From Microbacterium faecale (GTDB taxonomy: Bacteria > Actinomycetota > Actinomycetes > Actinomycetales > Microbacteriaceae): DNA of 64,000 bases. The notes below the pieces were generated by a model, which saw only the letters and a list, made by a program, of their open reading frames with translations, was not told the origin of the DNA and made no database searches. The number at the start of each line of letters is the position of its first letter. Positions within the stretch are counted from its first letter, which is position 1. Where the stretch lies: assembly GCF_014640975.1 (NCBI RefSeq), contig NZ_BMHO01000001.1, positions 754,166 to 818,165 on the forward strand, written 5' to 3'. The position numbers and the translations under genes were made by a program. Below are positions 1-64,000 of the stretch, one piece after another.

Positions 1-962
1 TCGCGATCATCGGCAGCGGGTACATGGGCGGAGGCATCGCACAGATCTTCGCCCTGGCGGGGCACGATGTCGTGCTGGCGGACGTCTCCGGCGAGGTCGC
101 ACGCGCCAACGCCGAGCGGGTGCACCGCGAGGCCGCGGAATTCGAGGAGCAGGGGCTGTTCCGCGCGGGTGCGGCGGCGATCATCGCCGAGCGGATCACC
201 GCGGCGGACTCGATCGAGGAGGCCGCCGCTGGCGCGGACTACATCGAAGAGGCGGTTCCGGAGCGCATCGACATCAAGCACGACACCCTCCGCCGCGTGT
301 CCGAGGCGAACGCGACCGCGGTGATCGGCAGCAACACATCGACGATCTCCATCGCGAAGCTCGCGGAGCCGGTCGTGAATTCCGAGCGCTTCCTCGGCGT
401 GCACTTCTCCAACCCCGCGCCGTTCATCCCTGGCGTGGAGATCATCCCTCACGCCTCGACCGACGAGACCGCGGTCGAGGTCGCCGGCGCGCTCGTCAGC
501 GGCGCCGGTAAGACCGTCGCGCGCGTGGCGGACTCGGTCGGGTTCGTGCTGAACCGGCTGCAGTACGCGCTCTTCGACGAGGCCACAAAGCTCGTGGAGG
601 AGGGCGTCGCGAGCGCCGAAGACGTCGACAACATCGCGCGCTCGACGTTCGGGTTCCGGCTGCCGTTTTTCGGGCCGTTCGCCATCGCCGACATGGCGGG
701 GCTCGACGTCTATGCGTTCTGCTACGAGTCGCTGCACGGCGGCTACCCGGACCGGTTCCAGACGCCCGAGATGCTCGCGAAGCTGGTCGAGGCGGGAACG
801 CTGGGCACGAAGACCGGCGGCGGGTTCCGCGACATCGACCCCGCACGCATCGACGAACTCGTCGCGTACCGCAACCGCGTCTACGCGAAGATGGCCGAGG
901 TGCTCGACGAGGTCGGCCCGTCGCCGTTCGACGAGGGCCCGACTGAGGAACAGCACACGTAA
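1..962 (+). CDS. 3-hydroxyacyl-CoA dehydrogenase family protein (5' partial)
   Basis: The reading frame is already open at the left edge, so the true start lies outside the window. The first visible residues, AIIGSGYMGGGIAQIFALAG, are the dinucleotide-binding Rossmann motif (GxGxMGxGIA) of NAD-dependent 3-hydroxyacyl-CoA dehydrogenases. Further on, SNTSTISI and GVHFSNPAPFIPGVEII match the family's active-site region, where the conserved histidine (H in GVHFSNP) lies. The C-terminal helical domain (FVLNRLQYALFDEA) is present. The family oxidises 3-hydroxyacyl-CoA to 3-ketoacyl-CoA in the cytoplasm, in beta-oxidation or butyryl-CoA type pathways; the substrate cannot be told from the sequence. 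No other beta-oxidation gene is adjacent. hemL starts 18 bases downstream. Confidence 0.85.
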   Translation, partial: AIIGSGYMGGGIAQIFALAGHDVVLADVSGEVARANAERVHREAAEFEEQGLFRAGAAAIIAERITAADSIEEAAAGADYIEEAVPERIDIKHDTLRRVSEANATAVIGSNTSTISIAKLAEPVVNSERFLGVHFSNPAPFIPGVEIIPHASTDETAVEVAGALVSGAGKTVARVADSVGFVLNRLQYALFDEATKLVEEGVASAEDVDNIARSTFGFRLPFFGPFAIADMAGLDVYAFCYESLHGGYPDRFQTPEMLAKLVEAGTLGTKTGGGFRDIDPARIDELVAYRNRVYAKMAEVLDEVGPSPFDEGPTEEQHT

Positions 963-980
963 GCGCGAGATAATAGCGGG

Positions 981-2294
981 ATGGACCGTAACGACGAGCT
1001 CTTCGACCGTGCCCGCCGCGTCATTCCCGGGGGCGTGAACTCGCCCGTCCGCGCATACGGATCCGTCGGCGGCACGCCGCGCTTCCTCGCGTCGGCGCGC
1101 GGTGCGTACGTGACCGACGCCGCCGGGCAGGAGTACGTCGACCTCGTCGCGACGTGGGGCCCCGCGCTGCTCGGCCACGCGCACCCAGACGTCGTCGCGG
1201 CCGTGCAGGCCGCCGCGGCGCAGGGGCTGTCGTTCGGCGCCCCGACCGAGGGCGAAGTCCGCCTCGCGTCGCTCATCGCGGAGCGCGTGCAGGCGGGAGG
1301 ACTCGCACCCATCGAGGAGGTGCGCCTCGTCTCGACCGGTACTGAGGCGACCATGACCGCGATCCGCCTCGCCCGCGGCGTCACCGGCCGCGACCTGCTC
1401 GTGAAGTTCGACGGCAACTACCACGGCCACTCCGACGGGCTGCTGGCGGCCGCCGGATCCGGCGTCGCGACGCTCGCGCTGCCCGGCACGGCCGGCGTGC
1501 CCGCGTCGGTCGCGGCGTCGACGCTGGTGGTTCCCTACGGCGACCTCGACGCCGTACGCGAGGTCTTCGCCGCGCACGGCGAGCGCATCGCCGGCATCAT
1601 CGTCGAGGCGGCGCCCGCGAACATGGGCGTCATCGAGCCGCCGGCCGGATTTAACGCCGCCCTCGCCGAGATCGCGCACGACGCCGGATCCCTGCTCATC
1701 GTCGACGAGGTGCTCACCGGCTTCCGCGTGCACCCTGCGGGCGAGTGGGGGCGCGAGGTCGAGGCCGGCCACCCCTACGAGCCGGACATCATCACGTTCG
1801 GCAAGGTCGTCGGCGGCGGGATGCCGCTCGCGGCGCTCGGCGGCAAGCGCGCCGTCATGGAGCAGCTCGCACCGACCGGGCCCGTCTACCAGGCGGGAAC
1901 CCTCTCGGGGAACCCGCTCTCGGTCGCCGCGGGGCTCGCGACGCTCGAGCGGGCGACGCCCGAGGTGTACGCGCACCTCGATCGCGCGGCCGACCAGGTG
2001 ACCACGGCGCTGTCTGCCGCGCTCGCCGCCGAGGGCGTCGCGCACGCGATCCCGCGGGTCGGATCGCTGTTCGGCCTCGTGTTCCGTGACAGCAAGCCCG
2101 CCGACTACACATCGGCGAAGCAGCAGGACGCGCACCGCTTCACGCCGTTCTTCCACGCCATGCTCGACGCGGGCGTGCACCTGCCGCCGAGCGTGTTCGA
2201 AGCGTGGTTCGTCACCGCCGCGCATGACGACGAGGCGCTCGGACGCATCGTCGAGGCACTGCCCGCCGCGTCGCGCGCCGCCGCCCGCGCCTGA
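981..2294 (+). CDS. hemL: Glutamate-1-semialdehyde 2,1-aminomutase
   Basis: This 437-residue PLP enzyme converts glutamate-1-semialdehyde to 5-aminolevulinate, the last step of the C5 route to tetrapyrroles, in the cytoplasm. It has the full family length. The start region ([26 protein letters not shown]) is diagnostic for Hem[21 protein letters not shown] and the PLP lysine K275 in [16 protein letters not shown] are all present. That separates it from the related class-III aminotransferases. The ATG at 981 has only a weak ribosome-binding site. No other hem gene lies nearby in this window, so it appears to sit apart from the hemABCD block. Its neighbour upstream is a hydroxyacyl-CoA dehydrogenase, with no obvious functional tie. 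Confidence 0.95.
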
Positions 2295-2369
2295 CGCGGG
2301 GCGGGGAGGGCCGCGGGAACGGAGATCGACCCGTTTCGAATGTCTGAGGTCCGCCGTAGCGTGTGCCAC

Positions 2370-3233
2370 ATGAAATTCGGATTCATCGGAAGCTACGGTA
2401 GCCCGGCCCAGCAGGTGCGGCTCGCACGCGAGTGCGAGGCGAACGGGTGGGACGGGTTCTTCACCTGGGACGGCGTCAGTCTCGACGCGGGCGAGTTCGA
2501 TGCGGGCGCAACGTGGGATCCGTTCGCGCTGCTCGGCGCGGCCGCCGCCGTCACCGAGCGGATCACACTGGGTGCGATGGTGTTCGCGGTTCCGCGGCGC
2601 CGCCCGTGGGAGCTCGCGCAACAGGCACTGACGATCGATCACCTGTCGGGCGGGCGCTTCGTGCTGCCGGTGGGGGTCGGTGTGCCGATCGACCGTGCGT
2701 TCACGTCGGTCGCGGGTCAGCCCACTGCGTTGCGCGATCGCGCGGAGACGCTCGACGACACGCTCGGGTGGCTCGAGCGATCTTGGTCGACCGACGTGTT
2801 CGACTTCGAGGGGCAGCACGTGACGACGGGTGACTTCCAGTTCCCGCTCGCACCGGTGGGCGGGCGGATCCCTGTCTGGCCCGTTGCGGTCTGGGACGCG
2901 CAGCGCCCGCCGCGCCGCAGCCTCGACCGTGCGCTGCGGTGGGAAGGCATCGTGCCGCAGGTGCGCGGCGACTCGCCAGAGGACGCGGAAGCCAGCCCGG
3001 ACGACATCGCCGCCCTCGCGGCGTGGGTCGCGGAACACCGCGCGGAGACGGACGAGCCCTTCGACATCATCTTCCAGGGTCGCCTCGACGCTGACCCGGC
3101 GATCGCGGCGGAGCAGGCACGCGCCGCGGCCGACGCGGGAGCGACGTGGTGGATCGACTCGTGGTGGGATCCGGGAACCGTCACGCCCGAGTGGCTACTC
3201 GAACGCGCACGGCAGGGGCCGCCGGCCCTGTGA
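2370..3233 (+). CDS. LLM-class flavin/F420-dependent oxidoreductase
   Basis: A 287-residue luciferase-like TIM-barrel protein. MKFGFIGSYGSPAQQVRLARECEANGWDGFF, split here only for description of the N-terminus, is the typical first strand and helix of the family, followed by DPFALLGAAAAVTERITLG and LSGGRFVLPVG, which line the flavin or F420 site. I chose the ATG at 2370 because the family begins at this strand; an in-frame ATG at 2340 would add ten unrelated residues. The substrate is unknown. Coenzyme F420 genes begin about 600 bases downstream on the other strand, so F420 is a plausible cofactor, but FMN cannot be excluded. A GC-rich inverted repeat separates it from the convergent gene that follows. 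Confidence 0.75.
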   Translation: MKFGFIGSYGSPAQQVRLARECEANGWDGFFTWDGVSLDAGEFDAGATWDPFALLGAAAAVTERITLGAMVFAVPRRRPWELAQQALTIDHLSGGRFVLPVGVGVPIDRAFTSVAGQPTALRDRAETLDDTLGWLERSWSTDVFDFEGQHVTTGDFQFPLAPVGGRIPVWPVAVWDAQRPPRRSLDRALRWEGIVPQVRGDSPEDAEASPDDIAALAAWVAEHRAETDEPFDIIFQGRLDADPAIAAEQARAAADAGATWWIDSWWDPGTVTPEWLLERARQGPPAL

Positions 3234-3256
3234 GCGCGCACCGACGGCCGAAGAGG

Positions 3257-3295
3257 TGAGCGCGGGGCCCGGCGACCGCCAGCGGGGCGCGCTCA
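3257..3295. terminator. Inverted repeat between convergent genes, possible terminator
   Basis: TGAGCGCG (3257-3264) and CGCGCTCA (3288-3295) form an 8-bp perfect stem in the short gap between two convergent genes; the right arm overlaps the stop codon of the minus-strand gene. There is no T-tract, as is common for GC-rich actinobacteria. Confidence 0.4.
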
Positions 3296-3802
3296 GCGCA
3301 CGTCGGCACCCTCGAGCGCGAGAAGGAACCGCTTCATGTCCTCGCGGCCGGCGTACTCGCCGAGCGTGCCGTCGGAGCGGATCACGCGGTGCGCCGGCAC
3401 GATGAGGGTGATCGGTGTGAAACGGCAGGCGGTGCCGACGGCACGTGCGGCACGCGGACGCCCGGCCATCTCAGCGACCTCGCCATAGCTCGCCGTCTCG
3501 CCGTACGGGATCTCGGCGACGCACTGCAGCGCCTCGCGCTGGAAACCTTTCGCGAGCTTCCAGTCGATCTCGAGGTCGAACTCGCGCCGGGATCCGGCGA
3601 AGTACTCGTCCAACTGGGCGCCGAGCCCGGCCACGTCGGCGTTCGCAGGCTCGAGGGATCCGCGCAGCTCGCGCGCGACGGAATCGACGACCCAGAGCGG
3701 ATCGTCCGCCGTGCCGAGTGCGACGAGATGATCCGCGCTCGTGAAGACGGCGACGGCGGCCCCGACCGGTGTCGCAGTCACGGTGTAGCGGTGCGGGGAC
3801 AT
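3293..3802 (-). CDS. O6-alkylguanine alkyltransferase-like protein with Ala in place of the acceptor Cys
   Basis: A 169-residue protein with the fold of Ogt/MGMT methylated-DNA repair proteins: an N-terminal ferredoxin-like domain, then YGETASYGEVAEMAGRPRAA (helix-turn-helix) and the C-terminal GEYAGREDMKRFLLALEG. The active-site motif PCHRV, whose cysteine accepts the alkyl group, here reads P136-A137-H138-R139. It therefore cannot work as a suicide alkyltransferase. Known alkyltransferase-like (ATL) proteins carry Trp or Ala at this position and flag O6-alkylguanine for nucleotide excision repair, so that role is the best inference. The start at 3802 is supported by a GGGAGG ribosome-binding site. 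It is the last gene of the minus-strand F420 operon, 22 bases after cofC. Confidence 0.8.
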   Translation of the reverse strand: MSPHRYTVTATPVGAAVAVFTSADHLVALGTADDPLWVVDSVARELRGSLEPANADVAGLGAQLDEYFAGSRREFDLEIDWKLAKGFQREALQCVAEIPYGETASYGEVAEMAGRPRAARAVGTACRFTPITLIVPAHRVIRSDGTLGEYAGREDMKRFLLALEGADVR

Positions 3803-3824
3803 CGTCGCCTCCCTGCGCGAGGCG

Positions 3825-4439
3825 CTATGCCGCGCGAGCTGCTTCCAGCAACGCGGTCGTGCGCGGGCCGAGACCGAGCGCGGCGGCCACCTCAAGCTGC
3901 TCCGCGGTGTCGACGTCGCGTCGCAGGGTCGAGGAGGCCGGCACGTCCAACACGGTATGACCGGCGTCCGCGTGCTTCGCTGCCGAGTCCGTGCCGAAGT
4001 GCGCCTCGTGCGCGCCCGGCACGCGCCAGGTGACGAGCACGGATCCGGACCCTTCGGCATCCGGAACGACCGCGCGCTCCTGGCCGGTCGCGCGTGCGAG
4101 TGCGTCGTCGAGATCCGCCGCAGTCAGCGCCGGCAGGTCGCCAAGCATCACCGCGCGGGCCTCGTGGGAGGCGCGTTCCAGGCCGGCACGAGCCGCGCCG
4201 TTGAGGCTCATGCCGGGGTCCGGGATCCAGGTGGCGCCGTCGATCTGCTCGACGCCCGCCTGCACGTCGGCGTCGCTCGTGACGACGACGACCTCGCCGA
4301 CCGCCTGCGCGCTCGCTGCGGCGGCGACGGTGTCGAGCGCGATCGCGAGCGCAAGCTGCGGACGATCGGCGCCAGAGATCTCCAGCCGGGATTTACCGGA
4401 CTGGGTCGTCTTCACCGGGATGACAACGCTCCAGAGCAT
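3825..4439 (-). CDS. cofC: 2-phospho-L-lactate / phosphoenolpyruvate guanylyltransferase (F420 biosynthesis)
   Basis: A 204-residue nucleotidyltransferase of the CofC/FbiD family. It activates a phosphorylated C3 acid (phosphoenolpyruvate in mycobacteria, 2-phospho-L-lactate in archaea) with GTP, giving the donor that is joined to Fo in coenzyme F420 assembly. Visible family marks are the N-terminal WSVVIPVKTTQSGKSRL loop, VVVVTSD, the LGDLPALTAADLDDAL motif and the C-terminal DVDTAEQLEVAAALGLG. The ATG at 4439 follows an AAGGG ribosome-binding site. It sits 32 bases after fgd and before the alkyltransferase-like gene, so it belongs to the same minus-strand operon as fbiC. In actinobacteria the symbol fbiD is also used. 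Confidence 0.9.
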   Translation of the reverse strand: MLWSVVIPVKTTQSGKSRLEISGADRPQLALAIALDTVAAAASAQAVGEVVVVTSDADVQAGVEQIDGATWIPDPGMSLNGAARAGLERASHEARAVMLGDLPALTAADLDDALARATGQERAVVPDAEGSGSVLVTWRVPGAHEAHFGTDSAAKHADAGHTVLDVPASSTLRRDVDTAEQLEVAAALGLGPRTTALLEAARAA

Positions 4440-4471
4440 GGGGTCCCTTCGGGGGAGGAATGGGGCGGTGA

Positions 4472-5482
4472 TCAGGCTACCGCGGCGCGGAGGCGGGGGA
4501 GAACCTCGCGACCGTACAGTTCGAGGAAGGTCTCCTGGTCGTGGCCCGGGTCGTGGAACACGAGATGCGTGAAGCCGAGGTCGAGATAGCGCTGGATCTG
4601 CGCGACGTGCTCCTCGGGGTCGTCCGACACGATGAACCGGCTCGCGGCGCGTTCGGTGGGCAGCTCCTGCGCCAACCGCTGCATCTCCACGGGGTCGTCG
4701 ACGCCCATCTTCTCGTCCGGAGTGAGCGCGAGGGGAGCCCAGAAGCGCGTGTTCTCGAGCGCCGCGTCGCGGTCCGGGCGGAATGACACCTTCACCTCGA
4801 GCATGCGGTCGACGTCGTCCTTGTTGCGGTCGGCCTTGCGGATCCCCTCGTCGAAGGCCGGGATGAGCTTGTCGGTGTAGAGCTCGTTCGCCTTTCCGCT
4901 CGTCGTGATCCAGCCGTCGGCCATGCGCCCGGCCAGTCGCGTGGCGGCCGGGCCGGAGGCGCCGATGTAGATCGGGACCTCCTGCTCCGGGCGGTCATAG
5001 ACCGTGGCGTTGTTGACGGTGTAGTAATTCCCCTCGTACGTCACGCGTTCCTCGCGCCACAGCTCGCGGATCATGAGGATCGCCTCTTTCATCCGCTGGA
5101 AGCGCTCGGGCGGGTCCGGCCAGTTCTGGCCGAGCGTGACCTCGTTCAGCGCCTCTCCCGTGCCCACGCCGAGGATCATGCGGCCCGGGTAGAGCAGACC
5201 GAGCGTGCCGAAGGCCTGCGCGATGACACCCGGGTGGTAGCGGAAAGTGGGGGTGAGGACGGAGGTACCCAGCAGGATCCGTTTCGTGGCCTCGCCCGCG
5301 GCGCCGAGCCACGGCAGGGTGGCGGGAGCGTGCCCGCCGTCGTGCATCCACGGCTGGAAGTGGTCGCTGAGGAACGCGGAGTCGAACCCGTTCTCCTCAG
5401 CGCCGACCGCGTAGTCGACGAGCTCGCGCGGGGCGAACTGTTCGGAGGAGGCCTTGTAGCCGAATCGGAAGGGGACCGTCAT
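4472..5482 (-). CDS. fgd: F420-dependent glucose-6-phosphate dehydrogenase
   Basis: A 336-residue luciferase-like protein, exactly the length known for the mycobacterial enzyme Fgd1. It oxidises glucose-6-phosphate to 6-phosphogluconolactone and reduces F420, and so supplies reduced F420 to other enzymes. Motifs seen are FRFGYKASSEQFAPRELVDYA, AFLSDHFQPW (the catalytic His region), LGTSVLTPTFRYHPGVIAQ, and GVGTGEALNEV, all hallmark Fgd segments. The ATG at 5482 has an AAGGAG site seven bases upstream, inside the preceding gene, and overlaps that gene's stop by 4 bases. This gives translational coupling in the fbiC-monooxygenase-fgd-cofC operon. Confidence 0.92.
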   Translation of the reverse strand: MTVPFRFGYKASSEQFAPRELVDYAVGAEENGFDSAFLSDHFQPWMHDGGHAPATLPWLGAAGEATKRILLGTSVLTPTFRYHPGVIAQAFGTLGLLYPGRMILGVGTGEALNEVTLGQNWPDPPERFQRMKEAILMIRELWREERVTYEGNYYTVNNATVYDRPEQEVPIYIGASGPAATRLAGRMADGWITTSGKANELYTDKLIPAFDEGIRKADRNKDDVDRMLEVKVSFRPDRDAALENTRFWAPLALTPDEKMGVDDPVEMQRLAQELPTERAASRFIVSDDPEEHVAQIQRYLDLGFTHLVFHDPGHDQETFLELYGREVLPRLRAAVA

Positions 5483-7047
5483 GTCGTGACTCCTTCGGTG
5501 AGGGCGGACCGGGCTCGCTCGAGGCGGGCGCGGAAATCGGCGACCGTGCCGGGCCACAGCAGCGCGAGCCGCCCGCTGCGATCATCAACGTACCAGTTGC
5601 TGCAGCCGCCCGTCAGCCAGGGGGTGGTCGCGGCGCGGAGGGCGATTTCGTCGGTCGACGCGCGCTCCGCCGCCTCCGTGACCCGCACCGGTGCGGGGTA
5701 CGCGAACGGCGCCGACTGACGCTCGGCGATGAGCGAGGCGGCGAACTCCGCCTGCGCCTCCGACACGAGGATCGAGGAGTTGTGGCCGAGCGACGCGTTC
5801 GGGCCGTTCACGACGAAGAGGTTGGGGAAGCCGGACACGAGCGTCGACGCGACGGCCGTCATGCCGGTGCGCCAGTGCTCGTCGAGCGTCTGTCCGCGTT
5901 CGCCCGTGACGAGGCCAGCGTACGGCTGGCGGGTCGTCGCGAACCCGGTGGCCAGGACGAGGGCGTCGGCGTCGAGAGTGCGCCCCGAGGCCGCGATCAG
6001 TGTGGATCCGCGCACCTCGAAGAGCGCCGACGGCTCGAGCGTGACGCGTCCGCTCGCGATCGCGGGATAGAAGTCGTCGCTGAGCAGCACGCGCTTGCAT
6101 CCGAACGCGTAGTCGGGGGTGAGCGCGCGCCGCAGTCCCGGATCCGGCACCTGCCGCGCGAGGTGCGCGAGGGCGACGTCGCGTGCGGCGGCCGCGGCAT
6201 CAGGATCCCCGGAGCGCGACGCGTATCGTGCCTCGCCCTCGGCGTAGAGGCGCTCGCGCAGCTCCGTGAGGGCGTCCGGTTCGTCCGTCAGTCGCTGGCG
6301 GTCGGCGGTGTCGACGGGGTGGTCCTCGCGCGGCACGATCCACGCCGGCGTGCGCTGGAACAGCGTGACCTCGGCGCCGCGGCGGGCGAGTTCGGGGACG
6401 AGCTGCACCGCCGAGGCTCCGGTGCCGACGACCGCGATGCGCCGGCCCGCCAGATCGCCGTGGGGCAGCGCGTCGTGATCCCATCGAGAGGAGTGGAACA
6501 GGGGCCCGACGAACGTGCCGAGGCCGCGGATGTCGGGGATCTGCGGCTCGGTCAGGCGGCCGGCCGCCAGCACGAGGTGGTCGGCGACGACTTCGCGGCC
6601 GCCGGAGGACGGCAGTCCTGCCCCGATGTCACCAGATCCGGCCGATTCGGACGCCGGGATCGCACGACTGCCGGACTCCTGCACGGGGCGGGAGATCGAG
6701 AGCTGCCAGGCGCCGTCCTCCCAGCGGGCGTCGGTGAGTGCCGTGCCGAGCAGCAGGTGCTGGTCGAGGCCCTCGTCGGCGACGATCCGCTCGAGGTACG
6801 CCTGGATCTCGCCGCCCGGGGCGAACGCCCGCGTCCAGTGAGGCCAGGGATGCGACGCGAGGGAGTAGAGGTGCGACGGCACGTCACAGGCGATGCCCGG
6901 ATACGTGTTGTCGCGCCACGTGCCGCCGATGCGGCCTTCGCGCTCGAGGATGACGAACGACTCGATACCGGCCTCGCGCAGCGCGAGCGCCTGCGCGATT
7001 CCGGCGAACCCGGCGCCGACGATGACGGCATCCACGCGCAGTGTCAT
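5479..7047 (-). CDS. Flavin-binding monooxygenase, Baeyer-Villiger type
   Basis: A 522-residue class-B flavoprotein monooxygenase. The N-terminus has the FAD Rossmann motif (VGAGFAGIAQALALREAG), then the EREGRIGGTWRDNTYPGIACD segment is the GGTW-type motif typical of Baeyer-Villiger enzymes. The fingerprint FxGxxxHxxxWD appears as FVGPLFHSSRWD, and a second Rossmann motif (VVGTGASAVQ) binds NADPH. Such enzymes insert one oxygen atom next to a ketone, or oxidise S or N centres. An unusual Ser/Gly-rich insert, coded by about 6604-6679, lies before the fingerprint and coincides with an imperfect DNA palindrome. The gene overlaps fbiC upstream and fgd downstream by 4 bases each, so it is co-translated with F420 genes; why is not known. 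Confidence 0.85.
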   Translation of the reverse strand: MTLRVDAVIVGAGFAGIAQALALREAGIESFVILEREGRIGGTWRDNTYPGIACDVPSHLYSLASHPWPHWTRAFAPGGEIQAYLERIVADEGLDQHLLLGTALTDARWEDGAWQLSISRPVQESGSRAIPASESAGSGDIGAGLPSSGGREVVADHLVLAAGRLTEPQIPDIRGLGTFVGPLFHSSRWDHDALPHGDLAGRRIAVVGTGASAVQLVPELARRGAEVTLFQRTPAWIVPREDHPVDTADRQRLTDEPDALTELRERLYAEGEARYASRSGDPDAAAAARDVALAHLARQVPDPGLRRALTPDYAFGCKRVLLSDDFYPAIASGRVTLEPSALFEVRGSTLIAASGRTLDADALVLATGFATTRQPYAGLVTGERGQTLDEHWRTGMTAVASTLVSGFPNLFVVNGPNASLGHNSSILVSEAQAEFAASLIAERQSAPFAYPAPVRVTEAAERASTDEIALRAATTPWLTGGCSNWYVDDRSGRLALLWPGTVADFRARLERARSALTEGVTT

Positions 7048-9506
7048 GCGGATCCGACCTCGCCGTAGGTCGTGGTGCGATGCCGGAGCGGACGGAACAG
7101 CGGCTTCACGAGCGCGCGGGCCGCATCGAGGGTCAGTTCCTGCCCGGCCTCGACGCCGCTGAGGGGGCCGACGCGGCCGTCGCGCAGCGTGCCGCCGAGG
7201 TCGTCGCCGCCCGCGTTCAGCAGCTCGCGCGTCTGATCGAGCCCGAGCCGGGTCCAGGGCAGCTGGATGTGGGGGATGATCCCGGTCAGCATGAGCCGCG
7301 AGACGGCGACCATCGCGCGGTGCTCGTCGATCGTCGCCCGCCCCTCGACGAGGGGGCGCCCCCACCCCGGAATCGGGATCGGCACGAACTCGGTGAAGCC
7401 ACGGGTCTCACGCTGGATCCGGATGAGCTCGCGCAGGTGCGCCACGCGCTCGGCGGCGGTCTCGACGTGCCCGTAGAACAGCACCGAGGTCGAGGAGAAT
7501 CCGGCGCGGTGCGCGGCCGTGATCGTCTCGATCCACCGGTCGATCTCAAGGTCACCCGGGGCGACGAGCGCGCGTACACGTTCGCTGAGGATCTTGACTC
7601 CCGTGCCCGGCACCGTGTCGACGCCGGCGTCGCGCATCGCCGTCAGGGCGCCCGATAGGCCGAGCCCCGCGCGATCGGCGAGGTCCGCCACGTCCTGCGG
7701 GCGGAAGGCGTGCAGATGGACCCCCGGGGCCTCGCGGGAGATCGTGCGTGCGATGTCGAGGTACCCGCTCGCGTCGCCGGGCACCATGCCCTGCACGCAG
7801 ATCTCCGTGAGCCCGAGGTCGGTCGCATCGCGCGCCATTGCGGCGAGCTCGTCGAGGTCGTAACCACCCGGATCCGCCGAGCCGAACAGCGTCGAGGCGA
7901 TGTTGCGATTGTCGACGATGCTGACGGCCTCGCCGACCGTGTAGCGGCGCACGTCATCGGCGGCCTGCACGACGGCGTCGAGTTCATCGCCGGTCGCGGT
8001 GAGCAGTCGGACCCACTCGTCGTCCTCGACGGCGCTCGGATCCTGCGATGCCCGCTCGATGACTGCCGCGATCAGCCCGCCGGGCGCGCTACCGCCGCCG
8101 TCCCCGCCGCGCGTCGCCCCCGCAGCGCTCTCTCCGCCGGCCCCACCAAATGGGTCGCCAGAGTTTGCGGTGTTGCGGCCCCCGGGGGCGGCAAACTCTG
8201 GCGACCCAATGGGGGTGGGGCCGGAGTCCGGGACGTCCGGAGAATCGCGGACGATCCGGGCGCGCGGGCGCGGGTTGGCGCCCTGCGGTGTGGTGTTCTC
8301 ACGGGCGAGGCCGGTCGTGGGATCCGCGAGCGCATCCACGGATGCCCGAAGCGCTGGGGAGATCCACTCGTCGCCGCGGAACTCCGGGTGCGCGGTCAAC
8401 CGCTCGCGGAGCGTGAAGCCGAGCTTTGCGGTGTGGTCAGCGAGGTCGTCGAGGTGCGGCCAGGGGCGCTCGGGGTTGACGTGATCCGCTGTCAGCGGTG
8501 ACACCCCGCCCCAGTCATCGGCGCCGGCGCGCGCGAGCAGGTCGAGCTCTACGAGATCCTGCAGGTTCGGCGGCACCTGGATCCGCATCTTCGGCCCGAA
8601 CACGAGCCGCATCACGGCCACCGCGGCGACGTACTCGAGCAGTTGCGCGTCGGGCGCGTTCTGCATCGCGGTGCGGGGCTTCGCACGGAAGTTCTGCACG
8701 ATGATCTCTTGCAGGTGCCCGTGCTTTTCGTGCGCGTCACGCAGCGCGATCATCGACTCGGCGCGATCGCGAATCGTCTCGCCGATGCCCACGAGGATCC
8801 CCGTGGTGAACGGGATCCGCGCGCGGCCCGCGTCGTCGAGCAGTTTCAGCCGGACGGCCGGATCCTTGTCGGGGGATCCGTAGTGCACCTCGCCGCGGTT
8901 CTCGAACAGCGCACGCGAGGTCGTCTCGAGCATGACCCCCATCGAGGGGGCGACGTCGCGCAGCTCCGCCAACTCCTCGGGGTGCATCACGCCGGGATTC
9001 AGGTGCGGCAACAGGCCGGTCTCTTCGCGGATGCGCCGTGCCATCGCTCCGACGTAGTCGAGCGTCGAGGAGTAGCCGTGCGCGTCGAGCCACGCGCGCG
9101 CCTCGGGCCAGCGATCCTCGGGACGATCGCCGAGGGTGAGCAGCGCCTCCTTGCACCCCATCGCCTGGCCCTGACGCGCGACGGCGAGCACCTGCTGCTC
9201 GCTCATGTACGCCGGCTTGCGCTGGGCGAGCAACTGCCCCGGGGTGTCGACGAACACGCAGTAATGGCAGCGGTCGCGGCAGAGGGTCGTCAGCGGGATG
9301 AACACCTTGCGCGAGTAAGTGATGACGCCCGGCCGCCCGGCGTCACGCAGCCCCTCGTCGCGCACCGCGGACGCGCGTTCGAGGAGCCGATCGAGGTCTG
9401 ACCCGCCCGCGGTCAGCAGCGCCTCGGCGTCGTCGGTGCCGAGACGTTCGCCGCGCTCGGCCCGGTCGATGGCACGTGTGAGAGCGGGGGAAACCAGCGT
9501 CGTCAT
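7044..9506 (-). CDS. fbiC: FbiC-type Fo synthase with a degenerate CofH half
   Basis: FbiC fuses two radical-SAM enzymes, CofG (N-terminal) and CofH (C-terminal), which together build Fo, the deazaflavin core of F420. Here, in an 820-residue protein, the CofG half is intact, with the [4Fe-4S] cluster motif C76-x3-C80-x2-C83 (CRDRCHYC), DRPE, and HLNPGVMHPEEL. The CofH half aligns well (TVGEAVSIVDNRNI from about residue 520, then CVQGMVPGD, HAFRPQDV, GTGVKIL, GFTEFVPIPI, GGDDLGGTL, RQRTTTY-like end). But the CxxxCxFC stretch expected right after NRNI is missing: the protein is about 14 residues shorter there and has no cysteine. The linker (about residues 400-470) is Gly/Ser/Pro-rich and contains an 84-bp palindrome. 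The start is uncertain: ATG 9506 or GTG 9524, neither with a clear ribosome-binding site. Confidence 0.85.
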   Translation of the reverse strand: MTTLVSPALTRAIDRAERGERLGTDDAEALLTAGGSDLDRLLERASAVRDEGLRDAGRPGVITYSRKVFIPLTTLCRDRCHYCVFVDTPGQLLAQRKPAYMSEQQVLAVARQGQAMGCKEALLTLGDRPEDRWPEARAWLDAHGYSSTLDYVGAMARRIREETGLLPHLNPGVMHPEELAELRDVAPSMGVMLETTSRALFENRGEVHYGSPDKDPAVRLKLLDDAGRARIPFTTGILVGIGETIRDRAESMIALRDAHEKHGHLQEIIVQNFRAKPRTAMQNAPDAQLLEYVAAVAVMRLVFGPKMRIQVPPNLQDLVELDLLARAGADDWGGVSPLTADHVNPERPWPHLDDLADHTAKLGFTLRERLTAHPEFRGDEWISPALRASVDALADPTTGLARENTTPQGANPRPRARIVRDSPDVPDSGPTPIGSPEFAAPGGRNTANSGDPFGGAGGESAAGATRGGDGGGSAPGGLIAAVIERASQDPSAVEDDEWVRLLTATGDELDAVVQAADDVRRYTVGEAVSIVDNRNIASTLFGSADPGGYDLDELAAMARDATDLGLTEICVQGMVPGDASGYLDIARTISREAPGVHLHAFRPQDVADLADRAGLGLSGALTAMRDAGVDTVPGTGVKILSERVRALVAPGDLEIDRWIETITAAHRAGFSSTSVLFYGHVETAAERVAHLRELIRIQRETRGFTEFVPIPIPGWGRPLVEGRATIDEHRAMVAVSRLMLTGIIPHIQLPWTRLGLDQTRELLNAGGDDLGGTLRDGRVGPLSGVEAGQELTLDAARALVKPLFRPLRHRTTTYGEVGSA
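8139..8222. repeat. 84-bp imperfect palindrome inside fbiC
   Basis: The core arms are 8149-8168 and 8191-8210 (19 of 20 bases complementary; the shared word is GGGTCGCCAGAGTTTGC). They are extended outward by GGCCCCACC/GGTGGGGCC, and the 22-base centre is itself nearly palindromic around CCCCCGGGGG. It lies in frame, exactly in the linker between the CofG and CofH halves. Confidence 0.8.
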
Positions 9507-9649
9507 CACTGGATAGTCTGTCACTTCGCGGCAGGTGTACGGCGGTTTCCGGCGTGACAGGCGAGGAGCGGCGTGGCTCGGGGCCGCTCGTGCCGAGCGA
9601 CCGCACTCCTGCGCGAGCGGCGGAGCTGAGTCGGTGCCAGGATGGTGTC

Positions 9650-10018
9650 ATGGTCAGGCTGCTCGTGGACACCGACACACTCGAGATCCAGCTCGCGCCG
9701 CTCGAGCGCGTGTTGGCGCGTCGCTCCGAGATCGTGCGCGTCGAACGCGCGCGGATCGCGAAGGTGCAGCTCACCGAGGATCCGTTCACCTGGCTGCGCG
9801 GGGTGCGCTCGCCCGGGACCCACGTTCCCAGCCGCCTCGCGTACGGCACGTGGAAGTCGGTCTTCGGCGACGACTTCGCGGCGATGCGCAACGGCCGTCC
9901 CGGGGTCGTCATCGACCTCGAGGGCGATGACGAGTTCGAGCGGATCCTCGTCACGACCCGGTACGGCATCGCGCTCGCGAAGGCACTGCAGCGCGACGAG
10001 GACGCCGAGCTGGGCTGA
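9650..10018 (+). CDS. Conserved hypothetical protein
   Basis: A 122-residue protein that I do not recognise with certainty. It starts MVRLLVDTDTLEIQLAPLER, is predicted to be soluble, and has alternating short strands (EIVRVERARIAKVQL, GVVIDLEGDDEFERILVTT) ending in one helix. That order resembles small bacterial pleckstrin-homology-like domains, but this is only a guess from the pattern. The ATG at 9650 is preceded by CAGGATGG, a weak ribosome-binding site; an in-frame upstream ATG at 9554 would add 32 residues of low similarity to any domain. It stands alone, divergent from fbiC and convergent with the ABC ATPase gene, with only 16 bases between the stops. Confidence 0.6.
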   Translation: MVRLLVDTDTLEIQLAPLERVLARRSEIVRVERARIAKVQLTEDPFTWLRGVRSPGTHVPSRLAYGTWKSVFGDDFAAMRNGRPGVVIDLEGDDEFERILVTTRYGIALAKALQRDEDAELG

Positions 10019-10034
10019 CGCCGACGCACGACGA

Positions 10035-11846
10035 TCAGTCGCGCCCGGGCACCTCGAAGTTGGCGGTCGGGAACGCGTCGTTGTCGGCGGAGGTATCTGA
10101 CTCGTCGTCGAACAGCGCGCGTAGCTGCGCCTCCCAGTCGTCCCCCGCGTCGGCGCGCGCTTCCCGCGCCTCGATGTCCGACTCGATGTCGTCGGCGTCG
10201 CGCTCGAGCTGGCCCGCGCGTTCGAACGCGGCGCGCAACGAGGGAGATACCGCTCCGGCCGAGGGGTCGTCTTCGTCATTGCCGACGCCGTCTTCGTCAC
10301 CCGCGCGCAGGCCCTGCGCGAGTCCGGCCAGCCCGGCGAGGCCCGGCAGTCCCCCGACGGCACCGGCCGCATGGGGCGTGGCGGTGTCTGCCGCGTCTGC
10401 GTCGAGGCTGGCGTCTGCGTCTACGTCCGCGTTGGTACCCGCATCCGCGTCGGCGCCGGTGTCGACATCGGCGTCCGTACCCGTGTCGGTGTCCGCGCCC
10501 GCAGGGTCCGTGCCGTCCGGCGTGGTGTCGTCCGACGCCTCGTGTGCGTCGCCCTCGTGCGTGTCGTCGGCAGGATTCGACGTGTTGGCGTCGGCGTCGC
10601 CTTCGAAGAGCTCTGCGTCGGCGCCTTGCGCGTCCTCAATCGCGGCGTCGTCCGCGTCGTCTTCGCGGTCGTCGGTGATGCCTGCCGCGTCCGCGGCGCC
10701 GCTCGCACCGGCGACCCCGACGGCGCCAACGATCGCGGCGGTGTCCGCCTCGTTCGAGCGGGCGTCCTCGTCAGCTGATTCCGCCGTGGCGTCAGCGGGC
10801 TTGATGCCAGCTTCGCCTTCCGTGTCGTCCGTGCCCGAATCGGCCGTGCCCGAATGCGCGTCTCCCGCACCCTCGGCCGCGTCGTCGCCCGGCGCGTCCG
10901 CGGCAAAGTGCGACGGCGACAGCGCGGCGGTGCGCGCGGGCGCGGTCCACGTGCCGTCGATGATCCGCAGGTAGATGTCCTCGAGCGAGGGACCGCGATG
11001 CGTGAGGGTCGTGAGTGCCAAGCCGCGTTTCGCCGCGAGGGATCCGACCTCGGCCGTCGTCGTGCTGTCGATCGTGATGCCCGAGCGCAGGATGCGATAG
11101 TCGAGTCCAGCGTCGTCGAGCACCGCCAGCAGCTCGTCGCGATCCTCCGCGTCGACCGTGACGGGACCGCTCTCGGCTTCGCTGAGCAGCTCGATCGGCC
11201 CCTCGAAGAGCAGGCTGCCTTGATTCAGCACGAGCAAGGCGTCGGCGACCTGCTCGACCTCGCTGAGTACGTGCGACGACATCAGCACAGTGCGCCCCTC
11301 GTCGGCGAAGCGACGCATGAGCAGGCGGATCCACCGGATCCCCTCCGGGTCGAGGCCGTTCGCGGGCTCGTCGAACACGAGCACGCTCGGATCGCCGAGC
11401 AGCGCCTCCGCGACGGCGAGCCGGTGCTTCATCCCGAGCGACAAGTTGCCGATGCGCATGTCGGCCATCTCGGCGAGCCCAACGATCGTCAGCACCTCGC
11501 GCACCCGTCCGACGCCGACGCCGACGCGTCGCGCCTGGCGCTCGAGGTACTTCGCGACCGTCTTGCGGCGCGCCTTCTCGAGCGGGAGCAGTGACATCAC
11601 CGCACCAATCGACGCGGCGGGCCGCGCGATCCGCTGGTACTCGGATCCGCCGATCGTCGCCCGGCCACGCGACGGGCGCAAGTCGCCCAGGAGCACGCGG
11701 AGCGTCGTCGTCTTTCCAGCGCCGTTCGGACCCAGGAACGCCGTCACGCGCCCGGGGTCGACGCGGGCGGTAAGCCCGTCGACGGCCGGGACATCGCCGA
11801 AGACCATGGTCACGTCGGCGAACTCGATCACCTTGCCGTCGCTCAC
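10035..11846 (-). CDS. ABC transporter ATP-binding protein with a long Ala/Asp-rich C-terminal tail
   Basis: The first about 310 of 603 residues are a standard ABC ATPase of the drug/antibiotic export type: Walker A GPNGAGKTT, signature NLSLGMKHRL, Walker B VLVFDEPANGLD, and the His switch SSHVLSE, followed by a short regulatory domain (LTTLTHRGPSLEDIYLRI). The remaining nearly 290 residues are low-complexity and acidic, with dense DAD, TDAD and DADA runs, then a Gly/Leu stretch (GGLPGLAGLAGLAQGL) and a helical, charged end (ERAGQLERDADDIESDIEARE). GTG at 11846 follows a GAGGGAGG ribosome-binding site. No membrane partner is adjacent, which is unusual, so the permease must be coded elsewhere. 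The tail has no known role. Confidence 0.85.
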   Translation of the reverse strand: MSDGKVIEFADVTMVFGDVPAVDGLTARVDPGRVTAFLGPNGAGKTTTLRVLLGDLRPSRGRATIGGSEYQRIARPAASIGAVMSLLPLEKARRKTVAKYLERQARRVGVGVGRVREVLTIVGLAEMADMRIGNLSLGMKHRLAVAEALLGDPSVLVFDEPANGLDPEGIRWIRLLMRRFADEGRTVLMSSHVLSEVEQVADALLVLNQGSLLFEGPIELLSEAESGPVTVDAEDRDELLAVLDDAGLDYRILRSGITIDSTTTAEVGSLAAKRGLALTTLTHRGPSLEDIYLRIIDGTWTAPARTAALSPSHFAADAPGDDAAEGAGDAHSGTADSGTDDTEGEAGIKPADATAESADEDARSNEADTAAIVGAVGVAGASGAADAAGITDDREDDADDAAIEDAQGADAELFEGDADANTSNPADDTHEGDAHEASDDTTPDGTDPAGADTDTGTDADVDTGADADAGTNADVDADASLDADAADTATPHAAGAVGGLPGLAGLAGLAQGLRAGDEDGVGNDEDDPSAGAVSPSLRAAFERAGQLERDADDIESDIEAREARADAGDDWEAQLRALFDDESDTSADNDAFPTANFEVPGRD

Positions 11847-11923
11847 GCGCGCCTCCCTCAGATCGGCGGTGGCTCCATTTTGTCGGATAAAGCGCCGAGC
11901 GGTGGGACCCCGGGCCGGGTAGC

Positions 11924-13018
11924 GTGAGGAAAGTGACCGAGACACTCGACGACGAACGCGTTCTCGTGCGCAAGCACGGATCCGTGGGACGCATCACGCT
12001 CGACCGCCCACGGGCGATCGGAGCTGTCGACACGGCGATGGTGCGAGCGATCGCGGCTGGGCTCCGGCGTTGGCGTGAGGACTCCGACATCGACACCGTG
12101 CTCCTGGATGCGACCAGTGACCGAGGCTTCTGCGCGGGAGGCGACATCCGCAGCCTGCACGAGGCGATCTCCGCGGGCAACCGCGACGCGGCCGAGGAGT
12201 TCTTCCGCACGGAGTATGCCCTCAACGCCGCCATCGCCGAGCACCCCCAGCCGGTCGTCGCCGTCGCCGACGGCATCACGATGGGCGGCGGCATCGGCCT
12301 CGCCGGTCACGCGCAGGTGCGCATCGTCACGGAGACCTCGCGCCTCGCGATGCCCGAGACGCGCATCGGGTTCACGCCCGACGTCGGGGGATCCTGGCTG
12401 CTCGCCCACGCGCCGGGGCGGCTCGGCGAGTACCTGGCCCTGACGAGCGACACGATGGACGCGGCTGACGCGCTCTACGCCGGCTTCGCGGATCATTTCG
12501 TCTGGCGCAAGGATCTGCCCGGCGTCATCGAGGCGCTCGAGACCCGCGCTGACCCGGATACTCCCGGTCAGCTGCTGTGGCTGTTCGACGAGACGCCGGA
12601 CGAGAGCGACCTCGTCGTTGCGCGCGAATGGATCGACGACGCCTTCTCGCGGCAGACGCTCCTCGAGGTGCGCGAGCGGCTTCGCGAGCTCGCCGACGAA
12701 CCGCGTTTCGCCGGATCCGGTCGGTCGCCCGCGGCAGCGCTCGCCGCGCTCGAGGAGCGACCGCCGACGTCCCTCGCCGTCACGCTCGCCGCGATCCGCT
12801 CGGCCCGCGCACTGCCGAACCTCCGCGCTGCACTCGACCAGGAGTTCCGCCTCGTGATGTGGTTCGTCGCCACGCAGCCCGACATGCTCGAGGGGATCCG
12901 CGCGCAGATGATCGACAAGGATCAGGATCCCCACTGGTCACCCGCGCGGCTCGAGGATCTGCCCGACGACATCGTCGGACGCGCCTTCGCGCACGAAGTG
13001 GTTCCTCTGCGGCACTGA
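11924..13018 (+). CDS. 3-hydroxyisobutyryl-CoA hydrolase / enoyl-CoA hydratase family protein
   Basis: A 364-residue crotonase-fold protein. It has the oxyanion-hole segments (FCAGGDIRSL and DGITMGGGIGLAGHAQ) and the PETRIGFTPDVGGSWLLAH motif typical of 3-hydroxyisobutyryl-CoA hydrolases, and a length (about 350-370) that fits this subgroup better than the 260-residue hydratases. The family releases 3-hydroxyisobutyrate from its CoA ester in valine breakdown. The start is uncertain: GTG at 11924 or GTG at 11933, neither with a well-spaced ribosome-binding site. It is divergent from the ABC ATPase gene and is followed after 70 bases by an F420-type oxidoreductase on the same strand. Confidence 0.8.
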   Translation: MRKVTETLDDERVLVRKHGSVGRITLDRPRAIGAVDTAMVRAIAAGLRRWREDSDIDTVLLDATSDRGFCAGGDIRSLHEAISAGNRDAAEEFFRTEYALNAAIAEHPQPVVAVADGITMGGGIGLAGHAQVRIVTETSRLAMPETRIGFTPDVGGSWLLAHAPGRLGEYLALTSDTMDAADALYAGFADHFVWRKDLPGVIEALETRADPDTPGQLLWLFDETPDESDLVVAREWIDDAFSRQTLLEVRERLRELADEPRFAGSGRSPAAALAALEERPPTSLAVTLAAIRSARALPNLRAALDQEFRLVMWFVATQPDMLEGIRAQMIDKDQDPHWSPARLEDLPDDIVGRAFAHEVVPLRH

Positions 13019-13088
13019 GTTACGCGCACGATACCCGTGTGTCACATCAGGTGCGTAGGGTGGGGCGCGCCAAGAGGGAGGCGACATC

Positions 13089-13922
13089 GTGAGCAGACAA
13101 CAGTTCGGAACGTACGGCGTGTGGCTGGCCGAGCGGACCTGGGTGCCCGGCACCGCCGCGGTCGCTGAGCGCCTCGGCTACCGCACCCTCTGGATCGGCG
13201 GTTCTCCCGCGGCCGAGCTCGAGAGCGTCGAGGCCGTGCTGAACGAGACCGAGAGCGTCACCGTCGCGACGGGCATCGTCAACATCTGGAACGCGGATCC
13301 GGTCGAGGTCGCCGCCTCTTACCTGCGGCTTGAAGACGCCCACCCAGGGCGGTTCGTACTCGGCATCGGATCGGGCCACCGGGAGGCGACGCCGGAGCGC
13401 GTCCGCCCGCTCGCGGCGATGCGCGCCTACCTCGATACGCTCGACGCCGAGGGCGTGCCGACTGACGCGCGCCTGCTCGCGGCGCTCGGCGACAAGACGC
13501 TGGCGCTCGCCGCCGAGCGGTCGCTCGGGGCGCACCCGTACCTGACGACTCCCGCGCACACGAAGCACGCTCGCGGGATCCTCGGTGATGCTGTGCTCGC
13601 GCCTGAGCTGAAGGTGTCACTCGCAGCCGACGCCGACACCGCGCGCGAGACCGCGCGGGCCTACCTCGCGCGATACTTCGGCCTCGACAATTACACGGGC
13701 ACGCTGAAGCGGTTCGGGTTCGACGACGCCGCGTTCGTCGGCGGCGGCACGGACGAACTCGTCGACGTCGTCGCCGCGAACCCTACGGCCGATATCGCGG
13801 CGGCCGCACTGCGCGCCCACCTCGACGCCGGTGCCGACCACATCGCGGTCCAGCCCATCGGCAGTGACGTCCTCGGAGACCTCGAGCGCGTCGCCGACAG
13901 CCTCGGCCTCACCGACGCTTAG
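13089..13922 (+). CDS. LLM-class F420-dependent oxidoreductase
   Basis: A 277-residue luciferase-like protein. It resembles the actinobacterial subgroup with a short barrel: FGTYGVWLAERTWVPGTAAVAERLGYRTLWIGGSP, described here in two parts, is its start, followed by ATGIVNIWNADPVEVAASY, GRFVLGIGSGHRE, and the C-terminal GADHIAVQPIG. F420 use is inferred from family and from the F420 genes in this window; the substrate is unknown. The GTG at 13089 has a strong GAGGGAGG site about seven bases upstream. It is followed at once by the 72-bp repeat array, which separates it from a convergent ABC exporter operon. Confidence 0.8.
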   Translation: MSRQQFGTYGVWLAERTWVPGTAAVAERLGYRTLWIGGSPAAELESVEAVLNETESVTVATGIVNIWNADPVEVAASYLRLEDAHPGRFVLGIGSGHREATPERVRPLAAMRAYLDTLDAEGVPTDARLLAALGDKTLALAAERSLGAHPYLTTPAHTKHARGILGDAVLAPELKVSLAADADTARETARAYLARYFGLDNYTGTLKRFGFDDAAFVGGGTDELVDVVAANPTADIAAAALRAHLDAGADHIAVQPIGSDVLGDLERVADSLGLTDA

Positions 13923-13940
13923 CGAGTCGCCCCCGCGGCT

Positions 13941-14440
13941 ACCTTCCACAAATGCACCTTCCCGGCGGGATTTAGAGCCATTTTCGTCATGTAAGGGGCG
14001 ACCGCTGCGCCCAAATGACACAAATGCATCTTCCCGGCGGGGTTTGGAGCCGTTTGCGTCATGTAGGGGGCGACCGTTGCGCCCACCTTCCACAAATGCA
14101 CCTTCGTAGCGACTTTTGGAGCCATTTGTGGCATCTGGATGGTGAGCGTCGCGCCCAGATGACACGAATGCATCTTCCCGGCGGGTTTTAGAGCCATTTG
14201 CGTCATGTGCGGGCGATGGCTGTGTCTACGTTTCACGGATGCGTCTTCCCGGCGGCGGTTGGAGCTACTTGCGTCATGTAGGGGCGACCGCTGCGCCCAC
14301 CTTCCACAAATGCACCTTCGTAGCGGCTTTTGGAGCCATTTGTGTCATCTGGGCGGTGAGCGCTGCGCCCAAATGACACGAATGCATCTTCCCCGCCAGT
14401 TTTAGAGCCATATACGTCATGTGGGCGGCGCCCCTATCGG
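13941..14440. repeat. Tandem array of seven ~72-bp units with internal palindromes
   Basis: The word AATGCA (or GATGCG once) recurs at 13951, 14023, 14095, 14167, 14238, 14309 and 14381, giving periods of 72, 72, 72, 71, 71 and 72. Units come in two flavours: ACCTTCCACAAATGCACCTTC and ATGACACRAATGCATCTTC, partly alternating. Each unit ends with CATTTGYGTCAT, so neighbouring units pair: for example CATTTTCGTCAT (13979-13990) with ATGACACAAATG (14015-14026), and CATTTGTGTCAT (14337-14348) with ATGACACGAATG (14373-14384), each with an inner GGGCG/CGCCC stem. The stretch is visibly less GC-rich than its surroundings. It fills the gap between two convergent genes. On the minus strand a 24-residue peptide period stays open across several units, but I see no start signals and do not call it a gene. 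Confidence 0.9.
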
Positions 14441-14461
14441 CCACCTGCCCCGCGCGCAACG

Positions 14462-14545
14462 GCCGCCTGCCGCCCGCATCCACCTGCCCCCCTGCATCCA
14501 CCCGCCCCCGCGCACACTGCAGCCCCGCGCGGGACGGCAGGCGGC
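14462..14545. terminator. Widely spaced GC-rich inverted repeat, possible terminator
   Basis: GCCGCCTGCCG (14462-14472) and CGGCAGGCGGC (14535-14545) are perfectly complementary, with a 62-base C-rich loop, ending two bases from the stop codon of the minus-strand ABC gene. The long loop and absent T-tract make the terminator role weak. Confidence 0.35.
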
Positions 14546-14547
14546 GC

Positions 14548-16596
14548 CTACGCGTCGGTGGGGCCGCCGATGACGGGGGAGGCGCCGGTGGGGTTCTCCA
14601 TCGCTTCCACTTCGTCGACGTCGACCGCGGCGTGTTCGAACTGGCTCTGGTAGAGCCGCCAGTACGCGCCGCGGCGGGCGATGAGTGAGGTGTGGTTGCC
14701 CTGCTCGACGATGGACCCCTGTTCCATCACGAGGATGAGGTCGGCGTCGCGAATCGTCGACAGGCGGTGTGCGATCACAAACGAGGTGCGCCCCTCGCGC
14801 AGCGCCGCCATCGCCTTCTGGAGCAGCAACTCTGTGCGGGTGTCAACCGAGCTGGTGGCTTCGTCGAGGATGAGCACCTGCGGGCGCCGGACAAATGCGC
14901 GCGCGATCGTGATGAGCTGTCGCTCGCCGGCTGAGACGTTGGCGGCGTCCTCCTCGAGCAGGGTGTCGTATCCCTCGGGGAGCGAGTGCACGAACCGGTC
15001 AACATAGGTCGCCTCGGCCGCCGCATACACGTCGTCGTCGCTCGCCTGCTCGTTGCCGTAGCGGATGTTGTCGCGAATCGTGCCCGCGAACAGCCACGGA
15101 TCCTGCAGCACCATGCCTGTGCGTGACCGCAGATCGCCGCGGGTCATCTGCGCCACGTCCTGCCCATCGAGCAGGATCGCGCCGCCGTCGACCTCGTAGA
15201 ACCGCATCAGCAGGTTGACGAGCGTCGTCTTGCCAGCGCCCGTGGGGCCGACGATCGCGACCGTCTGGCCGGGCTCGACCCGGAAGGAGAGATCCTCAAT
15301 CAGCGGCTGATCGGCCGAGTAGCTGAACCGCACGTGCTCGAATTCGATCACGCCCGTTCCGTCGGCCGGCGCGGTGGGAGCATCCTCGGCATCCGGCTCC
15401 TGGTCTTCCTCGTCGAGCAGCGCGAACACGCGCTCGGCTGAGGCGGTTCCCGACTGCACGATCGGCAGCATGCCGCCCAACTCCGTGAGCGGCTGCGTGA
15501 ATTGCTGCGAGTACTGCACGAACGCCTGCACGTCGCCGATGCGGATCTGGCCGCCCGCGACCATCACGCCGCCGAGCACCGCGATGCCGGCGTAGGTGAG
15601 ATAGCCGACGAACTGCATCGACGGCATCATCACGCCCGAGAGGAACTGCGCCTTGAACGACGCCTGGAACAGCTCCTCGTTCTCTTCGCGGAACGCCTCG
15701 CGCATCGCCTCTTCGCGGCCGTAGACCTTCACGAGGGCGTGCCCGGAGAACGACTCCTCGACGCGCGAGTTCAGTCGACCGACCTTGCGCCACTGCGCCT
15801 GGAATGCCTTCTGCGACTTCGGGCCGATGACGCCCATGATCACGCCGATGAGCGGGATCGACACGAGCGCGACGAGCGCGAGCTGCCACGAGATCGTGAA
15901 CATCATGATCAGCACGCCGACGACGGTCAGCAATGACGTCAGCGCGCCGGATAGCGACTGCTGCAATGTCTGCGTCATGTTGTCGACGTCGTTCGTGACG
16001 CGGCTGATGAGCTCACCGCGCTGCACCTTGTCGAAGTGGCTCAGCGGCAGGCGGTTGACCTTCTCCTCGATCTGCTCGCGGACGCGCCACATCGTGCGCA
16101 CCATGATGACGTTGATGATGTAGCCCTGCAGCCACTGCAGCAACGATGAGGTGACGTAGATCGTCATCGCCCACAGCACGATCACGCGCAGGCGCTCGAA
16201 ATCGATGCCTGAGCCCGGTGAGAAGTCGTGCATCGCGCGCACCATGTTCGCGAACTCGTCCTGGCCCGCCGACTCCAGCGCGGCGACGACCTCGGCCTGG
16301 CTCATGCCCTCGAACTGCGCGCCGAACGTCGTCGACAACACGCCCTCGAACACGACGTTCGTCGCCTCGCCCAGCACCTTCGGCCCCGCCACCATGAGCA
16401 CGACGCCGATCGCGCCGAGCACGGAGGCGAAGATGAACGCCCACTTGTGGGGCTTCAGCAGCCCGAGGAAGCGCAGGAAGCTCGGCCAGAAGTCCTTCGG
16501 CTTCCCGCCCATCGCGCCCGGTTCGTCGGCGCCGGCGGCGATCATCGCCTCCTGAGCGGCCCGCTCCTCTTCGCGCTCGTCGACCTCGACGCTCAT
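14548..16596 (-). CDS. ABC exporter half-transporter, catalytically complete subunit
   Basis: A 682-residue fused membrane-ATPase protein: an acidic N-terminus, six predicted membrane helices (from WAFIFASVLGAIGVVLMVAGP on), then an ATPase domain with Walker A GPTGAGKTT, Walker B LILDEATSSVD with the catalytic Glu, and IAHRLSTI with the switch His. Its signature motif is altered (NVSAGERQL instead of LSGGQ). With the upstream subunit, whose own ATPase site is degenerate, this fits a heterodimeric multidrug or lipid exporter of the TM287/288 or TmrAB type, in which one site is weak. The ATG at 16596 overlaps the previous stop by 4 bases and has a GGGGG-type ribosome-binding site. The cargo is unknown. 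Confidence 0.9.
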   Translation of the reverse strand: MSVEVDEREEERAAQEAMIAAGADEPGAMGGKPKDFWPSFLRFLGLLKPHKWAFIFASVLGAIGVVLMVAGPKVLGEATNVVFEGVLSTTFGAQFEGMSQAEVVAALESAGQDEFANMVRAMHDFSPGSGIDFERLRVIVLWAMTIYVTSSLLQWLQGYIINVIMVRTMWRVREQIEEKVNRLPLSHFDKVQRGELISRVTNDVDNMTQTLQQSLSGALTSLLTVVGVLIMMFTISWQLALVALVSIPLIGVIMGVIGPKSQKAFQAQWRKVGRLNSRVEESFSGHALVKVYGREEAMREAFREENEELFQASFKAQFLSGVMMPSMQFVGYLTYAGIAVLGGVMVAGGQIRIGDVQAFVQYSQQFTQPLTELGGMLPIVQSGTASAERVFALLDEEDQEPDAEDAPTAPADGTGVIEFEHVRFSYSADQPLIEDLSFRVEPGQTVAIVGPTGAGKTTLVNLLMRFYEVDGGAILLDGQDVAQMTRGDLRSRTGMVLQDPWLFAGTIRDNIRYGNEQASDDDVYAAAEATYVDRFVHSLPEGYDTLLEEDAANVSAGERQLITIARAFVRRPQVLILDEATSSVDTRTELLLQKAMAALREGRTSFVIAHRLSTIRDADLILVMEQGSIVEQGNHTSLIARRGAYWRLYQSQFEHAAVDVDEVEAMENPTGASPVIGGPTDA

Positions 16597-18335
16597 GCCG
16601 TCACCCCCTTCTCCTCGGCGCCGCGTTGCGAGGCGATGATCTCGCGATACGTCTCGCTCGTCTCGATCAGCTCGTCGTGCGTGCCGAGGCCCGCGCTGCG
16701 GCCGTCGTCGAGCACGAGGATCCGATCGGCGTCGGTGATCGTCGATACGCGCTGGGCGACGACGATCTTCGTGACGTGCGGAAGCTCGCGCCACAGCGCC
16801 TGTCGCAGCCGGGCGTCGGTCGTCAGGTCGAGCGCCGAGAACGAGTCGTCGAAGACGAGGATGTCCGGCTGGTGGACGATCGCGCGCGCGATGGCGAGGC
16901 GCTGGCGCTGGCCGCCGGAGACGTTCGTGCCACCCTGCGCGATGCGGGTATCGAGCCCGTCGGGCTTGTCACGCACGAAGTCGGCGGCCTGCGCGATCTC
17001 GAGGGCATGCCACAGCTCCTCGTCGGTGGCGTCCTCGCGCCCGAACCGCAGGTTCGACGCGATGGTTCCCGTGAAGAGGAAGGGGCGCTGTGGCACGAGG
17101 CCGATGCCGCGCCACAGCACGTCGAGGTCGGCCTGCGTGACGTTGACGCCCTGCGCCGACACGGATCCGTCGGTGGCGTCGAACAGGCGCGGAATCAGCG
17201 AGATGAGCGTCGTCTTGCCCGCTCCCGTCGAGCCGATGATCGCGACGGTTTCGCCGGGGTCGGCGCGGAAGGAGATGTCGGACAGGACCGGCTTCTCGGC
17301 GCCCGGATACGTGAAGGAGACGTGGTCGAAGGCGACCTCGCCGCGCGTCGGCATCTCGCTCACGGGGGACTCGGGTTCGACGAGCGTCGTGCGGCTGTCG
17401 AGCACCTCTGAGATGCGCTCGGCGGAGACGGCCGCGCGAGGGATCATGATCGCCATGAAACTCGCCATCATGACGCCGCCGAGGATCTGACCGACGTACT
17501 GCATGAAGGCGAAGAGCGTGCCGATCTCGGTGTTGCCAGCCTCGATCTCGAGGCCACCGAACCAGACGACGCCGACGATCGTGACGTTGAGCACGAGCAT
17601 GACGAGCGGGAACATCAGCACGAAGAGGGATCCGACCTTGCGGCCGACGATCATGATGTCGGTGTTGGCCGCGCGGAAGCGCTGGGCCTCGATCTTCTCG
17701 CGCACGAACGCGCGCACGACCCGGACGCCCGTCAGCTGTTCGCGCATCACGCGGTTCACAGCGTCGATGCGCGTCTGGAACACCCGGAACAGCGGCACCA
17801 TGCGGCTGACGATGATTCCGGCGACGATGAGGAGCACCGGGATAGAGATGCCGAGGATCCAGCTGAGCCCGACGTCCTGTCGCAGGGCCATGATGATGCC
17901 GCCGATGGCCATCATGGGTGCCATGATGAGCATCGTCGCGCTCAAGACGGCGAGCATCTGCACCTGCTGCACGTCGTTCGTGTTGCGGGTGATGAGCGAC
18001 CCGGATCCGAACGCGCTGACCTCGCGCTCGCTGAACGAGCTGACCTTCGCGAAGACGTCGTGGCGGATGTCGCGGCCGAGCGCCATGGCGGCGCGGGCCG
18101 CGCAGAACGTCGCGACGATGGCCGCGAGGATCTGACCGAGCGCCACGACGAGCATCCAGAGGCCCGTGCGGACGATGTAGCCGACGTCGCCCTGCGTGAC
18201 GCCGGTGTCGATGAGGTCGGCGTTGAGCGTCGGGAGGAACAGTGCGGCAAGCGCCGACGCGAACTGGAAGACGAGCACGCCCACGAGAAGAAGCCGATAT
18301 CTGGAGAGATATCGGATGAGGAGTTTCAGGAGCAC
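16593..18335 (-). CDS. ABC exporter half-transporter, degenerate-site subunit
   Basis: A protein of about 580 residues with six predicted membrane helices and a C-terminal ATPase domain: Walker A GSTGAGKTT, signature NVSGGQRQR. Walker B reads LVFDDSFSALD, with Asp (D497) where the catalytic Glu should be, and the switch His is replaced by Gln (VAQRVSTI, Q528). These two changes mark the degenerate site of heterodimeric exporters; the partner gene, 4 bases overlapping downstream, is complete. The GTG at 18335 is chosen because similar proteins begin at this LLKLLIRYLSRYR segment and because longer versions start inside a stem-loop; no strong ribosome-binding site is visible. The upstream leader contains two perfect hairpins. 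Confidence 0.85.
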   Translation of the reverse strand: MLLKLLIRYLSRYRLLLVGVLVFQFASALAALFLPTLNADLIDTGVTQGDVGYIVRTGLWMLVVALGQILAAIVATFCAARAAMALGRDIRHDVFAKVSSFSEREVSAFGSGSLITRNTNDVQQVQMLAVLSATMLIMAPMMAIGGIIMALRQDVGLSWILGISIPVLLIVAGIIVSRMVPLFRVFQTRIDAVNRVMREQLTGVRVVRAFVREKIEAQRFRAANTDIMIVGRKVGSLFVLMFPLVMLVLNVTIVGVVWFGGLEIEAGNTEIGTLFAFMQYVGQILGGVMMASFMAIMIPRAAVSAERISEVLDSRTTLVEPESPVSEMPTRGEVAFDHVSFTYPGAEKPVLSDISFRADPGETVAIIGSTGAGKTTLISLIPRLFDATDGSVSAQGVNVTQADLDVLWRGIGLVPQRPFLFTGTIASNLRFGREDATDEELWHALEIAQAADFVRDKPDGLDTRIAQGGTNVSGGQRQRLAIARAIVHQPDILVFDDSFSALDLTTDARLRQALWRELPHVTKIVVAQRVSTITDADRILVLDDGRSAGLGTHDELIETSETYREIIASQRGAEEKGVTA

Positions 18336-18362
18336 GCGTGAAATCCAACCACCTTGCCCCGA

Positions 18363-18408
18363 CACACGAAAGTGTGGCGGGCAAATTCCTGACAAAGGTC
18401 AGGAATTT
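18363..18408 (-). promoter_or_regulatory. Two consecutive stem-loops between the carboxypeptidase and ABC exporter genes
   Basis: AAATTCCTGAC (18383-18393) pairs perfectly with GTCAGGAATTT (18398-18408) around a 4-base loop, its outer end touching the carboxypeptidase stop codon. Next comes CACAC-GAAA-GTGTG (18363-18376). Both lie 28-73 bases before the exporter start. The first may be a terminator, an attenuator or an operator palindrome; it is followed on the minus strand by only TTT, so termination is not certain. Confidence 0.6.
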
Positions 18409-20339
18409 CAGGCCCCCAGGCCGAGCAGTTCCAGCGGGTGGGTGAGACGCCACTCGAGGCTGGGACGCGGCAGTTCCTCGGTCGTGATGAGGTCCACCTC
18501 GGCCGAATCGAGCCCGCCCGACACCGTGATCGTCCCGACCGTCGCGCCCGCGGCGTCGCCGAGATCGACATCGACGTCGGTCTCGATCTCCGCTTCCTCG
18601 CCGCTCCAGAGCGTCAGCTCGGCGGTGTCGGCGACGACGACATCCGTCTGCCCGCCCCACTCCGTCGTGACGGTGGCGATGACCGTGCCCTCGCCGACGG
18701 CGTCGACCGGCTGCAGTGCCAGAGTGACGGCGTCGAGCACGTCGCGGGTCGTGCTCGCCTGCAGGTCGCGATCGGCCTGGCCCATGACGACCGTGTACAC
18801 GCGCACGGGGTCCTCGGAATCGACGAACTCGATGTCCTTCGCCGTCATCAGGTTGTAGCTGACGATGTTCCACTCGTCGAGGTGGCCGGTCTTGATGCCG
18901 ACGATGCCGTTCTCGCCCATGAGCGGGTTCGAGTTCTCGACGAGGCCAGGGCCCGGCATCTCGACCTCTTCCTGCGCGACGATCTCGGCGACGACGGGGT
19001 GCTGCATCGCGATCTGCGCGACGCGCACCATGTCCTCCGCCGTGGACTGGTTCTCGGGGCTGATACCGGTGGCATCGACGACGAGGGTGTCTTCGAGGCC
19101 GTTGTCCTGCAGCCACGCGATCGCGTCACCGAGATAGGCGTTGCGGTCGAACTCCCAGAGGTCGTCGACGAGTTTGTTCGCGTAGTTGCCCGCGGATCCC
19201 ATGAGGATCCCCTCGAGCAGCTGTCGGTACGAGAGGATGCCGCCGATCGGCACGTCCAGAGCCGACTCGTTCTGGAAGCGGAGATTATCGGCCTGCTGCT
19301 GGTCGAGGTAGCCGAACTCATACACCGGGCCGTCCTCGCCCAGCTCGAGCGGCTGACGCTCGAGGAGCGTCATGACCGTGATGACCTTCGTCAGGCTCGC
19401 CATCGGAGCGGGGTCGAGCCTGGTGTCCTCCTCCGCGGAGGTCACGATTCCGTCCACGCCCTCGACGAGGATCGCGCTCTGCCCCTCGACCGGCCACGGC
19501 ACATCGAGCGCTGGGCCGACGGGGGTGTCCGGCGCCTTCGCGGACATCGTCGGAGCCACGTTGTCGAGCGGCCAGACGGCGAAGGCGACGACGTAGACGA
19601 CCGCGAGCACGATCGCCGTGAAGATGGGGGCGAGGATCGCCCCGACCCACCGGCGTCGACGCCGTTGCGTCAGAGCGACCGGCGCGCCGACGACCGGCGT
19701 CTGACCGGTCGCGACGTTCTCCGCCGTCAGCCAGGCGAGCGCCTGCTCTGTCTGGTTGCCGTCGTGGCGGGGGACGTACGCCGTCTTCACCGCGGTCGGC
19801 TGCTGCTGATCGGCGGGCACAGGGTCCTCCTCGGCGGGCGGAGGCCCGTCGTCATCGGTCTCGGAAGCGCGGGTGACGTCCGCATCGGCGGCGGCATCGG
19901 CGGCGGCGACGATCGGCAGGGGACCGGCCACGGTCGGCGGTTCCTGGGGCGCCGGCGGCGGCACGATTGCGATCGCCTGCGTCGCTGTCCCGAGCATCTC
20001 CTCGAGGTCGCGTTCGGGCGTCGCGCTCCGCCGTCGGAATCCGCTGAACATTTCGGCGATGACCCGCACCGAGTCCGTCTGCGGGGGCGCCGACTGCCCC
20101 GGATCCGCCGCGCCGCCGTCCTCGCGGTCGTCGTCGGCATCTTCTTCGTCGTCGTCCTGCGCGGGTGTGCCGAACAGGCCCGCGATCATCGTCCCGGTGT
20201 CCGCGGGCGGCTCCGGATCGGCGGCGTCCTCGGCAGGGGCGGGATCCTGCGGGCGATCGGTGTCGGAGTCGCGGGCGTCGTCGACGGAGTCGAGCGAACG
20301 CTCGTCGTCGCGCTCGCCGGGCTTCTCGTCACTCGTCAC
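18408..20339 (-). CDS. D-alanyl-D-alanine carboxypeptidase family protein (peptidase S11)
   Basis: A 643-residue membrane protein of the penicillin-binding-protein-5 family, which trims the terminal D-Ala of peptidoglycan peptides. Residues 1-225 are acidic, Pro/Ala-rich and cytoplasmic; RRRRR plus a hydrophobic helix (about 231-256) anchor it, and the extracellular domain follows. The nucleophile motif SxxK is S315-L-T-K318 and the KTG motif is present as GIKTGHLDEW. The S-x-N motif, expected as SGN or SAN, aligns by eye to A383-G384-N385, so its Ser may be lost, although a Ser sits next to it (S382). GTG at 20339 is the start. The long cytoplasmic extension is unusual for the family. Confidence 0.85.
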   Translation of the reverse strand: MTSDEKPGERDDERSLDSVDDARDSDTDRPQDPAPAEDAADPEPPADTGTMIAGLFGTPAQDDDEEDADDDREDGGAADPGQSAPPQTDSVRVIAEMFSGFRRRSATPERDLEEMLGTATQAIAIVPPPAPQEPPTVAGPLPIVAAADAAADADVTRASETDDDGPPPAEEDPVPADQQQPTAVKTAYVPRHDGNQTEQALAWLTAENVATGQTPVVGAPVALTQRRRRRWVGAILAPIFTAIVLAVVYVVAFAVWPLDNVAPTMSAKAPDTPVGPALDVPWPVEGQSAILVEGVDGIVTSAEEDTRLDPAPMASLTKVITVMTLLERQPLELGEDGPVYEFGYLDQQQADNLRFQNESALDVPIGGILSYRQLLEGILMGSAGNYANKLVDDLWEFDRNAYLGDAIAWLQDNGLEDTLVVDATGISPENQSTAEDMVRVAQIAMQHPVVAEIVAQEEVEMPGPGLVENSNPLMGENGIVGIKTGHLDEWNIVSYNLMTAKDIEFVDSEDPVRVYTVVMGQADRDLQASTTRDVLDAVTLALQPVDAVGEGTVIATVTTEWGGQTDVVVADTAELTLWSGEEAEIETDVDVDLGDAAGATVGTITVSGGLDSAEVDLITTEELPRPSLEWRLTHPLELLGLGA

Positions 20340-20411
20340 GCCGTCAATTTACTTGATGAGACCGGGGGATCCCCCGCAGAAACGGGGGAAGCTGCTCACG
20401 ATCCGATGACA

Positions 20412-20441
20412 TTGTGTCCACGCGGCTGATGTGCCTATACT
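20412..20441 (+). promoter_or_regulatory. Promoter of the thiamine-transporter operon
   Basis: A -35 like TTGTGT (20412-20417) and a perfect -10 TATACT (20436-20441) are 18 bases apart. The expected transcript start, near 20448, coincides with a small perfect hairpin CGAGGT-GATT-ACCTCG (20450-20465), which is upstream of the riboswitch. Confidence 0.65.
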
Positions 20442-20489
20442 CGGCCCGCCGAGGTGATTACCTCGCCTGCCGCATCGAATGATGCCGTA

Positions 20490-20583
20490 GCACCCACGGG
20501 AGTCCGAGAAGCCGGGCTGAGAGGGCGCGAGCCGCGCGCCGACCGTCGTACCTGATCCGGATAATGCCGGCGCAGGAAGGAGA
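20490..20583 (+). ncRNA. TPP riboswitch (thi box)
   Basis: The leader carries the conserved thi-box elements in order: CACGGGAGTCC, GGCTGAGAGGGCG, CGACCGT, ACCTGATCCGGATAATGCCG and GCGCAGGAAGG. These form the five-stem thiamine-pyrophosphate aptamer. The 3' end contains the AAGGAG ribosome-binding site of the next gene, which starts at 20589, so control is probably by hiding the ribosome-binding site when TPP is bound. It confirms that the following three genes handle thiamine or its pyrimidine precursor. Confidence 0.93.
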
Positions 20584-20588
20584 ACATC

Positions 20589-21215
20589 ATGTCGTCGTCC
20601 GTTCCTTCGAAGCGGCGCTACACCTGGCGTGTCGTGGATATCGTCGTGGCCAGTGTCGTGGGCGTCGCCGCCGGCGTCGTGTTCTGGCTGTGGGGCCAGG
20701 CCTGGCCGGCGCTCGACAGCCTCCTCTCGTTCACCCCGGGCCTGTCGGGTCTGCTCGCCGGAGGCTGGCTCTTCGCCGGCGTGCTCGGCGGCCTCATCAT
20801 CCGCAAGCCGGGCGCCGCGTTGTACACGGAGATCGTGGCGTCGGTCGTGTCGATGCTCGTCGGCACCCAGTGGGGCTTCTCGACCTTCCTCTGGGGGGTC
20901 ATCCAGGGCATCGGTGCCGAGCTCGGCTTCGCGATCCTTGCCTACGCCAACTGGCGCCTGCTCGGTGCGCTCGCGTCCGGGGCGCTCGCGGGCGTCACGA
21001 CGGCGATCCTCGACACGAACTTCTCGTCCGTCGCCGCGCTCGCCTTCGAAGTGCGCATGGTCTACGCGGCCGGCGCCGTCGTGTCCGGCATCATCCTTGC
21101 CGGACTCGTCTCGCTGCTGCTCACGCGTGCGCTCGCCGCGACGGGCGCGCTCGACAGATTCGCCTCGGGTCGAGAGGCGCGAAGGCGAAGCGCGGCGACC
21201 GTCGATTCAGCGTGA
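20589..21215 (+). CDS. ykoE: ECF-type thiamine precursor transporter, substrate-binding (S) component YkoE
   Basis: A 208-residue membrane protein with five or six hydrophobic segments, of the YkoE family (RYTWRVVDIVVASVVGVAAG, then LSGLLAGGWLFAGVLGGLI and KPGAALYTEIVAS are typical). YkoE binds hydroxymethylpyrimidine or thiamine in an energy-coupling-factor importer. The gene is directly under a TPP riboswitch, and the ribosome-binding site AAGGAG lies within the riboswitch. The stop overlaps the GTG start of the ATPase gene by 4 bases, so the three subunits are made together. Confidence 0.9.
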   Translation: MSSSVPSKRRYTWRVVDIVVASVVGVAAGVVFWLWGQAWPALDSLLSFTPGLSGLLAGGWLFAGVLGGLIIRKPGAALYTEIVASVVSMLVGTQWGFSTFLWGVIQGIGAELGFAILAYANWRLLGALASGALAGVTTAILDTNFSSVAALAFEVRMVYAAGAVVSGIILAGLVSLLLTRALAATGALDRFASGREARRRSAATVDSA

Positions 21216-22675
21216 CCGCGCGGGTCGAGGCGCGCGGCTGGGGCTGGCGCCACGCGGGCCGGGACAGCTGGGCCGTCTCGGATGTCGACCTCGTCATCGA
21301 GCCGGGGGAGCGCGTGCTGCTGCTCGGCGCGAGCGGTGCGGGTAAGTCGACCCTGCTGCGCGGTATCGCGGGCGTGCTCGGCGATGAGGAGGACGGCGAC
21401 CAGTCGGGCGAGCTCCTCGTCGACGGGGTCCGCCCGGCTCACGCGCGGGGGCGCGCGGGACTCGTGCTGCAGGATCCGGATGCGCAGGTGATTCTCGCCC
21501 GCGTGGGCGACGACGTCGCGTTCGGATGCGAGAACCTCGGCGTGCCGCGCGACGAGATCTGGCGCCGCGTGCCGCGCGCGCTCGACGATGTCGGGCTGGA
21601 GGTGCCGCTCGATCACCCGACCACGCGGCTTTCCGGCGGGCAGAAGCAGCGCCTCGCTCTCGCGGGCGTTCTCGCGATGCAGCCCGGCCTGCTCCTGCTC
21701 GACGAGCCGACCGCCAACCTCGATCCGGACGGCGCCCAGTCCGTGCGCGACTCGGTCGTCGCGGCCGCCGCGCGGACGGGCGCCACGCTGGTCGTCGTCG
21801 AGCACCGCGTCGACCTGTGGATCGATCACATCGACCGCGTCGTCGTCCTCGGCGCCGAGGGGGGAGTAATCGCCGACGGACCCCCCGAACGGGTCTTCGC
21901 GGCGCACAGCACGACGCTCACCGACGCGGGCGTGTGGGTGCCCGGCGTCGCGCCCGTCGTGCCGCGAACCGCGCCGACGGGCGCGCCGACGTCGCTGCTC
22001 ACCTCGGACGACCTCGCGGTCGGCCGTCGGTCGTTCGGCGCCAAGCGCGCGCAGGCCGTCGCCACGGGGATCCGCTTCGACGCGCTCTCCGGACGAGCCC
22101 TCGCCGTCGTCGGCCCGAATGGGGCTGGGAAGTCGACGTTCGCCGCGACCATCGCCGGCCTCATTCCGCCCGCGGCTGGCCACCTCACCGCGTCCGCGGC
22201 GCTCGCCGCGGGCGCCGCCGGGCCGCCCCACGACTGGACCTCGCGCCAGCTGCTGACCCGCATCGGCATGCTCTTCCAGACGCCGGAGCATCAGCTGCTG
22301 ACCGGGACCGTGCGCGCTGAGCTCGAGGTCGGCTCGCGCGCGCTCGGCACGGAACCGGGCCGGCTCGCCGGCGAGGTCGACGACCTGCTGCACCGACTGC
22401 GCCTCACTGATCTGGCCGACGCGAACCCGTTCACGCTCTCGGGCGGGGAGAAGCGCCGGCTCACCGTCGCGGCCTCGCTCATCACGCGTCCGCGACTCCT
22501 CGTGCTCGACGAGCCGACCTACGGTCAGGATGCCCGTACATGGCGCGAGCTCGCGGCCCTGCTCGACGAGGTGAGGGGTGGTGGCACGAGCCTCGTGATC
22601 GCCACGCACGACCGCCCCCTCGTCGACGCGCTGGCGGACGACGTGCTCACGATCGGTCAGGCGGTGCCGGCGTGA
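21212..22675 (+). CDS. ykoD: ECF transporter dual ATPase (YkoD type)
   Basis: A 487-residue protein with two ABC ATPase domains in tandem. The first has Walker A GASGAGKST, signature RLSGGQKQRL and Walker B LLLLDEPTANLD; the second has GPNGAGKST, TLSGGEKRRL and LLVLDEPTYGQD. A single protein therefore replaces the EcfA/EcfA' pair, as in the Bacillus YkoEDC system. It powers uptake of the YkoE substrate. GTG at 21212 overlaps the ykoE stop (GTGA). The downstream T-component gene also starts within the last codons of this gene. Confidence 0.92.
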   Translation: MTARVEARGWGWRHAGRDSWAVSDVDLVIEPGERVLLLGASGAGKSTLLRGIAGVLGDEEDGDQSGELLVDGVRPAHARGRAGLVLQDPDAQVILARVGDDVAFGCENLGVPRDEIWRRVPRALDDVGLEVPLDHPTTRLSGGQKQRLALAGVLAMQPGLLLLDEPTANLDPDGAQSVRDSVVAAAARTGATLVVVEHRVDLWIDHIDRVVVLGAEGGVIADGPPERVFAAHSTTLTDAGVWVPGVAPVVPRTAPTGAPTSLLTSDDLAVGRRSFGAKRAQAVATGIRFDALSGRALAVVGPNGAGKSTFAATIAGLIPPAAGHLTASAALAAGAAGPPHDWTSRQLLTRIGMLFQTPEHQLLTGTVRAELEVGSRALGTEPGRLAGEVDDLLHRLRLTDLADANPFTLSGGEKRRLTVAASLITRPRLLVLDEPTYGQDARTWRELAALLDEVRGGGTSLVIATHDRPLVDALADDVLTIGQAVPA

Positions 22676-23457
22676 GCATCATTACCCTCGACGTGCGGCG
22701 CTCGCCGCTGGGACGCCTCAACGCCGTCGCGAAGCTCACGGCCGCCCTCACGATCGGCATCGTGCTGCTGCTGTCGATCGACCCCGTCTCCGCGGGCGTC
22801 TCGTTCGCGCTCACCTGCGCGCTGCTGCCGTTCGCGCGGCTGAGCTTTCGCGACCTGTGGCTACGCGTGTGGCCGATCGCCGCCTCGGCGCTCATCGCGT
22901 CGCTCGCGACCGCGCTGTACGGCCGCGAGAGCGGATCCGTGTATTTCGAGTGGGGCCTGCTGCGCATCAGCGACGGATCCCTCATGCTCGCCGGCGCGAT
23001 CTTCTTGCGCGTGCTCGCGATCGCGGTGCCGTCGGTCGTGCTGTTCGCGACGACGGATCCGACGGATCTCGCCGACGCGCTCGCTCAGCTGGTGCGGCTG
23101 CCCGCGCGATTCGTGCTCGGGGCGCTCGCGGGGCTGCGCCTCGTCGGGCTGCTCATCGATGACTGGCGCGAACTCGCGATGGCGCGTCGTGCGCGCGGCG
23201 TCGCCGACACAGGCCGAATCCGTCGGTTCGCGGGGCAGACGTTCGCGCTGTTCGTCCTCGCGATCCGCCGCGGGACGAAGCTCGCCACCGCGATGGAGGC
23301 ACGAGGCTTCGGCACGCGCATCCGGCGCACCTGGGCGCGGCCCTCGACCCTGCGCGCCGGCGACGCGCTGCTGGTGCTCATCGCGGTCGCGGTCGCCGCG
23401 GCATCTGTGACGGCCTCGGTCGCGACCGGCGCGTGGACGCCCGTCACGGGGCTGTAG
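22672..23457 (+). CDS. ykoC: ECF transporter transmembrane (T) component (YkoC type)
   Basis: A 261-residue membrane protein of the CbiQ/EcfT family. Hydrophobic segments alternate with the conserved cytoplasmic coupling helices, seen as MARRARGV and the C-terminal AMEARGFGTR (A-R-G motifs that contact the ATPases). It couples the dual ATPase to YkoE. GTG at 22672 overlaps the previous stop by 4 bases and completes the riboswitch-controlled ykoEDC operon. A short palindrome, CCTCGTAACGAGG, lies 46 bases after the stop. Confidence 0.9.
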   Translation: MSIITLDVRRSPLGRLNAVAKLTAALTIGIVLLLSIDPVSAGVSFALTCALLPFARLSFRDLWLRVWPIAASALIASLATALYGRESGSVYFEWGLLRISDGSLMLAGAIFLRVLAIAVPSVVLFATTDPTDLADALAQLVRLPARFVLGALAGLRLVGLLIDDWRELAMARRARGVADTGRIRRFAGQTFALFVLAIRRGTKLATAMEARGFGTRIRRTWARPSTLRAGDALLVLIAVAVAAASVTASVATGAWTPVTGL

Positions 23458-23490
23458 CTGCCCGACACCTCCGGGCCACATTCCTCAGGC

Positions 23491-23515
23491 TATTAATATA
23501 CTCCTCGTAACGAGG
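23491..23515 (+). promoter_or_regulatory. AT-rich promoter-like element and palindrome before the LuxR-family regulator
   Basis: TATTAATATACT (23491-23502) contains overlapping -10 like hexamers, rare in this GC-rich DNA, and touches a 13-base perfect palindrome CCTCGT-A-ACGAGG (23503-23515). It lies 36 bases before the ATG at 23551. It could be promoter plus operator; no good -35 was found. Confidence 0.45.
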
Positions 23516-23550
23516 GCGTTGCCGCTGCGGCGGGCGAGGGAGGGGCGGGT

Positions 23551-26121
23551 ATGGCGTTGCCAGGGCGCGAGGCGGACGTGCGACGCGTGATCGACCTGAT
23601 CGCCGAGACCCCGCCGCTCCCTGGTCAGGTGCGCCTCGTGCGGATCGACGGCGAGATCGGCATCGGCAAGAGCGCGGTGCTGGGGAGCGCCCTCGCGCGG
23701 GTGATCCCGAGCAGCGCCGACCCTGACGCAGGCACCGGACCACGGGTCTTCGTCGCGCACGGCGACCGCCTCCATGCCGAGGCGCCGTTGGCCGCGCCGC
23801 GCACGATGATCGAGGAAATCCTCGCTGCTCCCCTTGAGGAACTCCTCGACGGCGCGACGCCGTCCGTGCTCGGAGCGCGCTGCGCCAGCGCGCTCGGCGG
23901 TTCGCCGGCCCCCGTGGTGATCGCCGTGGATGACGCGCATTGGCTCGATCCGGCGTCCGAGCGGTTCCTCGTCGCGCTGATGCAGACGCCCATGCTCGCT
24001 CCGCTGACGGTCGTCACGGCGCATCGTCCCGGCCGCTCGCCCGCTGCGCTCGTCGACGTGGCGCGCGGGCGCGGAGCCCTGCACGACCGGGTCGCGCTTG
24101 CTCCGCTCCCCGACGACATCATCGGGGAGATGGCGGGAGCACTGACACCGCCGCAACGGAGTGCCGTCGTCGAGGCCGCACGCGGGAATCCTCTGTTCGC
24201 ACGGGCGACGATCGCCGGATTCCAGCGCCACCCCGCCGCGACGCGCGCGGACGAGGTGCTCGAGCTCGCAGACGGCACTCACTCGGCGGTCCTCAGGGCC
24301 GCCACCGCCGATGACATGGCGACACTGGACGCGCAGACGCGGGGCGTGCTCGAGGCGATCGCCGTGATCGGACCGGACGTCGACCTCGAGACGCTCGTCG
24401 AGGTCGAGGGACTCGACGACGTCGCTGTGACCGCCGCGGCGCGTGAGCTCGTCGACCGCGGCCTGCTGTCCGGATCCGTTCACGAGCGACTGCACCCTGT
24501 GCTGCGCGTCGCGGTCTATCGCAACATGAGCACGAGCCGCCGTGCACAACTGCATCGACGGGCGGCGCATGCGGCCGGCGCGGAGCTCTTCGAGCGCGCG
24601 GATCATCTTGCCCGTGTCGTCTCCGACATCACGGACGAGGAGACCGAGGTGCTGACGCGCGCGGCTTCGGTCGCAATCGGCATCGAGCCCGAGACGGTTG
24701 TGGACTGGCTCGGCGGGTTGGATCCGTCGCAGCATACGCGGCGCTCGCGCGTCCTGCACGCGCGCGCACAGCTGCTGACCGGGCGCGCCGCCGACGCGAT
24801 CTCGGGTCTCGAAGAGATGGTCTCCGCGGACCCGGGGGCGGTCGAGGGGCGCATCGTGCTCGCGAACGTCTTGCGAATCATGGGCGACGTGGATGAGGCC
24901 CGCGCACTCCTCGCGATCGCCGAAGAGTCGATCGACGCGGTGCTCCTCCGCGAGTACGTCGACATCCTCGCGATGCTCGACGGTCGCACGCCCGAGCGGC
25001 TGCTGTCGCGGCTCGAGACCCTGCCCGGCGCGCTGAACCGGGTCGTGGCAGCGGTGTACCGCACGATGGATCTGCTGTCGGTGGGTGATGTGCGCCACGC
25101 ACGTGTCAGCTTCCGCGCGGTGGCCGAATGGGCTCGCGTGGTCAGCGGCGATGAGCTCGAGACGGTGCTGCACGCTGCCGCGTGCGCCGTGTGGGCCGCG
25201 TACATGCTCGATGAGTTCGAGACCGGCGCGCGCCTCGCGGAGCGCGGCCTCCGGCGCGCACACCGGATCGGCCAGGTCGACGTGCTTGCCAATTTCGCGA
25301 CCGGATTGTCGTTCTGCCACGCGTCGCTCGGACTCCTTGACGAGGCCGACGCCGCGGGAGAGCGCGCGGTCGCCGACGCGCGCCGGTACGGCCCCGCGGA
25401 GCTCGAGAGCATGGCGCTTGCCGGTCTCATGGTCGCGGCACAGGGGCGCGCCGACCTGGAACTGCTGCGCGAACGCTTCGAACGGCTCGAGGCGGCGCCG
25501 CTGCCCGCCTTCGGATGGTGGCGACGGGCGGTGCTGACCACGCGCACGAGGGTGTCGGCGATGATCGGGCGGCCGACGCCCTGCCCGGAGCTGCTCGGCG
25601 GCCCGCGCGACGCGATGGCGTCGCTTCGCTACGCCGACGCCGCCGCCGTCGCGGCGGCGCTCGGGCAGGGGGAGACGGCAACCGCACTGATCGACGAAGG
25701 GCTCGAAATCGCGCGCGAGCAGGAGTCGCGGGGCCAGGAAGCGATGGTGTTGACCTGCCACGCTGAAATTCTCCTGCGCTCCGGGGATCCGCTTGCGGCC
25801 GGGAACCTCTTCAGGACCGCACGCGACACGTTCGACCGGCTCGAGATGCGGTTGCAGTACGGCAGGGCCCATCACGGTCTCGCGCAGGCGGAGGCGCTCT
25901 TGAGATCCCGGTCAGAGCAGCTGACGGTGCTGACAGCGCGCGAGCGGGAGATCGCCGAGCTCGTCGCCGCCGGGCTGCGGAACCGTCAGATCGCCGAGCG
26001 CCTCGTCGTGAGCCCGCGCACGCCGGAGCAGCACATCCGGAACATCATGAAGAAGCTCGGTGTGAGCAGTCGCGAGGCGATCGTGCAGATCGTCGGCGGC
26101 GGACGCTCGTCGGCGGGCTGA
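23551..26121 (+). CDS. Large ATP-binding LuxR-family transcriptional regulator (LAL type)
   Basis: An 856-residue one-component regulator. An N-terminal AAA/STAND-type ATPase has Walker A GEIGIGKS (residues 34-41) and Walker B VVIAVDDAHWLD; a long helical, TPR-like middle follows. The C-terminal about 60 residues are a LuxR helix-turn-helix: LTAREREIAELVAAGLRNRQIAERLVVSP..., with IMKKLGVSSREAIV. LAL regulators activate transcription when ATP and a small molecule bind; MalT is the model. The recognition helix reads RTPEQHI where RTVExHV is usual. It is a single gene. Upstream is the thiamine transporter, downstream a wall-anchored protein; neither target is proven. Confidence 0.88.
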   Translation: MALPGREADVRRVIDLIAETPPLPGQVRLVRIDGEIGIGKSAVLGSALARVIPSSADPDAGTGPRVFVAHGDRLHAEAPLAAPRTMIEEILAAPLEELLDGATPSVLGARCASALGGSPAPVVIAVDDAHWLDPASERFLVALMQTPMLAPLTVVTAHRPGRSPAALVDVARGRGALHDRVALAPLPDDIIGEMAGALTPPQRSAVVEAARGNPLFARATIAGFQRHPAATRADEVLELADGTHSAVLRAATADDMATLDAQTRGVLEAIAVIGPDVDLETLVEVEGLDDVAVTAAARELVDRGLLSGSVHERLHPVLRVAVYRNMSTSRRAQLHRRAAHAAGAELFERADHLARVVSDITDEETEVLTRAASVAIGIEPETVVDWLGGLDPSQHTRRSRVLHARAQLLTGRAADAISGLEEMVSADPGAVEGRIVLANVLRIMGDVDEARALLAIAEESIDAVLLREYVDILAMLDGRTPERLLSRLETLPGALNRVVAAVYRTMDLLSVGDVRHARVSFRAVAEWARVVSGDELETVLHAAACAVWAAYMLDEFETGARLAERGLRRAHRIGQVDVLANFATGLSFCHASLGLLDEADAAGERAVADARRYGPAELESMALAGLMVAAQGRADLELLRERFERLEAAPLPAFGWWRRAVLTTRTRVSAMIGRPTPCPELLGGPRDAMASLRYADAAAVAAALGQGETATALIDEGLEIAREQESRGQEAMVLTCHAEILLRSGDPLAAGNLFRTARDTFDRLEMRLQYGRAHHGLAQAEALLRSRSEQLTVLTAREREIAELVAAGLRNRQIAERLVVSPRTPEQHIRNIMKKLGVSSREAIVQIVGGGRSSAG

Positions 26122-26289
26122 GGCAGCACCCGACTGCCAAGAGGGCGGTCGGCTCGCAACCGCGATCTTCGTGCAGAACTTAGTATTCCGCCGTCCTGCG
26201 CCCGCGCGTTCTCCGGCACGATCAAGGGGTTACTGCTCGATTCCGGCGTCCTGCTGCGCCTGAACCACCACCATGAGAGAGATTGTCCC

Positions 26290-28083
26290 TTGCGAAAAAG
26301 CACAGCTGAACGCGACAGATCGCGATTCCGGCGTATGCCGATTCTGGGCGCCCTCGGCACGGCCGGCGCGCTCGTCCTGAGCGCCATCGCCCCGACCATG
26401 GCATACGCCGCGCCCGCGAATCCCGTCCCGGTCGTCGCGGCCGCATCGAACGGTGAGGTCGCCCCAACGGACCTCACCATCTGCCTTGATGGTTTCGACA
26501 CCTGCTTCTTCGACGAAGCCGCCGCGATCTCCGTCTGGGACCTCGCGCGGGCAGGAATCGAGGTCACCGGCGGCGGGTTCGCCGCGGGTGCGGTTGTCTC
26601 GGTCTCCGTCGGCTCGACAGTCGTCGCTGAGATGACGGCTGATGAGAACGGCTCGGTCGAGGGCTTCGTCACCGCTGAGGTCGCACCCGGCGAGCACACG
26701 GTCACGCTGAGCGCCGATGGCGAGAGCGTCTCCGACACGTTCGCGGCGGTCGACGACGGCCAGTGGTGGGCCGACCACGACCTCGAGCCGAGATCTTCGG
26801 CAAGTCGCTCCGTTGTCACGGTCTCGGAACTGGCCGAAGAGCCCGTCGAATTCTTCGTCACGGATTACCCGTACATGACGCCGGTCGACGTCTACATCGG
26901 CGGTGAGTTCGTCGAGACCGTGCAGCACGCGTACCACTTCACGTACGAAGTCTCTGGGGCGTACGAGCCGGGTGAACTCGTGGTGGAGTTCCAGCACCCG
27001 ACGGCCACTCTCAGCAATGTCATCACTGTCGTTCCCGACGAGCGGGGCACCTGGCCGCACGCTGGTGACTACGTCGGCACGTCGCTGCAGACGCACTCGG
27101 GCGGCATGGAACTCGACGTCGATGACGAGGGCTACGAGCCCGAGCACCGAACGCGAGCGTTCAGCTTCTCGATCGACGAGAATGGCGCCCTCGTCGACAT
27201 CGCCGGCGAGTTCTGGTGGGTGTGCATCGGCGTCGAGGGGTACATCGACTCCGACTCCCACGACTTCGCCTATGACGCGGATCTGCTGACGGCAGAGCTG
27301 ACCGTCGACCAGCCGTTCGAGATCAACACCGGTGACGAAGCGGTCTTCGACTACCAATTCAACGGCGTCGTACGCTCCGACGGCACCGCTTCCGGCACGA
27401 TCTATGCGGGCATGGGAGCATGCGGCTACAGCCAGCTCGACTGGACCGCCGAGCTCGACGGTGAGGTGCCGCAGCCGGAGCCGGAGCCGGAGCCCGAGCC
27501 CGAGCCCCAGCCGGAACCCGAGCCGGAGCCCCAGCCGGAGCCGGAACCCCAGCCGCAGCCGGAGCCCCAGCCGCAGCCGGAGCCTGAGCCGCAGCCGCAG
27601 CCGCAGCCGCAGCCGCAGCCGGAGCCGGAGCCCGCTCCTGAGACGATTCCGGGTGATGTTCCCTCCGAGGACGACCTTGACCCGGCGCTCGAGGGTGCGA
27701 TCACTGCGCCGACACAGGTCGTCGCGGGCGAGACGATCTCCATCGTGATCGACAGCGTCGACGCTGGAACCGAGGTCGGGGTGTGGCTGTTCTCCGCGCC
27801 GACGTCGCTCGGCACGCACGTTGTCGACAGCGATGCCCTTGTCCAGGTCACCGTCCCGACGGACGCCGCCGAAGGCGCGCACCGCATCGCGGCGTGGTCT
27901 GCCGACGGCCTGATTGGCTGGGCCTCGCTCGAGGTCGTCGCCGAGGCGAGCGGCCCGGAGGACGAGGATGACTCGCTCGCGCCGACCGGATCCGACATGG
28001 GCCTCACCCTCGCCGCCGGAGGAACCCTCCTCCTCGGTGTCGGTGCGCTCGTGATGCTGCTGCGCCGCCAGACGGTTCAGTAA
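26290..28083 (+). CDS. Secreted surface protein with Pro/Glu/Gln repeats and LAxTG wall-sorting signal
   Basis: A 597-residue exported protein. A basic N-terminus and hydrophobic stretch ([23 protein letters not shown]) form a signal peptide cut after AYAAP-like residues. The middle holds two or three beta-rich domains ([19 protein letters not shown] is Ig-like), then a Pro-Glu/Pro-Gln repeat of about 55 residues, a further Ig-like domain, and a C-terminal LAPTG (563-567), hydrophobic helix and RRQ tail. LAxTG is the pattern recognised by class E sortases of actinobacteria, so it is probably linked to peptidoglycan. Translation most likely starts at TTG 26290, because GAGAGAG lies eight bases upstream; ATG 26335 is the alternative. 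Function unknown. Confidence 0.8.
27472..27634 (+). repeat. Hexanucleotide repeat coding for Pro-Glu/Pro-Gln
   Basis: About 27 tandem copies of a six-base unit (CCGGAG, CCCGAG, CCGCAG, CCCCAG and close variants) encode the PEPEP/PQPEP spacer of the surface protein. It probably acts as a stiff wall-spanning stalk, and copy number may vary by slippage. Confidence 0.85.
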
Positions 28084-28096
28084 CCAACAGCACGAC

Positions 28097-28136
28097 ACGA
28101 GGGGTCCCGCAGTCGCCAGGCTGCTGGGCCCCTCGT
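28097..28136 (+). terminator. Rho-independent-like terminator after the surface protein
   Basis: ACGAGGGGTCCC (28097-28108) pairs with GGGCCCCTCGT (28126-28136), with one bulged T and a further GCAG/CTGC pair in the loop. It is 13 bases after the stop codon, and TTG follows. Confidence 0.7.
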
Positions 28137-28175
28137 TGCGCCCGTGCCCACCCTTTCTCGCCGGAGGACTCACTG

Positions 28176-28868
28176 ATGAAGACCCGCATACGATCCTTCG
28201 CCGGCCTCTCTCTCGCCGGACTCCTGCTGCTCACCGCCTGCGGGGGCATGGACGAGGCCGCAGAAGAGGCTGTCGATGACGTGCCGATCGATCCTGACGA
28301 GATCGAGGAGCTGATCGTCGAGGAAGCCGAATCGGCTAACGAGGACGAGGACGAGGAGGACGACCTCGACGACACCATCCTGCCCAGTTGCGACGAGATC
28401 CGCTCGCTTATCGGAATGGACGAACTCGTCAACGCGCCCGGCGACGACGACGAGGAGGACCGCTACGAGAATCCGACGGGCTTCGGCATCAACTGCGCGT
28501 GGTTCACTCCGGATACGTTCGAGAAGGCGAATCTCAAAGAGGCCTTTGCCGACCCGGGCGAAGCGCTCAGCGTGTCTCTCCTGATCGAGGAGTCGGTCCT
28601 CGACATGGAGGACGCGCGTGAATTCGGCTTCGTTGCGGAGGACCCGCGGCTCGACGACTATGGCGGCTACGTCGACATCTCGCTGATCGGCGACAGCTAC
28701 GACGTCGACGCGCCGCTGTCACTCGCGTCGCCGACGGTCTACATCGGCCGATTCAGCGCATACATCGCGACGATGAACGGGCTGTTGATCGCCGAGCAGA
28801 ACCAGCTCACGGAGCTCACCAACAGCTGGGCGATCGATCAGGCGATCGCGATCTATGACTCGCTCTGA
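28176..28868 (+). CDS. Acidic lipoprotein of unknown function
   Basis: A 230-residue protein with a lipoprotein signal peptide (LAGLLLLTAC, lipobox LTAC, Cys at about 22). Residues 25-70 are extremely rich in Asp and Glu, which would give a flexible, negatively charged linker from the membrane. The remaining domain has two cysteines (LPSCDEI and GINCAWF) that could form a disulphide, and resembles the DUF3558-like lipoproteins of actinobacteria in layout, but I am not sure of the family. ATG at 28176 has a GGAGGA ribosome-binding site. It lies just after the wall protein, behind a terminator-like hairpin. Confidence 0.75.
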   Translation: MKTRIRSFAGLSLAGLLLLTACGGMDEAAEEAVDDVPIDPDEIEELIVEEAESANEDEDEEDDLDDTILPSCDEIRSLIGMDELVNAPGDDDEEDRYENPTGFGINCAWFTPDTFEKANLKEAFADPGEALSVSLLIEESVLDMEDAREFGFVAEDPRLDDYGGYVDISLIGDSYDVDAPLSLASPTVYIGRFSAYIATMNGLLIAEQNQLTELTNSWAIDQAIAIYDSL

Positions 28869-28902
28869 ACGGCCCCGTACGGCCTGAGGCTCGGCGGCGC
28901 GC

Positions 28903-29856
28903 TCACGGCAGGGCGACGCTGGCGCGCGCCGCGACGGCCCCAAAGCGCTCTGTCAGCGCGTCACGAATCGCATGCGGCTCGCAGAACGTGGCGAACGCGG
29001 TCATCATGTCGTCGGTGATGAGGCCGCCCATCTCCGCCCACTCGCCCCGGCGGCTCGCGGCGTGCAGGGCATCGGCGGTGTCCTCCCAGCCATGCAGCTC
29101 CATGACCGCGCGATAGGAGGGGGTGGATCCGTAGAACGCGATCTGCTTGCGCACCTCGCGCTCCATATGCGCGCGCTCTGCTGCCGTGGATCCGGTCACG
29201 ACGAACGGCGTGACGATGACGTCCGTCGCCTCGCGTTCGGAGCGTTGGCGCCCCTCGGCGAGTGCCGGAAGGCTCACCTCGCGCAGGTAGTCGGGCGTCG
29301 TGAACGCGTGCGCGATGAAGCCGTCCGCGGCCTCGCCCGCGAGCCGCGTCATCGCTGGGCCGACGGCCGCGAGCCAGATGTCCGGGGTGCCGAACGGATT
29401 CGGTCCGGGCGAAAACATCGGCGTCATGAGCGTGTGGGTGTAGTGGTCGCCGCGCACGCTGAGCTTCTCGCCGGTCTCCCACGCGTGCCAGATCGCGCGC
29501 ACGGCGCCGATGAACTCGCGCATCCGCGGTGCCGGTGCCGACCACGGCATCGAGAAGCGCTTCTCGATGTGCGGCTTCACCTGGGATCCGAGCCCCAGCG
29601 AGAAGCGGCCCTCGCCGGCGAGCTGCACGTCGTTGGCGGCCTGCGCGATCGTCATCGGGTTGCGCGCGAAGGCCACCGCGATCGACGTCGCCACGTGGAT
29701 CCGTTTGGTCGCGCTCGCCGCGAGCGCACTGGAGATCAGGGGATCGTGTGCGAGCTCAGGGAACTGGACGCCGTCGAAGCCGTCGCGCTCGGCACGGGCG
29801 GCGGTTTCGAGCGCGGCGGCGGGGGACGCGTCGCGGACTCCGATGTCGAGATGCAT
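28903..29856 (-). CDS. LLM-class F420-dependent oxidoreductase
   Basis: A 317-residue luciferase-like protein. The sequence begins MHLDIGVRDASPAAALETAA, with the family's ERDGFDGVQFPE, ATSIAVAFARNPMTIA, and GRFSLGLGSQVKPHIEKRFS segments; the last, with SxPxxRMREF, is typical of the F420-dependent subgroup described in mycobacteria. The substrate is unknown. The ATG at 29856 is chosen because the barrel begins there. It is convergent with the acidic lipoprotein gene and lies downstream of another lipoprotein gene on the same strand, separated from it by a terminator-like hairpin. Confidence 0.82.
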   Translation of the reverse strand: MHLDIGVRDASPAAALETAARAERDGFDGVQFPELAHDPLISSALAASATKRIHVATSIAVAFARNPMTIAQAANDVQLAGEGRFSLGLGSQVKPHIEKRFSMPWSAPAPRMREFIGAVRAIWHAWETGEKLSVRGDHYTHTLMTPMFSPGPNPFGTPDIWLAAVGPAMTRLAGEAADGFIAHAFTTPDYLREVSLPALAEGRQRSEREATDVIVTPFVVTGSTAAERAHMEREVRKQIAFYGSTPSYRAVMELHGWEDTADALHAASRRGEWAEMGGLITDDMMTAFATFCEPHAIRDALTERFGAVAARASVALP

Positions 29857-29893
29857 GGGATCAGGATGCCGGATGCTGCGCGGAGACGCCGAA

Positions 29894-29933
29894 GGCGTTG
29901 TCTGGCGCGCACAAACGGCGGCCGGACAACGCC
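29894..29933 (-). terminator. Terminator-like hairpin after the small lipoprotein gene
   Basis: GGCGTTGTCTGGC (29894-29906) and GCCGGACAACGCC (29921-29933) pair at 12 of 13 positions with a 14-base loop. It is 18 bases beyond the stop codon of the minus-strand lipoprotein gene. Confidence 0.65.
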
Positions 29934-29951
29934 CTCGCGTCGAGGGCGGGG

Positions 29952-30362
29952 TCAGCCGCAGAGCTCCTGCAGCTTCGTGCTGCTGGCCTGGAGGTCCGAC
30001 GAGATCTCGGTCATCGCATCGGTGTCGATGTTCGTGGGATCTTCCGTGGCGTCCGCCATGACGGTCTGGAACTCCTCGAAGGATCCGTTGAAGTCGTCGA
30101 ACGCGGCCTTGACCTCTTCGTTCTCGATCTTGTCGCCGGCCTCCTTCATAGCGGCGAGCGTGTCCGCGAACATGTCGGTGGCCGCCTCGGGGTCGGTGGC
30201 GACGGACGACAGGTCGCCCATCGCCTCGGTGACGGTGTCGCCCGCAACCTGGCAGGCATCGGCGACGGACTGGCCGCCGGCGGAGCAGCCAACAAGCGCG
30301 GCGGGAACGAGAGCGGCGGCGCCGACGAGGGCGAGGAAACGGGCACGGCGAGTGCGGGTCAT
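29952..30362 (-). CDS. Small lipoprotein, unknown function
   Basis: A 136-residue protein with a signal peptide and lipobox (LVGAAALVPAALVGCSAGG, Cys at about 26). After the lipid anchor it is mostly helical and acidic (ATDMFADTLAAMKEAGDKIENEEVKAAFDDF), with one Cys near the start (ADACQV) and one at the end (LQELCG) that may form a disulphide closing a helical bundle. No family recognised. The ATG at 30362 has an AGGAG ribosome-binding site; longer versions of the frame lack one. It is divergent from rlmN, 162 bases away, and ends before a terminator-like hairpin. Confidence 0.8.
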   Translation of the reverse strand: MTRTRRARFLALVGAAALVPAALVGCSAGGQSVADACQVAGDTVTEAMGDLSSVATDPEAATDMFADTLAAMKEAGDKIENEEVKAAFDDFNGSFEEFQTVMADATEDPTNIDTDAMTEISSDLQASSTKLQELCG

Positions 30363-30524
30363 ATGTTTCTCCTGGGATTGCGGGACGCGAGAATGCTCGC
30401 CGGGGGAACGAGGGCGGCCGGTGTCCCCCGAACCGGGCACGCCACGAGCACTCTAGGTGAACAATATGGTCGAGTTCACGATGGAGCATGAACTCATTCA
30501 GCCCGGACACGTACCGTAGAGACC

Positions 30525-31736
30525 ATGACGACGTCGGGGATCCGCCAGGTCAAGCCCAAGGCCGAGGGGTGGGAGCAGCGCAAGGACGCCGCGGGGCGAC
30601 CGCTGCTGCAGTTCGCGAGCCCGAAACGGGGCATGCCGCCCGTGCACCTCGCCGACCTCACCCCGGAGGAGCGGGTCGCGAAGGTGACGGAGCTCGGGCT
30701 GCCGGGCTTCCGCGCAAAGCAGCTCGCTAAGCATTACTTCGACCGTTACACCCGCGATCCCGAGCAGATGACGGATCTCCCGAAGGACGGCCGTGCAGAA
30801 CTCGTTGACTCCCTGCTGCCGACGCTGCTGACCGAGGTGCGCCGGTTCACGACCGATCGCGGCGACACCATCAAGTTCCTGTGGCGCCTGCACGACGGCG
30901 CTCTCGTCGAGTCGGTGCTCATGCGTTACCCCGGCCGCATCACGCTGTGCGTGAGCTCGCAGGCTGGCTGCGGCATGAACTGCCCGTTCTGCGCGACCGG
31001 TCAGAACGGCCTGACGCGCAACATGTCCGCTGCCGAGATCGTCGACCAGGTGGTGCGCGCGAACGAGATCATTGCTGCCGGTGAGCTCGGCGGCAAGCAG
31101 GAGGATGACAACAGCGCCGAGCGCGTCAGCAACATCGTCTTCATGGGCATGGGAGAGCCGCTCGCCAACTACAAGCGCGTCATGCAGGCCGTGCGCACCA
31201 TGGTCGACAAGACGCAGGGCCTCGGGATGAGCGCGCGCGGGATCACGATCTCGACCGTCGGCCTCGCCCCGGCGATCCGCAAGCTGACGGACGAGGACAT
31301 CCCCGTGACGTTCGCGCTGTCGCTGCACGCGCCGGACGACGAGCTGCGCGATGAGATGATCCCCGTCAACTCGCGGTGGAAAGTCGACGAGGTGCTCGAC
31401 GCCGCCCGCGCCTATTTCGAACGCACCAGGCGACGCGTGTCGATCGAGTACGCGCTCATCAAGGACATGAACGACCACCCGTGGCGCGCTGACCTGCTCG
31501 CCGACAAGCTGCTCGAGCGCGGCCGCGGATGGGTGCACGTGAACCCGATTCCGCTCAACCCGACCCCCGGATCCGTGTGGGATGCGTCGCCGATCGCCGC
31601 GCAGCGCGAGTTCGTGCGGCGCCTCAACGACCGCGGCGTCCCGACGACGATCCGCGACACCCGCGGCAAGGAGATCGACGGTGCCTGCGGTCAGCTCATG
31701 GTGACCGAAGAGGACGAGCGCGCCGCCGCCGTGTAG
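30525..31736 (+). CDS. rlmN: 23S rRNA (adenine-2503-C2)-methyltransferase
   Basis: A 403-residue radical-SAM enzyme that methylates C2 of A2503 in 23S rRNA and of A37 in some tRNAs, and so tunes the ribosome exit tunnel. The cluster motif C149-GMN-C153-PF-C156 is present, followed by [30 protein letters not shown] binds SAM, and the C-terminal GACGQL holds the second catalytic cysteine. The N-terminal [25 protein letters not shown] matches the RlmN RNA-binding domain. The length is slightly above the usual 350-380 because of an N-terminal extension. The ribosome-binding site is weak. Confidence 0.95.
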
Positions 31737-31742
31737 CGACGC

Positions 31743-31769
31743 TGTCACGTTCCGTCGGTGGGCGGTGTC
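31743..31769 (+). promoter_or_regulatory. ECF41-type (SigJ) promoter candidate
   Basis: TGTCACG (31743-31749), 16 bases, then TGTC (31766-31769). The published ECF41 consensus is TGTCACA-N16-CGTC, so 9 of 11 positions fit with the exact spacing. The site is 34 bases before the decarboxylase-family gene whose partner is sigJ, which supports autoregulation. Confidence 0.65.
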
Positions 31770-31803
31770 CTATGGGCAGAACCGTCTCTCGAAGGAGTGC
31801 AAC

Positions 31804-32379
31804 ATGCCCAGTCGATTCCGGATCCCCGCGGCGCGCATCAGCGGCCTCTACGGCGCCCTCATGAAGGCCTACGCGCGCCGCAAGTGGGGGCAGCTGCCCG
31901 ATAACGGCTACGTCCTCTGGCACAACCGTCGGGTCTTGAAGACGACGCTGTCTCTCGAGGGCCGCGTCGCGAAGTGGAACACGCTGGATCCGTCGCTGTC
32001 GTCGTACGCGCAGATGGCGGCCGCCGGCGTCATCGGGTGCAGTTGGTGCCTCGACTTTGGATACTTCGAGGCGCGCAACAACAGACTCGACCTGCGCAAG
32101 GTCAGTCAGGTGCCCAGGTGGCGCGACAGTGAGGTGTTCACCGACCTCGAGCGTGACGTTATGGAGTACGCGGAGGCGATGACCGCGACGCCGCCGACGG
32201 TTGCCGATGAGCTCAGTGCGCGGCTGCTCGACGCCCTCGGCACGCCCGCGATGGTCGAGCTGACCCAGATCGTCGCCGTCGAGAACCTGCGATCACGCTT
32301 CAACGCCGCGGCCGGCCTCGAGAGTCAGGGCTATTCTGACGTGTGCGAGTTGCCCCTCGCGGTATCCTCACCCGCATGA
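31804..32379 (+). CDS. Carboxymuconolactone decarboxylase family protein
   Basis: A 191-residue AhpD-like helical protein. The motif GVIGCSWCLDFGYFEA contains the CxxC pair (C79 and C82) used in AhpD-like peroxidase or reductase chemistry. The rest is helical and matches the CMD fold. Genes of this family are the classic neighbours and targets of ECF41 sigma factors, as here: the stop codon overlaps the sigJ start (ATGA). The ATG at 31804 is preceded by AAGGAG. A role in redox or electrophile stress is inferred from family and context; the substrate is unknown. Confidence 0.85.
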   Translation: MPSRFRIPAARISGLYGALMKAYARRKWGQLPDNGYVLWHNRRVLKTTLSLEGRVAKWNTLDPSLSSYAQMAAAGVIGCSWCLDFGYFEARNNRLDLRKVSQVPRWRDSEVFTDLERDVMEYAEAMTATPPTVADELSARLLDALGTPAMVELTQIVAVENLRSRFNAAAGLESQGYSDVCELPLAVSSPA

Positions 32380-33245
32380 GCGCCGACGAGTTCTCCGCGC
32401 ATCGCGGCCTGCTCTTCACGATCGCGTACGAGATCCTCGGATCCGTCAGCGACGCGGAGGACGTCGTGCAGGACTCCTGGATCCGCTGGAACGACGCCGA
32501 CCAGGGCTCCGTGCACGACGTACGCGCCTATCTCGCGCGCATTGTGACACGGCAGGCGCTCAATCGCCTGCGCACGGTCTCGCGACGCCGGGAAGACTAC
32601 GTCGGACCGTGGCTCCCGGAGCCCATGCTGACGGCGCCCGACATCGCCGACGACGCCGTGCTCGCCGAGAGCGTGTCGACGGCCATGATGCTCGTACTCG
32701 AGACCCTCGGGCCCGTTGAGCGCGCGGTCTTCGTGATGCGCGAGGTGTTCGCGTTCTCGTACGAGGAGATCGCGGACGCCGTCGATCGTCGTACCGACGC
32801 GGTCCGCCAGATCGCCCGCCGCGCTCGCGAGCACGTCGCTGCACGACGGCCGCGTCGCGAGGTGGGCTCCCGGGAGGCCGCCGAGGTGGTCGAACGCTTC
32901 CGCGTGGCCGCCAGTACCGGCGACGTGCAGGGTCTTGTCGACGTGCTCGCCCCGGACGTGGTGTTCCTCTCCGACGGCGGCGGCAAGGTGACGGCGGCTC
33001 GACGTCCGGTCGTCGGGGTCGAGCGCGTCATGCGGCTGCTCGAAGGGCTCTTGTCGCAGTACCCGGACAGCGTGCTGCGATCCGCCATGGTCAACGGCGG
33101 GGCGGGCCTCACGGTGCACGCCGAGGGTCGGATCGACGGCGCGGTCACGTTCGCGATCGAGTCCGGCCGCATCGCCGCCGCGTACTACGTGCGCAACCCG
33201 GAGAAAACTGCGCACCTCACGGATCCGCGCGCGCTCGCCCGCTGA
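32376..33245 (+). CDS. sigJ: ECF41-family sigma factor (SigJ type) with C-terminal SnoaL-like domain
   Basis: A 289-residue extracytoplasmic-function sigma factor. Region 2 (EFSAHRGLLFTIAYEILGSVSDAEDVVQDSWIRW, residues about 4-37) and region 4 (LGPVERAVFVMREVFAFSYEEIADAV) are complete. Instead of a separate anti-sigma factor it carries a C-terminal domain of about 110 residues of the SnoaL/NTF2 fold (VVERFRVAASTGDVQGLVDVLAPDVVFLSDGGGK), which controls activity in ECF41 proteins. The DGGGK motif typical of this group is present. It is translationally coupled to the CMD-family gene and probably drives the TGTCACG-N16-TGTC promoter in front of it. Confidence 0.92.
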   Translation: MSADEFSAHRGLLFTIAYEILGSVSDAEDVVQDSWIRWNDADQGSVHDVRAYLARIVTRQALNRLRTVSRRREDYVGPWLPEPMLTAPDIADDAVLAESVSTAMMLVLETLGPVERAVFVMREVFAFSYEEIADAVDRRTDAVRQIARRAREHVAARRPRREVGSREAAEVVERFRVAASTGDVQGLVDVLAPDVVFLSDGGGKVTAARRPVVGVERVMRLLEGLLSQYPDSVLRSAMVNGGAGLTVHAEGRIDGAVTFAIESGRIAAAYYVRNPEKTAHLTDPRALAR

Positions 33246-33436
33246 CGTCCTACGCTGGTGCCTCGGCGCCCTTCGCGGCGGCGTGTGCGGCGTTCGCGAG
33301 TGCCGTGGTGCCGTCATCGGCACGGTGGTTTCTAGTGTTCGTCGCACCGCGGGAGGGTGAATCCGCACTCGTCAGCTCGGCACCGCTGGGGCGCGGGGAA
33401 CGTGAAGGCGCGTCGGGCGGGTTGCGGCGACGATGC

Positions 33437-33455
33437 GATACTATGTCACTTGTGG
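33437..33455 (+). promoter_or_regulatory. Promoter/operator candidate at the padR start
   Basis: GATACTATGTCACTTGTGG contains an extended -10 (TGCGATACT, from 33434) and shares the word ACTATGT with the site at 34108-34132 before the sulfatase gene. The overlap with the possible padR start favours autoregulation. Confidence 0.4.
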
Positions 33456-34099
33456 CAATGAAGAGCGGACCCACCGAATCGCTGAACTTTCTCGATTCCG
33501 TGCTCCTTGGAGTCCTCGCCCGCAAGCCAAGCGCCGGTTACGACGTCCGCAAGTACCTCGAGAAGTCGGGACGCATATACGGATACGTACCGCAGTCCTC
33601 CCAGATCTATCGGCAACTCGCGCGCCTCGTCGAGCGTGACCTGCTCGCGTTCGAGATTGACCGTTCGCGAAGCGGTCCCGACGCCAAGGTCTACTCCTTG
33701 ACCGGGCGTGGCTGGGGAGCTTACCTGGATTGGGTTGACGCGCCGTTCACGCCGTCGCCTCGCCCGCTCGACGCTCATTTCCAAGTGCACTTTGCGTTCG
33801 CCGGGGCGGTTTCGCCAATTGTCGCGCTGCGTCTTGTGGAGACGGAGCTCGCGTTCCGACTCGACCAAGAAGTCGAATGGGACCCGGAGGCGCCCGTTCT
33901 CGAGAGCGATCCGCGCACGCCCTTCGCGGAGGATTGGCTCGACGAGATGTCTTCTCTCGGTGACGCGCGCGGAAACCAGCTCGCGAGTTCGCACATCTCC
34001 TGGCTCCGCACAACGGCACGGCGGCTGCGTCGCCGCATCGAGCGCACGGGCGCAGTCTGGCCGGATCCGGCATGGGAGAGGTTACGTGGCGGGGCATGA
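33443..34099 (+). CDS. PadR-family transcriptional regulator
   Basis: A protein of up to 218 residues with an N-terminal winged helix-turn-helix of the PadR family (FLDSVLLGVLARKPSAGYDVRKYL, then SSQIYRQLARLVERDLL) and a C-terminal helical dimerisation domain (Vir-type). It probably represses neighbouring genes in response to a ligand such as a phenolic acid, the classic PadR effector. Starts possible are ATG 33443, GTG 33452 and ATG 33458; the first overlaps a promoter-like GATACTATG, so a later start, perhaps leaderless, may be right. The same ACTATGT word recurs before the sulfatase gene downstream. Confidence 0.8.
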   Translation: MSLVAMKSGPTESLNFLDSVLLGVLARKPSAGYDVRKYLEKSGRIYGYVPQSSQIYRQLARLVERDLLAFEIDRSRSGPDAKVYSLTGRGWGAYLDWVDAPFTPSPRPLDAHFQVHFAFAGAVSPIVALRLVETELAFRLDQEVEWDPEAPVLESDPRTPFAEDWLDEMSSLGDARGNQLASSHISWLRTTARRLRRRIERTGAVWPDPAWERLRGGA

Positions 34100-34107
34100 G
34101 CCCACTC

Positions 34108-34132
34108 GATAACTATGTGTAAAGTGATGATC
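34108..34132 (+). promoter_or_regulatory. Operator candidate between padR and the sulfatase gene
   Basis: GATAACTATGTGTAAAGTGA is an AT-rich patch eight bases after the padR stop codon. It repeats GATA(A)CTATGT of the padR start region. It may carry the promoter for the sulfatase gene at 34225 and bind PadR. Confidence 0.4.
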
Positions 34133-34224
34133 TCAGGGGGCGGTGCGACGGTCCCGATCACGGCGCGGGGCGGGGCGTGCTGGTCTCCGAACATCGCACC
34201 GCCAGTCGACAACCAGGAGTGATC

Positions 34225-35730
34225 GTGCCCAGACCGAACATCATCTTCATCATGTCGGACGACCATGCCGCGCATGCCATTTCGGCATACGGCAGCCGGG
34301 TCAACCACACGCCTCACCTCGACCGGATCGCCGATGAGGGCGCGCGGATGGACGCCGTGTTCTGCACGAACTCGATCTGCAGCCCGTCGCGCGCGAGCGT
34401 CCTGACGGGCACGTACAGTCACGTCAACGGCGTCTCGTCGATCTGGACCGAGCTGGACTATCGTGTGCCGACCTTCATCGACGCGTTGCACGATCGCGGC
34501 TATCGGACGGGCATGTTCGGCAAGTGGCACCTCGGCGAGCACGGTGTGTCGCGGCCGCGGGGCTTCGACGCATGGAAGATCTTCCCCGGTCAGGGCGACT
34601 ACATCGATCCGGAGATGATCGACGAGAACGGCAGCCACACCGTCACGGGATATGCCACGAACATCGTCACCGACCTCGCTCTGGACTGGATCGACGAGGA
34701 CAGCGACAAGCCTTTCGTCGCGATGGTGCACCACAAGGCGCCGCACCGTCCGTGGATCCCCGACGAGAAGCACACGCACCTCTACGCGGACGGGAACATC
34801 CCGGAGCCCGAGACATTCTTCGATGACTACGCCACGCGCAGCAAGGCAGTCCAGAACGTGCGCATGACGCTCGCCGACGATATGGGATCCGAGGATCTCA
34901 AGCAGGACGTGCCCGAGCATCTCCGCGGCGACGAGAAGCGTCGCGAGCGCATGAGCTGGAAGTACCAGATCTACATGCGCGACTATCTGCAGACCGTGCA
35001 GTCGATCGACGACAACGTCGGACGCGTCCTCGATCGTCTGGAAGAGAAGGGGATCGCCGACAACACGCTGGTCGTCTACACCTCAGACCAGGGGTTCTTC
35101 CTCGGGGATCACGGGTGGTTCGACAAGCGCCTGATGTTCGATCAGTCGCTGCAGATGCCGATGCTGATCCGTTGGCCGGCCGAAATTGCGCCCGGCTCAC
35201 GGTGTGAGGCGGTCATCACCAACGTGGACTTTGCGGCAACGTTCCTCGACATCGCGGGATTCGACGCCGCTGAGGTTCTCCCGACCTCCCAGGGCCGCAG
35301 CTTTCGCCCCTTGCTTCGGGGGGAAGAAGTCGAAGACTGGCCGGACGCGGCGTACTACCGGTACTGGGAGCACGACGACCCGATCCACGGCGCGCCCGCG
35401 CACTATGGCATCCGCACCAAGGATCACAAGCTGATCTACTACTACGGCGCCGGGCTCGACGTGCCTGGTGCATCGCGCGAGGTCTACGAACCCGAATGGG
35501 AGCTGTACGACCTGAATGCCGATCCGACAGAGGTCGACAACGTGGCCGCCGATCCGGCGTACGCGTCGATCAAGGCCGAACTCGAGACGAAGCTGGCCCA
35601 GTATCAGGAGCGATACGGCGACGAGCCGTACCGGGGTCCGGACACACCGCGCCCCGAGTGGGGGCCGTACGACGAAGCGCGCCTCGCACGCGTCGAGGAG
35701 TACGTGCGCCGGATCCGCGCGACGAGCTGA
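34225..35730 (+). CDS. Type I sulfatase (formylglycine-dependent)
   Basis: A 501-residue sulfatase. NIIFIMSDDHA gives the metal-binding Asp pair (D12, D13), and C52-S-P-S-R56 (CSPSRASVLTG) is the CxPxR signature, in which Cys becomes formylglycine, the catalytic residue. GKWHLGEHG and DNTLVVYTSDQGFFLGDHGW supply further metal and sulfate-binding residues. No signal peptide is visible, so it is probably cytoplasmic and acts on an imported sulfate ester. GTG at 34225 follows AGGAG. Proteins of this subgroup act on choline-sulfate, aryl sulfates or carbohydrate sulfates; the substrate cannot be chosen. No formylglycine-generating enzyme gene is in the window. The PadR gene upstream is a likely regulator. 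Confidence 0.9.
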   Translation: MPRPNIIFIMSDDHAAHAISAYGSRVNHTPHLDRIADEGARMDAVFCTNSICSPSRASVLTGTYSHVNGVSSIWTELDYRVPTFIDALHDRGYRTGMFGKWHLGEHGVSRPRGFDAWKIFPGQGDYIDPEMIDENGSHTVTGYATNIVTDLALDWIDEDSDKPFVAMVHHKAPHRPWIPDEKHTHLYADGNIPEPETFFDDYATRSKAVQNVRMTLADDMGSEDLKQDVPEHLRGDEKRRERMSWKYQIYMRDYLQTVQSIDDNVGRVLDRLEEKGIADNTLVVYTSDQGFFLGDHGWFDKRLMFDQSLQMPMLIRWPAEIAPGSRCEAVITNVDFAATFLDIAGFDAAEVLPTSQGRSFRPLLRGEEVEDWPDAAYYRYWEHDDPIHGAPAHYGIRTKDHKLIYYYGAGLDVPGASREVYEPEWELYDLNADPTEVDNVAADPAYASIKAELETKLAQYQERYGDEPYRGPDTPRPEWGPYDEARLARVEEYVRRIRATS

Positions 35731-35752
35731 CCTGTCCGCTCGCCGAGGTGCA

Positions 35753-36667
35753 CTATCGCTTCAGGAGGCGTACGGATCCGAACCACGCGGCCGGCTTCGC
35801 GATCCAATCGTCGCGTCGCGCCGCGCGCCATCCGCACACCATGAGGACGACGGTCGCGGCGAAGATCCAGAACCCCCACCAGCTGACCTGGTCGGTGGCC
35901 GCGTACATGTGGCTGAGGTTCCGCAAGGCGCCCGTCGCGAGCACCAGACCGACGTGCACGACGACGAACGCGACGAAGAAGAGCATCGTGGGGTAGTGGA
36001 TCCGCTTCGCCAGCTCAGTGGGGAGGATCCGCTGCCATGCGGGCGAGGTCGGGTAGACCGCGCTGAGTCGGTAGCCGGTGATGGCCGCGAGCGGAGCCGC
36101 GACGAACACGATGACGACGTAGCTCAACTGCTGCAGCGCGTTGTAGTTGACCCAGCTGTTCTCGGTCGGCCAGTCGAGCGAGATGTACTGCAGCAGCACC
36201 GACAGGGCGTTCGGAAACACATCCCAGTCCGTGGGCACGATGCGCGCCCAGTGGCCGCTGATGAACAGCAGCGCGACGAAGACGACGCCGTTCGCAAGCC
36301 ACAGGACGTCGACCGCGACGTGCCCCCAGAGCGCGAGCGACATGCGACGCTTCTTTACGCGCGTGGAGGTCCACAGCCCGCCGGCACGCTTCTCCGTGCG
36401 CACGCGGATCCCGGTGCGCACGATGAGTACGAGGAAGAAGGCGTTGAGGAAATGGGTCCACGACACGAAGGCCGGGATCCCTTCCGGTGTCGACGCGAGC
36501 CGCGGCGCGTCGCCAGGGAAGCGTGTGATGAATGTGGTGAAGAGCTCGGTCGACAGCAGACCCCGCACGACGAAGACGCCGCACCAGGCCACCAACACGA
36601 GCGCGGCGACGCCGAACAAGCCGATGAGGACCTGGATCCATGTCGGTCGGGCGCGCGTGTGACTCAC
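35753..36667 (-). CDS. Cytochrome b561-like / DUF4405-type membrane protein
   Basis: A 304-residue protein with five or six hydrophobic helices (WIQVLIGLFGVAALVLVAWCGVFVV, FLNAFFLVLIV, GHVAVDVLWLANGVVFVALLFI, SYVVIVFVAAPLAAITGY, MLFFVAFVVVHVGLVLA, FWIFAATVVLMVCGW). His residues in or near the helices (SWTHFLNAF, LWGHVAVD, RIHYPTM, VVHVGLV) are placed like haem ligands of di-haem cytochrome b561 proteins. It may pass electrons across the membrane; partners are not adjacent. GTG at 36667 is the start chosen because the first helix follows. It is convergent with the sulfatase gene, with 22 bases between stops. Confidence 0.75.
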   Translation of the reverse strand: MSHTRARPTWIQVLIGLFGVAALVLVAWCGVFVVRGLLSTELFTTFITRFPGDAPRLASTPEGIPAFVSWTHFLNAFFLVLIVRTGIRVRTEKRAGGLWTSTRVKKRRMSLALWGHVAVDVLWLANGVVFVALLFISGHWARIVPTDWDVFPNALSVLLQYISLDWPTENSWVNYNALQQLSYVVIVFVAAPLAAITGYRLSAVYPTSPAWQRILPTELAKRIHYPTMLFFVAFVVVHVGLVLATGALRNLSHMYAATDQVSWWGFWIFAATVVLMVCGWRAARRDDWIAKPAAWFGSVRLLKR

Positions 36668-36838
36668 TCGATCATTCTTACCGGTCCAGCTCACCCGATG
36701 CCGAATGCGGTGACCCGGTGTGACGCTGGATGGCACGGGGAGTGCGAGGACGGACGAGCCAGAATCGCGGAGATGTGTTCGAACCGCGGACGCCTGGCGT
36801 GAGCGGCTTGTGCGGGTGATTCCCTGCCGAGCACGGGT

Positions 36839-36877
36839 GTGGCCGGATCGCGCGCCCGGAGGCGGCGACCCGGCCAC
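36839..36877 (-). terminator. Terminator-like inverted repeat
   Basis: GTGGCCGGATC (36839-36849) and GACCCGGCCAC (36867-36877) pair at 10 of 11 positions with a 17-base loop. The repeat lies 10 bases after the stop codon of the minus-strand surface protein gene. Confidence 0.55.
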
Positions 36878-36886
36878 GTGTCGCGG

Positions 36887-38800
36887 TTACGCCGTGCGGC
36901 GTGCAGCGGTGATGACGAGACCCGCCGCAATCAGGGCCGCACCGCCGAGGGCGATGCCCCACCCGACCTTGCCACCCGTGGGGGCCAGCGAGTCGTCCTC
37001 GTCGTCCGGACGCGGATCCTCGGAGGGCGCGGGTTCGGGATCCTCGGACGGCTCCGGCTCCGGCGTGGGTGCCGGTTCCGCGCCGGGCGCGCCCTCGAGC
37101 GCGTACAGCGTGGTCGTCCCCGTGACCTCGTTGCCGACCGCGATCATCGGCACGCCGCTCGGCGAGGCGTCGGCCGCGATGAAGTCCAGGCCCTCCGGCC
37201 CGAGGTCGCCGACGGAGTTCACGAGCGCCGCGAGCTCGTCGTCGCTCGCACCGGCCTCGGCGAGCTCCTCGTAGGCGTCCCCGAGGTTCGTGTCGAACTC
37301 CCGGTTGTTGATGTATTCGACGTACGTCGGCGCGGATGGATCCGTGATGTCGTAGACGATGACGCCCGACACGCGCTCGAAGCCGATGAACGCGTAGGTG
37401 CGGCCGTCGACCTCGCCGATCGTGAGGTTCTCCGGCTCGACGCCCTTCGCGTCGCTGCGGTTCTCGAGCTCGTTGTTGTCGTGGCCCGAGTTGAAGACGA
37501 GGGGCGTCGACTCCGCGAGACGGGCGGTGAGCTCTTCGAACTGCGCGCCCGAGTCGAAGACGAGGTCGCCCGACGCCGTGTAGATCGCGAACGAGCGCGC
37601 GCCGTACGCGTAGAGCTCGGTGTAGCAGCCCTGGTCCGCGTCGAGGCCCATCTCGGTGCTCACCTCGAGGCGCCCCAGCGCGGCGTCGTCCTCATACCCG
37701 GCGAGGTTCTCGCAGAGGGGGCCCGTGCCGGGAGCGTCGTCGGTGCCGAGATCCTTGACCCGCGCGGGCTCGAGGTAGTCGCCCCACTCGCGCGCGTCGC
37801 CCTCGTTCGCGGTGACGAGATACGTTTCGCCGTCGACCTGGTACGACTGGATCCCGTCGGGCATCGGCATGCCGTACAGACCCGGGTACGTCGTGATGTT
37901 GATGGTCGGGGCGTCCTCGGGATCCCGATCGGACGCGTCGAGGGGCACCTCGCCGCGGTCGATGAACCCGAGTCCCCAGACGTCGGTGACCGTGGCTGTC
38001 GCGAGGTCGACCGTGGCGACGGCGTTCGCCTCCTGCAGCGCCGCGTAGGCGACGCCGTCCTGGACCGTGACGTACTCCGGCTCCCAGTTCGTCGAACGGG
38101 GCAGATCCTCGTTCAAGATCGGGCCGAACGCGTCGCGCACCGAGGGGTCGAGTTCGGCGTCTTCGAACGCGTGGAAGTCGGCGATGCGGACGTCGTCCTG
38201 CGTGGGGGCCGCGAGCCCCGACGGTACGGTGATGACCGCGATCGAGCCCTCCGGATCCGACGAGAAGTCTTCCGCCGGTTCGCCCTCGTTTGCGACGACC
38301 GCGTAGGCGCCGTCGGGCGAGAAGGTCACCATGTCGGGCAGGGATCCAACCGTGACCTCGCCGAGCACCGCCGGCGCATCCGCGTTCGCATCGAAGAACA
38401 GGATCCGCCCCGGCGCGGTTTTGTCGTCGGCGTTCTCGAGTGCGATCGCGCCGAGGCCGTCCTCACGGATGGCGACGGAGTTCGCGACCCCGCCGTCCGC
38501 GCCCACCTGATACAGCTCGGTCATCGCGGCGGGGTTCGACATGTCGATCGCGAAGACGGATCCCGCCGCCGCGTTCACCGAGAAGAGTCGGTTGCCGTGC
38601 GCCTGCACGATCTCGCTCGCGCCCTCGTCGAAGATGCCGGTCTCGAAGGTGCCGGCGACCGAGAGGTGGAAGGGTGCGTCGTCGATCGCGTCGTAGATCG
38701 GGTCGATGTCGCCGGGCTGCGCTGCGACGGCCACGGCAGGGGCGGCGACGAGCGCGCACGCCGCGCCGGTCGCGAGGAGGATCCGAGGAAGTTTTCGCAT
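36887..38800 (-). CDS. Choice-of-anchor I family surface protein with LAxTG signal
   Basis: A 637-residue exported protein. The signal peptide (LPRILLATGAACALVAAPAVAVAA) is followed by a beta-propeller-like domain of the choice-of-anchor I family: ANSVAIREDGLGAIALEN, GSLPDMVTFSPDGAYAVVANEGEP and EPEYVTVQDGVAYAALQEANA are typical. An acidic Pro/Glu linker (EPAPTPEPEPSEDPEPAPSED) leads to LAPTG (605-609), a hydrophobic helix and ARR tail, so a class E-like sortase probably attaches it to the wall. Relatives are often encoded near phosphatases or nucleotidases, and a wall-anchored 5'-nucleotidase lies 266 bases upstream on the same strand. The start codon sits directly after a hairpin that contains its ribosome-binding site. 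Confidence 0.85.
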   Translation of the reverse strand: MRKLPRILLATGAACALVAAPAVAVAAQPGDIDPIYDAIDDAPFHLSVAGTFETGIFDEGASEIVQAHGNRLFSVNAAAGSVFAIDMSNPAAMTELYQVGADGGVANSVAIREDGLGAIALENADDKTAPGRILFFDANADAPAVLGEVTVGSLPDMVTFSPDGAYAVVANEGEPAEDFSSDPEGSIAVITVPSGLAAPTQDDVRIADFHAFEDAELDPSVRDAFGPILNEDLPRSTNWEPEYVTVQDGVAYAALQEANAVATVDLATATVTDVWGLGFIDRGEVPLDASDRDPEDAPTINITTYPGLYGMPMPDGIQSYQVDGETYLVTANEGDAREWGDYLEPARVKDLGTDDAPGTGPLCENLAGYEDDAALGRLEVSTEMGLDADQGCYTELYAYGARSFAIYTASGDLVFDSGAQFEELTARLAESTPLVFNSGHDNNELENRSDAKGVEPENLTIGEVDGRTYAFIGFERVSGVIVYDITDPSAPTYVEYINNREFDTNLGDAYEELAEAGASDDELAALVNSVGDLGPEGLDFIAADASPSGVPMIAVGNEVTGTTTLYALEGAPGAEPAPTPEPEPSEDPEPAPSEDPRPDDEDDSLAPTGGKVGWGIALGGAALIAAGLVITAARRTA

Positions 38801-38818
38801 GCCCCTTGTCTAAGGGGC
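38801..38818 (-). promoter_or_regulatory. Hairpin enclosing the ribosome-binding site of the choice-of-anchor gene
   Basis: On the minus strand GCCCCTT-AGAC-AAGGGGC is a perfect 7-bp stem with a 4-base loop, ending at the base just before the ATG. Its 3' arm holds the only ribosome-binding-site candidate (AAGGGG). Folding would hide it. Confidence 0.65.
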
Positions 38819-39013
38819 GCGGGTGGTCGGCGGATGAACCGCAGATGAACGATCGTCGCCGGGCGCGCGGGTGACGGGCGCCGCGCCGGCCGCATCCGCG
38901 GACATGTGCCGCATTCACGGGTCGAGTAGCGCGATGTGGTCCGCGGATCCGGCAATTTTCCGCGCGAAGGGAACGCACGGCTGTCGGGCGAGGCGTGCCG
39001 CGACCGGAACGGA

Positions 39014-39063
39014 TGCACGGAGCGGGGCCCGCACCCCGGAGGATGCGGGCCCCGCTCCGTGCA
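39014..39063 (-). terminator. Strong 20-bp terminator hairpin after the 5'-nucleotidase gene
   Basis: Positions 39014-39033 and 39044-39063 are perfectly complementary over 20 bases (core CGGAGCGGGGCCCGCA), with a 10-base loop. It begins two bases after the stop codon and is the strongest hairpin in the window. It has no T-tract, as in many actinobacterial terminators. Confidence 0.8.
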
Positions 39064-39065
39064 GG

Positions 39066-40955
39066 TCAGGCCTTGCGGGTCCGTGCGACCAGCACGACGC
39101 CCGCGACCAGGAGGAAGGCGGCGCCGAACCCGAAGGCCCACGCCGTGTCGCCACCGGTCGGCGCGAGCTCGTCGCCACCGTCTCCCTCGTCGCCGTCGGG
39201 GCCGGGCTCCTCGCTCGGCTGCGGCTCGGGCTCCTCCGAAGGTTCCGGCTCGGGCTCCGGCTCGGCTTCCTCGGCCGGGATCGCGCGACCCATGGGCGAC
39301 GGCTCGACAAGGTCGTGCTCAGCGAAGAAGTCGACCGTGGCCTCGAGGTCGATGAGACCCGTGTCGCGGAACGGCATCTGCGTGAAGGCGGTGAAGTTGT
39401 CGCCGCCCGCGGCGATGAACGAGTTCGTCGTGACCGTGTAGGTCTCGTCCATGGCGAGCTCGGCGCCGTTGAGCGTCATCGACACGATGCGCTCGCCCTC
39501 GGCGGCGTCCTCGGCGTACTCGTACGAGAAGCCCTCCGAGATGCCCAGGTGCAGCTTCCCGTCGTCGCCTGGCTGCCACTGCTGCTCGAGCATCAGCTTG
39601 ATGTCGGCGCCGGTCATCTCGCTCGTGGTGAGCGTGTTCGCGAACGGCTGCACGGCGGCGGCCTCGGCGTAGGTCACGACGCCGTCGCCCTCGCCCACGT
39701 CGCTGGACGCGAACAGCAGGTCGTCGCGCAGACCGCCCGGGTTCATGACTGCGATGTCGGCGGGCTCACCGCCGTAGTTGCCGTACTCGGTGGTCGCCCA
39801 CAGGTAGACGTCGGCAACCGTGTTGCCCATCGTCGACTCGACGCCGCGGTCGTCGCCGGGCACCTCGCCGCCGCGCAGGATGTCTTCGCTGATCGCGCCG
39901 ACGGGGACGTTGCCCTCCTCGGCGGCCACGGCGACGGCGTCGTCCACGATCGCCTGGATGTCCTCGGCGATCGGGAAGGCCGGCTCGCCCTCGTCATTCG
40001 CGAGCGGCACGAGGGATCCTGCGATCGAGATGAGCTCGTTCGTCGCGGCGTCGACCTGAAGGTCGAGCTTCGAGAGCGTGGATCCGTAATCGTTGCCCTG
40101 AACGACCGGGCGGTCATTGATCGTGCAGGGGTAGCCCTGATGGGTGTGGCCCGACATGATCGCATCGATCTCGGGGGTCGCGTCGCGCACGAGCGCGCCG
40201 AACTCGCTGTCCTCGTTCGCGATCGCCTCGCACACGGAGGCGTCGTCGCCCGAGACCGCGGCTCCGGAGTGCGCGAGCAGCACCGTCACGTCGACGTCGC
40301 CGTCGATGGCGGCGGCGACGCGGTTGGCGGCCTCGACCTGGTCGCCGAAGTCGAGCATCGCGACCCCGTCCGGGGCCACGAGGCTGGCGGTCTCGGCGGT
40401 GACGGTGCCGATGAAGCCGATCGTGACGCCGTCGACCTCGCGGATCGCGTACTCGCTCAGCGCCGGGTCGGTCGTGCCCGCGTGGTAGACGTTCGCGCCG
40501 AGCGTGAGGTCGGCGCCGTAGCCGTCGGCCTCGCCGAACTGCTGGTAGAACGGCTGGACGCGGTCGGTGAGGTCGGCGTAGCCCTTGTCGAACTCGTGGT
40601 TACCGACTGCGCTCACGTCCAGCCCTCCGACGGCGAGCGACTGCATCGTCGGCTCGTCCTGCTGGATGAAGGACGTGAAGGTCGAGGCGCCGATGTTGTC
40701 GCCGGCGGAGACGAACAGCGTGTTGGGGTTCTCCGACTCGAAGTGGCGCACGGCGCCCACGAGTCCCGCGGCGCCGGCGAGCCCACCGAACGCGTCGGCC
40801 TCGAGGCGCCCGTGGAAGTCGTTGATTCCGAGGATCTGGATGTCGGTCGTGTCGGGCTCGGCCGCCGCCAGGGCGGCCTGCGGCGTCAGGAACAGCGCGC
40901 CCGCGGTGGCGAGCGCGGCACCGACGCCGATGCTGCGTGTCATACGTGATCGCAT
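39066..40955 (-). CDS. Wall-anchored bifunctional 5'-nucleotidase / UDP-sugar hydrolase
   Basis: A 629-residue exported metallophosphoesterase. A signal peptide (SIGVGAALATAGALFLTPQAALA) is followed by the calcineurin-like domain: ILGINDFHGRLE (metal ligands D and H), FVSAGDNIGAS, and SAVGNHEFDKG (the N-H pair), and then MSGHTHQGYPC. The C-terminal 5'-nucleotidase domain has MNPGGLRDDL and NSFIAAGGDNFTAF. These enzymes release phosphate or nucleosides from extracellular nucleotides. An acidic Pro/Glu linker and LAPTG (597-601) with hydrophobic helix and basic tail anchor it to the wall. ATG at 40955 has an AAGGA ribosome-binding site. It is followed by a very strong hairpin. Confidence 0.92.
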   Translation of the reverse strand: MRSRMTRSIGVGAALATAGALFLTPQAALAAAEPDTTDIQILGINDFHGRLEADAFGGLAGAAGLVGAVRHFESENPNTLFVSAGDNIGASTFTSFIQQDEPTMQSLAVGGLDVSAVGNHEFDKGYADLTDRVQPFYQQFGEADGYGADLTLGANVYHAGTTDPALSEYAIREVDGVTIGFIGTVTAETASLVAPDGVAMLDFGDQVEAANRVAAAIDGDVDVTVLLAHSGAAVSGDDASVCEAIANEDSEFGALVRDATPEIDAIMSGHTHQGYPCTINDRPVVQGNDYGSTLSKLDLQVDAATNELISIAGSLVPLANDEGEPAFPIAEDIQAIVDDAVAVAAEEGNVPVGAISEDILRGGEVPGDDRGVESTMGNTVADVYLWATTEYGNYGGEPADIAVMNPGGLRDDLLFASSDVGEGDGVVTYAEAAAVQPFANTLTTSEMTGADIKLMLEQQWQPGDDGKLHLGISEGFSYEYAEDAAEGERIVSMTLNGAELAMDETYTVTTNSFIAAGGDNFTAFTQMPFRDTGLIDLEATVDFFAEHDLVEPSPMGRAIPAEEAEPEPEPEPSEEPEPQPSEEPGPDGDEGDGGDELAPTGGDTAWAFGFGAAFLLVAGVVLVARTRKA

Positions 40956-41055
40956 TGCGGTCCTTCGAACAGGGATCGACGTGCCCCGGGTTCGAGGCAT
41001 CATCCACCGTTCTAGCCGGTCCGCGGGCGGGGCGCGAGACCTTCGAGTGAAATGC

Positions 41056-41811
41056 CTATGAACTCGCCGCGGCGATGCCGTCGGCGTACGCCTCGTCGTA
41101 GCCCTTGCGGAACATGTCGGTGGGACCGGTGCGGGGAATCGTCCGCGCTCCGGGGAGGTCGAGGGATCCGACGAGGTCGCCGCGGCCACGCACCACCGCG
41201 ACGGGTCGTCCGGTCGCCTTCCCCTTGACGAGTTCCGCCGCGGAGCACAGCTCGTCGGCGACGCACGGTAACGTCACGGCGAGCGGCCTGCCCTGGCTGT
41301 CGACGGATCCGCGGAGGTCTTCGAACACGTGCACGCCCGCCGCGCCGATCGCGCAGTCGATCTGTCCGTCACGCCACGGGCGGCCGAGCGTGTCGCTCAG
41401 CAGCACGCCGATCTCCGCGTCGAAGCGGTCGCGCAGGGCGAGGGCGATTGCGCGGGCCGAGGCATCGGGATCCTCGGGGAGCAACAGCACCGTGCCCTCG
41501 GGGGTGTTCGACGAGTCGACGCCGGCGGCAGCCGAGACGATCCCGAGCCGGTTCTCGACGATGCGTGTCGTGCGCCCGGTCTCGGGGTTCGTGCGCGAGG
41601 CGACGACGCGCACGGTCTCTGCCGTGATGGCATCCTCGCGGTCGTCGGCGGTCACGAAGCGCCCCTCGGCCTTCGAGACGATCTTGCTTGTGACGACGAC
41701 GATGTCGCCCGACCGCAGCGGATCCGTCGCGAACGCGTCGCCGATGACCGTCGCGAGATCGGTGCCGGACGTGATCTCGCCGATCCCGTCCGGCGCCCAG
41801 ACTCTGATCAC
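41056..41811 (-). CDS. cofE: Coenzyme F420-0:L-glutamate ligase
   Basis: A 251-residue CofE enzyme, the family equal to the N-terminal half of mycobacterial FbiB. It adds L-glutamates to F420-0 with GTP. Motifs seen: [18 protein letters not shown], the long conserved [36 protein letters not shown] with metal ligands, and [24 protein letters not shown]. The C-terminal nitroreductase-like domain of full FbiB is absent, so this is the short CofE form. GTG at 41811 overlaps the acetyltransferase stop by 4 bases. It lies 32 kb from the fbiC operon, so F420 synthesis is split over at least two loci; a cofD/fbiA gene is not in the window. Confidence 0.92.
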
Positions 41812-42314
41812 CGCGAGAAGCGGATCTCAGTCAGCGTCTCGCCGAGGAACGGCTCGGTGCGCTTCGCACCGTCGATCTCGAAGCCGCGCTTGAGGTAGAA
41901 GCCGGTGCCACCGGGGTAGTTCTCCGCGATCCAGCCGTACAGCGGCTCGCCGTCGTCGACGACCGCGTCGAACAGGAGGCGGCCGATGCCCTTGCGGTGC
42001 CAGCTGTCGAGGAGGTAGACGAAGTAGAGCTCCCGCGGGGCCGGAGCGTCGTCGTCGCGCGCCGGGCCCGAGGCCGCGAAGCCGACGATCTCGCCGTCGA
42101 CGAGCGCCGCCGCGTGGCGATGTTCTTCCCCGCGATCCGCGTAGTTGCTCCACAGGTCGGCGAGCCTCTTCGGCGAGATCGCCTCGAGCGTGGCGCTGGA
42201 GATCATTCCGTCGTACGTCTCGTGCCACACCTTTGCGTGCACGCGTCCCATGTCCGCGGCATCGACGTCGCGGATGGGTCGGACCAAAACATCGAGCTGT
42301 GTGTCAGTGCCCAT
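41808..42314 (-). CDS. GNAT-family N-acetyltransferase
   Basis: A 168-residue protein of the GCN5-related acetyltransferase fold. It has the motif A region for acetyl-CoA binding ([20 protein letters not shown], with R-x-x-G-x-G/A partly kept as RKGIGR), the beta-bulge ELYFVYLL, and the C-terminal [18 protein letters not shown]. It transfers an acetyl group from acetyl-CoA to an amine; the substrate is unknown. The gene is translationally coupled with cofE by a 4-base overlap, a link known from other actinobacteria only as occasional synteny, so the functional tie is inference. It is divergent from the ddaH-rocD pair. Confidence 0.87.
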
Positions 42315-42464
42315 GGCGAGAGCTTAGGCCGGGGCATCTCGGACACGAAATCGTCGGCGATGCATGCCACAATATTCGTGGCGTGCTCGTGCGTAGGTGT
42401 TCAGTTGCTCCGCCGGGCCAGGAGGACAGCGTCCGCCATTCGTTTGCGAAGACGAGGAGCGTTT

Positions 42465-43334
42465 ATGTCCCAGACCGTCTCTGATCCCGTGGCCGCGCCG
42501 GAACGCGCGCAGCACCGCCGCCGCTATCTGATGTGCCGCCCGGAGCACTTCACGGTGTCGTATTCGATCAACCCGTGGATGGAACCGGCCTACCCCACCG
42601 ACACCTCGCGCGCGGTCGCCCAGTGGCAGCGGCTCTACGATGCGTACCTCTCGCTCGGGCACGAGATCGAGCTGATCGACCCGCAGCCGGGCCTGCCGGA
42701 CATGGTCTACACGGCCAACGGCGGTTTCGTGATCGACGGCGTCGCCTACGTGCCGAGGTTCCGGCATGTCGAGCGTCAGGGCGAGTCGCGACACTTCGCC
42801 GACTGGTTCCGCGACCATGGCTTCGAGACGATCGAGCCCTAGTTTACGAACGAGGGCGAGGGCGACTTCCTGCTCGCGGGCGACGTGATCCTCGCCGGGC
42901 AGGGTTTCCGGTCGACCGACGACAGCCATCGCGAGGTCGCCGATGTGTTCGGCCGCGAGATCGTCTCCCTGACGCTCGTGAACGCCCGCTTCTACCACCT
43001 CGACACGGCGCTCAGTGTGCTGGATCCCGTCACTGCGCCCGGCGATACGCCGACGATCGCATACCTGCCGAGCGCGTTCGACGACCCGAGCAGGCGGATC
43101 CTCGAAGAACGTTTCCCGAACGCGATCCAGGTATCCGAGGAGGACGGGGCCGTGTTCGGCCTGAACTCGGCGAGCGACGGCAAGAACGTCTTCCTGTCGC
43201 CTCGCGCGACCGGCTTCGCCGCGCAACTCGCCGAGCGCGGATACACGCCCGTGACGATCGACCTCTCGGAGCTGCTGCTCGGCGGGGGCGGCGTCAAATG
43301 CTGCACGCTCGAACTGCGAGGAGGAACCCGATGA
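42465..43334 (+). pseudogene. ddaH: Dimethylargininase (ddaH) interrupted by one in-frame amber codon
   Basis: The frame starts at ATG 42465 (GAGGAG ribosome-binding site) and codes for the N-terminal half of an amidinotransferase-fold enzyme (YLMCRPEHFTVSYSINPWM, DMVYTANGGFVIDG). A TAG at 42840-42842 stops it after 125 residues. The same frame continues without a break to 43334 with the expected next motifs: FTNEGEGDFLLAG, FYHLDTALSVLD (catalytic His) and LLLGGGGVKCCTLELRG (catalytic Cys). So a single base change has cut a 289-residue gene for dimethylarginine/ arginine-type hydrolysis to citrulline or ornithine supply. It may be a real pseudogene, an error, or read through. Its last bases overlap rocD by 4. 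Confidence 0.85.
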
Positions 43335-44509
43335 CCACTGAACCACACGTCGCCCGCAATTACGCGCCGCTCGACATCACGGTCGCCACCGCCGAGGGAG
43401 CGTGGGTGACCGACCTCGATGGTCGCCAGTACCTCGACATGCTCGCCGGCTACTCCGCACTGAACTTCGGCCACCGCAACGCCACCCTCGTGCAGGCGGC
43501 GATGGAGCAGCTCGGCCGATCGACGCTCACGAGCCGCGCCTTCAAGACCGACCAGCTGGAGCCCTTCGCGGCAGCGCTCGCCGCGCTGTGCGGCAAAGAG
43601 CTGGTGTTGCCGATGAACACGGGCGCCGAGGCCGTCGAGACCGGCATCAAGGTGGCGCGCGCCTGGGGCTACCGCGTCAAGGGGATCGCGCAGGACCGCG
43701 CGAAGATCATCGTCGCGGAGAACAATTTCCACGGCCGCACCACGACGATCGTCGGATTCTCGAGCGACGAGGACGCGCGCACCGACTTCGGGCCGTTCGC
43801 GCCCGGGTTCGAGACCGTGCCGTTCGGGGACGCCGACGCGATCGAACAGGCGATCGACGACGACACCGCGGCCGTCATGATCGAGCCGATCCAGGGCGAG
43901 GCCGGCGTGATCGTGCCGCCCGAGGGGTACCTACGTCGAGTGCGAGAGATCACGCGCGAGAAGAACGTGCTGTTCATCGCGGACGAGATCCAGTCGGGGC
44001 TGGGCCGCACGGGTACGACGTTCGCGTGCGAACGTGAGAGTGTCGAGCCGGACGTCTACCTCCTCGGCAAGGCGCTCGGCGGCGGCATCGTGCCCGTCTC
44101 GGCCGTCGTCGCGAACGAGGACGTGCTCGGCATCATCGAGCCCGGGCAGCACGGATCCACGTTCGGCGGAAACCCTCTCGCTGCAGCTGTGGGACACGCC
44201 GTCGTCGACATGCTGGCGACCGGGGAGTGGCAGCAGCGCGCGCGGCAGCTCGGTGAGCACCTCGCCACCCGGCTCGACGCGCTCGTCGGGAGTGGCGTCA
44301 CCGGAGTGCGCACGGTCGGACTGTGGGCGGGCATCGACATCGATCCGGCCGCGGGAACCGGACGCGAGATCGGCGAGAAGCTGCTCGCGCGCGGCGTGCT
44401 CGTCAAGGACACCCATGGGCAGACGATCCGCATGGCGCCGCCGCTGACGATCCGCGCCACCGAGATCGACTGGGCCATCGAGCAGCTCGCGCTCGTGCTC
44501 GGCAAGTAG
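43331..44509 (+). CDS. rocD: Ornithine aminotransferase
   Basis: A 392-residue class-III PLP aminotransferase that turns ornithine and 2-oxoglutarate into glutamate-5-semialdehyde and glutamate, in arginine breakdown. Hallmarks are NYAPLDITVATAEGAWVTDLDG, GYSALNFGHRNATLVQAA, MNTGAEAVETGIKVAR, NNFHGRTTTIVGFSSD, and the PLP lysine K247 in LLGKALGGGIVPVSAV. The ATG at 43331 overlaps the stop of the interrupted ddaH by 4 bases, a gene pair common in actinobacteria. With ddaH broken, ornithine must come from elsewhere, and translational coupling to the upstream gene is likely to be reduced. Confidence 0.94.
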   Translation: MTTEPHVARNYAPLDITVATAEGAWVTDLDGRQYLDMLAGYSALNFGHRNATLVQAAMEQLGRSTLTSRAFKTDQLEPFAAALAALCGKELVLPMNTGAEAVETGIKVARAWGYRVKGIAQDRAKIIVAENNFHGRTTTIVGFSSDEDARTDFGPFAPGFETVPFGDADAIEQAIDDDTAAVMIEPIQGEAGVIVPPEGYLRRVREITREKNVLFIADEIQSGLGRTGTTFACERESVEPDVYLLGKALGGGIVPVSAVVANEDVLGIIEPGQHGSTFGGNPLAAAVGHAVVDMLATGEWQQRARQLGEHLATRLDALVGSGVTGVRTVGLWAGIDIDPAAGTGREIGEKLLARGVLVKDTHGQTIRMAPPLTIRATEIDWAIEQLALVLGK

Positions 44510-44559
44510 AAGCCCGCGCGCCCGACAACCGTCACGGGTCGCCGGTAGGCTCGTCGGTG

Positions 44560-45975
44560 ATGAAGCCCGTCCCTCGCGTGATCGTCACGACAGACCCTGA
44601 GCTCGACGACCTGAACTCGATGCTGCGGCTGCTGCTGTACAGCAACGAGATCGACATCGCTGCGCTCGTGTACTCGGCGAGCAAGTTCCACTATTCCGGC
44701 GACCCGGCGAACGGCCTCGCGCCGTATCGCTGGCCTGCTCCGGGCGAGAAGCTGCACATCGACGTCGCGGTCGACGCGTACGCAGAGGTGTACGACAACC
44801 TCGTGCGCCACGATTCCCGCTACCCGCACCCCGCCGAGCTGAGGGAGCTCGTGAAGGTCGGCAACGTCAAGAACGTCGGCGACACGAGCGAGGCGACACC
44901 GGGATCCGACCTCGTGCGAGACGTGCTGCTCGCCGACGCGCCGGGGCAGGTGTTCGCGCAGGCGTGGGGTGGCACCAACACCATCGCGCGCGCCCTCATG
45001 TCGATCGAGGAGGAGTTCTCCGGGACCGACAGGTGGGAGGAGATCTACGCGCTCATCACCGACCGCACGGTGATCACGGCCTTCGCGGAGCAGGACGACA
45101 CGTTCGCGGACTATATCCGCCCGAACTGGCCTGATCTCGAATTCCGCGACGTCGCGACGGTGGCATGGGGATACTTCGCTCACAGCGTGGTGTCGGAGCG
45201 CGACAAGGAGTACCTGTCGCCGCAGTGGATGCGTGCGAACGTCAGCGACGTCGGCCCGATGGGCGCCGAGTACCGCGTGTGGGGCGACGGCAAGCACATG
45301 GCGGACGGCTTCGACGAGGGCGACTACTTCGGTCTGACGGATCCGAAGAAGGATGAGCTCGAGGCCGCCGGATACGTGGTGTGGTGCCCGATCCAGCCCG
45401 CCGGCGCGTGGCTGTCCGAGGGGGACAGCTCCACCTTCGCGCTGCACATCGACAACGGGCTGCGGAACTGGGAACACCCCTCGTTCGGCGGCTGGGGCGG
45501 CCGCCAGGAGCCGCACCCGGACGACGCGCACCGCTGGCGCAGTGTCGGCGACACCGGTCTCGGGCTCGAGGGGCCGCTCGTCGACCGCGGCGAGGTCGCA
45601 CAGTGGTTCGGTGCGTACCAGCGCGACCTCGCCGCGCGACTGCGGTGGAGCGTGACGCCGGCGTACGCCGACGCGAACCACGCGCCGCGCGTGGAGGTAC
45701 AGAGCGCGCTCGACCGTTCCGTGCGGGCGGGCGAGACCGTCGAACTCGCGTTCGCCGCGACGGATCCCGATGGCGACGACGTACGGATCCGCGCGTACGT
45801 CGACGAGAACGCCTCGACGTCGCACGCGCAGATCGAGCTCGGATCCGCGGGCGCGACCGCGACGGTCCCGGCCGACGCGACGACGGGATCCGTGGTGCAC
45901 GTGATCGTCGAGGCGACGGACTCAGGGGAGCCGATGCTGACGGGGTACGCCCGTTTCGTGCTGACCGTCGAGTGA
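44560..45975 (+). CDS. DUF1593 protein (nucleoside hydrolase-like fold) with C-terminal beta domain
   Basis: A 471-residue protein. The start PRVIVTTDPELDDLNSMLRLLLYSNEIDI has an Asp cluster that resembles the calcium-binding DTDxxxDD loop of nucleoside hydrolases and is the DUF1593 mark; AFAQAWGGTNTIARAL supports this. The C-terminal part (RVEVQSALDRSVRAGETVELAFAATDPDGDDVRI) is a small beta-sandwich, cadherin or DUF4985-like. Proteins of this family are found near sulfatases and glycosidases in polysaccharide loci, as here, and probably cleave a glycosidic bond; this is inferred. No signal peptide is seen, so it would act inside the cell. The start ATG 44560 has only a weak ribosome-binding site. 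Confidence 0.8.
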   Translation: MKPVPRVIVTTDPELDDLNSMLRLLLYSNEIDIAALVYSASKFHYSGDPANGLAPYRWPAPGEKLHIDVAVDAYAEVYDNLVRHDSRYPHPAELRELVKVGNVKNVGDTSEATPGSDLVRDVLLADAPGQVFAQAWGGTNTIARALMSIEEEFSGTDRWEEIYALITDRTVITAFAEQDDTFADYIRPNWPDLEFRDVATVAWGYFAHSVVSERDKEYLSPQWMRANVSDVGPMGAEYRVWGDGKHMADGFDEGDYFGLTDPKKDELEAAGYVVWCPIQPAGAWLSEGDSSTFALHIDNGLRNWEHPSFGGWGGRQEPHPDDAHRWRSVGDTGLGLEGPLVDRGEVAQWFGAYQRDLAARLRWSVTPAYADANHAPRVEVQSALDRSVRAGETVELAFAATDPDGDDVRIRAYVDENASTSHAQIELGSAGATATVPADATTGSVVHVIVEATDSGEPMLTGYARFVLTVE

Positions 45976-45988
45976 CGCGCCCGCCGCG

Positions 45989-47767
45989 CTACCGGGGCAG
46001 GGCGGCTGAAGTGTCGTCGAGGTCGAGCGCTGCGGTGAGGTCGCGGTCGAGGGCGAGAAGCGCCTCGCGCCCGATGCCCGCGCGTCCGGCGATCGACATC
46101 AGCGTTGCTGCCGGGGGCAGCTCGACCAGCTCGGAGTCGACGAGCCCGGGCGCGTGGCGCCGCACGACGTCGCGGACCCGGGGATCCTGCAGCGCTTGGA
46201 GCAGCGGGGTCTCGAGAACGTCCGCCGCGACGCACTCGTCCGTCCGCGGGCGCGGATCCGTCTGCGCGAGCACGCGGTTGCGGTGGGCACGCGCAAGCAG
46301 ATGCTCAGTCGTGACGGGGCCATCTGCAGGAAGTCCCAGCCGTTCGAACTGACTCGACGGAGCGTCGTTCCGGCGCATCGCCTCGACGAGGAGGCTCGCC
46401 ATGCGCAGTTCGACGTCCTCGTCGACGATCGGATCCCCCTGGTCCGGATCTGTCGCGAGGTCGAACAGTTGCGTGCCCTGCTGCCACGAACCGAGCCACG
46501 ACGTCGCCACTGCCACGCGCATGGTGCGCAGGCCCTTCGTGAACGAGAACGGCTCGGCCGGCTCCCAGTCGCGGAGTTCGTCAGGGGAGAAGCGCCAGCG
46601 CATGTGCGTCGGGATGAGCGTGAACTCTTCGAGAGGAGCGCCCTCCGCCGTGGCAGCCGAGCGCATGTACACGTAGCGTCCGTCCGTGATGTTGACGTGG
46701 TCGCCGTGTTTGCCGAACAGGGCGGTCTGCGGCTGCGGCACGTCGGTCAGGGAGCGACCTTCCATGTCCGGCGTCGCCTCGAGCTCGAAGAAGTCGAGCA
46801 GCGTCGCAGGAATGTCGATCGTCCGTGCGACGCGCTCGTCGCGCTCTCCGCGACGCTGCGTCCGCGGGTCCCACAGGAACATCGGGAGGTGAACGAGTTC
46901 GTTGTACCAGGGCTGTGTCGACTTCGCCCACCAGCCGCGTTCGCCGAGCATGTACCCATGGTCGGTGTTCACGATGAGCATCGTGTCGTCCCACAGTCCG
47001 TGCTCATCCATGGCGTCGAGCACGCGGCCGAGCGAGTAGTCGCACATCTCGAGCAGGGCGAGATACGACTCACGCGCCTGGCCGACCTCCGTCTCTGCCT
47101 CCGTGACGTGGCGGTACGGCGGCCAGTCGAACGTCTCGCCGTCCGTGATGCCGCCCCGCTCGCGGAAGCGCTCGGCCGCGAAGAACGGCTCGTGCGGATC
47201 GAACAGCTCGAGCTGGAGCATCCAGCGATCGGCGTCGGCGTTCGTCTCGATGAACTCGATTCCCGCATCGACCGTCCGCGTCTGGACGTGGTCGGCTTCC
47301 GTCGCCATGTATGAGCGGTTGACCTGGTCCTGCGTGCGCATGCGGGCGATCGGGTTCTGCCGAGGGTCCGTGGTTCCCACGGCGCCCTTCCAAGGGTCGC
47401 CCTCCTGTCCGCGGAAGAACTCCCACGTGCTGTAGCGCGTGTGGTAGGTCGCCCCGCCGTCCTCCCAGTAGTGCTGGTGGTCACTCGCCAGATGGGTGTG
47501 AACCCCCGCGCGTCCCAGCATCTCGGGAACCGAATCGTCGAACGGCTCGAGCGGGCCCCAGCTGCGATGCAGGAAGTTCGTGCGAGCGGTGTGCATCTCG
47601 CGTCGCGCGGGCATGCACGGCATGGATCCCGCGTAGAAGTTCTCGAACGCGACCGTGTGCTTGGCGAGTCGCGCGAAGTTCGGGAATCGCGATGCGTCGC
47701 CGGCGTATGGCGGGATCATGCGCCTGTTCAGGCTGTCGAACATGAGGACGATCGCTCGCATCGTCAT
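45989..47767 (-). CDS. Sulfatase family protein (second of overlapping pair)
   Basis: A 592-residue formylglycine sulfatase. MRAIVLMFDSLNRRM provides the first metal Asp (D11), though the usual second Asp is Ser; C51-M-P-A-R55 (PCMPARREM) is the CxPxR signature; NTDHGYMLGERGWWAKS carries the Asp-His pair. The C-terminal about 100 residues (ASSLVEAMRRNDAPSSQFERLGL...) are an extra helical region beyond the usual domain. No signal peptide. The ATG at 47767 overlaps the stop of the upstream sulfatase by 4 bases, so the two are co-translated. Substrate unknown; choice between carbohydrate and aryl sulfates is open, although the neighbouring island suggests an imported sulfate ester. Confidence 0.88.
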   Translation of the reverse strand: MTMRAIVLMFDSLNRRMIPPYAGDASRFPNFARLAKHTVAFENFYAGSMPCMPARREMHTARTNFLHRSWGPLEPFDDSVPEMLGRAGVHTHLASDHQHYWEDGGATYHTRYSTWEFFRGQEGDPWKGAVGTTDPRQNPIARMRTQDQVNRSYMATEADHVQTRTVDAGIEFIETNADADRWMLQLELFDPHEPFFAAERFRERGGITDGETFDWPPYRHVTEAETEVGQARESYLALLEMCDYSLGRVLDAMDEHGLWDDTMLIVNTDHGYMLGERGWWAKSTQPWYNELVHLPMFLWDPRTQRRGERDERVARTIDIPATLLDFFELEATPDMEGRSLTDVPQPQTALFGKHGDHVNITDGRYVYMRSAATAEGAPLEEFTLIPTHMRWRFSPDELRDWEPAEPFSFTKGLRTMRVAVATSWLGSWQQGTQLFDLATDPDQGDPIVDEDVELRMASLLVEAMRRNDAPSSQFERLGLPADGPVTTEHLLARAHRNRVLAQTDPRPRTDECVAADVLETPLLQALQDPRVRDVVRRHAPGLVDSELVELPPAATLMSIAGRAGIGREALLALDRDLTAALDLDDTSAALPR

Positions 47768-49410
47768 GCCTCCTTCGTCGTCGCAGGAACGCGAACTTCG
47801 GTGCTGGGGTCGTATCCGAGGCGCCAGGCGCCGACCCAGACGTCGGCGTCGCTCGGGGGAGTGAAGAGCCCGCTGAACAGTCGCCAGCGGCGGGCGTCCT
47901 GCTTCGGCGATCCGGACTGCTCTTGGATCCCGGTCAAAGGGGCGGCTTCGGCCGGCGGGTCCGTGGTCCACGCGACCGTCGCACCGGGCGTCGCGCATGT
48001 TGCTGCGAGCTCGGCTCCGGTTGCCGACACCACCGGCGTCGCCGTCGTGTGCCGGGCGCCGCCCGGTCGCCAGCGCTCGAGCAGATCGGACTCGGGCAGC
48101 ACTCCGAGGTCGCCCACGGAGGCGCGCCATTCGTCGAGCGCCGTTCGCAGGCGGTCACGCACCTGTGCGAACTCGGGATCGTCGACGAGGTTGCGCGTCT
48201 CGTGCGGATCCTCGGCGATGTCGTACAGCTCTTCGCGCGGACGACCGGCGGCGACGACGGAGCGTTGGAGGTCTGTGAGGACGTCGGGGCGTTGCCCGAG
48301 CGACAGCTGTTCGCCCTCCTGGTGAACGAGGCGGCGCATCTCTGCCCAGGTCGCGAGGTGGTCCGGATAGTAGTTGTACTGCATCCCCGAACGATCCGGA
48401 TTCATGTTGAGGGTGTAGCGATACCGCACGTCGCGAACGGTACGCACGCAGTCCTCCTGCGCGTCCATCCGGTCCCGTCCGCCGTACGCGTACTCGGCTG
48501 CGCGAAGCGAGTCGCCGTTGGCAGAGAACAGGGGCGTGCCGTGCATGTGCTCGGGGACGTCGAGTCCCGCCGCGGCGAGCATCGTCGGAGCGAGATCCAT
48601 GGTCTGCACGACCTCGTCACGAACCGAGGCGGCCGGGATCCGTCCGGGCCAGCGCACGATCAGCGGGACGCGCAGGCCCGCTTCGTTCGCCCAACGCTTG
48701 GCGCGCGGGAAGCTCGCGCCGTGGTCGCTCCAGAACACGACGAGCGTGTTCTCCGCGAGCCCGTCGGCCTCGAGCTGGTCGAGGATGTCGCCGACCCACG
48801 CGTCCATGGCGCGGATCAGGTCGTAGTAGCGCGCCCAAGCCGTTCTGAACGGCGTCGTGTCCGGGTGATACGGCGGAAACGTCACGTCGTCGGGGTCGCG
48901 ACGCTCGTCGTCTCCGAGCGCCGAGGTCTCGTCGGCGTAGAGCTCATCGCGATAGATGCGCGATTCGTGCGTGATCAGACTGTGGAAGGCGGCGAAGAAG
49001 GGGGCGCCGTCCGGCCGATCCCGCCAGTGCGCGGTGTCGGAGCAGTCGTCGAAGGCCGTCGGTGGCGTCTCGACCTGAAAGTCGGTGAACCAGTTGTTCG
49101 CGGTGTAGTAGCCGGCTTCGCGGAAGTACTCGCTCACGAGGCGCACGTCCTCCGGCGGCACCGCCTTGGTGCGCATGTGCATGGTGCCGATCGAGATCGG
49201 GTGGCAGCCGGTCATGATCGCGGATCGCGCCGGCGCGCACACCGGTGCGGCTGCGAACGCCTGATCGAAGCGCACGCCCTGCGCGGCGAGCTCGTCGATC
49301 CGCGGCGTCGACACCTGCTCGGCATCGGGCCACACGCCCTCATACGCACCGAGATGCGGATTGATGTCGTGCGTCGAGATCCACACGATGTTCGGGGCGG
49401 TGTGAGCCAT
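47764..49410 (-). CDS. Sulfatase family protein (first of overlapping pair)
   Basis: A 548-residue formylglycine sulfatase. NIVWISTHDINPHLGAYEG is typical of the sulfamidase-like subgroup, and C58-A-P-A-R62 (VCAPARSAIMTG) is the CxPxR signature. VVFWSDHGASFPRAKRW gives the metal-binding Asp-His, and ELYDIAEDPHETRNLVDDP the substrate-side loop. The C-terminal stretch (SATGAELAATCATPGATVAWTTD) is a small beta domain. Start: the ATG at 49410 is preferred to 49416 because GGAGG is nine bases from the former but three from the latter. The gene faces away from the ABC-importer/gentisate operon, and their shared 113-base gap holds a promoter with a palindrome. Confidence 0.88.
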   Translation of the reverse strand: MAHTAPNIVWISTHDINPHLGAYEGVWPDAEQVSTPRIDELAAQGVRFDQAFAAAPVCAPARSAIMTGCHPISIGTMHMRTKAVPPEDVRLVSEYFREAGYYTANNWFTDFQVETPPTAFDDCSDTAHWRDRPDGAPFFAAFHSLITHESRIYRDELYADETSALGDDERRDPDDVTFPPYHPDTTPFRTAWARYYDLIRAMDAWVGDILDQLEADGLAENTLVVFWSDHGASFPRAKRWANEAGLRVPLIVRWPGRIPAASVRDEVVQTMDLAPTMLAAAGLDVPEHMHGTPLFSANGDSLRAAEYAYGGRDRMDAQEDCVRTVRDVRYRYTLNMNPDRSGMQYNYYPDHLATWAEMRRLVHQEGEQLSLGQRPDVLTDLQRSVVAAGRPREELYDIAEDPHETRNLVDDPEFAQVRDRLRTALDEWRASVGDLGVLPESDLLERWRPGGARHTTATPVVSATGAELAATCATPGATVAWTTDPPAEAAPLTGIQEQSGSPKQDARRWRLFSGLFTPPSDADVWVGAWRLGYDPSTEVRVPATTKEA

Positions 49411-49435
49411 TGTCATCGTCCTCCGGAAAGCGTCT

Positions 49436-49464
49436 TTGCAAAACCACTGAATGCTATTTAGTAT
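49436..49464 (+). promoter_or_regulatory. Promoter with internal palindrome, importer/gentisate operon
   Basis: TTGCAA (-35, 49436-49441) and TAGTAT (-10, 49459-49464) are 17 bases apart. Between and over them lies ACTGAAT-GCT-ATTTAGT (49446-49462), an inverted repeat with 6 of 7 pairs. The AT-rich patch stands out in GC-rich DNA. A repressor here would control the operon and possibly also the divergent sulfatases. Confidence 0.65.
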
Positions 49465-49523
49465 CTTACATGTCGGCGCAGAAGTTGCGTCGGCTGCCTG
49501 TTACAAGGACGTCAGGAGACGCC

Positions 49524-51059
49524 ATGCGAGTTACCCGACTCATCACGATCGCCGGAGCCACGGCGGCTGCCCTCGTGCTCGCCTCGTGCAGCGCGGGCGG
49601 ATCCGGCACATCGGGGTCCGGAGACGGATCCCCGACAAAGCTGACCGTCGGATCCCTCCAGGAGCCGACGAGCTGGGACCCGGCCCAGGCAAACGAGGGG
49701 CACCTGGCACCGATTTATCAGGCGCTGTATGACCCGCTCGTCAAGCGCGAGCCGGACGGGACGCTGAGCCCGATGCTCGCGACCGAATGGGAGACGAGCG
49801 AAGACGGCCTCACGCTGACGTTCACGCTGCGCACCGACGTCACCTTCAATGACGGCACGCCGTTCAACGCCGAGGCCGTCAAGATCAACCTCGAGCACTT
49901 CATGCAGGCGAACGGCCCGATGGCCGGCAACTACTCGACCGTGGACAGCGTCGAGGTCGTCGATGACGAGACCGTCGTGCTCCACCTGTCAGAGCCCGAC
50001 CCGGAGCTCATCTACAGCCTGTCGAATGCGGGCGGGTACATGGCGAGCCCGGCCTCGATCGAAGACGGCACCATCGGCGATGAGCCGGTCGGTTCCGGTC
50101 CTTACCTTCTGGATCAGGCAAACTCCGTCGTCGGATCGAACATCTCGTACGAGCGCAACCCCGACTACTGGGGTGAGGAGCTTCCGTACGACGAGGTCGA
50201 GTTCAAGATCCTCACGGACGAGACCGCCCGTCTCAACGCGCTGACGTCCGGCCAGATCGACGTGGCGTCGCTGAACCGCGCGGCGAGCGCCGTGCAGGCC
50301 GACTCGGCGGACCTCAACACGGAGGAGAGCTTCTCCGTCAACTGGGGCGGTCTGCTCTTCTTCGACCGCAGCGGCGAGCTGCAGCCCGAGTTCGAGGACG
50401 TCCGCGTGCGCGAGGCGCTCGCGATCGCGATCGACAGCGAAGCTCTCGTCGACGTTGGCTGGGAGGGACGAGGCAGCGTGACGACGCAGGTGTGGGGCAG
50501 TGACACCGGGGCGTACGACGACTCGCTCAACGACGCGTACGCCTACGACCCCGAGCGCGCGCGCGAGCTGCTCGAGGAGGCCGGTGCGAGCGACCTCGCG
50601 GTCACGATGCCGCTGAGCCCCGTCTTCGAGCCGGTGATCTACGACGCGATCATCCAGAACTGGCAGGACATCGGCGTCACGGTCGAGCGCCAGCAGTGGG
50701 GTCCAGGCGAGGCGATTCCGTCGATGCAGCAGGGCGAGGTCCCCGTCGCGTTCATGACGCTCGCGCAGCGCTCCGACTGGGGAACGGTCAAGTTCCTCAT
50801 CGCGGAGGACGCCCCGTGGAACGCCCTGGAATCGACCGACCCCGAGCTGCAGGAGCTCATGGATGGGTACCAGGCGGCCTCCGACGAGGACCGGCCGGGG
50901 ATCGCGCGCGAGATGAACGAGTGGATCGTGGACAACTTCTGGTTCGCGCCGATCATGCACCCCGATACGTTCATCTACTGGAACGACGACGTCGACGTCG
51001 AAGTGCAGGTTCAGCAGGCCGTGCCGTCGATCTATAACTTCACCCCCAGCGGAAGCTGA
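49524..51059 (+). CDS. ABC importer substrate-binding lipoprotein (peptide/oligosaccharide family 5)
   Basis: A 511-residue lipoprotein. The signal peptide has lipobox LASC (LITIAGATAAALVLASCSAGG), then a Gly/Ser linker. The rest is the family-5 extracellular solute-binding fold (LTVGSLQEPTSWDPAQANEG, EWETSEDGLTLTFTLRTDVTFNDGTPF, VGSGPYLL, YERNPDYWGEELPYDEV). This fold binds dipeptides, oligopeptides, nickel chelates or glycosides. Context suggests an aromatic conjugate or sugar ester. ATG at 49524 has CAGGAG upstream. It starts a same-strand operon with three transporter genes. A paralogue, cut by the window end, begins at 63471. Confidence 0.9.
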   Translation: MRVTRLITIAGATAAALVLASCSAGGSGTSGSGDGSPTKLTVGSLQEPTSWDPAQANEGHLAPIYQALYDPLVKREPDGTLSPMLATEWETSEDGLTLTFTLRTDVTFNDGTPFNAEAVKINLEHFMQANGPMAGNYSTVDSVEVVDDETVVLHLSEPDPELIYSLSNAGGYMASPASIEDGTIGDEPVGSGPYLLDQANSVVGSNISYERNPDYWGEELPYDEVEFKILTDETARLNALTSGQIDVASLNRAASAVQADSADLNTEESFSVNWGGLLFFDRSGELQPEFEDVRVREALAIAIDSEALVDVGWEGRGSVTTQVWGSDTGAYDDSLNDAYAYDPERARELLEEAGASDLAVTMPLSPVFEPVIYDAIIQNWQDIGVTVERQQWGPGEAIPSMQQGEVPVAFMTLAQRSDWGTVKFLIAEDAPWNALESTDPELQELMDGYQAASDEDRPGIAREMNEWIVDNFWFAPIMHPDTFIYWNDDVDVEVQVQQAVPSIYNFTPSGS

Positions 51060-51112
51060 TCCGCCCCGCGGCGGCCCGGCGACGGGCCGCCGCGGGCATC
51101 TGGAGAACCGAT

Positions 51113-52051
51113 ATGCCCTTCCTCTTGAAGAGACTGATCTCGGCGGTGTCGCTCGTCTTCGGCACGTCGATCATCGTCTTCCTGATGCTGTCGCCCGCGT
51201 TCGACAACATCGCGTTCAACGTGCTCGGCGAGAACGCCAGTCCCGAGCAGGCCGCCGCGCTGAACGCGGAACTCGGGCTCGACCGTCCGGTGCTCGTGCA
51301 GTACGCGAGCTGGCTCGTCTCCGCGTTCACCGGGGACCTCGGCGAGTCGCTCTTCTCGACGCAGACCGTCATGCAGGCGCTGTCGGTGCGAATGCCGGTG
51401 ACGGTGGCGCTCGTGATCATCGTGACGCTTCTCAGTGGCGTTCTCGGCTTCGCGATCGGCGTCGCCGCGGCCGTCACGCGCGGTTGGGTCGACCGCACGC
51501 TCCAGTTCGTCGCCACGCTCGGCGACGCGCTGCCGGCATTCATCATCGCCCTGTTCCTGGTGACGCTCTTCGCGATCCAGCTCGGCTGGTTCCCGGCGAC
51601 CGGCTATACGGCTCCGGGCAGCGACATCGGTGGTTGGGTGCGGACGATGACCCTCCCGGTCGTCGCTCTCACGATCGTCGCGGTCGCCGGCGTCGCGCAG
51701 CAGGTGCGCAGCTCGATGATCCAGACGCTGCGTCTCGACTACGTGCGCACGCTCCGCAGTCGCGGGCTCTCCGAGACGCGCGTGGTGGTCGCCCACGTTC
51801 TGCGCAACGCGTCGACAACGGGGCTCACCGCGCTCGCGGTGCAGGTCGTCGGCATCCTCGGCGGCGCGGTCGTGATCGAGCAGATCTTCGCGCTGCCGGG
51901 TCTCGGCAGCCTCGCGATCGAGGCGTCGTCGCGCACAGACGTCGATGTCGTCCTCGGCGCCGTGCTCGCATACGTCGTCATCGTCGTCATCGTCAATCTG
52001 CTGGTCGACCTCATCGTTGCCTGGCTGAACCCGAAGGTGCGTCTCGCATGA
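51113..52051 (+). CDS. ABC importer permease (DppB type)
   Basis: A 312-residue inner-membrane protein with six hydrophobic helices. Its start (FLLKRLISAVSLVFGTSIIVFLM) is typical of DppB/OppB permeases, and the EAA loop reads TLRLDYVRTLRSRGLSETRVVVAHVLRN. The C-terminal helix ends in VIVNLLVDLIVAWLNPKVRLA, where the family usually has DxxYAxxDPRxR; here the motif reads VDLIVAWLNPKVR. With the next gene it forms the channel for the substrate caught by the binding protein at 49524. ATG at 51113 follows GGAGAACC, and the stop overlaps the next start by 4 bases. Confidence 0.9.
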   Translation: MPFLLKRLISAVSLVFGTSIIVFLMLSPAFDNIAFNVLGENASPEQAAALNAELGLDRPVLVQYASWLVSAFTGDLGESLFSTQTVMQALSVRMPVTVALVIIVTLLSGVLGFAIGVAAAVTRGWVDRTLQFVATLGDALPAFIIALFLVTLFAIQLGWFPATGYTAPGSDIGGWVRTMTLPVVALTIVAVAGVAQQVRSSMIQTLRLDYVRTLRSRGLSETRVVVAHVLRNASTTGLTALAVQVVGILGGAVVIEQIFALPGLGSLAIEASSRTDVDVVLGAVLAYVVIVVIVNLLVDLIVAWLNPKVRLA

Positions 52052-53805
52052 GTCAGACAACATCCCTCGTCGCGGCGGCGCGCGCCAAGCGCGATGGTGC
52101 CGTCGGGCGATTCCTGCGGAATCCGCTCGGAGTCGTCGCCGCCGTCATCGTCGTGCTCGTCATCATCGCCGCGGCGATCGCCCCGTTGCTCCCTCTGCCC
52201 GATCCCAGCCTCTCCGTGCTGCGCGACGCGATGCAGCCCCCGAGCGCCGAGCATCTGCTGGGGACGGACAGTTCCGGGCGCGATGTCCTCAGCCGCCTGC
52301 TCTGGGGAGGACAGGTCAACCTCCTCGGTGCGGCCCTCGCCGTGGCGATCGCGCTGATCGTCGGCCTGCCGACCGGCCTCATCGCCGGATATTTCGGCGG
52401 CCCATTCGACGCCGTGGCGAACTGGTTCAACAACCTCAACATGGCGATGCCCGGAATCGTCATCCTGCTGGCCGTGCGCGCCGTCGCCGGTCCGTCGGTC
52501 TGGGTGTCGATGGCCGTGTTCGGCGTGCTTCTGGCGCCGTCGGTCTTCCGCATCGTGCGTGCGGCCGTGCAGGCCGTCCGCAACGAGCTGTACGTCGATG
52601 CGGCACGCGTGTCGGGTCTGGGGAACGCGCGCATCATCGGTCGGCACGTGCTGACCGTTGTCCGCGCCCCCGTGATCATTCAGACGGCCAGGCTCGGAAG
52701 CATTGCGATCGCGATCCAGGCCGGGCTCGAGTTCCTCGGCATCGCCGACAGTTCGCTGCCGTCGTGGGGCAGCATGCTCAACGAAGGGTTCCGACGCATC
52801 TTCGTCGACCCCTCTCTCGTCCTGTGGCCGAGCCTCGCGATCGGACTCACGACGATGGGCCTGATCCTCCTCGGCAACGCAATGCGAGACGCGCTCGAGG
52901 ACAGCGGATCCGGTTCGGCGACGAGGGTCGGCCGCACCGAACGCGTCGCGGCAGCTGACGACGACCGATCGCCGCTGCTGTCCGTGCGGGAGCTCGAGGT
53001 CAGCTACGGGACCGGGGACGAGCAGAAGACCGTCGTGCACCGGGTGGACCTCGACGTCCGCCCCGGCGAGGTGCTCGGCCTCGTGGGAGAGTCGGGTTCG
53101 GGGAAGTCGCAGACGGCGTTCTCCGTGCTCGGGCTGCTTCCCGAAGGCGGCTGGGTCTCACGTGGGTCGATCCACTTCGAGGGCACCGAGCTCACCGACG
53201 TCTCCCCGCGCCAGCGTCGTCGTCTGCGCGGAACCGATATCGCATACATTCCGCAGGAGCCGCTCAGCAACCTCGATCCGGCCTATCGGATCGGCCATCA
53301 GCTGACGGAGCCGCTGCGCGCGACGCAGGGGATGTCGCGAGCGGCCGCACGAGAGCGCGCCCTGAGCCTGCTTGAGCGCGTGGGGATCCCCGATCCCGAG
53401 GCGACGTTCCGCGCGTATCCGCACGAGATCTCGGGTGGGATGGCGCAGCGCGTGCTCATCGCGGGTGCAGTCGCCGGGAAGCCGAAGCTGCTCATCGCCG
53501 ACGAACCGACGACGGCCCTCGACGTCACCGTGCAAGCCGAGGTCCTCGACCTGCTCCGCGACCTGCAGCACGAGAACGAGATGGCGGTGCTCCTCGTGAC
53601 GCACAACTTCGGGGTCGTCGCCGACATCTGCGACCGCGTCGCCGTGATGAAGGCCGGGCGCATCGTCGAGACGAACGCGGTGCAGGAGATCCTCGAATCG
53701 CCGCAGGACGACTACACGCGCACGCTTCTCGGATCGATGCTGGACGACGGGGACCCCGTCCGTGTCTACGCCGGCGAGGACACAGACGAAGGAGCGCACT
53801 CATGA
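52048..53805 (+). CDS. ABC importer permease-ATPase fusion (DppC-DppD)
   Basis: A 585-residue fused protein. Residues 1-290 are a DppC-type permease (FLRNPLGVVAAVIVVLVIIAA, LGTDSSGRDVLSRLLWGG, and an EAA loop ELYVDAARVSGLGNARIIGRHVL); residues from about 315 are a DppD-type ATPase with Walker A GESGSGKS (347-354), signature EISGGMAQRV, Walker B LLIADEPTTALD and switch His in LLVTHNFGVV. A linker of about 25 residues joins them. Permease and ATPase are normally separate; the fusion occurs in some actinobacterial systems and fixes their ratio. It overlaps both neighbours by 4 bases. Confidence 0.9.
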   Translation: MSQTTSLVAAARAKRDGAVGRFLRNPLGVVAAVIVVLVIIAAAIAPLLPLPDPSLSVLRDAMQPPSAEHLLGTDSSGRDVLSRLLWGGQVNLLGAALAVAIALIVGLPTGLIAGYFGGPFDAVANWFNNLNMAMPGIVILLAVRAVAGPSVWVSMAVFGVLLAPSVFRIVRAAVQAVRNELYVDAARVSGLGNARIIGRHVLTVVRAPVIIQTARLGSIAIAIQAGLEFLGIADSSLPSWGSMLNEGFRRIFVDPSLVLWPSLAIGLTTMGLILLGNAMRDALEDSGSGSATRVGRTERVAAADDDRSPLLSVRELEVSYGTGDEQKTVVHRVDLDVRPGEVLGLVGESGSGKSQTAFSVLGLLPEGGWVSRGSIHFEGTELTDVSPRQRRRLRGTDIAYIPQEPLSNLDPAYRIGHQLTEPLRATQGMSRAAARERALSLLERVGIPDPEATFRAYPHEISGGMAQRVLIAGAVAGKPKLLIADEPTTALDVTVQAEVLDLLRDLQHENEMAVLLVTHNFGVVADICDRVAVMKAGRIVETNAVQEILESPQDDYTRTLLGSMLDDGDPVRVYAGEDTDEGAHS

Positions 53806-54644
53806 AAGCTCGGGAATCTCTGCTGAACGTCGACGACCTCGAGGTCGTGTACAAGGGGCGCGGGGGCAAGACGTTCCAGGCGCTGAAGAGCGTGTCACTG
53901 GACATCCGTCCCGGTGAGACCCTCGGTCTCGTCGGCGAGTCCGGTTCGGGGAAGACGACGATCGGGCGCGCGATCCTCGGGTTGGTCCCGGTGAACTCGG
54001 GACGCATCGCCTTCGAGGGGCGCGAGATCACGCAGCTCAAGCAGCGCGAGCGTCGCGAGCTCGCGAAGGACATCCAGGTGGTGTTCCAGGATCCGTACAC
54101 GTCGCTCAACCCGTCGATGACCGTGGCCGATATCCTCGCCGAACCGCTGCTCATCCAGGGATGGACGCGGAACGACGCCTACGGGCGCGTCCGAGAGCTC
54201 CTCGATCGGGTGAGTCTGCCCGCCGACGCCTCCAAGCGCCTCCCGCGCGAGTTCTCGGGCGGGCAGCGGCAGCGCGTCGCCATCGCGCGTGCGATCGCCC
54301 TCAAGCCGCGCCTCATCATCTGCGACGAACCCGTCTCGGCTCTTGACCTCACGACGCAGGCTCGCGTGCTCGATCAGCTCATCGAGATCCAGGAGGCGAC
54401 CGGCGTTGCGTACCTCTTCGTCTCGCACGACCTCGGCGTCGTTCGCCACATCAGCCACCGTGTCAGCGTGTTGTACCGTGGCGAGATCGTGGAGCAGGGC
54501 GAGGTCGACCAGGTGACGGCTCGGCCCCAGCACCCCTACACCCAGCGGCTGTTCATGTCGGCCCCCGTCGCCGACGTGTCGCAGCAGCGCATCCGTCGCG
54601 AACAGCGTCGCCTGTTGGCGACGGGAGGAGAGAACGCCCGATGA
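53802..54644 (+). CDS. ABC importer ATPase (DppF type)
   Basis: A 280-residue ATPase that pairs with the DppD half of the fusion protein. It has Walker A GESGSGKTT, the Q-loop FQDPYTSLNPSMTV typical of OppF/DppF, signature EFSGGQRQRV, Walker B LIICDEPVSALD and LFVSHDLGVV with the switch His. The C-terminal TARPQHPYTQRLFMSAPVAD is the characteristic oligopeptide-importer tail. The ATG at 53802 overlaps the previous stop; the stop overlaps the GH3-TetR gene by 4 bases, so uptake and hydrolase are made together. Confidence 0.93.
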   Translation: MKARESLLNVDDLEVVYKGRGGKTFQALKSVSLDIRPGETLGLVGESGSGKTTIGRAILGLVPVNSGRIAFEGREITQLKQRERRELAKDIQVVFQDPYTSLNPSMTVADILAEPLLIQGWTRNDAYGRVRELLDRVSLPADASKRLPREFSGGQRQRVAIARAIALKPRLIICDEPVSALDLTTQARVLDQLIEIQEATGVAYLFVSHDLGVVRHISHRVSVLYRGEIVEQGEVDQVTARPQHPYTQRLFMSAPVADVSQQRIRREQRRLLATGGENAR

Positions 54645-57121
54645 CCACGATCCCCGCCAGCGTCCGCACAGCGCGGCACACGGATGGCACTGTCTACCGC
54701 GATCTCAACGGCAACGGCGTCATGGACCCGTACGAGGATCCGAGCCGACCCATCGACGAACGCGTCGACGACCTCGTCGGACGCCTGTCTTTGCGCGAGA
54801 AGGCGGGTCTGATGGTGCAGAGTGTCGTCGCCGTGACGACCGACGGCGACATCGACGGAACGCCGATCGTCCCGCGTGACCCGACGGCGCGGGAGCTCGT
54901 CGAGGAACGCTCGGTCACCCACCTCAACGTGCACCGCATCCCCGAGCCGTCCATCATGGCGCGGTGGGTCAACAGCGTGCAGCGCGTCGCCGAGGCGTCC
55001 GGGCACGGCATCCCCGTGACGGTCTCGACGGATCCCCGCCACTCGTTCACGGAGAACTGGGGGGCGTCCTTCTCCTCTGAGTTCATGTCCGCGTGGCCGG
55101 AGCCGCTCGGTTTCGGCGCCCTCGCGGACGAAGATGCGGTGCGCGAGTTCGCCGACATCGCCCGTCGTGAGTACCTGGCCGTCGGCATTCGCACTGCGCT
55201 TCACCCCACGCTCGATCTCGCCACCGAGCCGCGCTGGGCACGTCAGTACAGCACGTTTGGGCAGAACGCCGAGCTGGTCTCTCGTCTGGGCCTCGCGTAC
55301 GTCGACGGCTTCGAAGGCGGAGCGTCACTTTCTTCGAACGGCATCGCCTGCATGGCGAAGCACTTCCCGGGAGGAGGACCGCAGCGCGACGGCGAAGACA
55401 CGCACTTCCCGTACGGCAAGGAGCACGACTATCTCGGGGGGCGCTTCGAGGAGCACCTGGAACCGTTCCGACAGGTGATCGCGCGCGGCGTGCCCGCGAT
55501 CATGCCGGCGTACGGCAAGCCGATGGGCCTCACCCTCGATGGCGAGAAGATCGAAGAGGTCGGTTTCGGCTTCAACCGCCAAATGATCCAGGGCCTGCTC
55601 CGCGAGCAGCTCGGATACGACGGCGTCGTCTGCACCGACTGGGGCCTCGTCACGGAATCGCGGATCCTCGACAAGACCCTGCCGCCGCGTGCGTGGGGCG
55701 TGGAGCACCTCGACGAGGTCGGGCGCGTGAAGAAGATCCTTGACGCGGGCTGCGATCAGCTCGGCGGCGAAGAGGAGCCGGGGTTCATCGTCGAGCTCGT
55801 CGAGAGCGGACAACTGGACGAGGCGCGGCTCGACGAGTCGGTTCGACGCCTGCTGAAGGTGAAGTTCGAACTCGGCCTGTTCGAGAACCCGTACGTGGAC
55901 GAGGTGGCAGCTGCGAAGACGGTCGGCTCCGCCGAGTTCCGGGAGAAGGGCCACCGCGCGCAGGCGCGCTCGATCGTCGTGCTCGAGAGCGGCCGGCCGT
56001 CCGCTCCAACCCTGCCGATCCGCCGCGGCGCTGAGGTGTTCTCCGAGCAGGTCTCCGCTGAGGTGCTCGCCGAGGCAGGGTTGCGCGTCGCCGCGGCGCC
56101 GGAGCAGGCGGACGCGATCATCGTCCGGACCGAGGCTCCGTTCGAACCACGCGACCACTACATGCTCGAGGCGAGCTTCCAAGCCGGCTCGCTGGAGTTC
56201 GCTCCCGAGTTCATCGATCGGGTTCGCTCGCTGAGCGTGCAGGCACCCGTGATCCTCGTCGTGAAGCTCGACCGTCCCGCGATCCTCGAGCCGCTGATGC
56301 CGTACACCAGTGCGCTCGTCGCCGACTTCGGCGCGTCGGATTCGGCCGTGCTGGAAGTGCTGATGGGGCGAACGACCGCCGTCGGCGAGCTGCCGTTCGA
56401 CATCCCGCGCACGATGGCCGCAATCGAGCGCTCGCGCGTCGACGTGCCGGGTGACACAGTGCGGCCGCTGTTCGTCGCGGGTCAGCCGAGCGCACCGGTG
56501 TCACGGCGCGCGGGACGTCGCACCTACTCACAGGGCCGAGAGAGCAAACTCGCCATCCTCGAGACGGCGCTCGACGTCATCGAACGCAAGGGCTACAGCT
56601 CCACCTCGCTGCGCGACATCGCGGCCGAGGTGGGGATGACGCAGGCCGGTCTGCTTCACCACTTCGGCACCAAGGAGAATCTCCTCGTCGAAGTCCTGCG
56701 CCAGCGAGATGTCGTCAACCGGCGCAACCTCACGTCCGATCCCGGCGACGAACCCATGACGTTGCGCACCGCGCGGCACAACGTGGAGGTGCCGGGGCTC
56801 GTGCACCTGTACGTGAGCCTCGAGGCGGCGGCGGCTGACCCGGAGCATCCGGCGCACGAGTTCTTCCTGCGCCGCAACGACATGGTCGCCGGAACGATCC
56901 GCCGTGACATCGAGGCGCGGCAGAACGACGGGAGCTTCCCGGCCGAGGTCGACGCCGCCATGATGGCGCGGGTGCTCCTCGCCCTCTCGGACGGTCTGCA
57001 AGCCGAGTGGGAGATCGACCGAAGCATCGACCTCCCGGGAACAATCGAGTGGCTGTGGAACCAGTTCGCGTCACGAGCGACGGCGACTGACGACGAAGTT
57101 GCCGAGCGGACGCAGGACTGA
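54641..57121 (+). CDS. Glycoside hydrolase family 3 protein fused to a TetR-type regulator
   Basis: An 826-residue fusion. Residues 1-about 610 are a GH3 enzyme: YRDLNGNGVMDPYEDPSRPIDERVDDLVGRLSLREKAGLM at the start, described here as the usual entry motif, KHFPGGGPQRDGEDTHFP, and the nucleophile D333 in GVVCTDWGL. The C-terminal GH3 domain is cut where related enzymes read LFPFGFGL (here VRPLFVAGQPSAP). From about residue 628 a TetR helix-turn-helix follows in the same frame (ESKLAILETALDVIERKGY, DIAAEVGMTQAGLLHHFGTKENLL) with a full ligand-binding domain to the end. No signal peptide. A GTG near 56500 could start the TetR part alone, but no ribosome-binding site is seen there. The gene overlaps the ATPase gene by 4 bases. 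Confidence 0.88.
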   Translation: MTTIPASVRTARHTDGTVYRDLNGNGVMDPYEDPSRPIDERVDDLVGRLSLREKAGLMVQSVVAVTTDGDIDGTPIVPRDPTARELVEERSVTHLNVHRIPEPSIMARWVNSVQRVAEASGHGIPVTVSTDPRHSFTENWGASFSSEFMSAWPEPLGFGALADEDAVREFADIARREYLAVGIRTALHPTLDLATEPRWARQYSTFGQNAELVSRLGLAYVDGFEGGASLSSNGIACMAKHFPGGGPQRDGEDTHFPYGKEHDYLGGRFEEHLEPFRQVIARGVPAIMPAYGKPMGLTLDGEKIEEVGFGFNRQMIQGLLREQLGYDGVVCTDWGLVTESRILDKTLPPRAWGVEHLDEVGRVKKILDAGCDQLGGEEEPGFIVELVESGQLDEARLDESVRRLLKVKFELGLFENPYVDEVAAAKTVGSAEFREKGHRAQARSIVVLESGRPSAPTLPIRRGAEVFSEQVSAEVLAEAGLRVAAAPEQADAIIVRTEAPFEPRDHYMLEASFQAGSLEFAPEFIDRVRSLSVQAPVILVVKLDRPAILEPLMPYTSALVADFGASDSAVLEVLMGRTTAVGELPFDIPRTMAAIERSRVDVPGDTVRPLFVAGQPSAPVSRRAGRRTYSQGRESKLAILETALDVIERKGYSSTSLRDIAAEVGMTQAGLLHHFGTKENLLVEVLRQRDVVNRRNLTSDPGDEPMTLRTARHNVEVPGLVHLYVSLEAAAADPEHPAHEFFLRRNDMVAGTIRRDIEARQNDGSFPAEVDAAMMARVLLALSDGLQAEWEIDRSIDLPGTIEWLWNQFASRATATDDEVAERTQD

Positions 57122-57132
57122 AGGAGGACCAG

Positions 57133-58218
57133 ATGGAGACGATGGACGGACGGGTCGACTCGCCCGAGCTGGAGCAGCTGTACGCCGACTTCGAGGCGAA
57201 CTCGACCGCACCGCTGTGGACGCAGCGCGATGATCTGATGCCGATGACGCCGGCACCGGCCGCGGTTCCGCATGTGTGGCGCTGGTCGAACCTCTACGAC
57301 ATCGCGAAGCGCTCGGGCGACCTCGTACCCGTCGGGCGCGGCGGGGAACGGCGGGCGATCGGCCTGCGTAACCCCGGTCTTCCCGGCACCGCGTACGCGA
57401 CGCCGACGCTGTGGTGCGCGATCCAGTACCTCGGCGGTCACGAGACGGCGCCCGAGCATCGACACAGCCAGAACGCGTTCCGGTTCGTCGTCGAGGGCGA
57501 GGGAGTCTGGACCGTCGTCAATGGCGATCCCGTTCGAATGTCTCGCGGAGACCTCCTGCTCACGCCGGGCTGGAACTTCCACGGTCACCACAACGACACG
57601 GCCGAGCCGATGGCGTGGATCGACGGGCTGGACATTCCGCTGTCGAACTACACGGACGTCGGCTTCTTCGAGTTCGGATCCGACCGCGTCACCGACGAGG
57701 CGTCGCCGGACGTCTCGCGTGCCGAGCGACTCTGGGCGCACCCGGGCCTGCGGCCGCTGTCGGGCATGGAGCAGCGCGTGAGCTCGCCGCTCTCTGCCTA
57801 CCGGTGGGAGCACACCGACGCGGCGCTCGCCGAGCAGCTCGCGCTCGAGGACGAGGGCTACCCGGCCACGGTTGAGCAGGGGCACGCCGCGATCCGGTTC
57901 AGCAACCCGACGACCGGCGGCGACGTCATGCCGACGATCCGATGCGAGTTCCATCGCCTGCGTGAAGGGGCCGTCACGCCCGCGCGTCACGAGGTCGGAT
58001 CCTCGGTGTGGCAGGTGTTCGAGGGGCGCGGCGAGGTCGTCCTGGGTGACGAAACGCATCGCGTCGAGAAGGGGGATCTGTTCGTCGTGCCGAGCTGGGT
58101 GCCCTGGTCGCTCCGGGCCGAGACCGGCTTCGATCTGTTCCGATTCAGCGACGCCCCCGTGATCGAGCGACTCGGCTTCGCCCGCACGTACGTTCCCGAA
58201 CGAGACGGTGTGCGATGA
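57133..58218 (+). CDS. Gentisate 1,2-dioxygenase
   Basis: A 361-residue bicupin Fe(II) dioxygenase that opens the ring of gentisate (2,5-dihydroxybenzoate) to maleylpyruvate. The first cupin has the iron ligands H109 and H111 in EHRHSQNAFRFVVEGEG and a later His in WNFHGHHND; WIDGLDIPL is typical of gentisate enzymes. The second cupin (VWQVFEGRGEVVLGDE) is present. The family's usual length is 340-380. ATG at 57133 follows a strong AAGGAGG site. It is 11 bases after the GH3-TetR stop and overlaps the FAH-type gene by 4 bases, in the middle of the gentisate operon. Confidence 0.93.
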   Translation: METMDGRVDSPELEQLYADFEANSTAPLWTQRDDLMPMTPAPAAVPHVWRWSNLYDIAKRSGDLVPVGRGGERRAIGLRNPGLPGTAYATPTLWCAIQYLGGHETAPEHRHSQNAFRFVVEGEGVWTVVNGDPVRMSRGDLLLTPGWNFHGHHNDTAEPMAWIDGLDIPLSNYTDVGFFEFGSDRVTDEASPDVSRAERLWAHPGLRPLSGMEQRVSSPLSAYRWEHTDAALAEQLALEDEGYPATVEQGHAAIRFSNPTTGGDVMPTIRCEFHRLREGAVTPARHEVGSSVWQVFEGRGEVVLGDETHRVEKGDLFVVPSWVPWSLRAETGFDLFRFSDAPVIERLGFARTYVPERDGVR

Positions 58219-59051
58219 GGCTCGCGACCCTGCGCCACGGAGACGGCACCACGTCGGCCGCGGTCGTCGCGGACGGAATCGCCACGGACGTCGTGGGGGC
58301 CGCGGACGTCGGCGCGCTCCTCGCGGATCCGGAGTGGCGCACGCGCGCGGCTTCGGCCGACGGACAGCAGACCGCGATCGACGGGCTCGCCCCGGAGAAC
58401 TGGGGTGCCGTGATTCCGCGACCGGGCAAGGTCGTGTGTGTCGGCCTCAACTATCGCGAGCACATCCTCGAGATGGGGCGCGAGCTGCCCGCGCATCCGA
58501 CCCTGTTCGCGAAGTTCGGAACGGCGATCACGGGGCCTTACGACGACATCGCGATTCCCGCCCACGCGGCCGATCAGGTCGACTGGGAGGCCGAGCTCGC
58601 CGTCGTGATCGGCGAACGCGTGCGCGACGCGGATCCTGCTGCCGCGGCGGCGGCGATCGCGGGGTACAGCGTGCTCAACGACATCTCGATGCGGGACTTC
58701 CAGAACCGCACGGTGCAGTGGATGCAGGGCAAGAACTTCGAGGCGACGACACCGCTCGGCCCCGTGCTGGTGACAGCGGACGAGTTCGAGCCGGGGCCGA
58801 GCATCCGGTGCGATGTCAATGGCGAGACGATGCAGGACGGGGCGACCGATGACCTCGTGTTCACGCCGGCCGACCTCGTCGCGTACATCTCGGCGATCTT
58901 CACGCTCGAGCCGGGCGATGTGATCGCCACGGGCACACCGGGCGGCGTCGGACATGCACGCACGCCCGCACGGTATCTGGCCGACGGCGACGAGCTGGTC
59001 ACCACGATCGACGGCATCGGCGCGCTGCGCAACCGGATCCGAACGCGCTGA
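58215..59051 (+). CDS. Fumarylpyruvate hydrolase (FAH family)
   Basis: A 278-residue member of the fumarylacetoacetate hydrolase family, which splits fumarylpyruvate to fumarate and pyruvate, the last gentisate-pathway step. The core motifs are VCVGLNYREHILEMG, PTLFAKFGTAITGPYDDI, and the metal ligands in DWEAELAVVIG, with GYSVLNDISMRDFQ and FTPADLVAYISAIFTLEPGDVIATGTPGGVG. It could also act on related acylpyruvates; the neighbours favour fumarylpyruvate. It overlaps gentisate dioxygenase by 4 bases and shares one base with the isomerase gene (TGATG). Confidence 0.9.
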   Translation: MRLATLRHGDGTTSAAVVADGIATDVVGAADVGALLADPEWRTRAASADGQQTAIDGLAPENWGAVIPRPGKVVCVGLNYREHILEMGRELPAHPTLFAKFGTAITGPYDDIAIPAHAADQVDWEAELAVVIGERVRDADPAAAAAAIAGYSVLNDISMRDFQNRTVQWMQGKNFEATTPLGPVLVTADEFEPGPSIRCDVNGETMQDGATDDLVFTPADLVAYISAIFTLEPGDVIATGTPGGVGHARTPARYLADGDELVTTIDGIGALRNRIRTR

Positions 59052-59602
59052 TGGCCGCTCGCACCGACAACGTCGCCGACCCCGCGCTCGCGGCCGAGCT
59101 GCTGCTGGCGCGTCGCGGGCAAGCGTACTTCTCGCGCGTGCTGGGGCAGCTGCCGAACGGCGATCTCGGATCCGAGTCGTTCGTGCCCGGCTGGACGAAC
59201 GCGCGCGTCGTCGCTCACGTGGCGCTCGATGCGCGTGCGACCGCGCACGCGGTCGAGGCGCTGCGCACCCGAGCCTCCGAGCCCGTTCTCGTCGATGCGG
59301 CGGAGCGCATCCGCGACATCGACTTCGCCGCCACGCTGCCGCCCGAAGCGCTCCGAAACCTCTCCGCCCACGCCGCCGTCCACCTGAACGTCGAATGGCG
59401 CGACCTGCCGGCGGAGGTGTGGTCCGAGAAGATCCGCGTGACCGGGAAGCCCCCGATCCTCGCAGCGGACACTGTGTGGAGGCGGTGCAACGAGGTGTGG
59501 ACGAGATCCGTCGATCTTGCCGGCCCTTCCGCGATCCGCGACCTCCCGCGCGACGTGCTCGAGCGACTCCGCGCTCTACCCGAACCGCCACACTGGCTCT
59601 GA
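59051..59602 (+). CDS. Mycothiol-dependent maleylpyruvate isomerase
   Basis: A 183-residue DinB-like helical protein of the mycothiol-dependent maleylpyruvate isomerase family, turning maleylpyruvate into fumarylpyruvate between the two adjacent enzymes. The N-terminal domain has GWTNARVVAHVALDARATAHAV, with the first zinc His, and the AVHLNVEW segment near 115-122 that places the other His and Glu ligands. The protein is shorter than the 240-residue Corynebacterium enzyme, so the small C-terminal domain seems reduced. Its presence implies that the host makes mycothiol, which fits an actinobacterium. Confidence 0.85.
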   Translation: MAARTDNVADPALAAELLLARRGQAYFSRVLGQLPNGDLGSESFVPGWTNARVVAHVALDARATAHAVEALRTRASEPVLVDAAERIRDIDFAATLPPEALRNLSAHAAVHLNVEWRDLPAEVWSEKIRVTGKPPILAADTVWRRCNEVWTRSVDLAGPSAIRDLPRDVLERLRALPEPPHWL

Positions 59603-59619
59603 CCTGAAGGAGACCTTCG

Positions 59620-60237
59620 TTGTTCATCGACGCCTCGACTCTCGACGCCGCCTCGACCTACCGCCTGCTCGTGGGGTCGGTCGTGCCACGCCCCATCGCC
59701 TGGGTGACGAGCGGCATCGCACCGCACGCCGTCAACCTCGCGCCGTTCAGCTCCTTCGCGTGGGTCAGCCAACACCCCGCCATGCTGGGCTTCACGGTGA
59801 ATCGGCGGCCGGAGGGCCGCAAGGACACGATCGAGAACATCGAACGCGACGGCGAGTACGTCATCAACGTGGTGACGGATGACATGCTCGAGCCGATGCA
59901 CGCGTCGAGCGAATGGCTGGCCCCCGACCACAGCGAGGTCGAGGCGCAGGATCTGCGGTTGGCGGCCTCGGAACACGTGCGCGTCCCGCGTCTGGCCGAC
60001 GTGAAGGTCAGCATGGAGATGGTGCACGAGCGCACGATCGAATTCAGCCCGACCGGCGGACAGTTCGTCGTCGGGCGCGTCGTGGGATGGCACATCGATG
60101 AAGCCGTGATGACGGACGGACGCATCGACACCGAGCTGCTGCGCCCCGTCGGTCGCCTCGCTGGCCCGCGCTACAGCGGACTCGCTGAGGTCGTGGAGCT
60201 TCCCGCGGTTCCGGGCGGTGCGCCGACGAAGGCGTGA
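59620..60237 (+). CDS. Flavin reductase-like / FMN-binding protein
   Basis: A 205-residue protein of the split-barrel FMN-binding fold (flavin reductase like, DIM6/NTAB). STYRLLVGSVVPRPIAWVTS, NLAPFSSFAWVSQHPAMLGF and GEYVINVV are typical. It would reduce FMN with NAD(P)H and could feed a two-component monooxygenase, for instance a salicylate or hydroxybenzoate hydroxylase upstream of gentisate, but no such oxygenase is in the window. The start is TTG at 59620, decided by an AAGGAG site seven bases upstream. It is the last gene of the operon; the TetR gene faces it. Confidence 0.87.
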   Translation: MFIDASTLDAASTYRLLVGSVVPRPIAWVTSGIAPHAVNLAPFSSFAWVSQHPAMLGFTVNRRPEGRKDTIENIERDGEYVINVVTDDMLEPMHASSEWLAPDHSEVEAQDLRLAASEHVRVPRLADVKVSMEMVHERTIEFSPTGGQFVVGRVVGWHIDEAVMTDGRIDTELLRPVGRLAGPRYSGLAEVVELPAVPGGAPTKA

Positions 60238-60314
60238 GGCCTCGCGGGCTGTGCCGTTCCGCGCTCGTCCCGCTGCTGAGGTCACATCAGAAAGGCCGCG
60301 ATTCGACGCGGAGG

Positions 60315-60887
60315 CTACGCGTCGGGAGAGCGCAGGTCGTCGAGGAGCGTCCGGAGCTCGCCGGCCATGTCGACCGATGGATCCAGGAGGAACTGGGTCT
60401 GCAGGCCGTCAGTCGCGGCAATGAGTGAGGTCGCCGTGCTCGCCGGATCGAAGTTGCTCCGTAGGGATCCGTCGAGCTGAGCCGCGGACAGGGCCGCGGT
60501 GAGAGACGTCCGCAGGCGCTTGTAGCGCTCGGTGAAGAACTCGTGTGCGCGGTGCGACGGGTCCGCCGCCGCGACCGAAAGCTGCGCATACAGCTGCACG
60601 AGGCCGGGCACCTCGGCGTTATGCGAGACGATGCGCAGCAATCCTGCGAGGGGGTCGTCGACAATCAGCGCGGCGTCGACTTCGTCGCGCTTCCGCAGGA
60701 CGGCGGTGAAGAGCTCGTCCTTGCTGTCGAAGTAGTGCAGCAGTCCGGCTTGGCTAAGACCGACGGCGTCCGCTATCTCGCGCACTGACGCGCGCCGGTA
60801 ACCGTGAGTGGCGACGACGTCGAGCGCGACGGACAGGATCTCGTCGCGTTTGGCGATCCCTTTCGCGTAGGCACCCCGTGATGTCAT
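60315..60887 (-). CDS. TetR-family transcriptional regulator
   Basis: A 190-residue regulator. The helix-turn-helix is EILSVALDVVATHGYRRASVREIADAVGLSQAGLLHYFDSKDELF in order, and the rest is the ligand-binding helical domain. The C-terminal segment VPGLVQLYAQLSVAAADPSHRAHEFF closely resembles VPGLVHLYVSLEAAAADPEHPAHEFF of the GH3-TetR fusion, so both belong to one subfamily and may bind similar sites or ligands. It is divergent from the GH3 gene at 60978; the gap holds an inverted repeat suited to control both genes. Confidence 0.9.
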   Translation of the reverse strand: MTSRGAYAKGIAKRDEILSVALDVVATHGYRRASVREIADAVGLSQAGLLHYFDSKDELFTAVLRKRDEVDAALIVDDPLAGLLRIVSHNAEVPGLVQLYAQLSVAAADPSHRAHEFFTERYKRLRTSLTAALSAAQLDGSLRSNFDPASTATSLIAATDGLQTQFLLDPSVDMAGELRTLLDDLRSPDA

Positions 60888-60898
60888 GCGCTCAGCAT

Positions 60899-60945
60899 AA
60901 AACCAAATGCCACTTGTTATCGAAAGTCGAACGGCATACGGTTTT
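60899..60945. promoter_or_regulatory. Operator candidate between divergent tetR and GH3 genes
   Basis: AAAACCAAATGCC (60899-60911) and GGCATACGGTTTT (60933-60945) are complementary at 11 of 13 positions, 21 bases apart. Within lies TTGTTA (60914-60919), and TACGGT (60937-60942) follows 17 bases later, a plausible promoter for the GH3 gene. Binding of the TetR protein here would affect both genes. Confidence 0.6.
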
Positions 60946-60977
60946 GATCATCCCCGCCGCCGATCCGATGGAGAATC

Positions 60978-63245
60978 ATGCCTGACGCCGCGTTCCCCGA
61001 CATCACCGTGCTCACGCTCGAGGAGAAGGCCGCGCTGACGAGCGGCCTCGACTTCTGGCGACTGAAGGCCATCGACCGCCTTGGCGTGCCGAGCATCATG
61101 ATGACCGACGGTCCGCACGGCCTCCGCAAGCAGGCGGGCGCGAGCGACCACCTCGGCCTCAATGCCTCCGTACCCGCGACCTGCTTCCCGCCCGCCGTTG
61201 GACTGGGCGCGAGTTGGGACCCCGAGCTCGCGACCCGCGTCGGTGCCGCCATCGGACGTGAGGCTGCGCTGGAGGACGTCGCGGTCGTGCTCGGGCCGGG
61301 GGTGAACATCAAGCGCTCGGTTCGCTGTGGCCGCAACTTCGAGTACTTCTCAGAGGACCCGATTCACGCCTCGAACATGGGATCCGGCATCGTGCGCGGC
61401 ATCCAGTCCCAGGGCGTCGGCGCCTCGGTGAAGCACTTCGCGGCGAACAACCAGGAGACCGACCGCATGCGCGTGTCGAGCGACGTGGACCCGCGCCCCC
61501 TTCGCGAGATCTACCTGCGCGCCTTCCAGGGGATTGTCGAGGACGAACAGCCGTGGACGGTGATGTGCTCCTACAACCGCGTGAACGGCGTGTACGTGTC
61601 GGAGGATCCGTTCCTGCTCACGGAGGTGCTGCGCGACGAATGGGGTTTCGAGGGTCTCGTGGTGAGCGACTGGGGCGCGTCGAACGTGCGCACCGCGGGG
61701 ATCCGCGCGGGAATGGACCTCGAGATGCCCGCCTCCGGCGGCGTCACGGATCGCCAGCTCGTTGAGGCGGTGCGCGACGGCAGCCTCGACGAAGCGGACC
61801 TCGACAGGTCCGCAGCGCGAGTGCTGACGCTCATCCGGCGTGCGACCGAGCGCGCTTCCGTGGAGGGCGCGCTCGACGTCGACGCGCATCACGCCCTTGC
61901 GCGAGAGGCTGCCGGTCGCTCGATCGTCATGCTGAAGAATGACGGCGGCCTGCTGCCGTTGCGACCGACGCAGAAGATCGCGGTGATCGGCGAGTTCGCC
62001 GAGAAGCCGCGTTTTCAGGGCGGCGGATCCAGCCACATCAATCCGACGCGCGTGGACGTTGCGCTCGACGCTATCCGCCAGGTCGCTCCGGAGGCGACGT
62101 ACGCGCCCGGCTACGTGCTGCCCGACGCACCCGAGGGAATCGGTATGAGTGCGGTGCGGTCGTCGAAGCCCGCGCCTGAGGTGCAGGACCGACTGCGCGC
62201 GGAGGCCGTGGAAGCGGCCGCGGTGGCCGACGTGGCCGTGGTGTTCGTCGGCCTCCCCGACGAGGACGAGTCGGAGGGCTTCGATCGCGACCACATCGAC
62301 CTGCCTGCGGAACACCTGGCGTTGATCGATGCGGTGGCCGCCGCGAACCCGAACGTCGTGGTCGTGCTGTCGAACGGGGGCGTCGTGGCGTTGCCGTTCG
62401 CGGACCGCGTGCCGGCGATCCTTGAAACCTGGCTCCTGGGGCAGGCGGGCGGATCGGGAACGGCCGACGTGCTGTTCGGCGCCGTGAACCCGTCCGGCCG
62501 CCTCGCCGAGTCGTTCCCGCACAGACTTGAGGACACTCCCGCCTTCAGCTCGTTTCCGGGCGAGGGGCAGCATGTGCGTTACGGCGAGGGGATCCACGTC
62601 GGCTACCGCTGGTACGATGCGCGTGCCATCGATGTGGCGTTCCCCTTCGGGCACGGCCTCAGCTACACGGCGTTCACGTACGGCGATGTGTCGGCTTCGT
62701 CGAACGCGAGTGGTGGAATCGACATCGTCGTCGACGTGACGAACATGGGGCCCGTCGTCGGCCGGGAGGTGGTTCAGGCATACGTGTCGGTCCCCGGGTC
62801 CGCGGTCGTCCGCGCCCCGCGTGAGCTCAAGGCGTTCCAGAGCGTCGAGATCCAACCGGGTGAGACGGTGACAGTGGCGCTGTCGGTGCGCCGCCGCGAT
62901 CTCGCCTACTGGGAGGTGCGCACGGATCAGTGGATCGTCGAACCGAGTGACTATTGCGTCGAGGTGGGTGCGTCGAGCCGTGACCTTCGCGGATCCGCGG
63001 TCGTATCGCTCGCCGGCGACGACCTCGTCATCCCGGTGTCGAGCGACGCATCGGTGGGCGACGCATTCGCGCACCCCGTCGTCGGGCCGGTCGCGCGTCG
63101 AAGTCTCGAATCCAGTCCTTTCGGCGCATTCATGATGCACGAGGGGGAGTTGACGCCGATGGGTAGGGACATGCCGCTCAGCCGTCTCGTGAGCTTCGGG
63201 GTGTCCCCGGATCTGCTGTCGCGCATTCTCGACGTCGGGAAGTAA
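60978..63245 (+). CDS. Beta-glucosidase-like glycoside hydrolase family 3
   Basis: A 755-residue GH3 enzyme. The first domain begins LTLEEKAALTSGLDFWRLKAI, with MTDGPHGLRKQ, the sugar-binding KHFAANNQETDR, and the nucleophile Asp in LVVSDWGASN. The second domain has the GGSSHINP loop and DESEGFDRDHIDLP with the likely acid/base Glu, and the third is fibronectin-III-like (VTNMGPVVGREVVQAYVSV). This is the intact form of the domain order that the GH3-TetR fusion lost. There is no signal peptide, so it acts on imported glycosides. ATG at 60978 has GGAGAATC upstream. It is divergent from the TetR gene. Confidence 0.93.
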   Translation: MPDAAFPDITVLTLEEKAALTSGLDFWRLKAIDRLGVPSIMMTDGPHGLRKQAGASDHLGLNASVPATCFPPAVGLGASWDPELATRVGAAIGREAALEDVAVVLGPGVNIKRSVRCGRNFEYFSEDPIHASNMGSGIVRGIQSQGVGASVKHFAANNQETDRMRVSSDVDPRPLREIYLRAFQGIVEDEQPWTVMCSYNRVNGVYVSEDPFLLTEVLRDEWGFEGLVVSDWGASNVRTAGIRAGMDLEMPASGGVTDRQLVEAVRDGSLDEADLDRSAARVLTLIRRATERASVEGALDVDAHHALAREAAGRSIVMLKNDGGLLPLRPTQKIAVIGEFAEKPRFQGGGSSHINPTRVDVALDAIRQVAPEATYAPGYVLPDAPEGIGMSAVRSSKPAPEVQDRLRAEAVEAAAVADVAVVFVGLPDEDESEGFDRDHIDLPAEHLALIDAVAAANPNVVVVLSNGGVVALPFADRVPAILETWLLGQAGGSGTADVLFGAVNPSGRLAESFPHRLEDTPAFSSFPGEGQHVRYGEGIHVGYRWYDARAIDVAFPFGHGLSYTAFTYGDVSASSNASGGIDIVVDVTNMGPVVGREVVQAYVSVPGSAVVRAPRELKAFQSVEIQPGETVTVALSVRRRDLAYWEVRTDQWIVEPSDYCVEVGASSRDLRGSAVVSLAGDDLVIPVSSDASVGDAFAHPVVGPVARRSLESSPFGAFMMHEGELTPMGRDMPLSRLVSFGVSPDLLSRILDVGK

Positions 63246-63371
63246 CGTCCGCAGCCGCGCCCGTGGCTTTGGGGGTGCGCTCGTCGTCCACCGTTCGGAC
63301 ACTGCATGCGGAGTGGCAGACACGGTTCGGTAACGAAACGCGAGCGCGAGTCGGTTCTTTGGCGCGGCGAG

Positions 63372-63400
63372 TTGTTATTGGTCAACCGGTTGGTCACAAT
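63372..63400 (+). promoter_or_regulatory. Promoter with LacI-like palindrome, second importer lipoprotein
   Basis: TTGTTA (-35, 63372-63377) and CACAAT (-10, 63395-63400) are 17 bases apart. CAACCGGTTG (63383-63392), a perfect palindrome with central CCGG typical of LacI-family operators, sits between them, and TTGGTC is repeated on both sides (63379 and 63390). Confidence 0.65.
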
Positions 63401-63470
63401 GGAGGTATCCAAAGTGACACTGATCGACGCCGCCGGGCGCGGACATCACTACGACGAAGTAAGGATGGCG

Positions 63471-64000
63471 ATGAAACGACAGCAGAAGTTTTCGAGAACG
63501 GTCGGTGCCGTGGTGCTCACCGCGCTGGCGCTCAGCGGTTGCTCGGCAGGCGCCGGGGAGAACGGCAACGAGGGCGCTTCTGGCGGCTCAGCCGATGCCA
63601 TCCTCAGCGTGGGATCGACTGTGGTCCCGCAGTCGTGGGACCCTGCCGACATCGGCGATGCGAACTACAAGCCGTACGCGCAAGCTGCATACGACTCCCT
63701 CATCCTCCGCGAACCTGACGGTGAGTACGTGCCGATGCTTGCCGAGTCATGGGAGTTCAGCGACGAGAACCGCACGATCACGCTTGACCTTCGTGACGAC
63801 GTGACGTTCTCGGATGGTGAACCATTCGACGCCGATGCCGTGGTGGCCAACTTCGAACACTTCTCCGCCGGTACGGGACCGCTGTCGACTCAGCTCGATG
63901 GCTTCGAATCGGCGGAGGCGATCGACGAGTTTACCGTCGAAGCGACGTTCGTGAATGCGATCCCCGATCTTGTGTATAACCTCTCGGATGCTGCCGGGCG
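63471..64000 (+). CDS. ABC importer substrate-binding lipoprotein, family 5 (3' partial)
   Basis: The frame runs off the right edge. The first 176 residues show a lipoprotein signal (GAVVLTALALSGCSAG, lipobox LSGC) and the family-5 solute-binding start (VGSTVVPQSWDPADIGDANY, ILREPDGEYVPMLAESWEFSDE, DLRDDVTFSDGEPFDADAVVANFEHF). It resembles the lipoprotein at 49524 closely in the same stretches, so it is a paralogue, probably with another ABC transporter outside the window. The start is ATG 63471, six bases after AAGG; ATG 63465 is possible. A promoter with a LacI-like palindrome lies 71 bases upstream. Confidence 0.88.
   Translation, partial: MKRQQKFSRTVGAVVLTALALSGCSAGAGENGNEGASGGSADAILSVGSTVVPQSWDPADIGDANYKPYAQAAYDSLILREPDGEYVPMLAESWEFSDENRTITLDLRDDVTFSDGEPFDADAVVANFEHFSAGTGPLSTQLDGFESAEAIDEFTVEATFVNAIPDLVYNLSDAAG

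Follow-up and report, generated by a model that had tools for sequence, protein, structure and literature searches.

A GH3 glycosidase and a TetR-family regulator in one reading frame in Microbacterium: a candidate enzyme-repressor fusion

The stretch of DNA analysed here (the window; 64,000 nucleotides of Microbacterium faecale, contig NZ_BMHO01000001.1, positions 754,166 to 818,165) carries a gene that encodes a GH3 glycosidase and a TetR-family regulator in a single open frame (Table 1). Importer genes precede the fusion; genes for a cupin, an FAA hydrolase, an isomerase-like protein and a flavin reductase-like protein follow it. All are co-directional and closely packed, and two sulfatase genes are divergent from the importer-fusion cluster. 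Enzyme and DNA switch appear to be tied together in one molecule.

Table 1. Features of the fusion locus; positions are those of the window
Feature	Position	Strand	Basis or remark
Sulfatase, divergent	47764..49416	-	Sulfatase domain; 29 bases from its start to the operator
Inferred promoter (TTGCAA, 17-base spacer, TAGTAT)	49436..49464	+	Read from sequence and relatives
Candidate operator ACTGAA-N5-TTTAGT, imperfect dyad	49446..49462	+	Window, 21 chosen genomes, 366 genus genomes
Importer solute-binding protein	49524..51059	+	SBP_bac_5; start inferred by eye, listed ORF from 49410
Importer permease	51113..52051	+	BPD_transp_1
Importer permease fused to ATPase	52048..53805	+	BPD_transp_1, ABC_tran
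Importer ATPase, overlaps fusion start	53802..54644	+	ABC_tran, oligo_HPY
GH3-TetR fusion gene, 826 aa	54641..57121	+	Single open frame; Pfam GH3 and TetR_N
Complete two-domain GH3 glycosidase part, residues ~1-614	54641..56482	+	Nucleophile D333
New linker, ~10 residues (615-624)	56483..56512	+	Comparison with split relatives, structure model, selection on 613-632
Complete TetR regulator, residues ~625-826	56513..57118	+	Basic arm, helix-turn-helix, ligand and dimer domain
Gentisate 1,2-dioxygenase-like cupin	57133..58218	+	TIGR02272 257 bits, below cut-off 442
FAA hydrolase family protein	58215..59051	+	FAA_hydrolase
Mycothiol-dependent maleylpyruvate isomerase-like protein	59051..59602	+	MDMPI_N, TIGR03083
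Flavin reductase-like protein	59620..60237	+	Flavin_Reduct

The GH3 N-terminal domain (PF00933) scores 126.6 bits in the fusion, above the curated Pfam cut-off of 27. The C-terminal domain (Glyco_hydro_3_C, PF01915) scores 25.6 bits, below its cut-off of 31; in the protein database search it is assigned in many of the fusion homologues. A preliminary description of this locus had taken the enzyme to be cut short in the C-terminal domain. This is incorrect: the GH3 part ends at the same point as free-standing relatives and the crystal structure 9UL7, and its structure model aligns with nearly all of 9UL7. The 9UL7 protein is a free-standing GH3 enzyme of 620 residues, a beta-glucosidase by molecule name (entry title 'Improved thermostability of a GH3 glycosidase based on its X-ray crystal structure'); unlike the fusion, it has no regulator. 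SN243, a GH3 enzyme with crystal structures with glucuronides, is of the same family and shares about 34% identity with the fusion; it is longer and also has no regulator. The nucleophile proposed earlier, D333, is confirmed by its alignment with D415 of SN243 and its invariance across 120 aligned rows. In these rows D333-W334 and G251-E252-D253 are invariant and K240-H241-F242 is at least 90% conserved. E510 is a candidate acid/base, since it is the sole Glu or Asp listed as invariant within residues 480-530 of the 120 rows.

The regulator is complete, as the preliminary description had stated. TetR_N (PF00440) scores 54.1 bits against a curated cut-off of 24, and the structure model places nine helices at residues 633-813, with an all-helical ligand and dimer domain after the helix-turn-helix. 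Known TetR structures such as 3vpr and 4ich match most of this stretch; in whole-model fold searches, the result lists are filled by matches to the GH3 part. The N-terminal basic arm of the fused TetR is also present in free-standing TetRs. As the fused chain retains both the GH3 enzyme's own end (PLF.AG) and the free TetR's N-terminal arm (...QGRES...), only about ten residues are new linker. Model confidence is below 50 at residues 623-631, the junction.

The fusion is conserved among relatives. A search of 5.8 billion proteins scored the 7998 candidates sharing most words with the query; 3839 matched, and the best 120 listed include 28 near-full-length fusion homologues with both TetR_N and GH3 domains (96-100% query coverage, 64-99% identity). 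A search with the TetR half, restricted by design to proteins of 0.55-1.75 times the length of the fusion, gave 30 matches: the same 28 fusions, a further one present as a 582-residue fragment, and one LacI-TetR protein. Named records include Microbacterium suaedae, M. timonense, Microbacterium spp. and one labelled Nocardioides sp.; a metagenome-assembled genome named Candidatus Agrococcus pullicola also encodes the fusion. Within the genus, 7 of 366 genomes carry it (G000, G361, G244, G282, G154, G382 and G340). Across the family (398 genomes, 85 genera) there are four matches at E up to 1e-235; two are fusions, both from the same genus (G000 and G361), and two are unfused GH3 genes from another genus. 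The reading of the 826-residue frame as an in-frame fusion of GH3 and TetR is thus upheld by the single frame, its Pfam domains, the homologues and the genus genomes.

Both halves of the fusion are under purifying selection. Over four sequence pairs, dN/dS is 0.10-0.18 in the GH3 part, 0.02-0.03 in the helix-turn-helix and 0.09-0.17 in the TetR C-terminal part. For residues 613-632 it is 0.02-0.05, a value from only 20 codons with synonymous changes near saturation. Alignment A2 was made without P0118.

Relatives exist both as the fusion and as two genes; the preliminary description had left either arrangement open. At least seven genomes contain related halves as separate genes in the same order (G294, G358, G164, G015, G109, G220 and G116); this is a lower bound because split pairs were sought only in GH3 loci retrieved from the genus genomes. 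All seven have a likely TetR start that runs into the GH3 stop, with an overlap of 1 to 8 bases (starts are inferred); unlike in the fusion, the TetR lies in another frame. The overlap is ATGCGTGA in five split genomes, with TGA read as the GH3 stop and ATG as the TetR start; by inferred starts it is TGATG in G220 and ATGA in G116. Between two fixed points, one close to the end of GH3 and the other in the TetR arm, the junction is 93 bases long in seven of eight fused loci and 87 in G340. The same span is 94 bases in four members of the five-member split clade and 100 in the fifth (G015), and is longer in G220 and G116. In the length of the junction, most fused loci therefore differ from four split loci by one base.

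A joint tree of GH3 and TetR places the fused proteins in one clade with five split pairs (support 100/99). The five split pairs lie beside the fused P0027/G340 with modest support (88/78); a topology in which all fused proteins are forced together is not rejected (p-AU 0.198) and occurs in 18% of 200 bootstrap trees. A GH3-only tree gives a like grouping (support 82) that also takes in nine further GH3 proteins; it was built by a quick method from 84 rows, without P0031, L130, L131 and most unfused proteins. L130 and L131 were taken as equal to P0005 and P0010. The TetR-only tree settles no branching order among the fused, the split and three other unfused TetRs. These sequences are compatible with two separate fusions and also with a single fusion followed by one re-splitting. 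The fusion probably originated when a small insertion or deletion turned two overlapping genes into one chain.

TetR genes also occur in other positions near GH3 relatives. The importer operon of G346 begins with a TetR gene, a different TetR lies between importer and GH3 in Agreia-like genomes, and several genomes whose GH3 genes are more distant have TetR genes a few kilobases off, upstream or divergent. A further 20 GH3 loci were searched, including those with the longest matches continuing past the GH3 end through stop codons. None of the 20 has a TetR gene directly downstream of GH3, and the long matches, considered as more split pairs, were dismissed as run-through. At three of these loci, TetR genes 36-44% identical to the second TetR of the window precede GH3 by about 1.5 to 4 kb. 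Since TetRs are found near unfused GH3 relatives that lack the operator described below, the mere proximity of TetR and GH3 genes is nothing special.

The preliminary description named two DNA sites as possible targets of the regulator. The first of them, 49436-49464, coincides with the inferred promoter, which contains a candidate operator for the fused TetR that tracks the TetR through the genus. The dyad was first read in the window and five relatives, in the DNA preceding the importer. It lies inside the spacer between TTGCAA and TAGTAT and overlaps TAGTAT; at 15 of the 16 sites listed, the exception being G116, TTG starts 10-11 bases ahead of it. A promoter scan with threshold 9 listed nothing at this position, because the pair TTGCAA/TAGTAT has 8 of 12 consensus matches. 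There is no second place for ACTGAA-N5-TTTAGT in the window, allowing up to two mismatches. The other site, 60899-60945, carries a different dyad (by eye, AAAACC-N2-ATGCC / GGCAT-N2-GGTTTT) and was rejected as a target of the fusion; most simply, it is likely to belong to the neighbouring TetR/GH3 pair at 60315-63245.

The exact dyad occurs in 14 of the 366 genus genomes: all seven fused, six of the seven split, and G266, where the place is unrelated and the surrounding 18-kb stretch has only weak ABC-ATPase similarity to this cluster. In the other 13 it stands at the promoter of the locus, fused or split. Among the 352 genomes that fall into neither class at the loci examined, G266 alone has the exact dyad. 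Seven of the 13 locus-associated genomes were not used in reading the motif (G154, G340, G294, G358, G164, G015 and G109), and a control pattern, the dyad read backwards, gives scattered matches in 7 of 366 genomes. The genomes are relatives and the motif itself came from this genus, so these counts are not independent trials. G154 has two exact copies, one ahead of an extra sulfatase and one ahead of the importer. The remaining split genome, G116, has a perfect palindrome with one mismatch to the dyad, just upstream of the GH3 gene. Among 21 chosen genomes, one-mismatch matches off the locus are found in G282, G154 and G527.

In G346 a degenerate dyad occupies the same promoter place. The exact dyad is absent from two Agreia-like genomes and from G062, G347, G291 and G007, which have unfused, more distant GH3 genes (three of them with a TetR about 5 kb upstream); none of the 20 further GH3 loci searched carries the site. 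Six fused genomes have the dyad ahead of the importer, as does G220; in G340 and the five-member split clade it lies ahead of GH3 itself. As the downstream gene differs between genomes, the dyad follows the TetR regulator and not a fixed neighbour. The fused TetR is presumably a repressor, since protein bound to a site at this promoter would block transcription.

The importer adjoins six of the seven fused loci, with the exception of G340, and sulfatases are likewise found at six. The gentisate set is present at four (G000, G361, G382 and G340) and absent from the 20-kb stretches at G244, G282 and G154. Gentisate is therefore a weak candidate for the inducer and is not a general part of the glycoside theme. 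Downstream, fused G282 encodes another sulfatase as well as a sulfatase-modifying enzyme; split G294 lies beside rhamnosidase, apiosidase-like and sugar-catabolic genes. We infer that what these loci have in common is that they take up and strip decorated glycosides, probably plant phenolic ones.

The fusion is likely to be a bifunctional glycosidase-repressor, keeping its own operon repressed until an imported glycoside or its aglycone brings relief. The fused TetR, as a dimer, would bind ACTGAA-N5-TTTAGT and shut the promoter of the importer-fusion-gentisate operon; the divergent sulfatase genes would probably be shut off by the same repressor. The inducer may be either a glycoside taken up by the importer, probably an aromatic one, or the aglycone released from it by the GH3 part, and would lift repression by entering the TetR ligand pocket. 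Because both are in one chain, every copy of the enzyme would also be a repressor. A fixed 1:1 ratio and negative feedback in proportion to enzyme level would follow from the anatomy of the fusion, and shut-off would be quick once substrate is gone.

Other explanations of the single chain are possible. Enzyme and repressor may work independently, the join merely fixing their co-expression with no regulatory gain. This is a reasonable although less probable explanation: operator and promoter are common to fused and split forms, most fused junctions are one base from the split length, and the main split clade may nest within the fused clade. However, the fused state lasts over a range of 64-99% identity although a one-base change could undo it. 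An unlikely alternative is that the GH3 domain is itself the sensor, with active-site occupancy or turnover altering the DNA affinity of the TetR through the short linker. PutA, which senses proline, is a parallel. The roughly ten residues between the domains, the constraint on residues 613-632 (where synonymous changes are near saturation) and the maintenance of the fused state over a wide clade are consistent with such a sensor. On the other hand, the TetR ligand domain is intact and constrained, split relatives with the same operator do without fusion, the conserved stretch is partly the TetR N-terminal arm found in free TetRs, and the junction is modelled at low confidence.

A free TetR could also be made besides the fusion, by internal initiation or by proteolysis of the linker. 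In-frame GTG codons lie between the GH3 end and the first TetR helix at four of the seven fused loci, but the other three (L024, L025 and L026) have no ATG, GTG or TTG there and the alignment contains no conserved start, which makes this improbable. Finally, a frameshift artefact, a chance frame or a recent local deletion joining two genes might be suspected from the split relatives with overlapping genes; by the preliminary description, related strains in which a stop and a start separate the parts would count against the fusion. Such relatives do exist, but a conserved fused lineage exists beside them, so that they mark the source of the fusion and not an error. Moreover, 28 of the best 120 matches listed are near-full-length homologues, seven genomes carry the fusion, its junction is conserved and purifying selection on it is strong; an artefact is hardly credible and was rejected.

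Several known systems share features with the fusion. UidR/GusR is a TetR repressor encoded beside beta-glucuronidase, which belongs to a different glycosidase family, in enterobacteria. The logic is alike in that the repressor gene adjoins the glycosidase and importer genes under its control, and the fusion locus has the same type of gene order. The UidR repressor is a separate polypeptide, in contrast to the 826-residue frame described here. Sequence similarity between the TetR part and UidR (PDB 6ayi) is weak (E 5.3e-5). The split GH3 and TetR pairs of the same genus are closer, with related halves in the same order and the same operator (exact in six of seven, one mismatch in G116); they differ from the fusion in being two genes with overlapping ends. 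Fusions of enzymes and regulators as such are already known: PutA, BirA, NadR and MocR each combine an enzyme fold and a DNA-binding domain in one chain. Compared with these, the fusion retains a whole regulator, including its own ligand domain.

We know of no described fusion that joins a glycoside hydrolase to a TetR, and no description of a GH3-TetR protein was found in the accessible part of the open-access literature. As an enzyme that would also be its repressor, the fusion would represent a natural single-chain feedback device. If the GH3 domain were the sensor, cleavage would directly set transcription and this would be, as far as we know, the first glycosidase to be its own transcription factor. 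The likely stages of fusion can be seen within one genus: a TetR gene elsewhere in the cluster, an overlapping pair and the fused gene. This makes it a testable case of why regulators fuse to enzymes, and the protein with its candidate operator is a possible glycoside-responsive part. In public records, some of the fusion proteins have been automatically named GH3 and others TetR.

The pairing of GH3 and TetR genes is a wider pattern than the fusion: unfused GH3 genes of more remote relationship are often accompanied by a TetR gene, either divergent from them or lying upstream at a distance of a few kb (loci L151, L152 and L160; genomes G005, G028, G029, G001 and G042). The window itself holds a second GH3/TetR unit that parallels the fusion with its halves unfused. 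Its TetR is 42% identical to the fused TetR; the dyad within the unit, AAAACC-N2-ATGCC / GGCAT-N2-GGTTTT, differs from the fusion's candidate operator (ACTGAA-N5-TTTAGT). A search with the TetR part of the fusion also returned P0122, which is from Streptomyces and 601 residues long; both LacI-type and TetR domains are among the Pfam entries listed for it.

Two of the genomes with GH3 and TetR as two overlapping genes carry further genes or sites of note. The G294 locus is possibly a plant glycoside and apiose cluster. The G116 cluster contains, farther along, a second TetR relative (38%).

Of the fused genomes, G154 has an exact operator copy before an extra sulfatase gene and another before the importer. 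One sulfatase ORF of the window, as listed, overlaps its neighbour; matches in relatives fit a shorter form starting at ~47767, so this is probably the true start, which would overlap the stop of the upstream sulfatase. In G382, another fused genome, the gentisate dioxygenase match is split between frames, as a frameshift or sequencing error would produce.

Coordinates of features in the window and compared loci
Feature	Location	Position	Strand or orientation	Remark
Second TetR and divergent second GH3 gene	window	60315-63245		own dyad between them
Dyad of second unit	window	~60899-60945		between second TetR and second GH3
Sulfatase ORF as listed	window	45989-48130	(-)	367-base overlap with neighbour
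Extra sulfatase gene	L133 (G154)	2236-3903		between divergent sulfatase and importer
Gentisate dioxygenase match	L134 (G382)	~11125-12197	oriented	two overlapping pieces, different frames
Genes flanking split GH3/TetR pair	L136 (G294)	2306-16621		rhamnosidase, apiosidase-like, dihydroxyacetone-kinase-like, isomerase-like
Strong palindrome, a different one	L142 (G116)	~13217-13246	oriented	precedes importer gene
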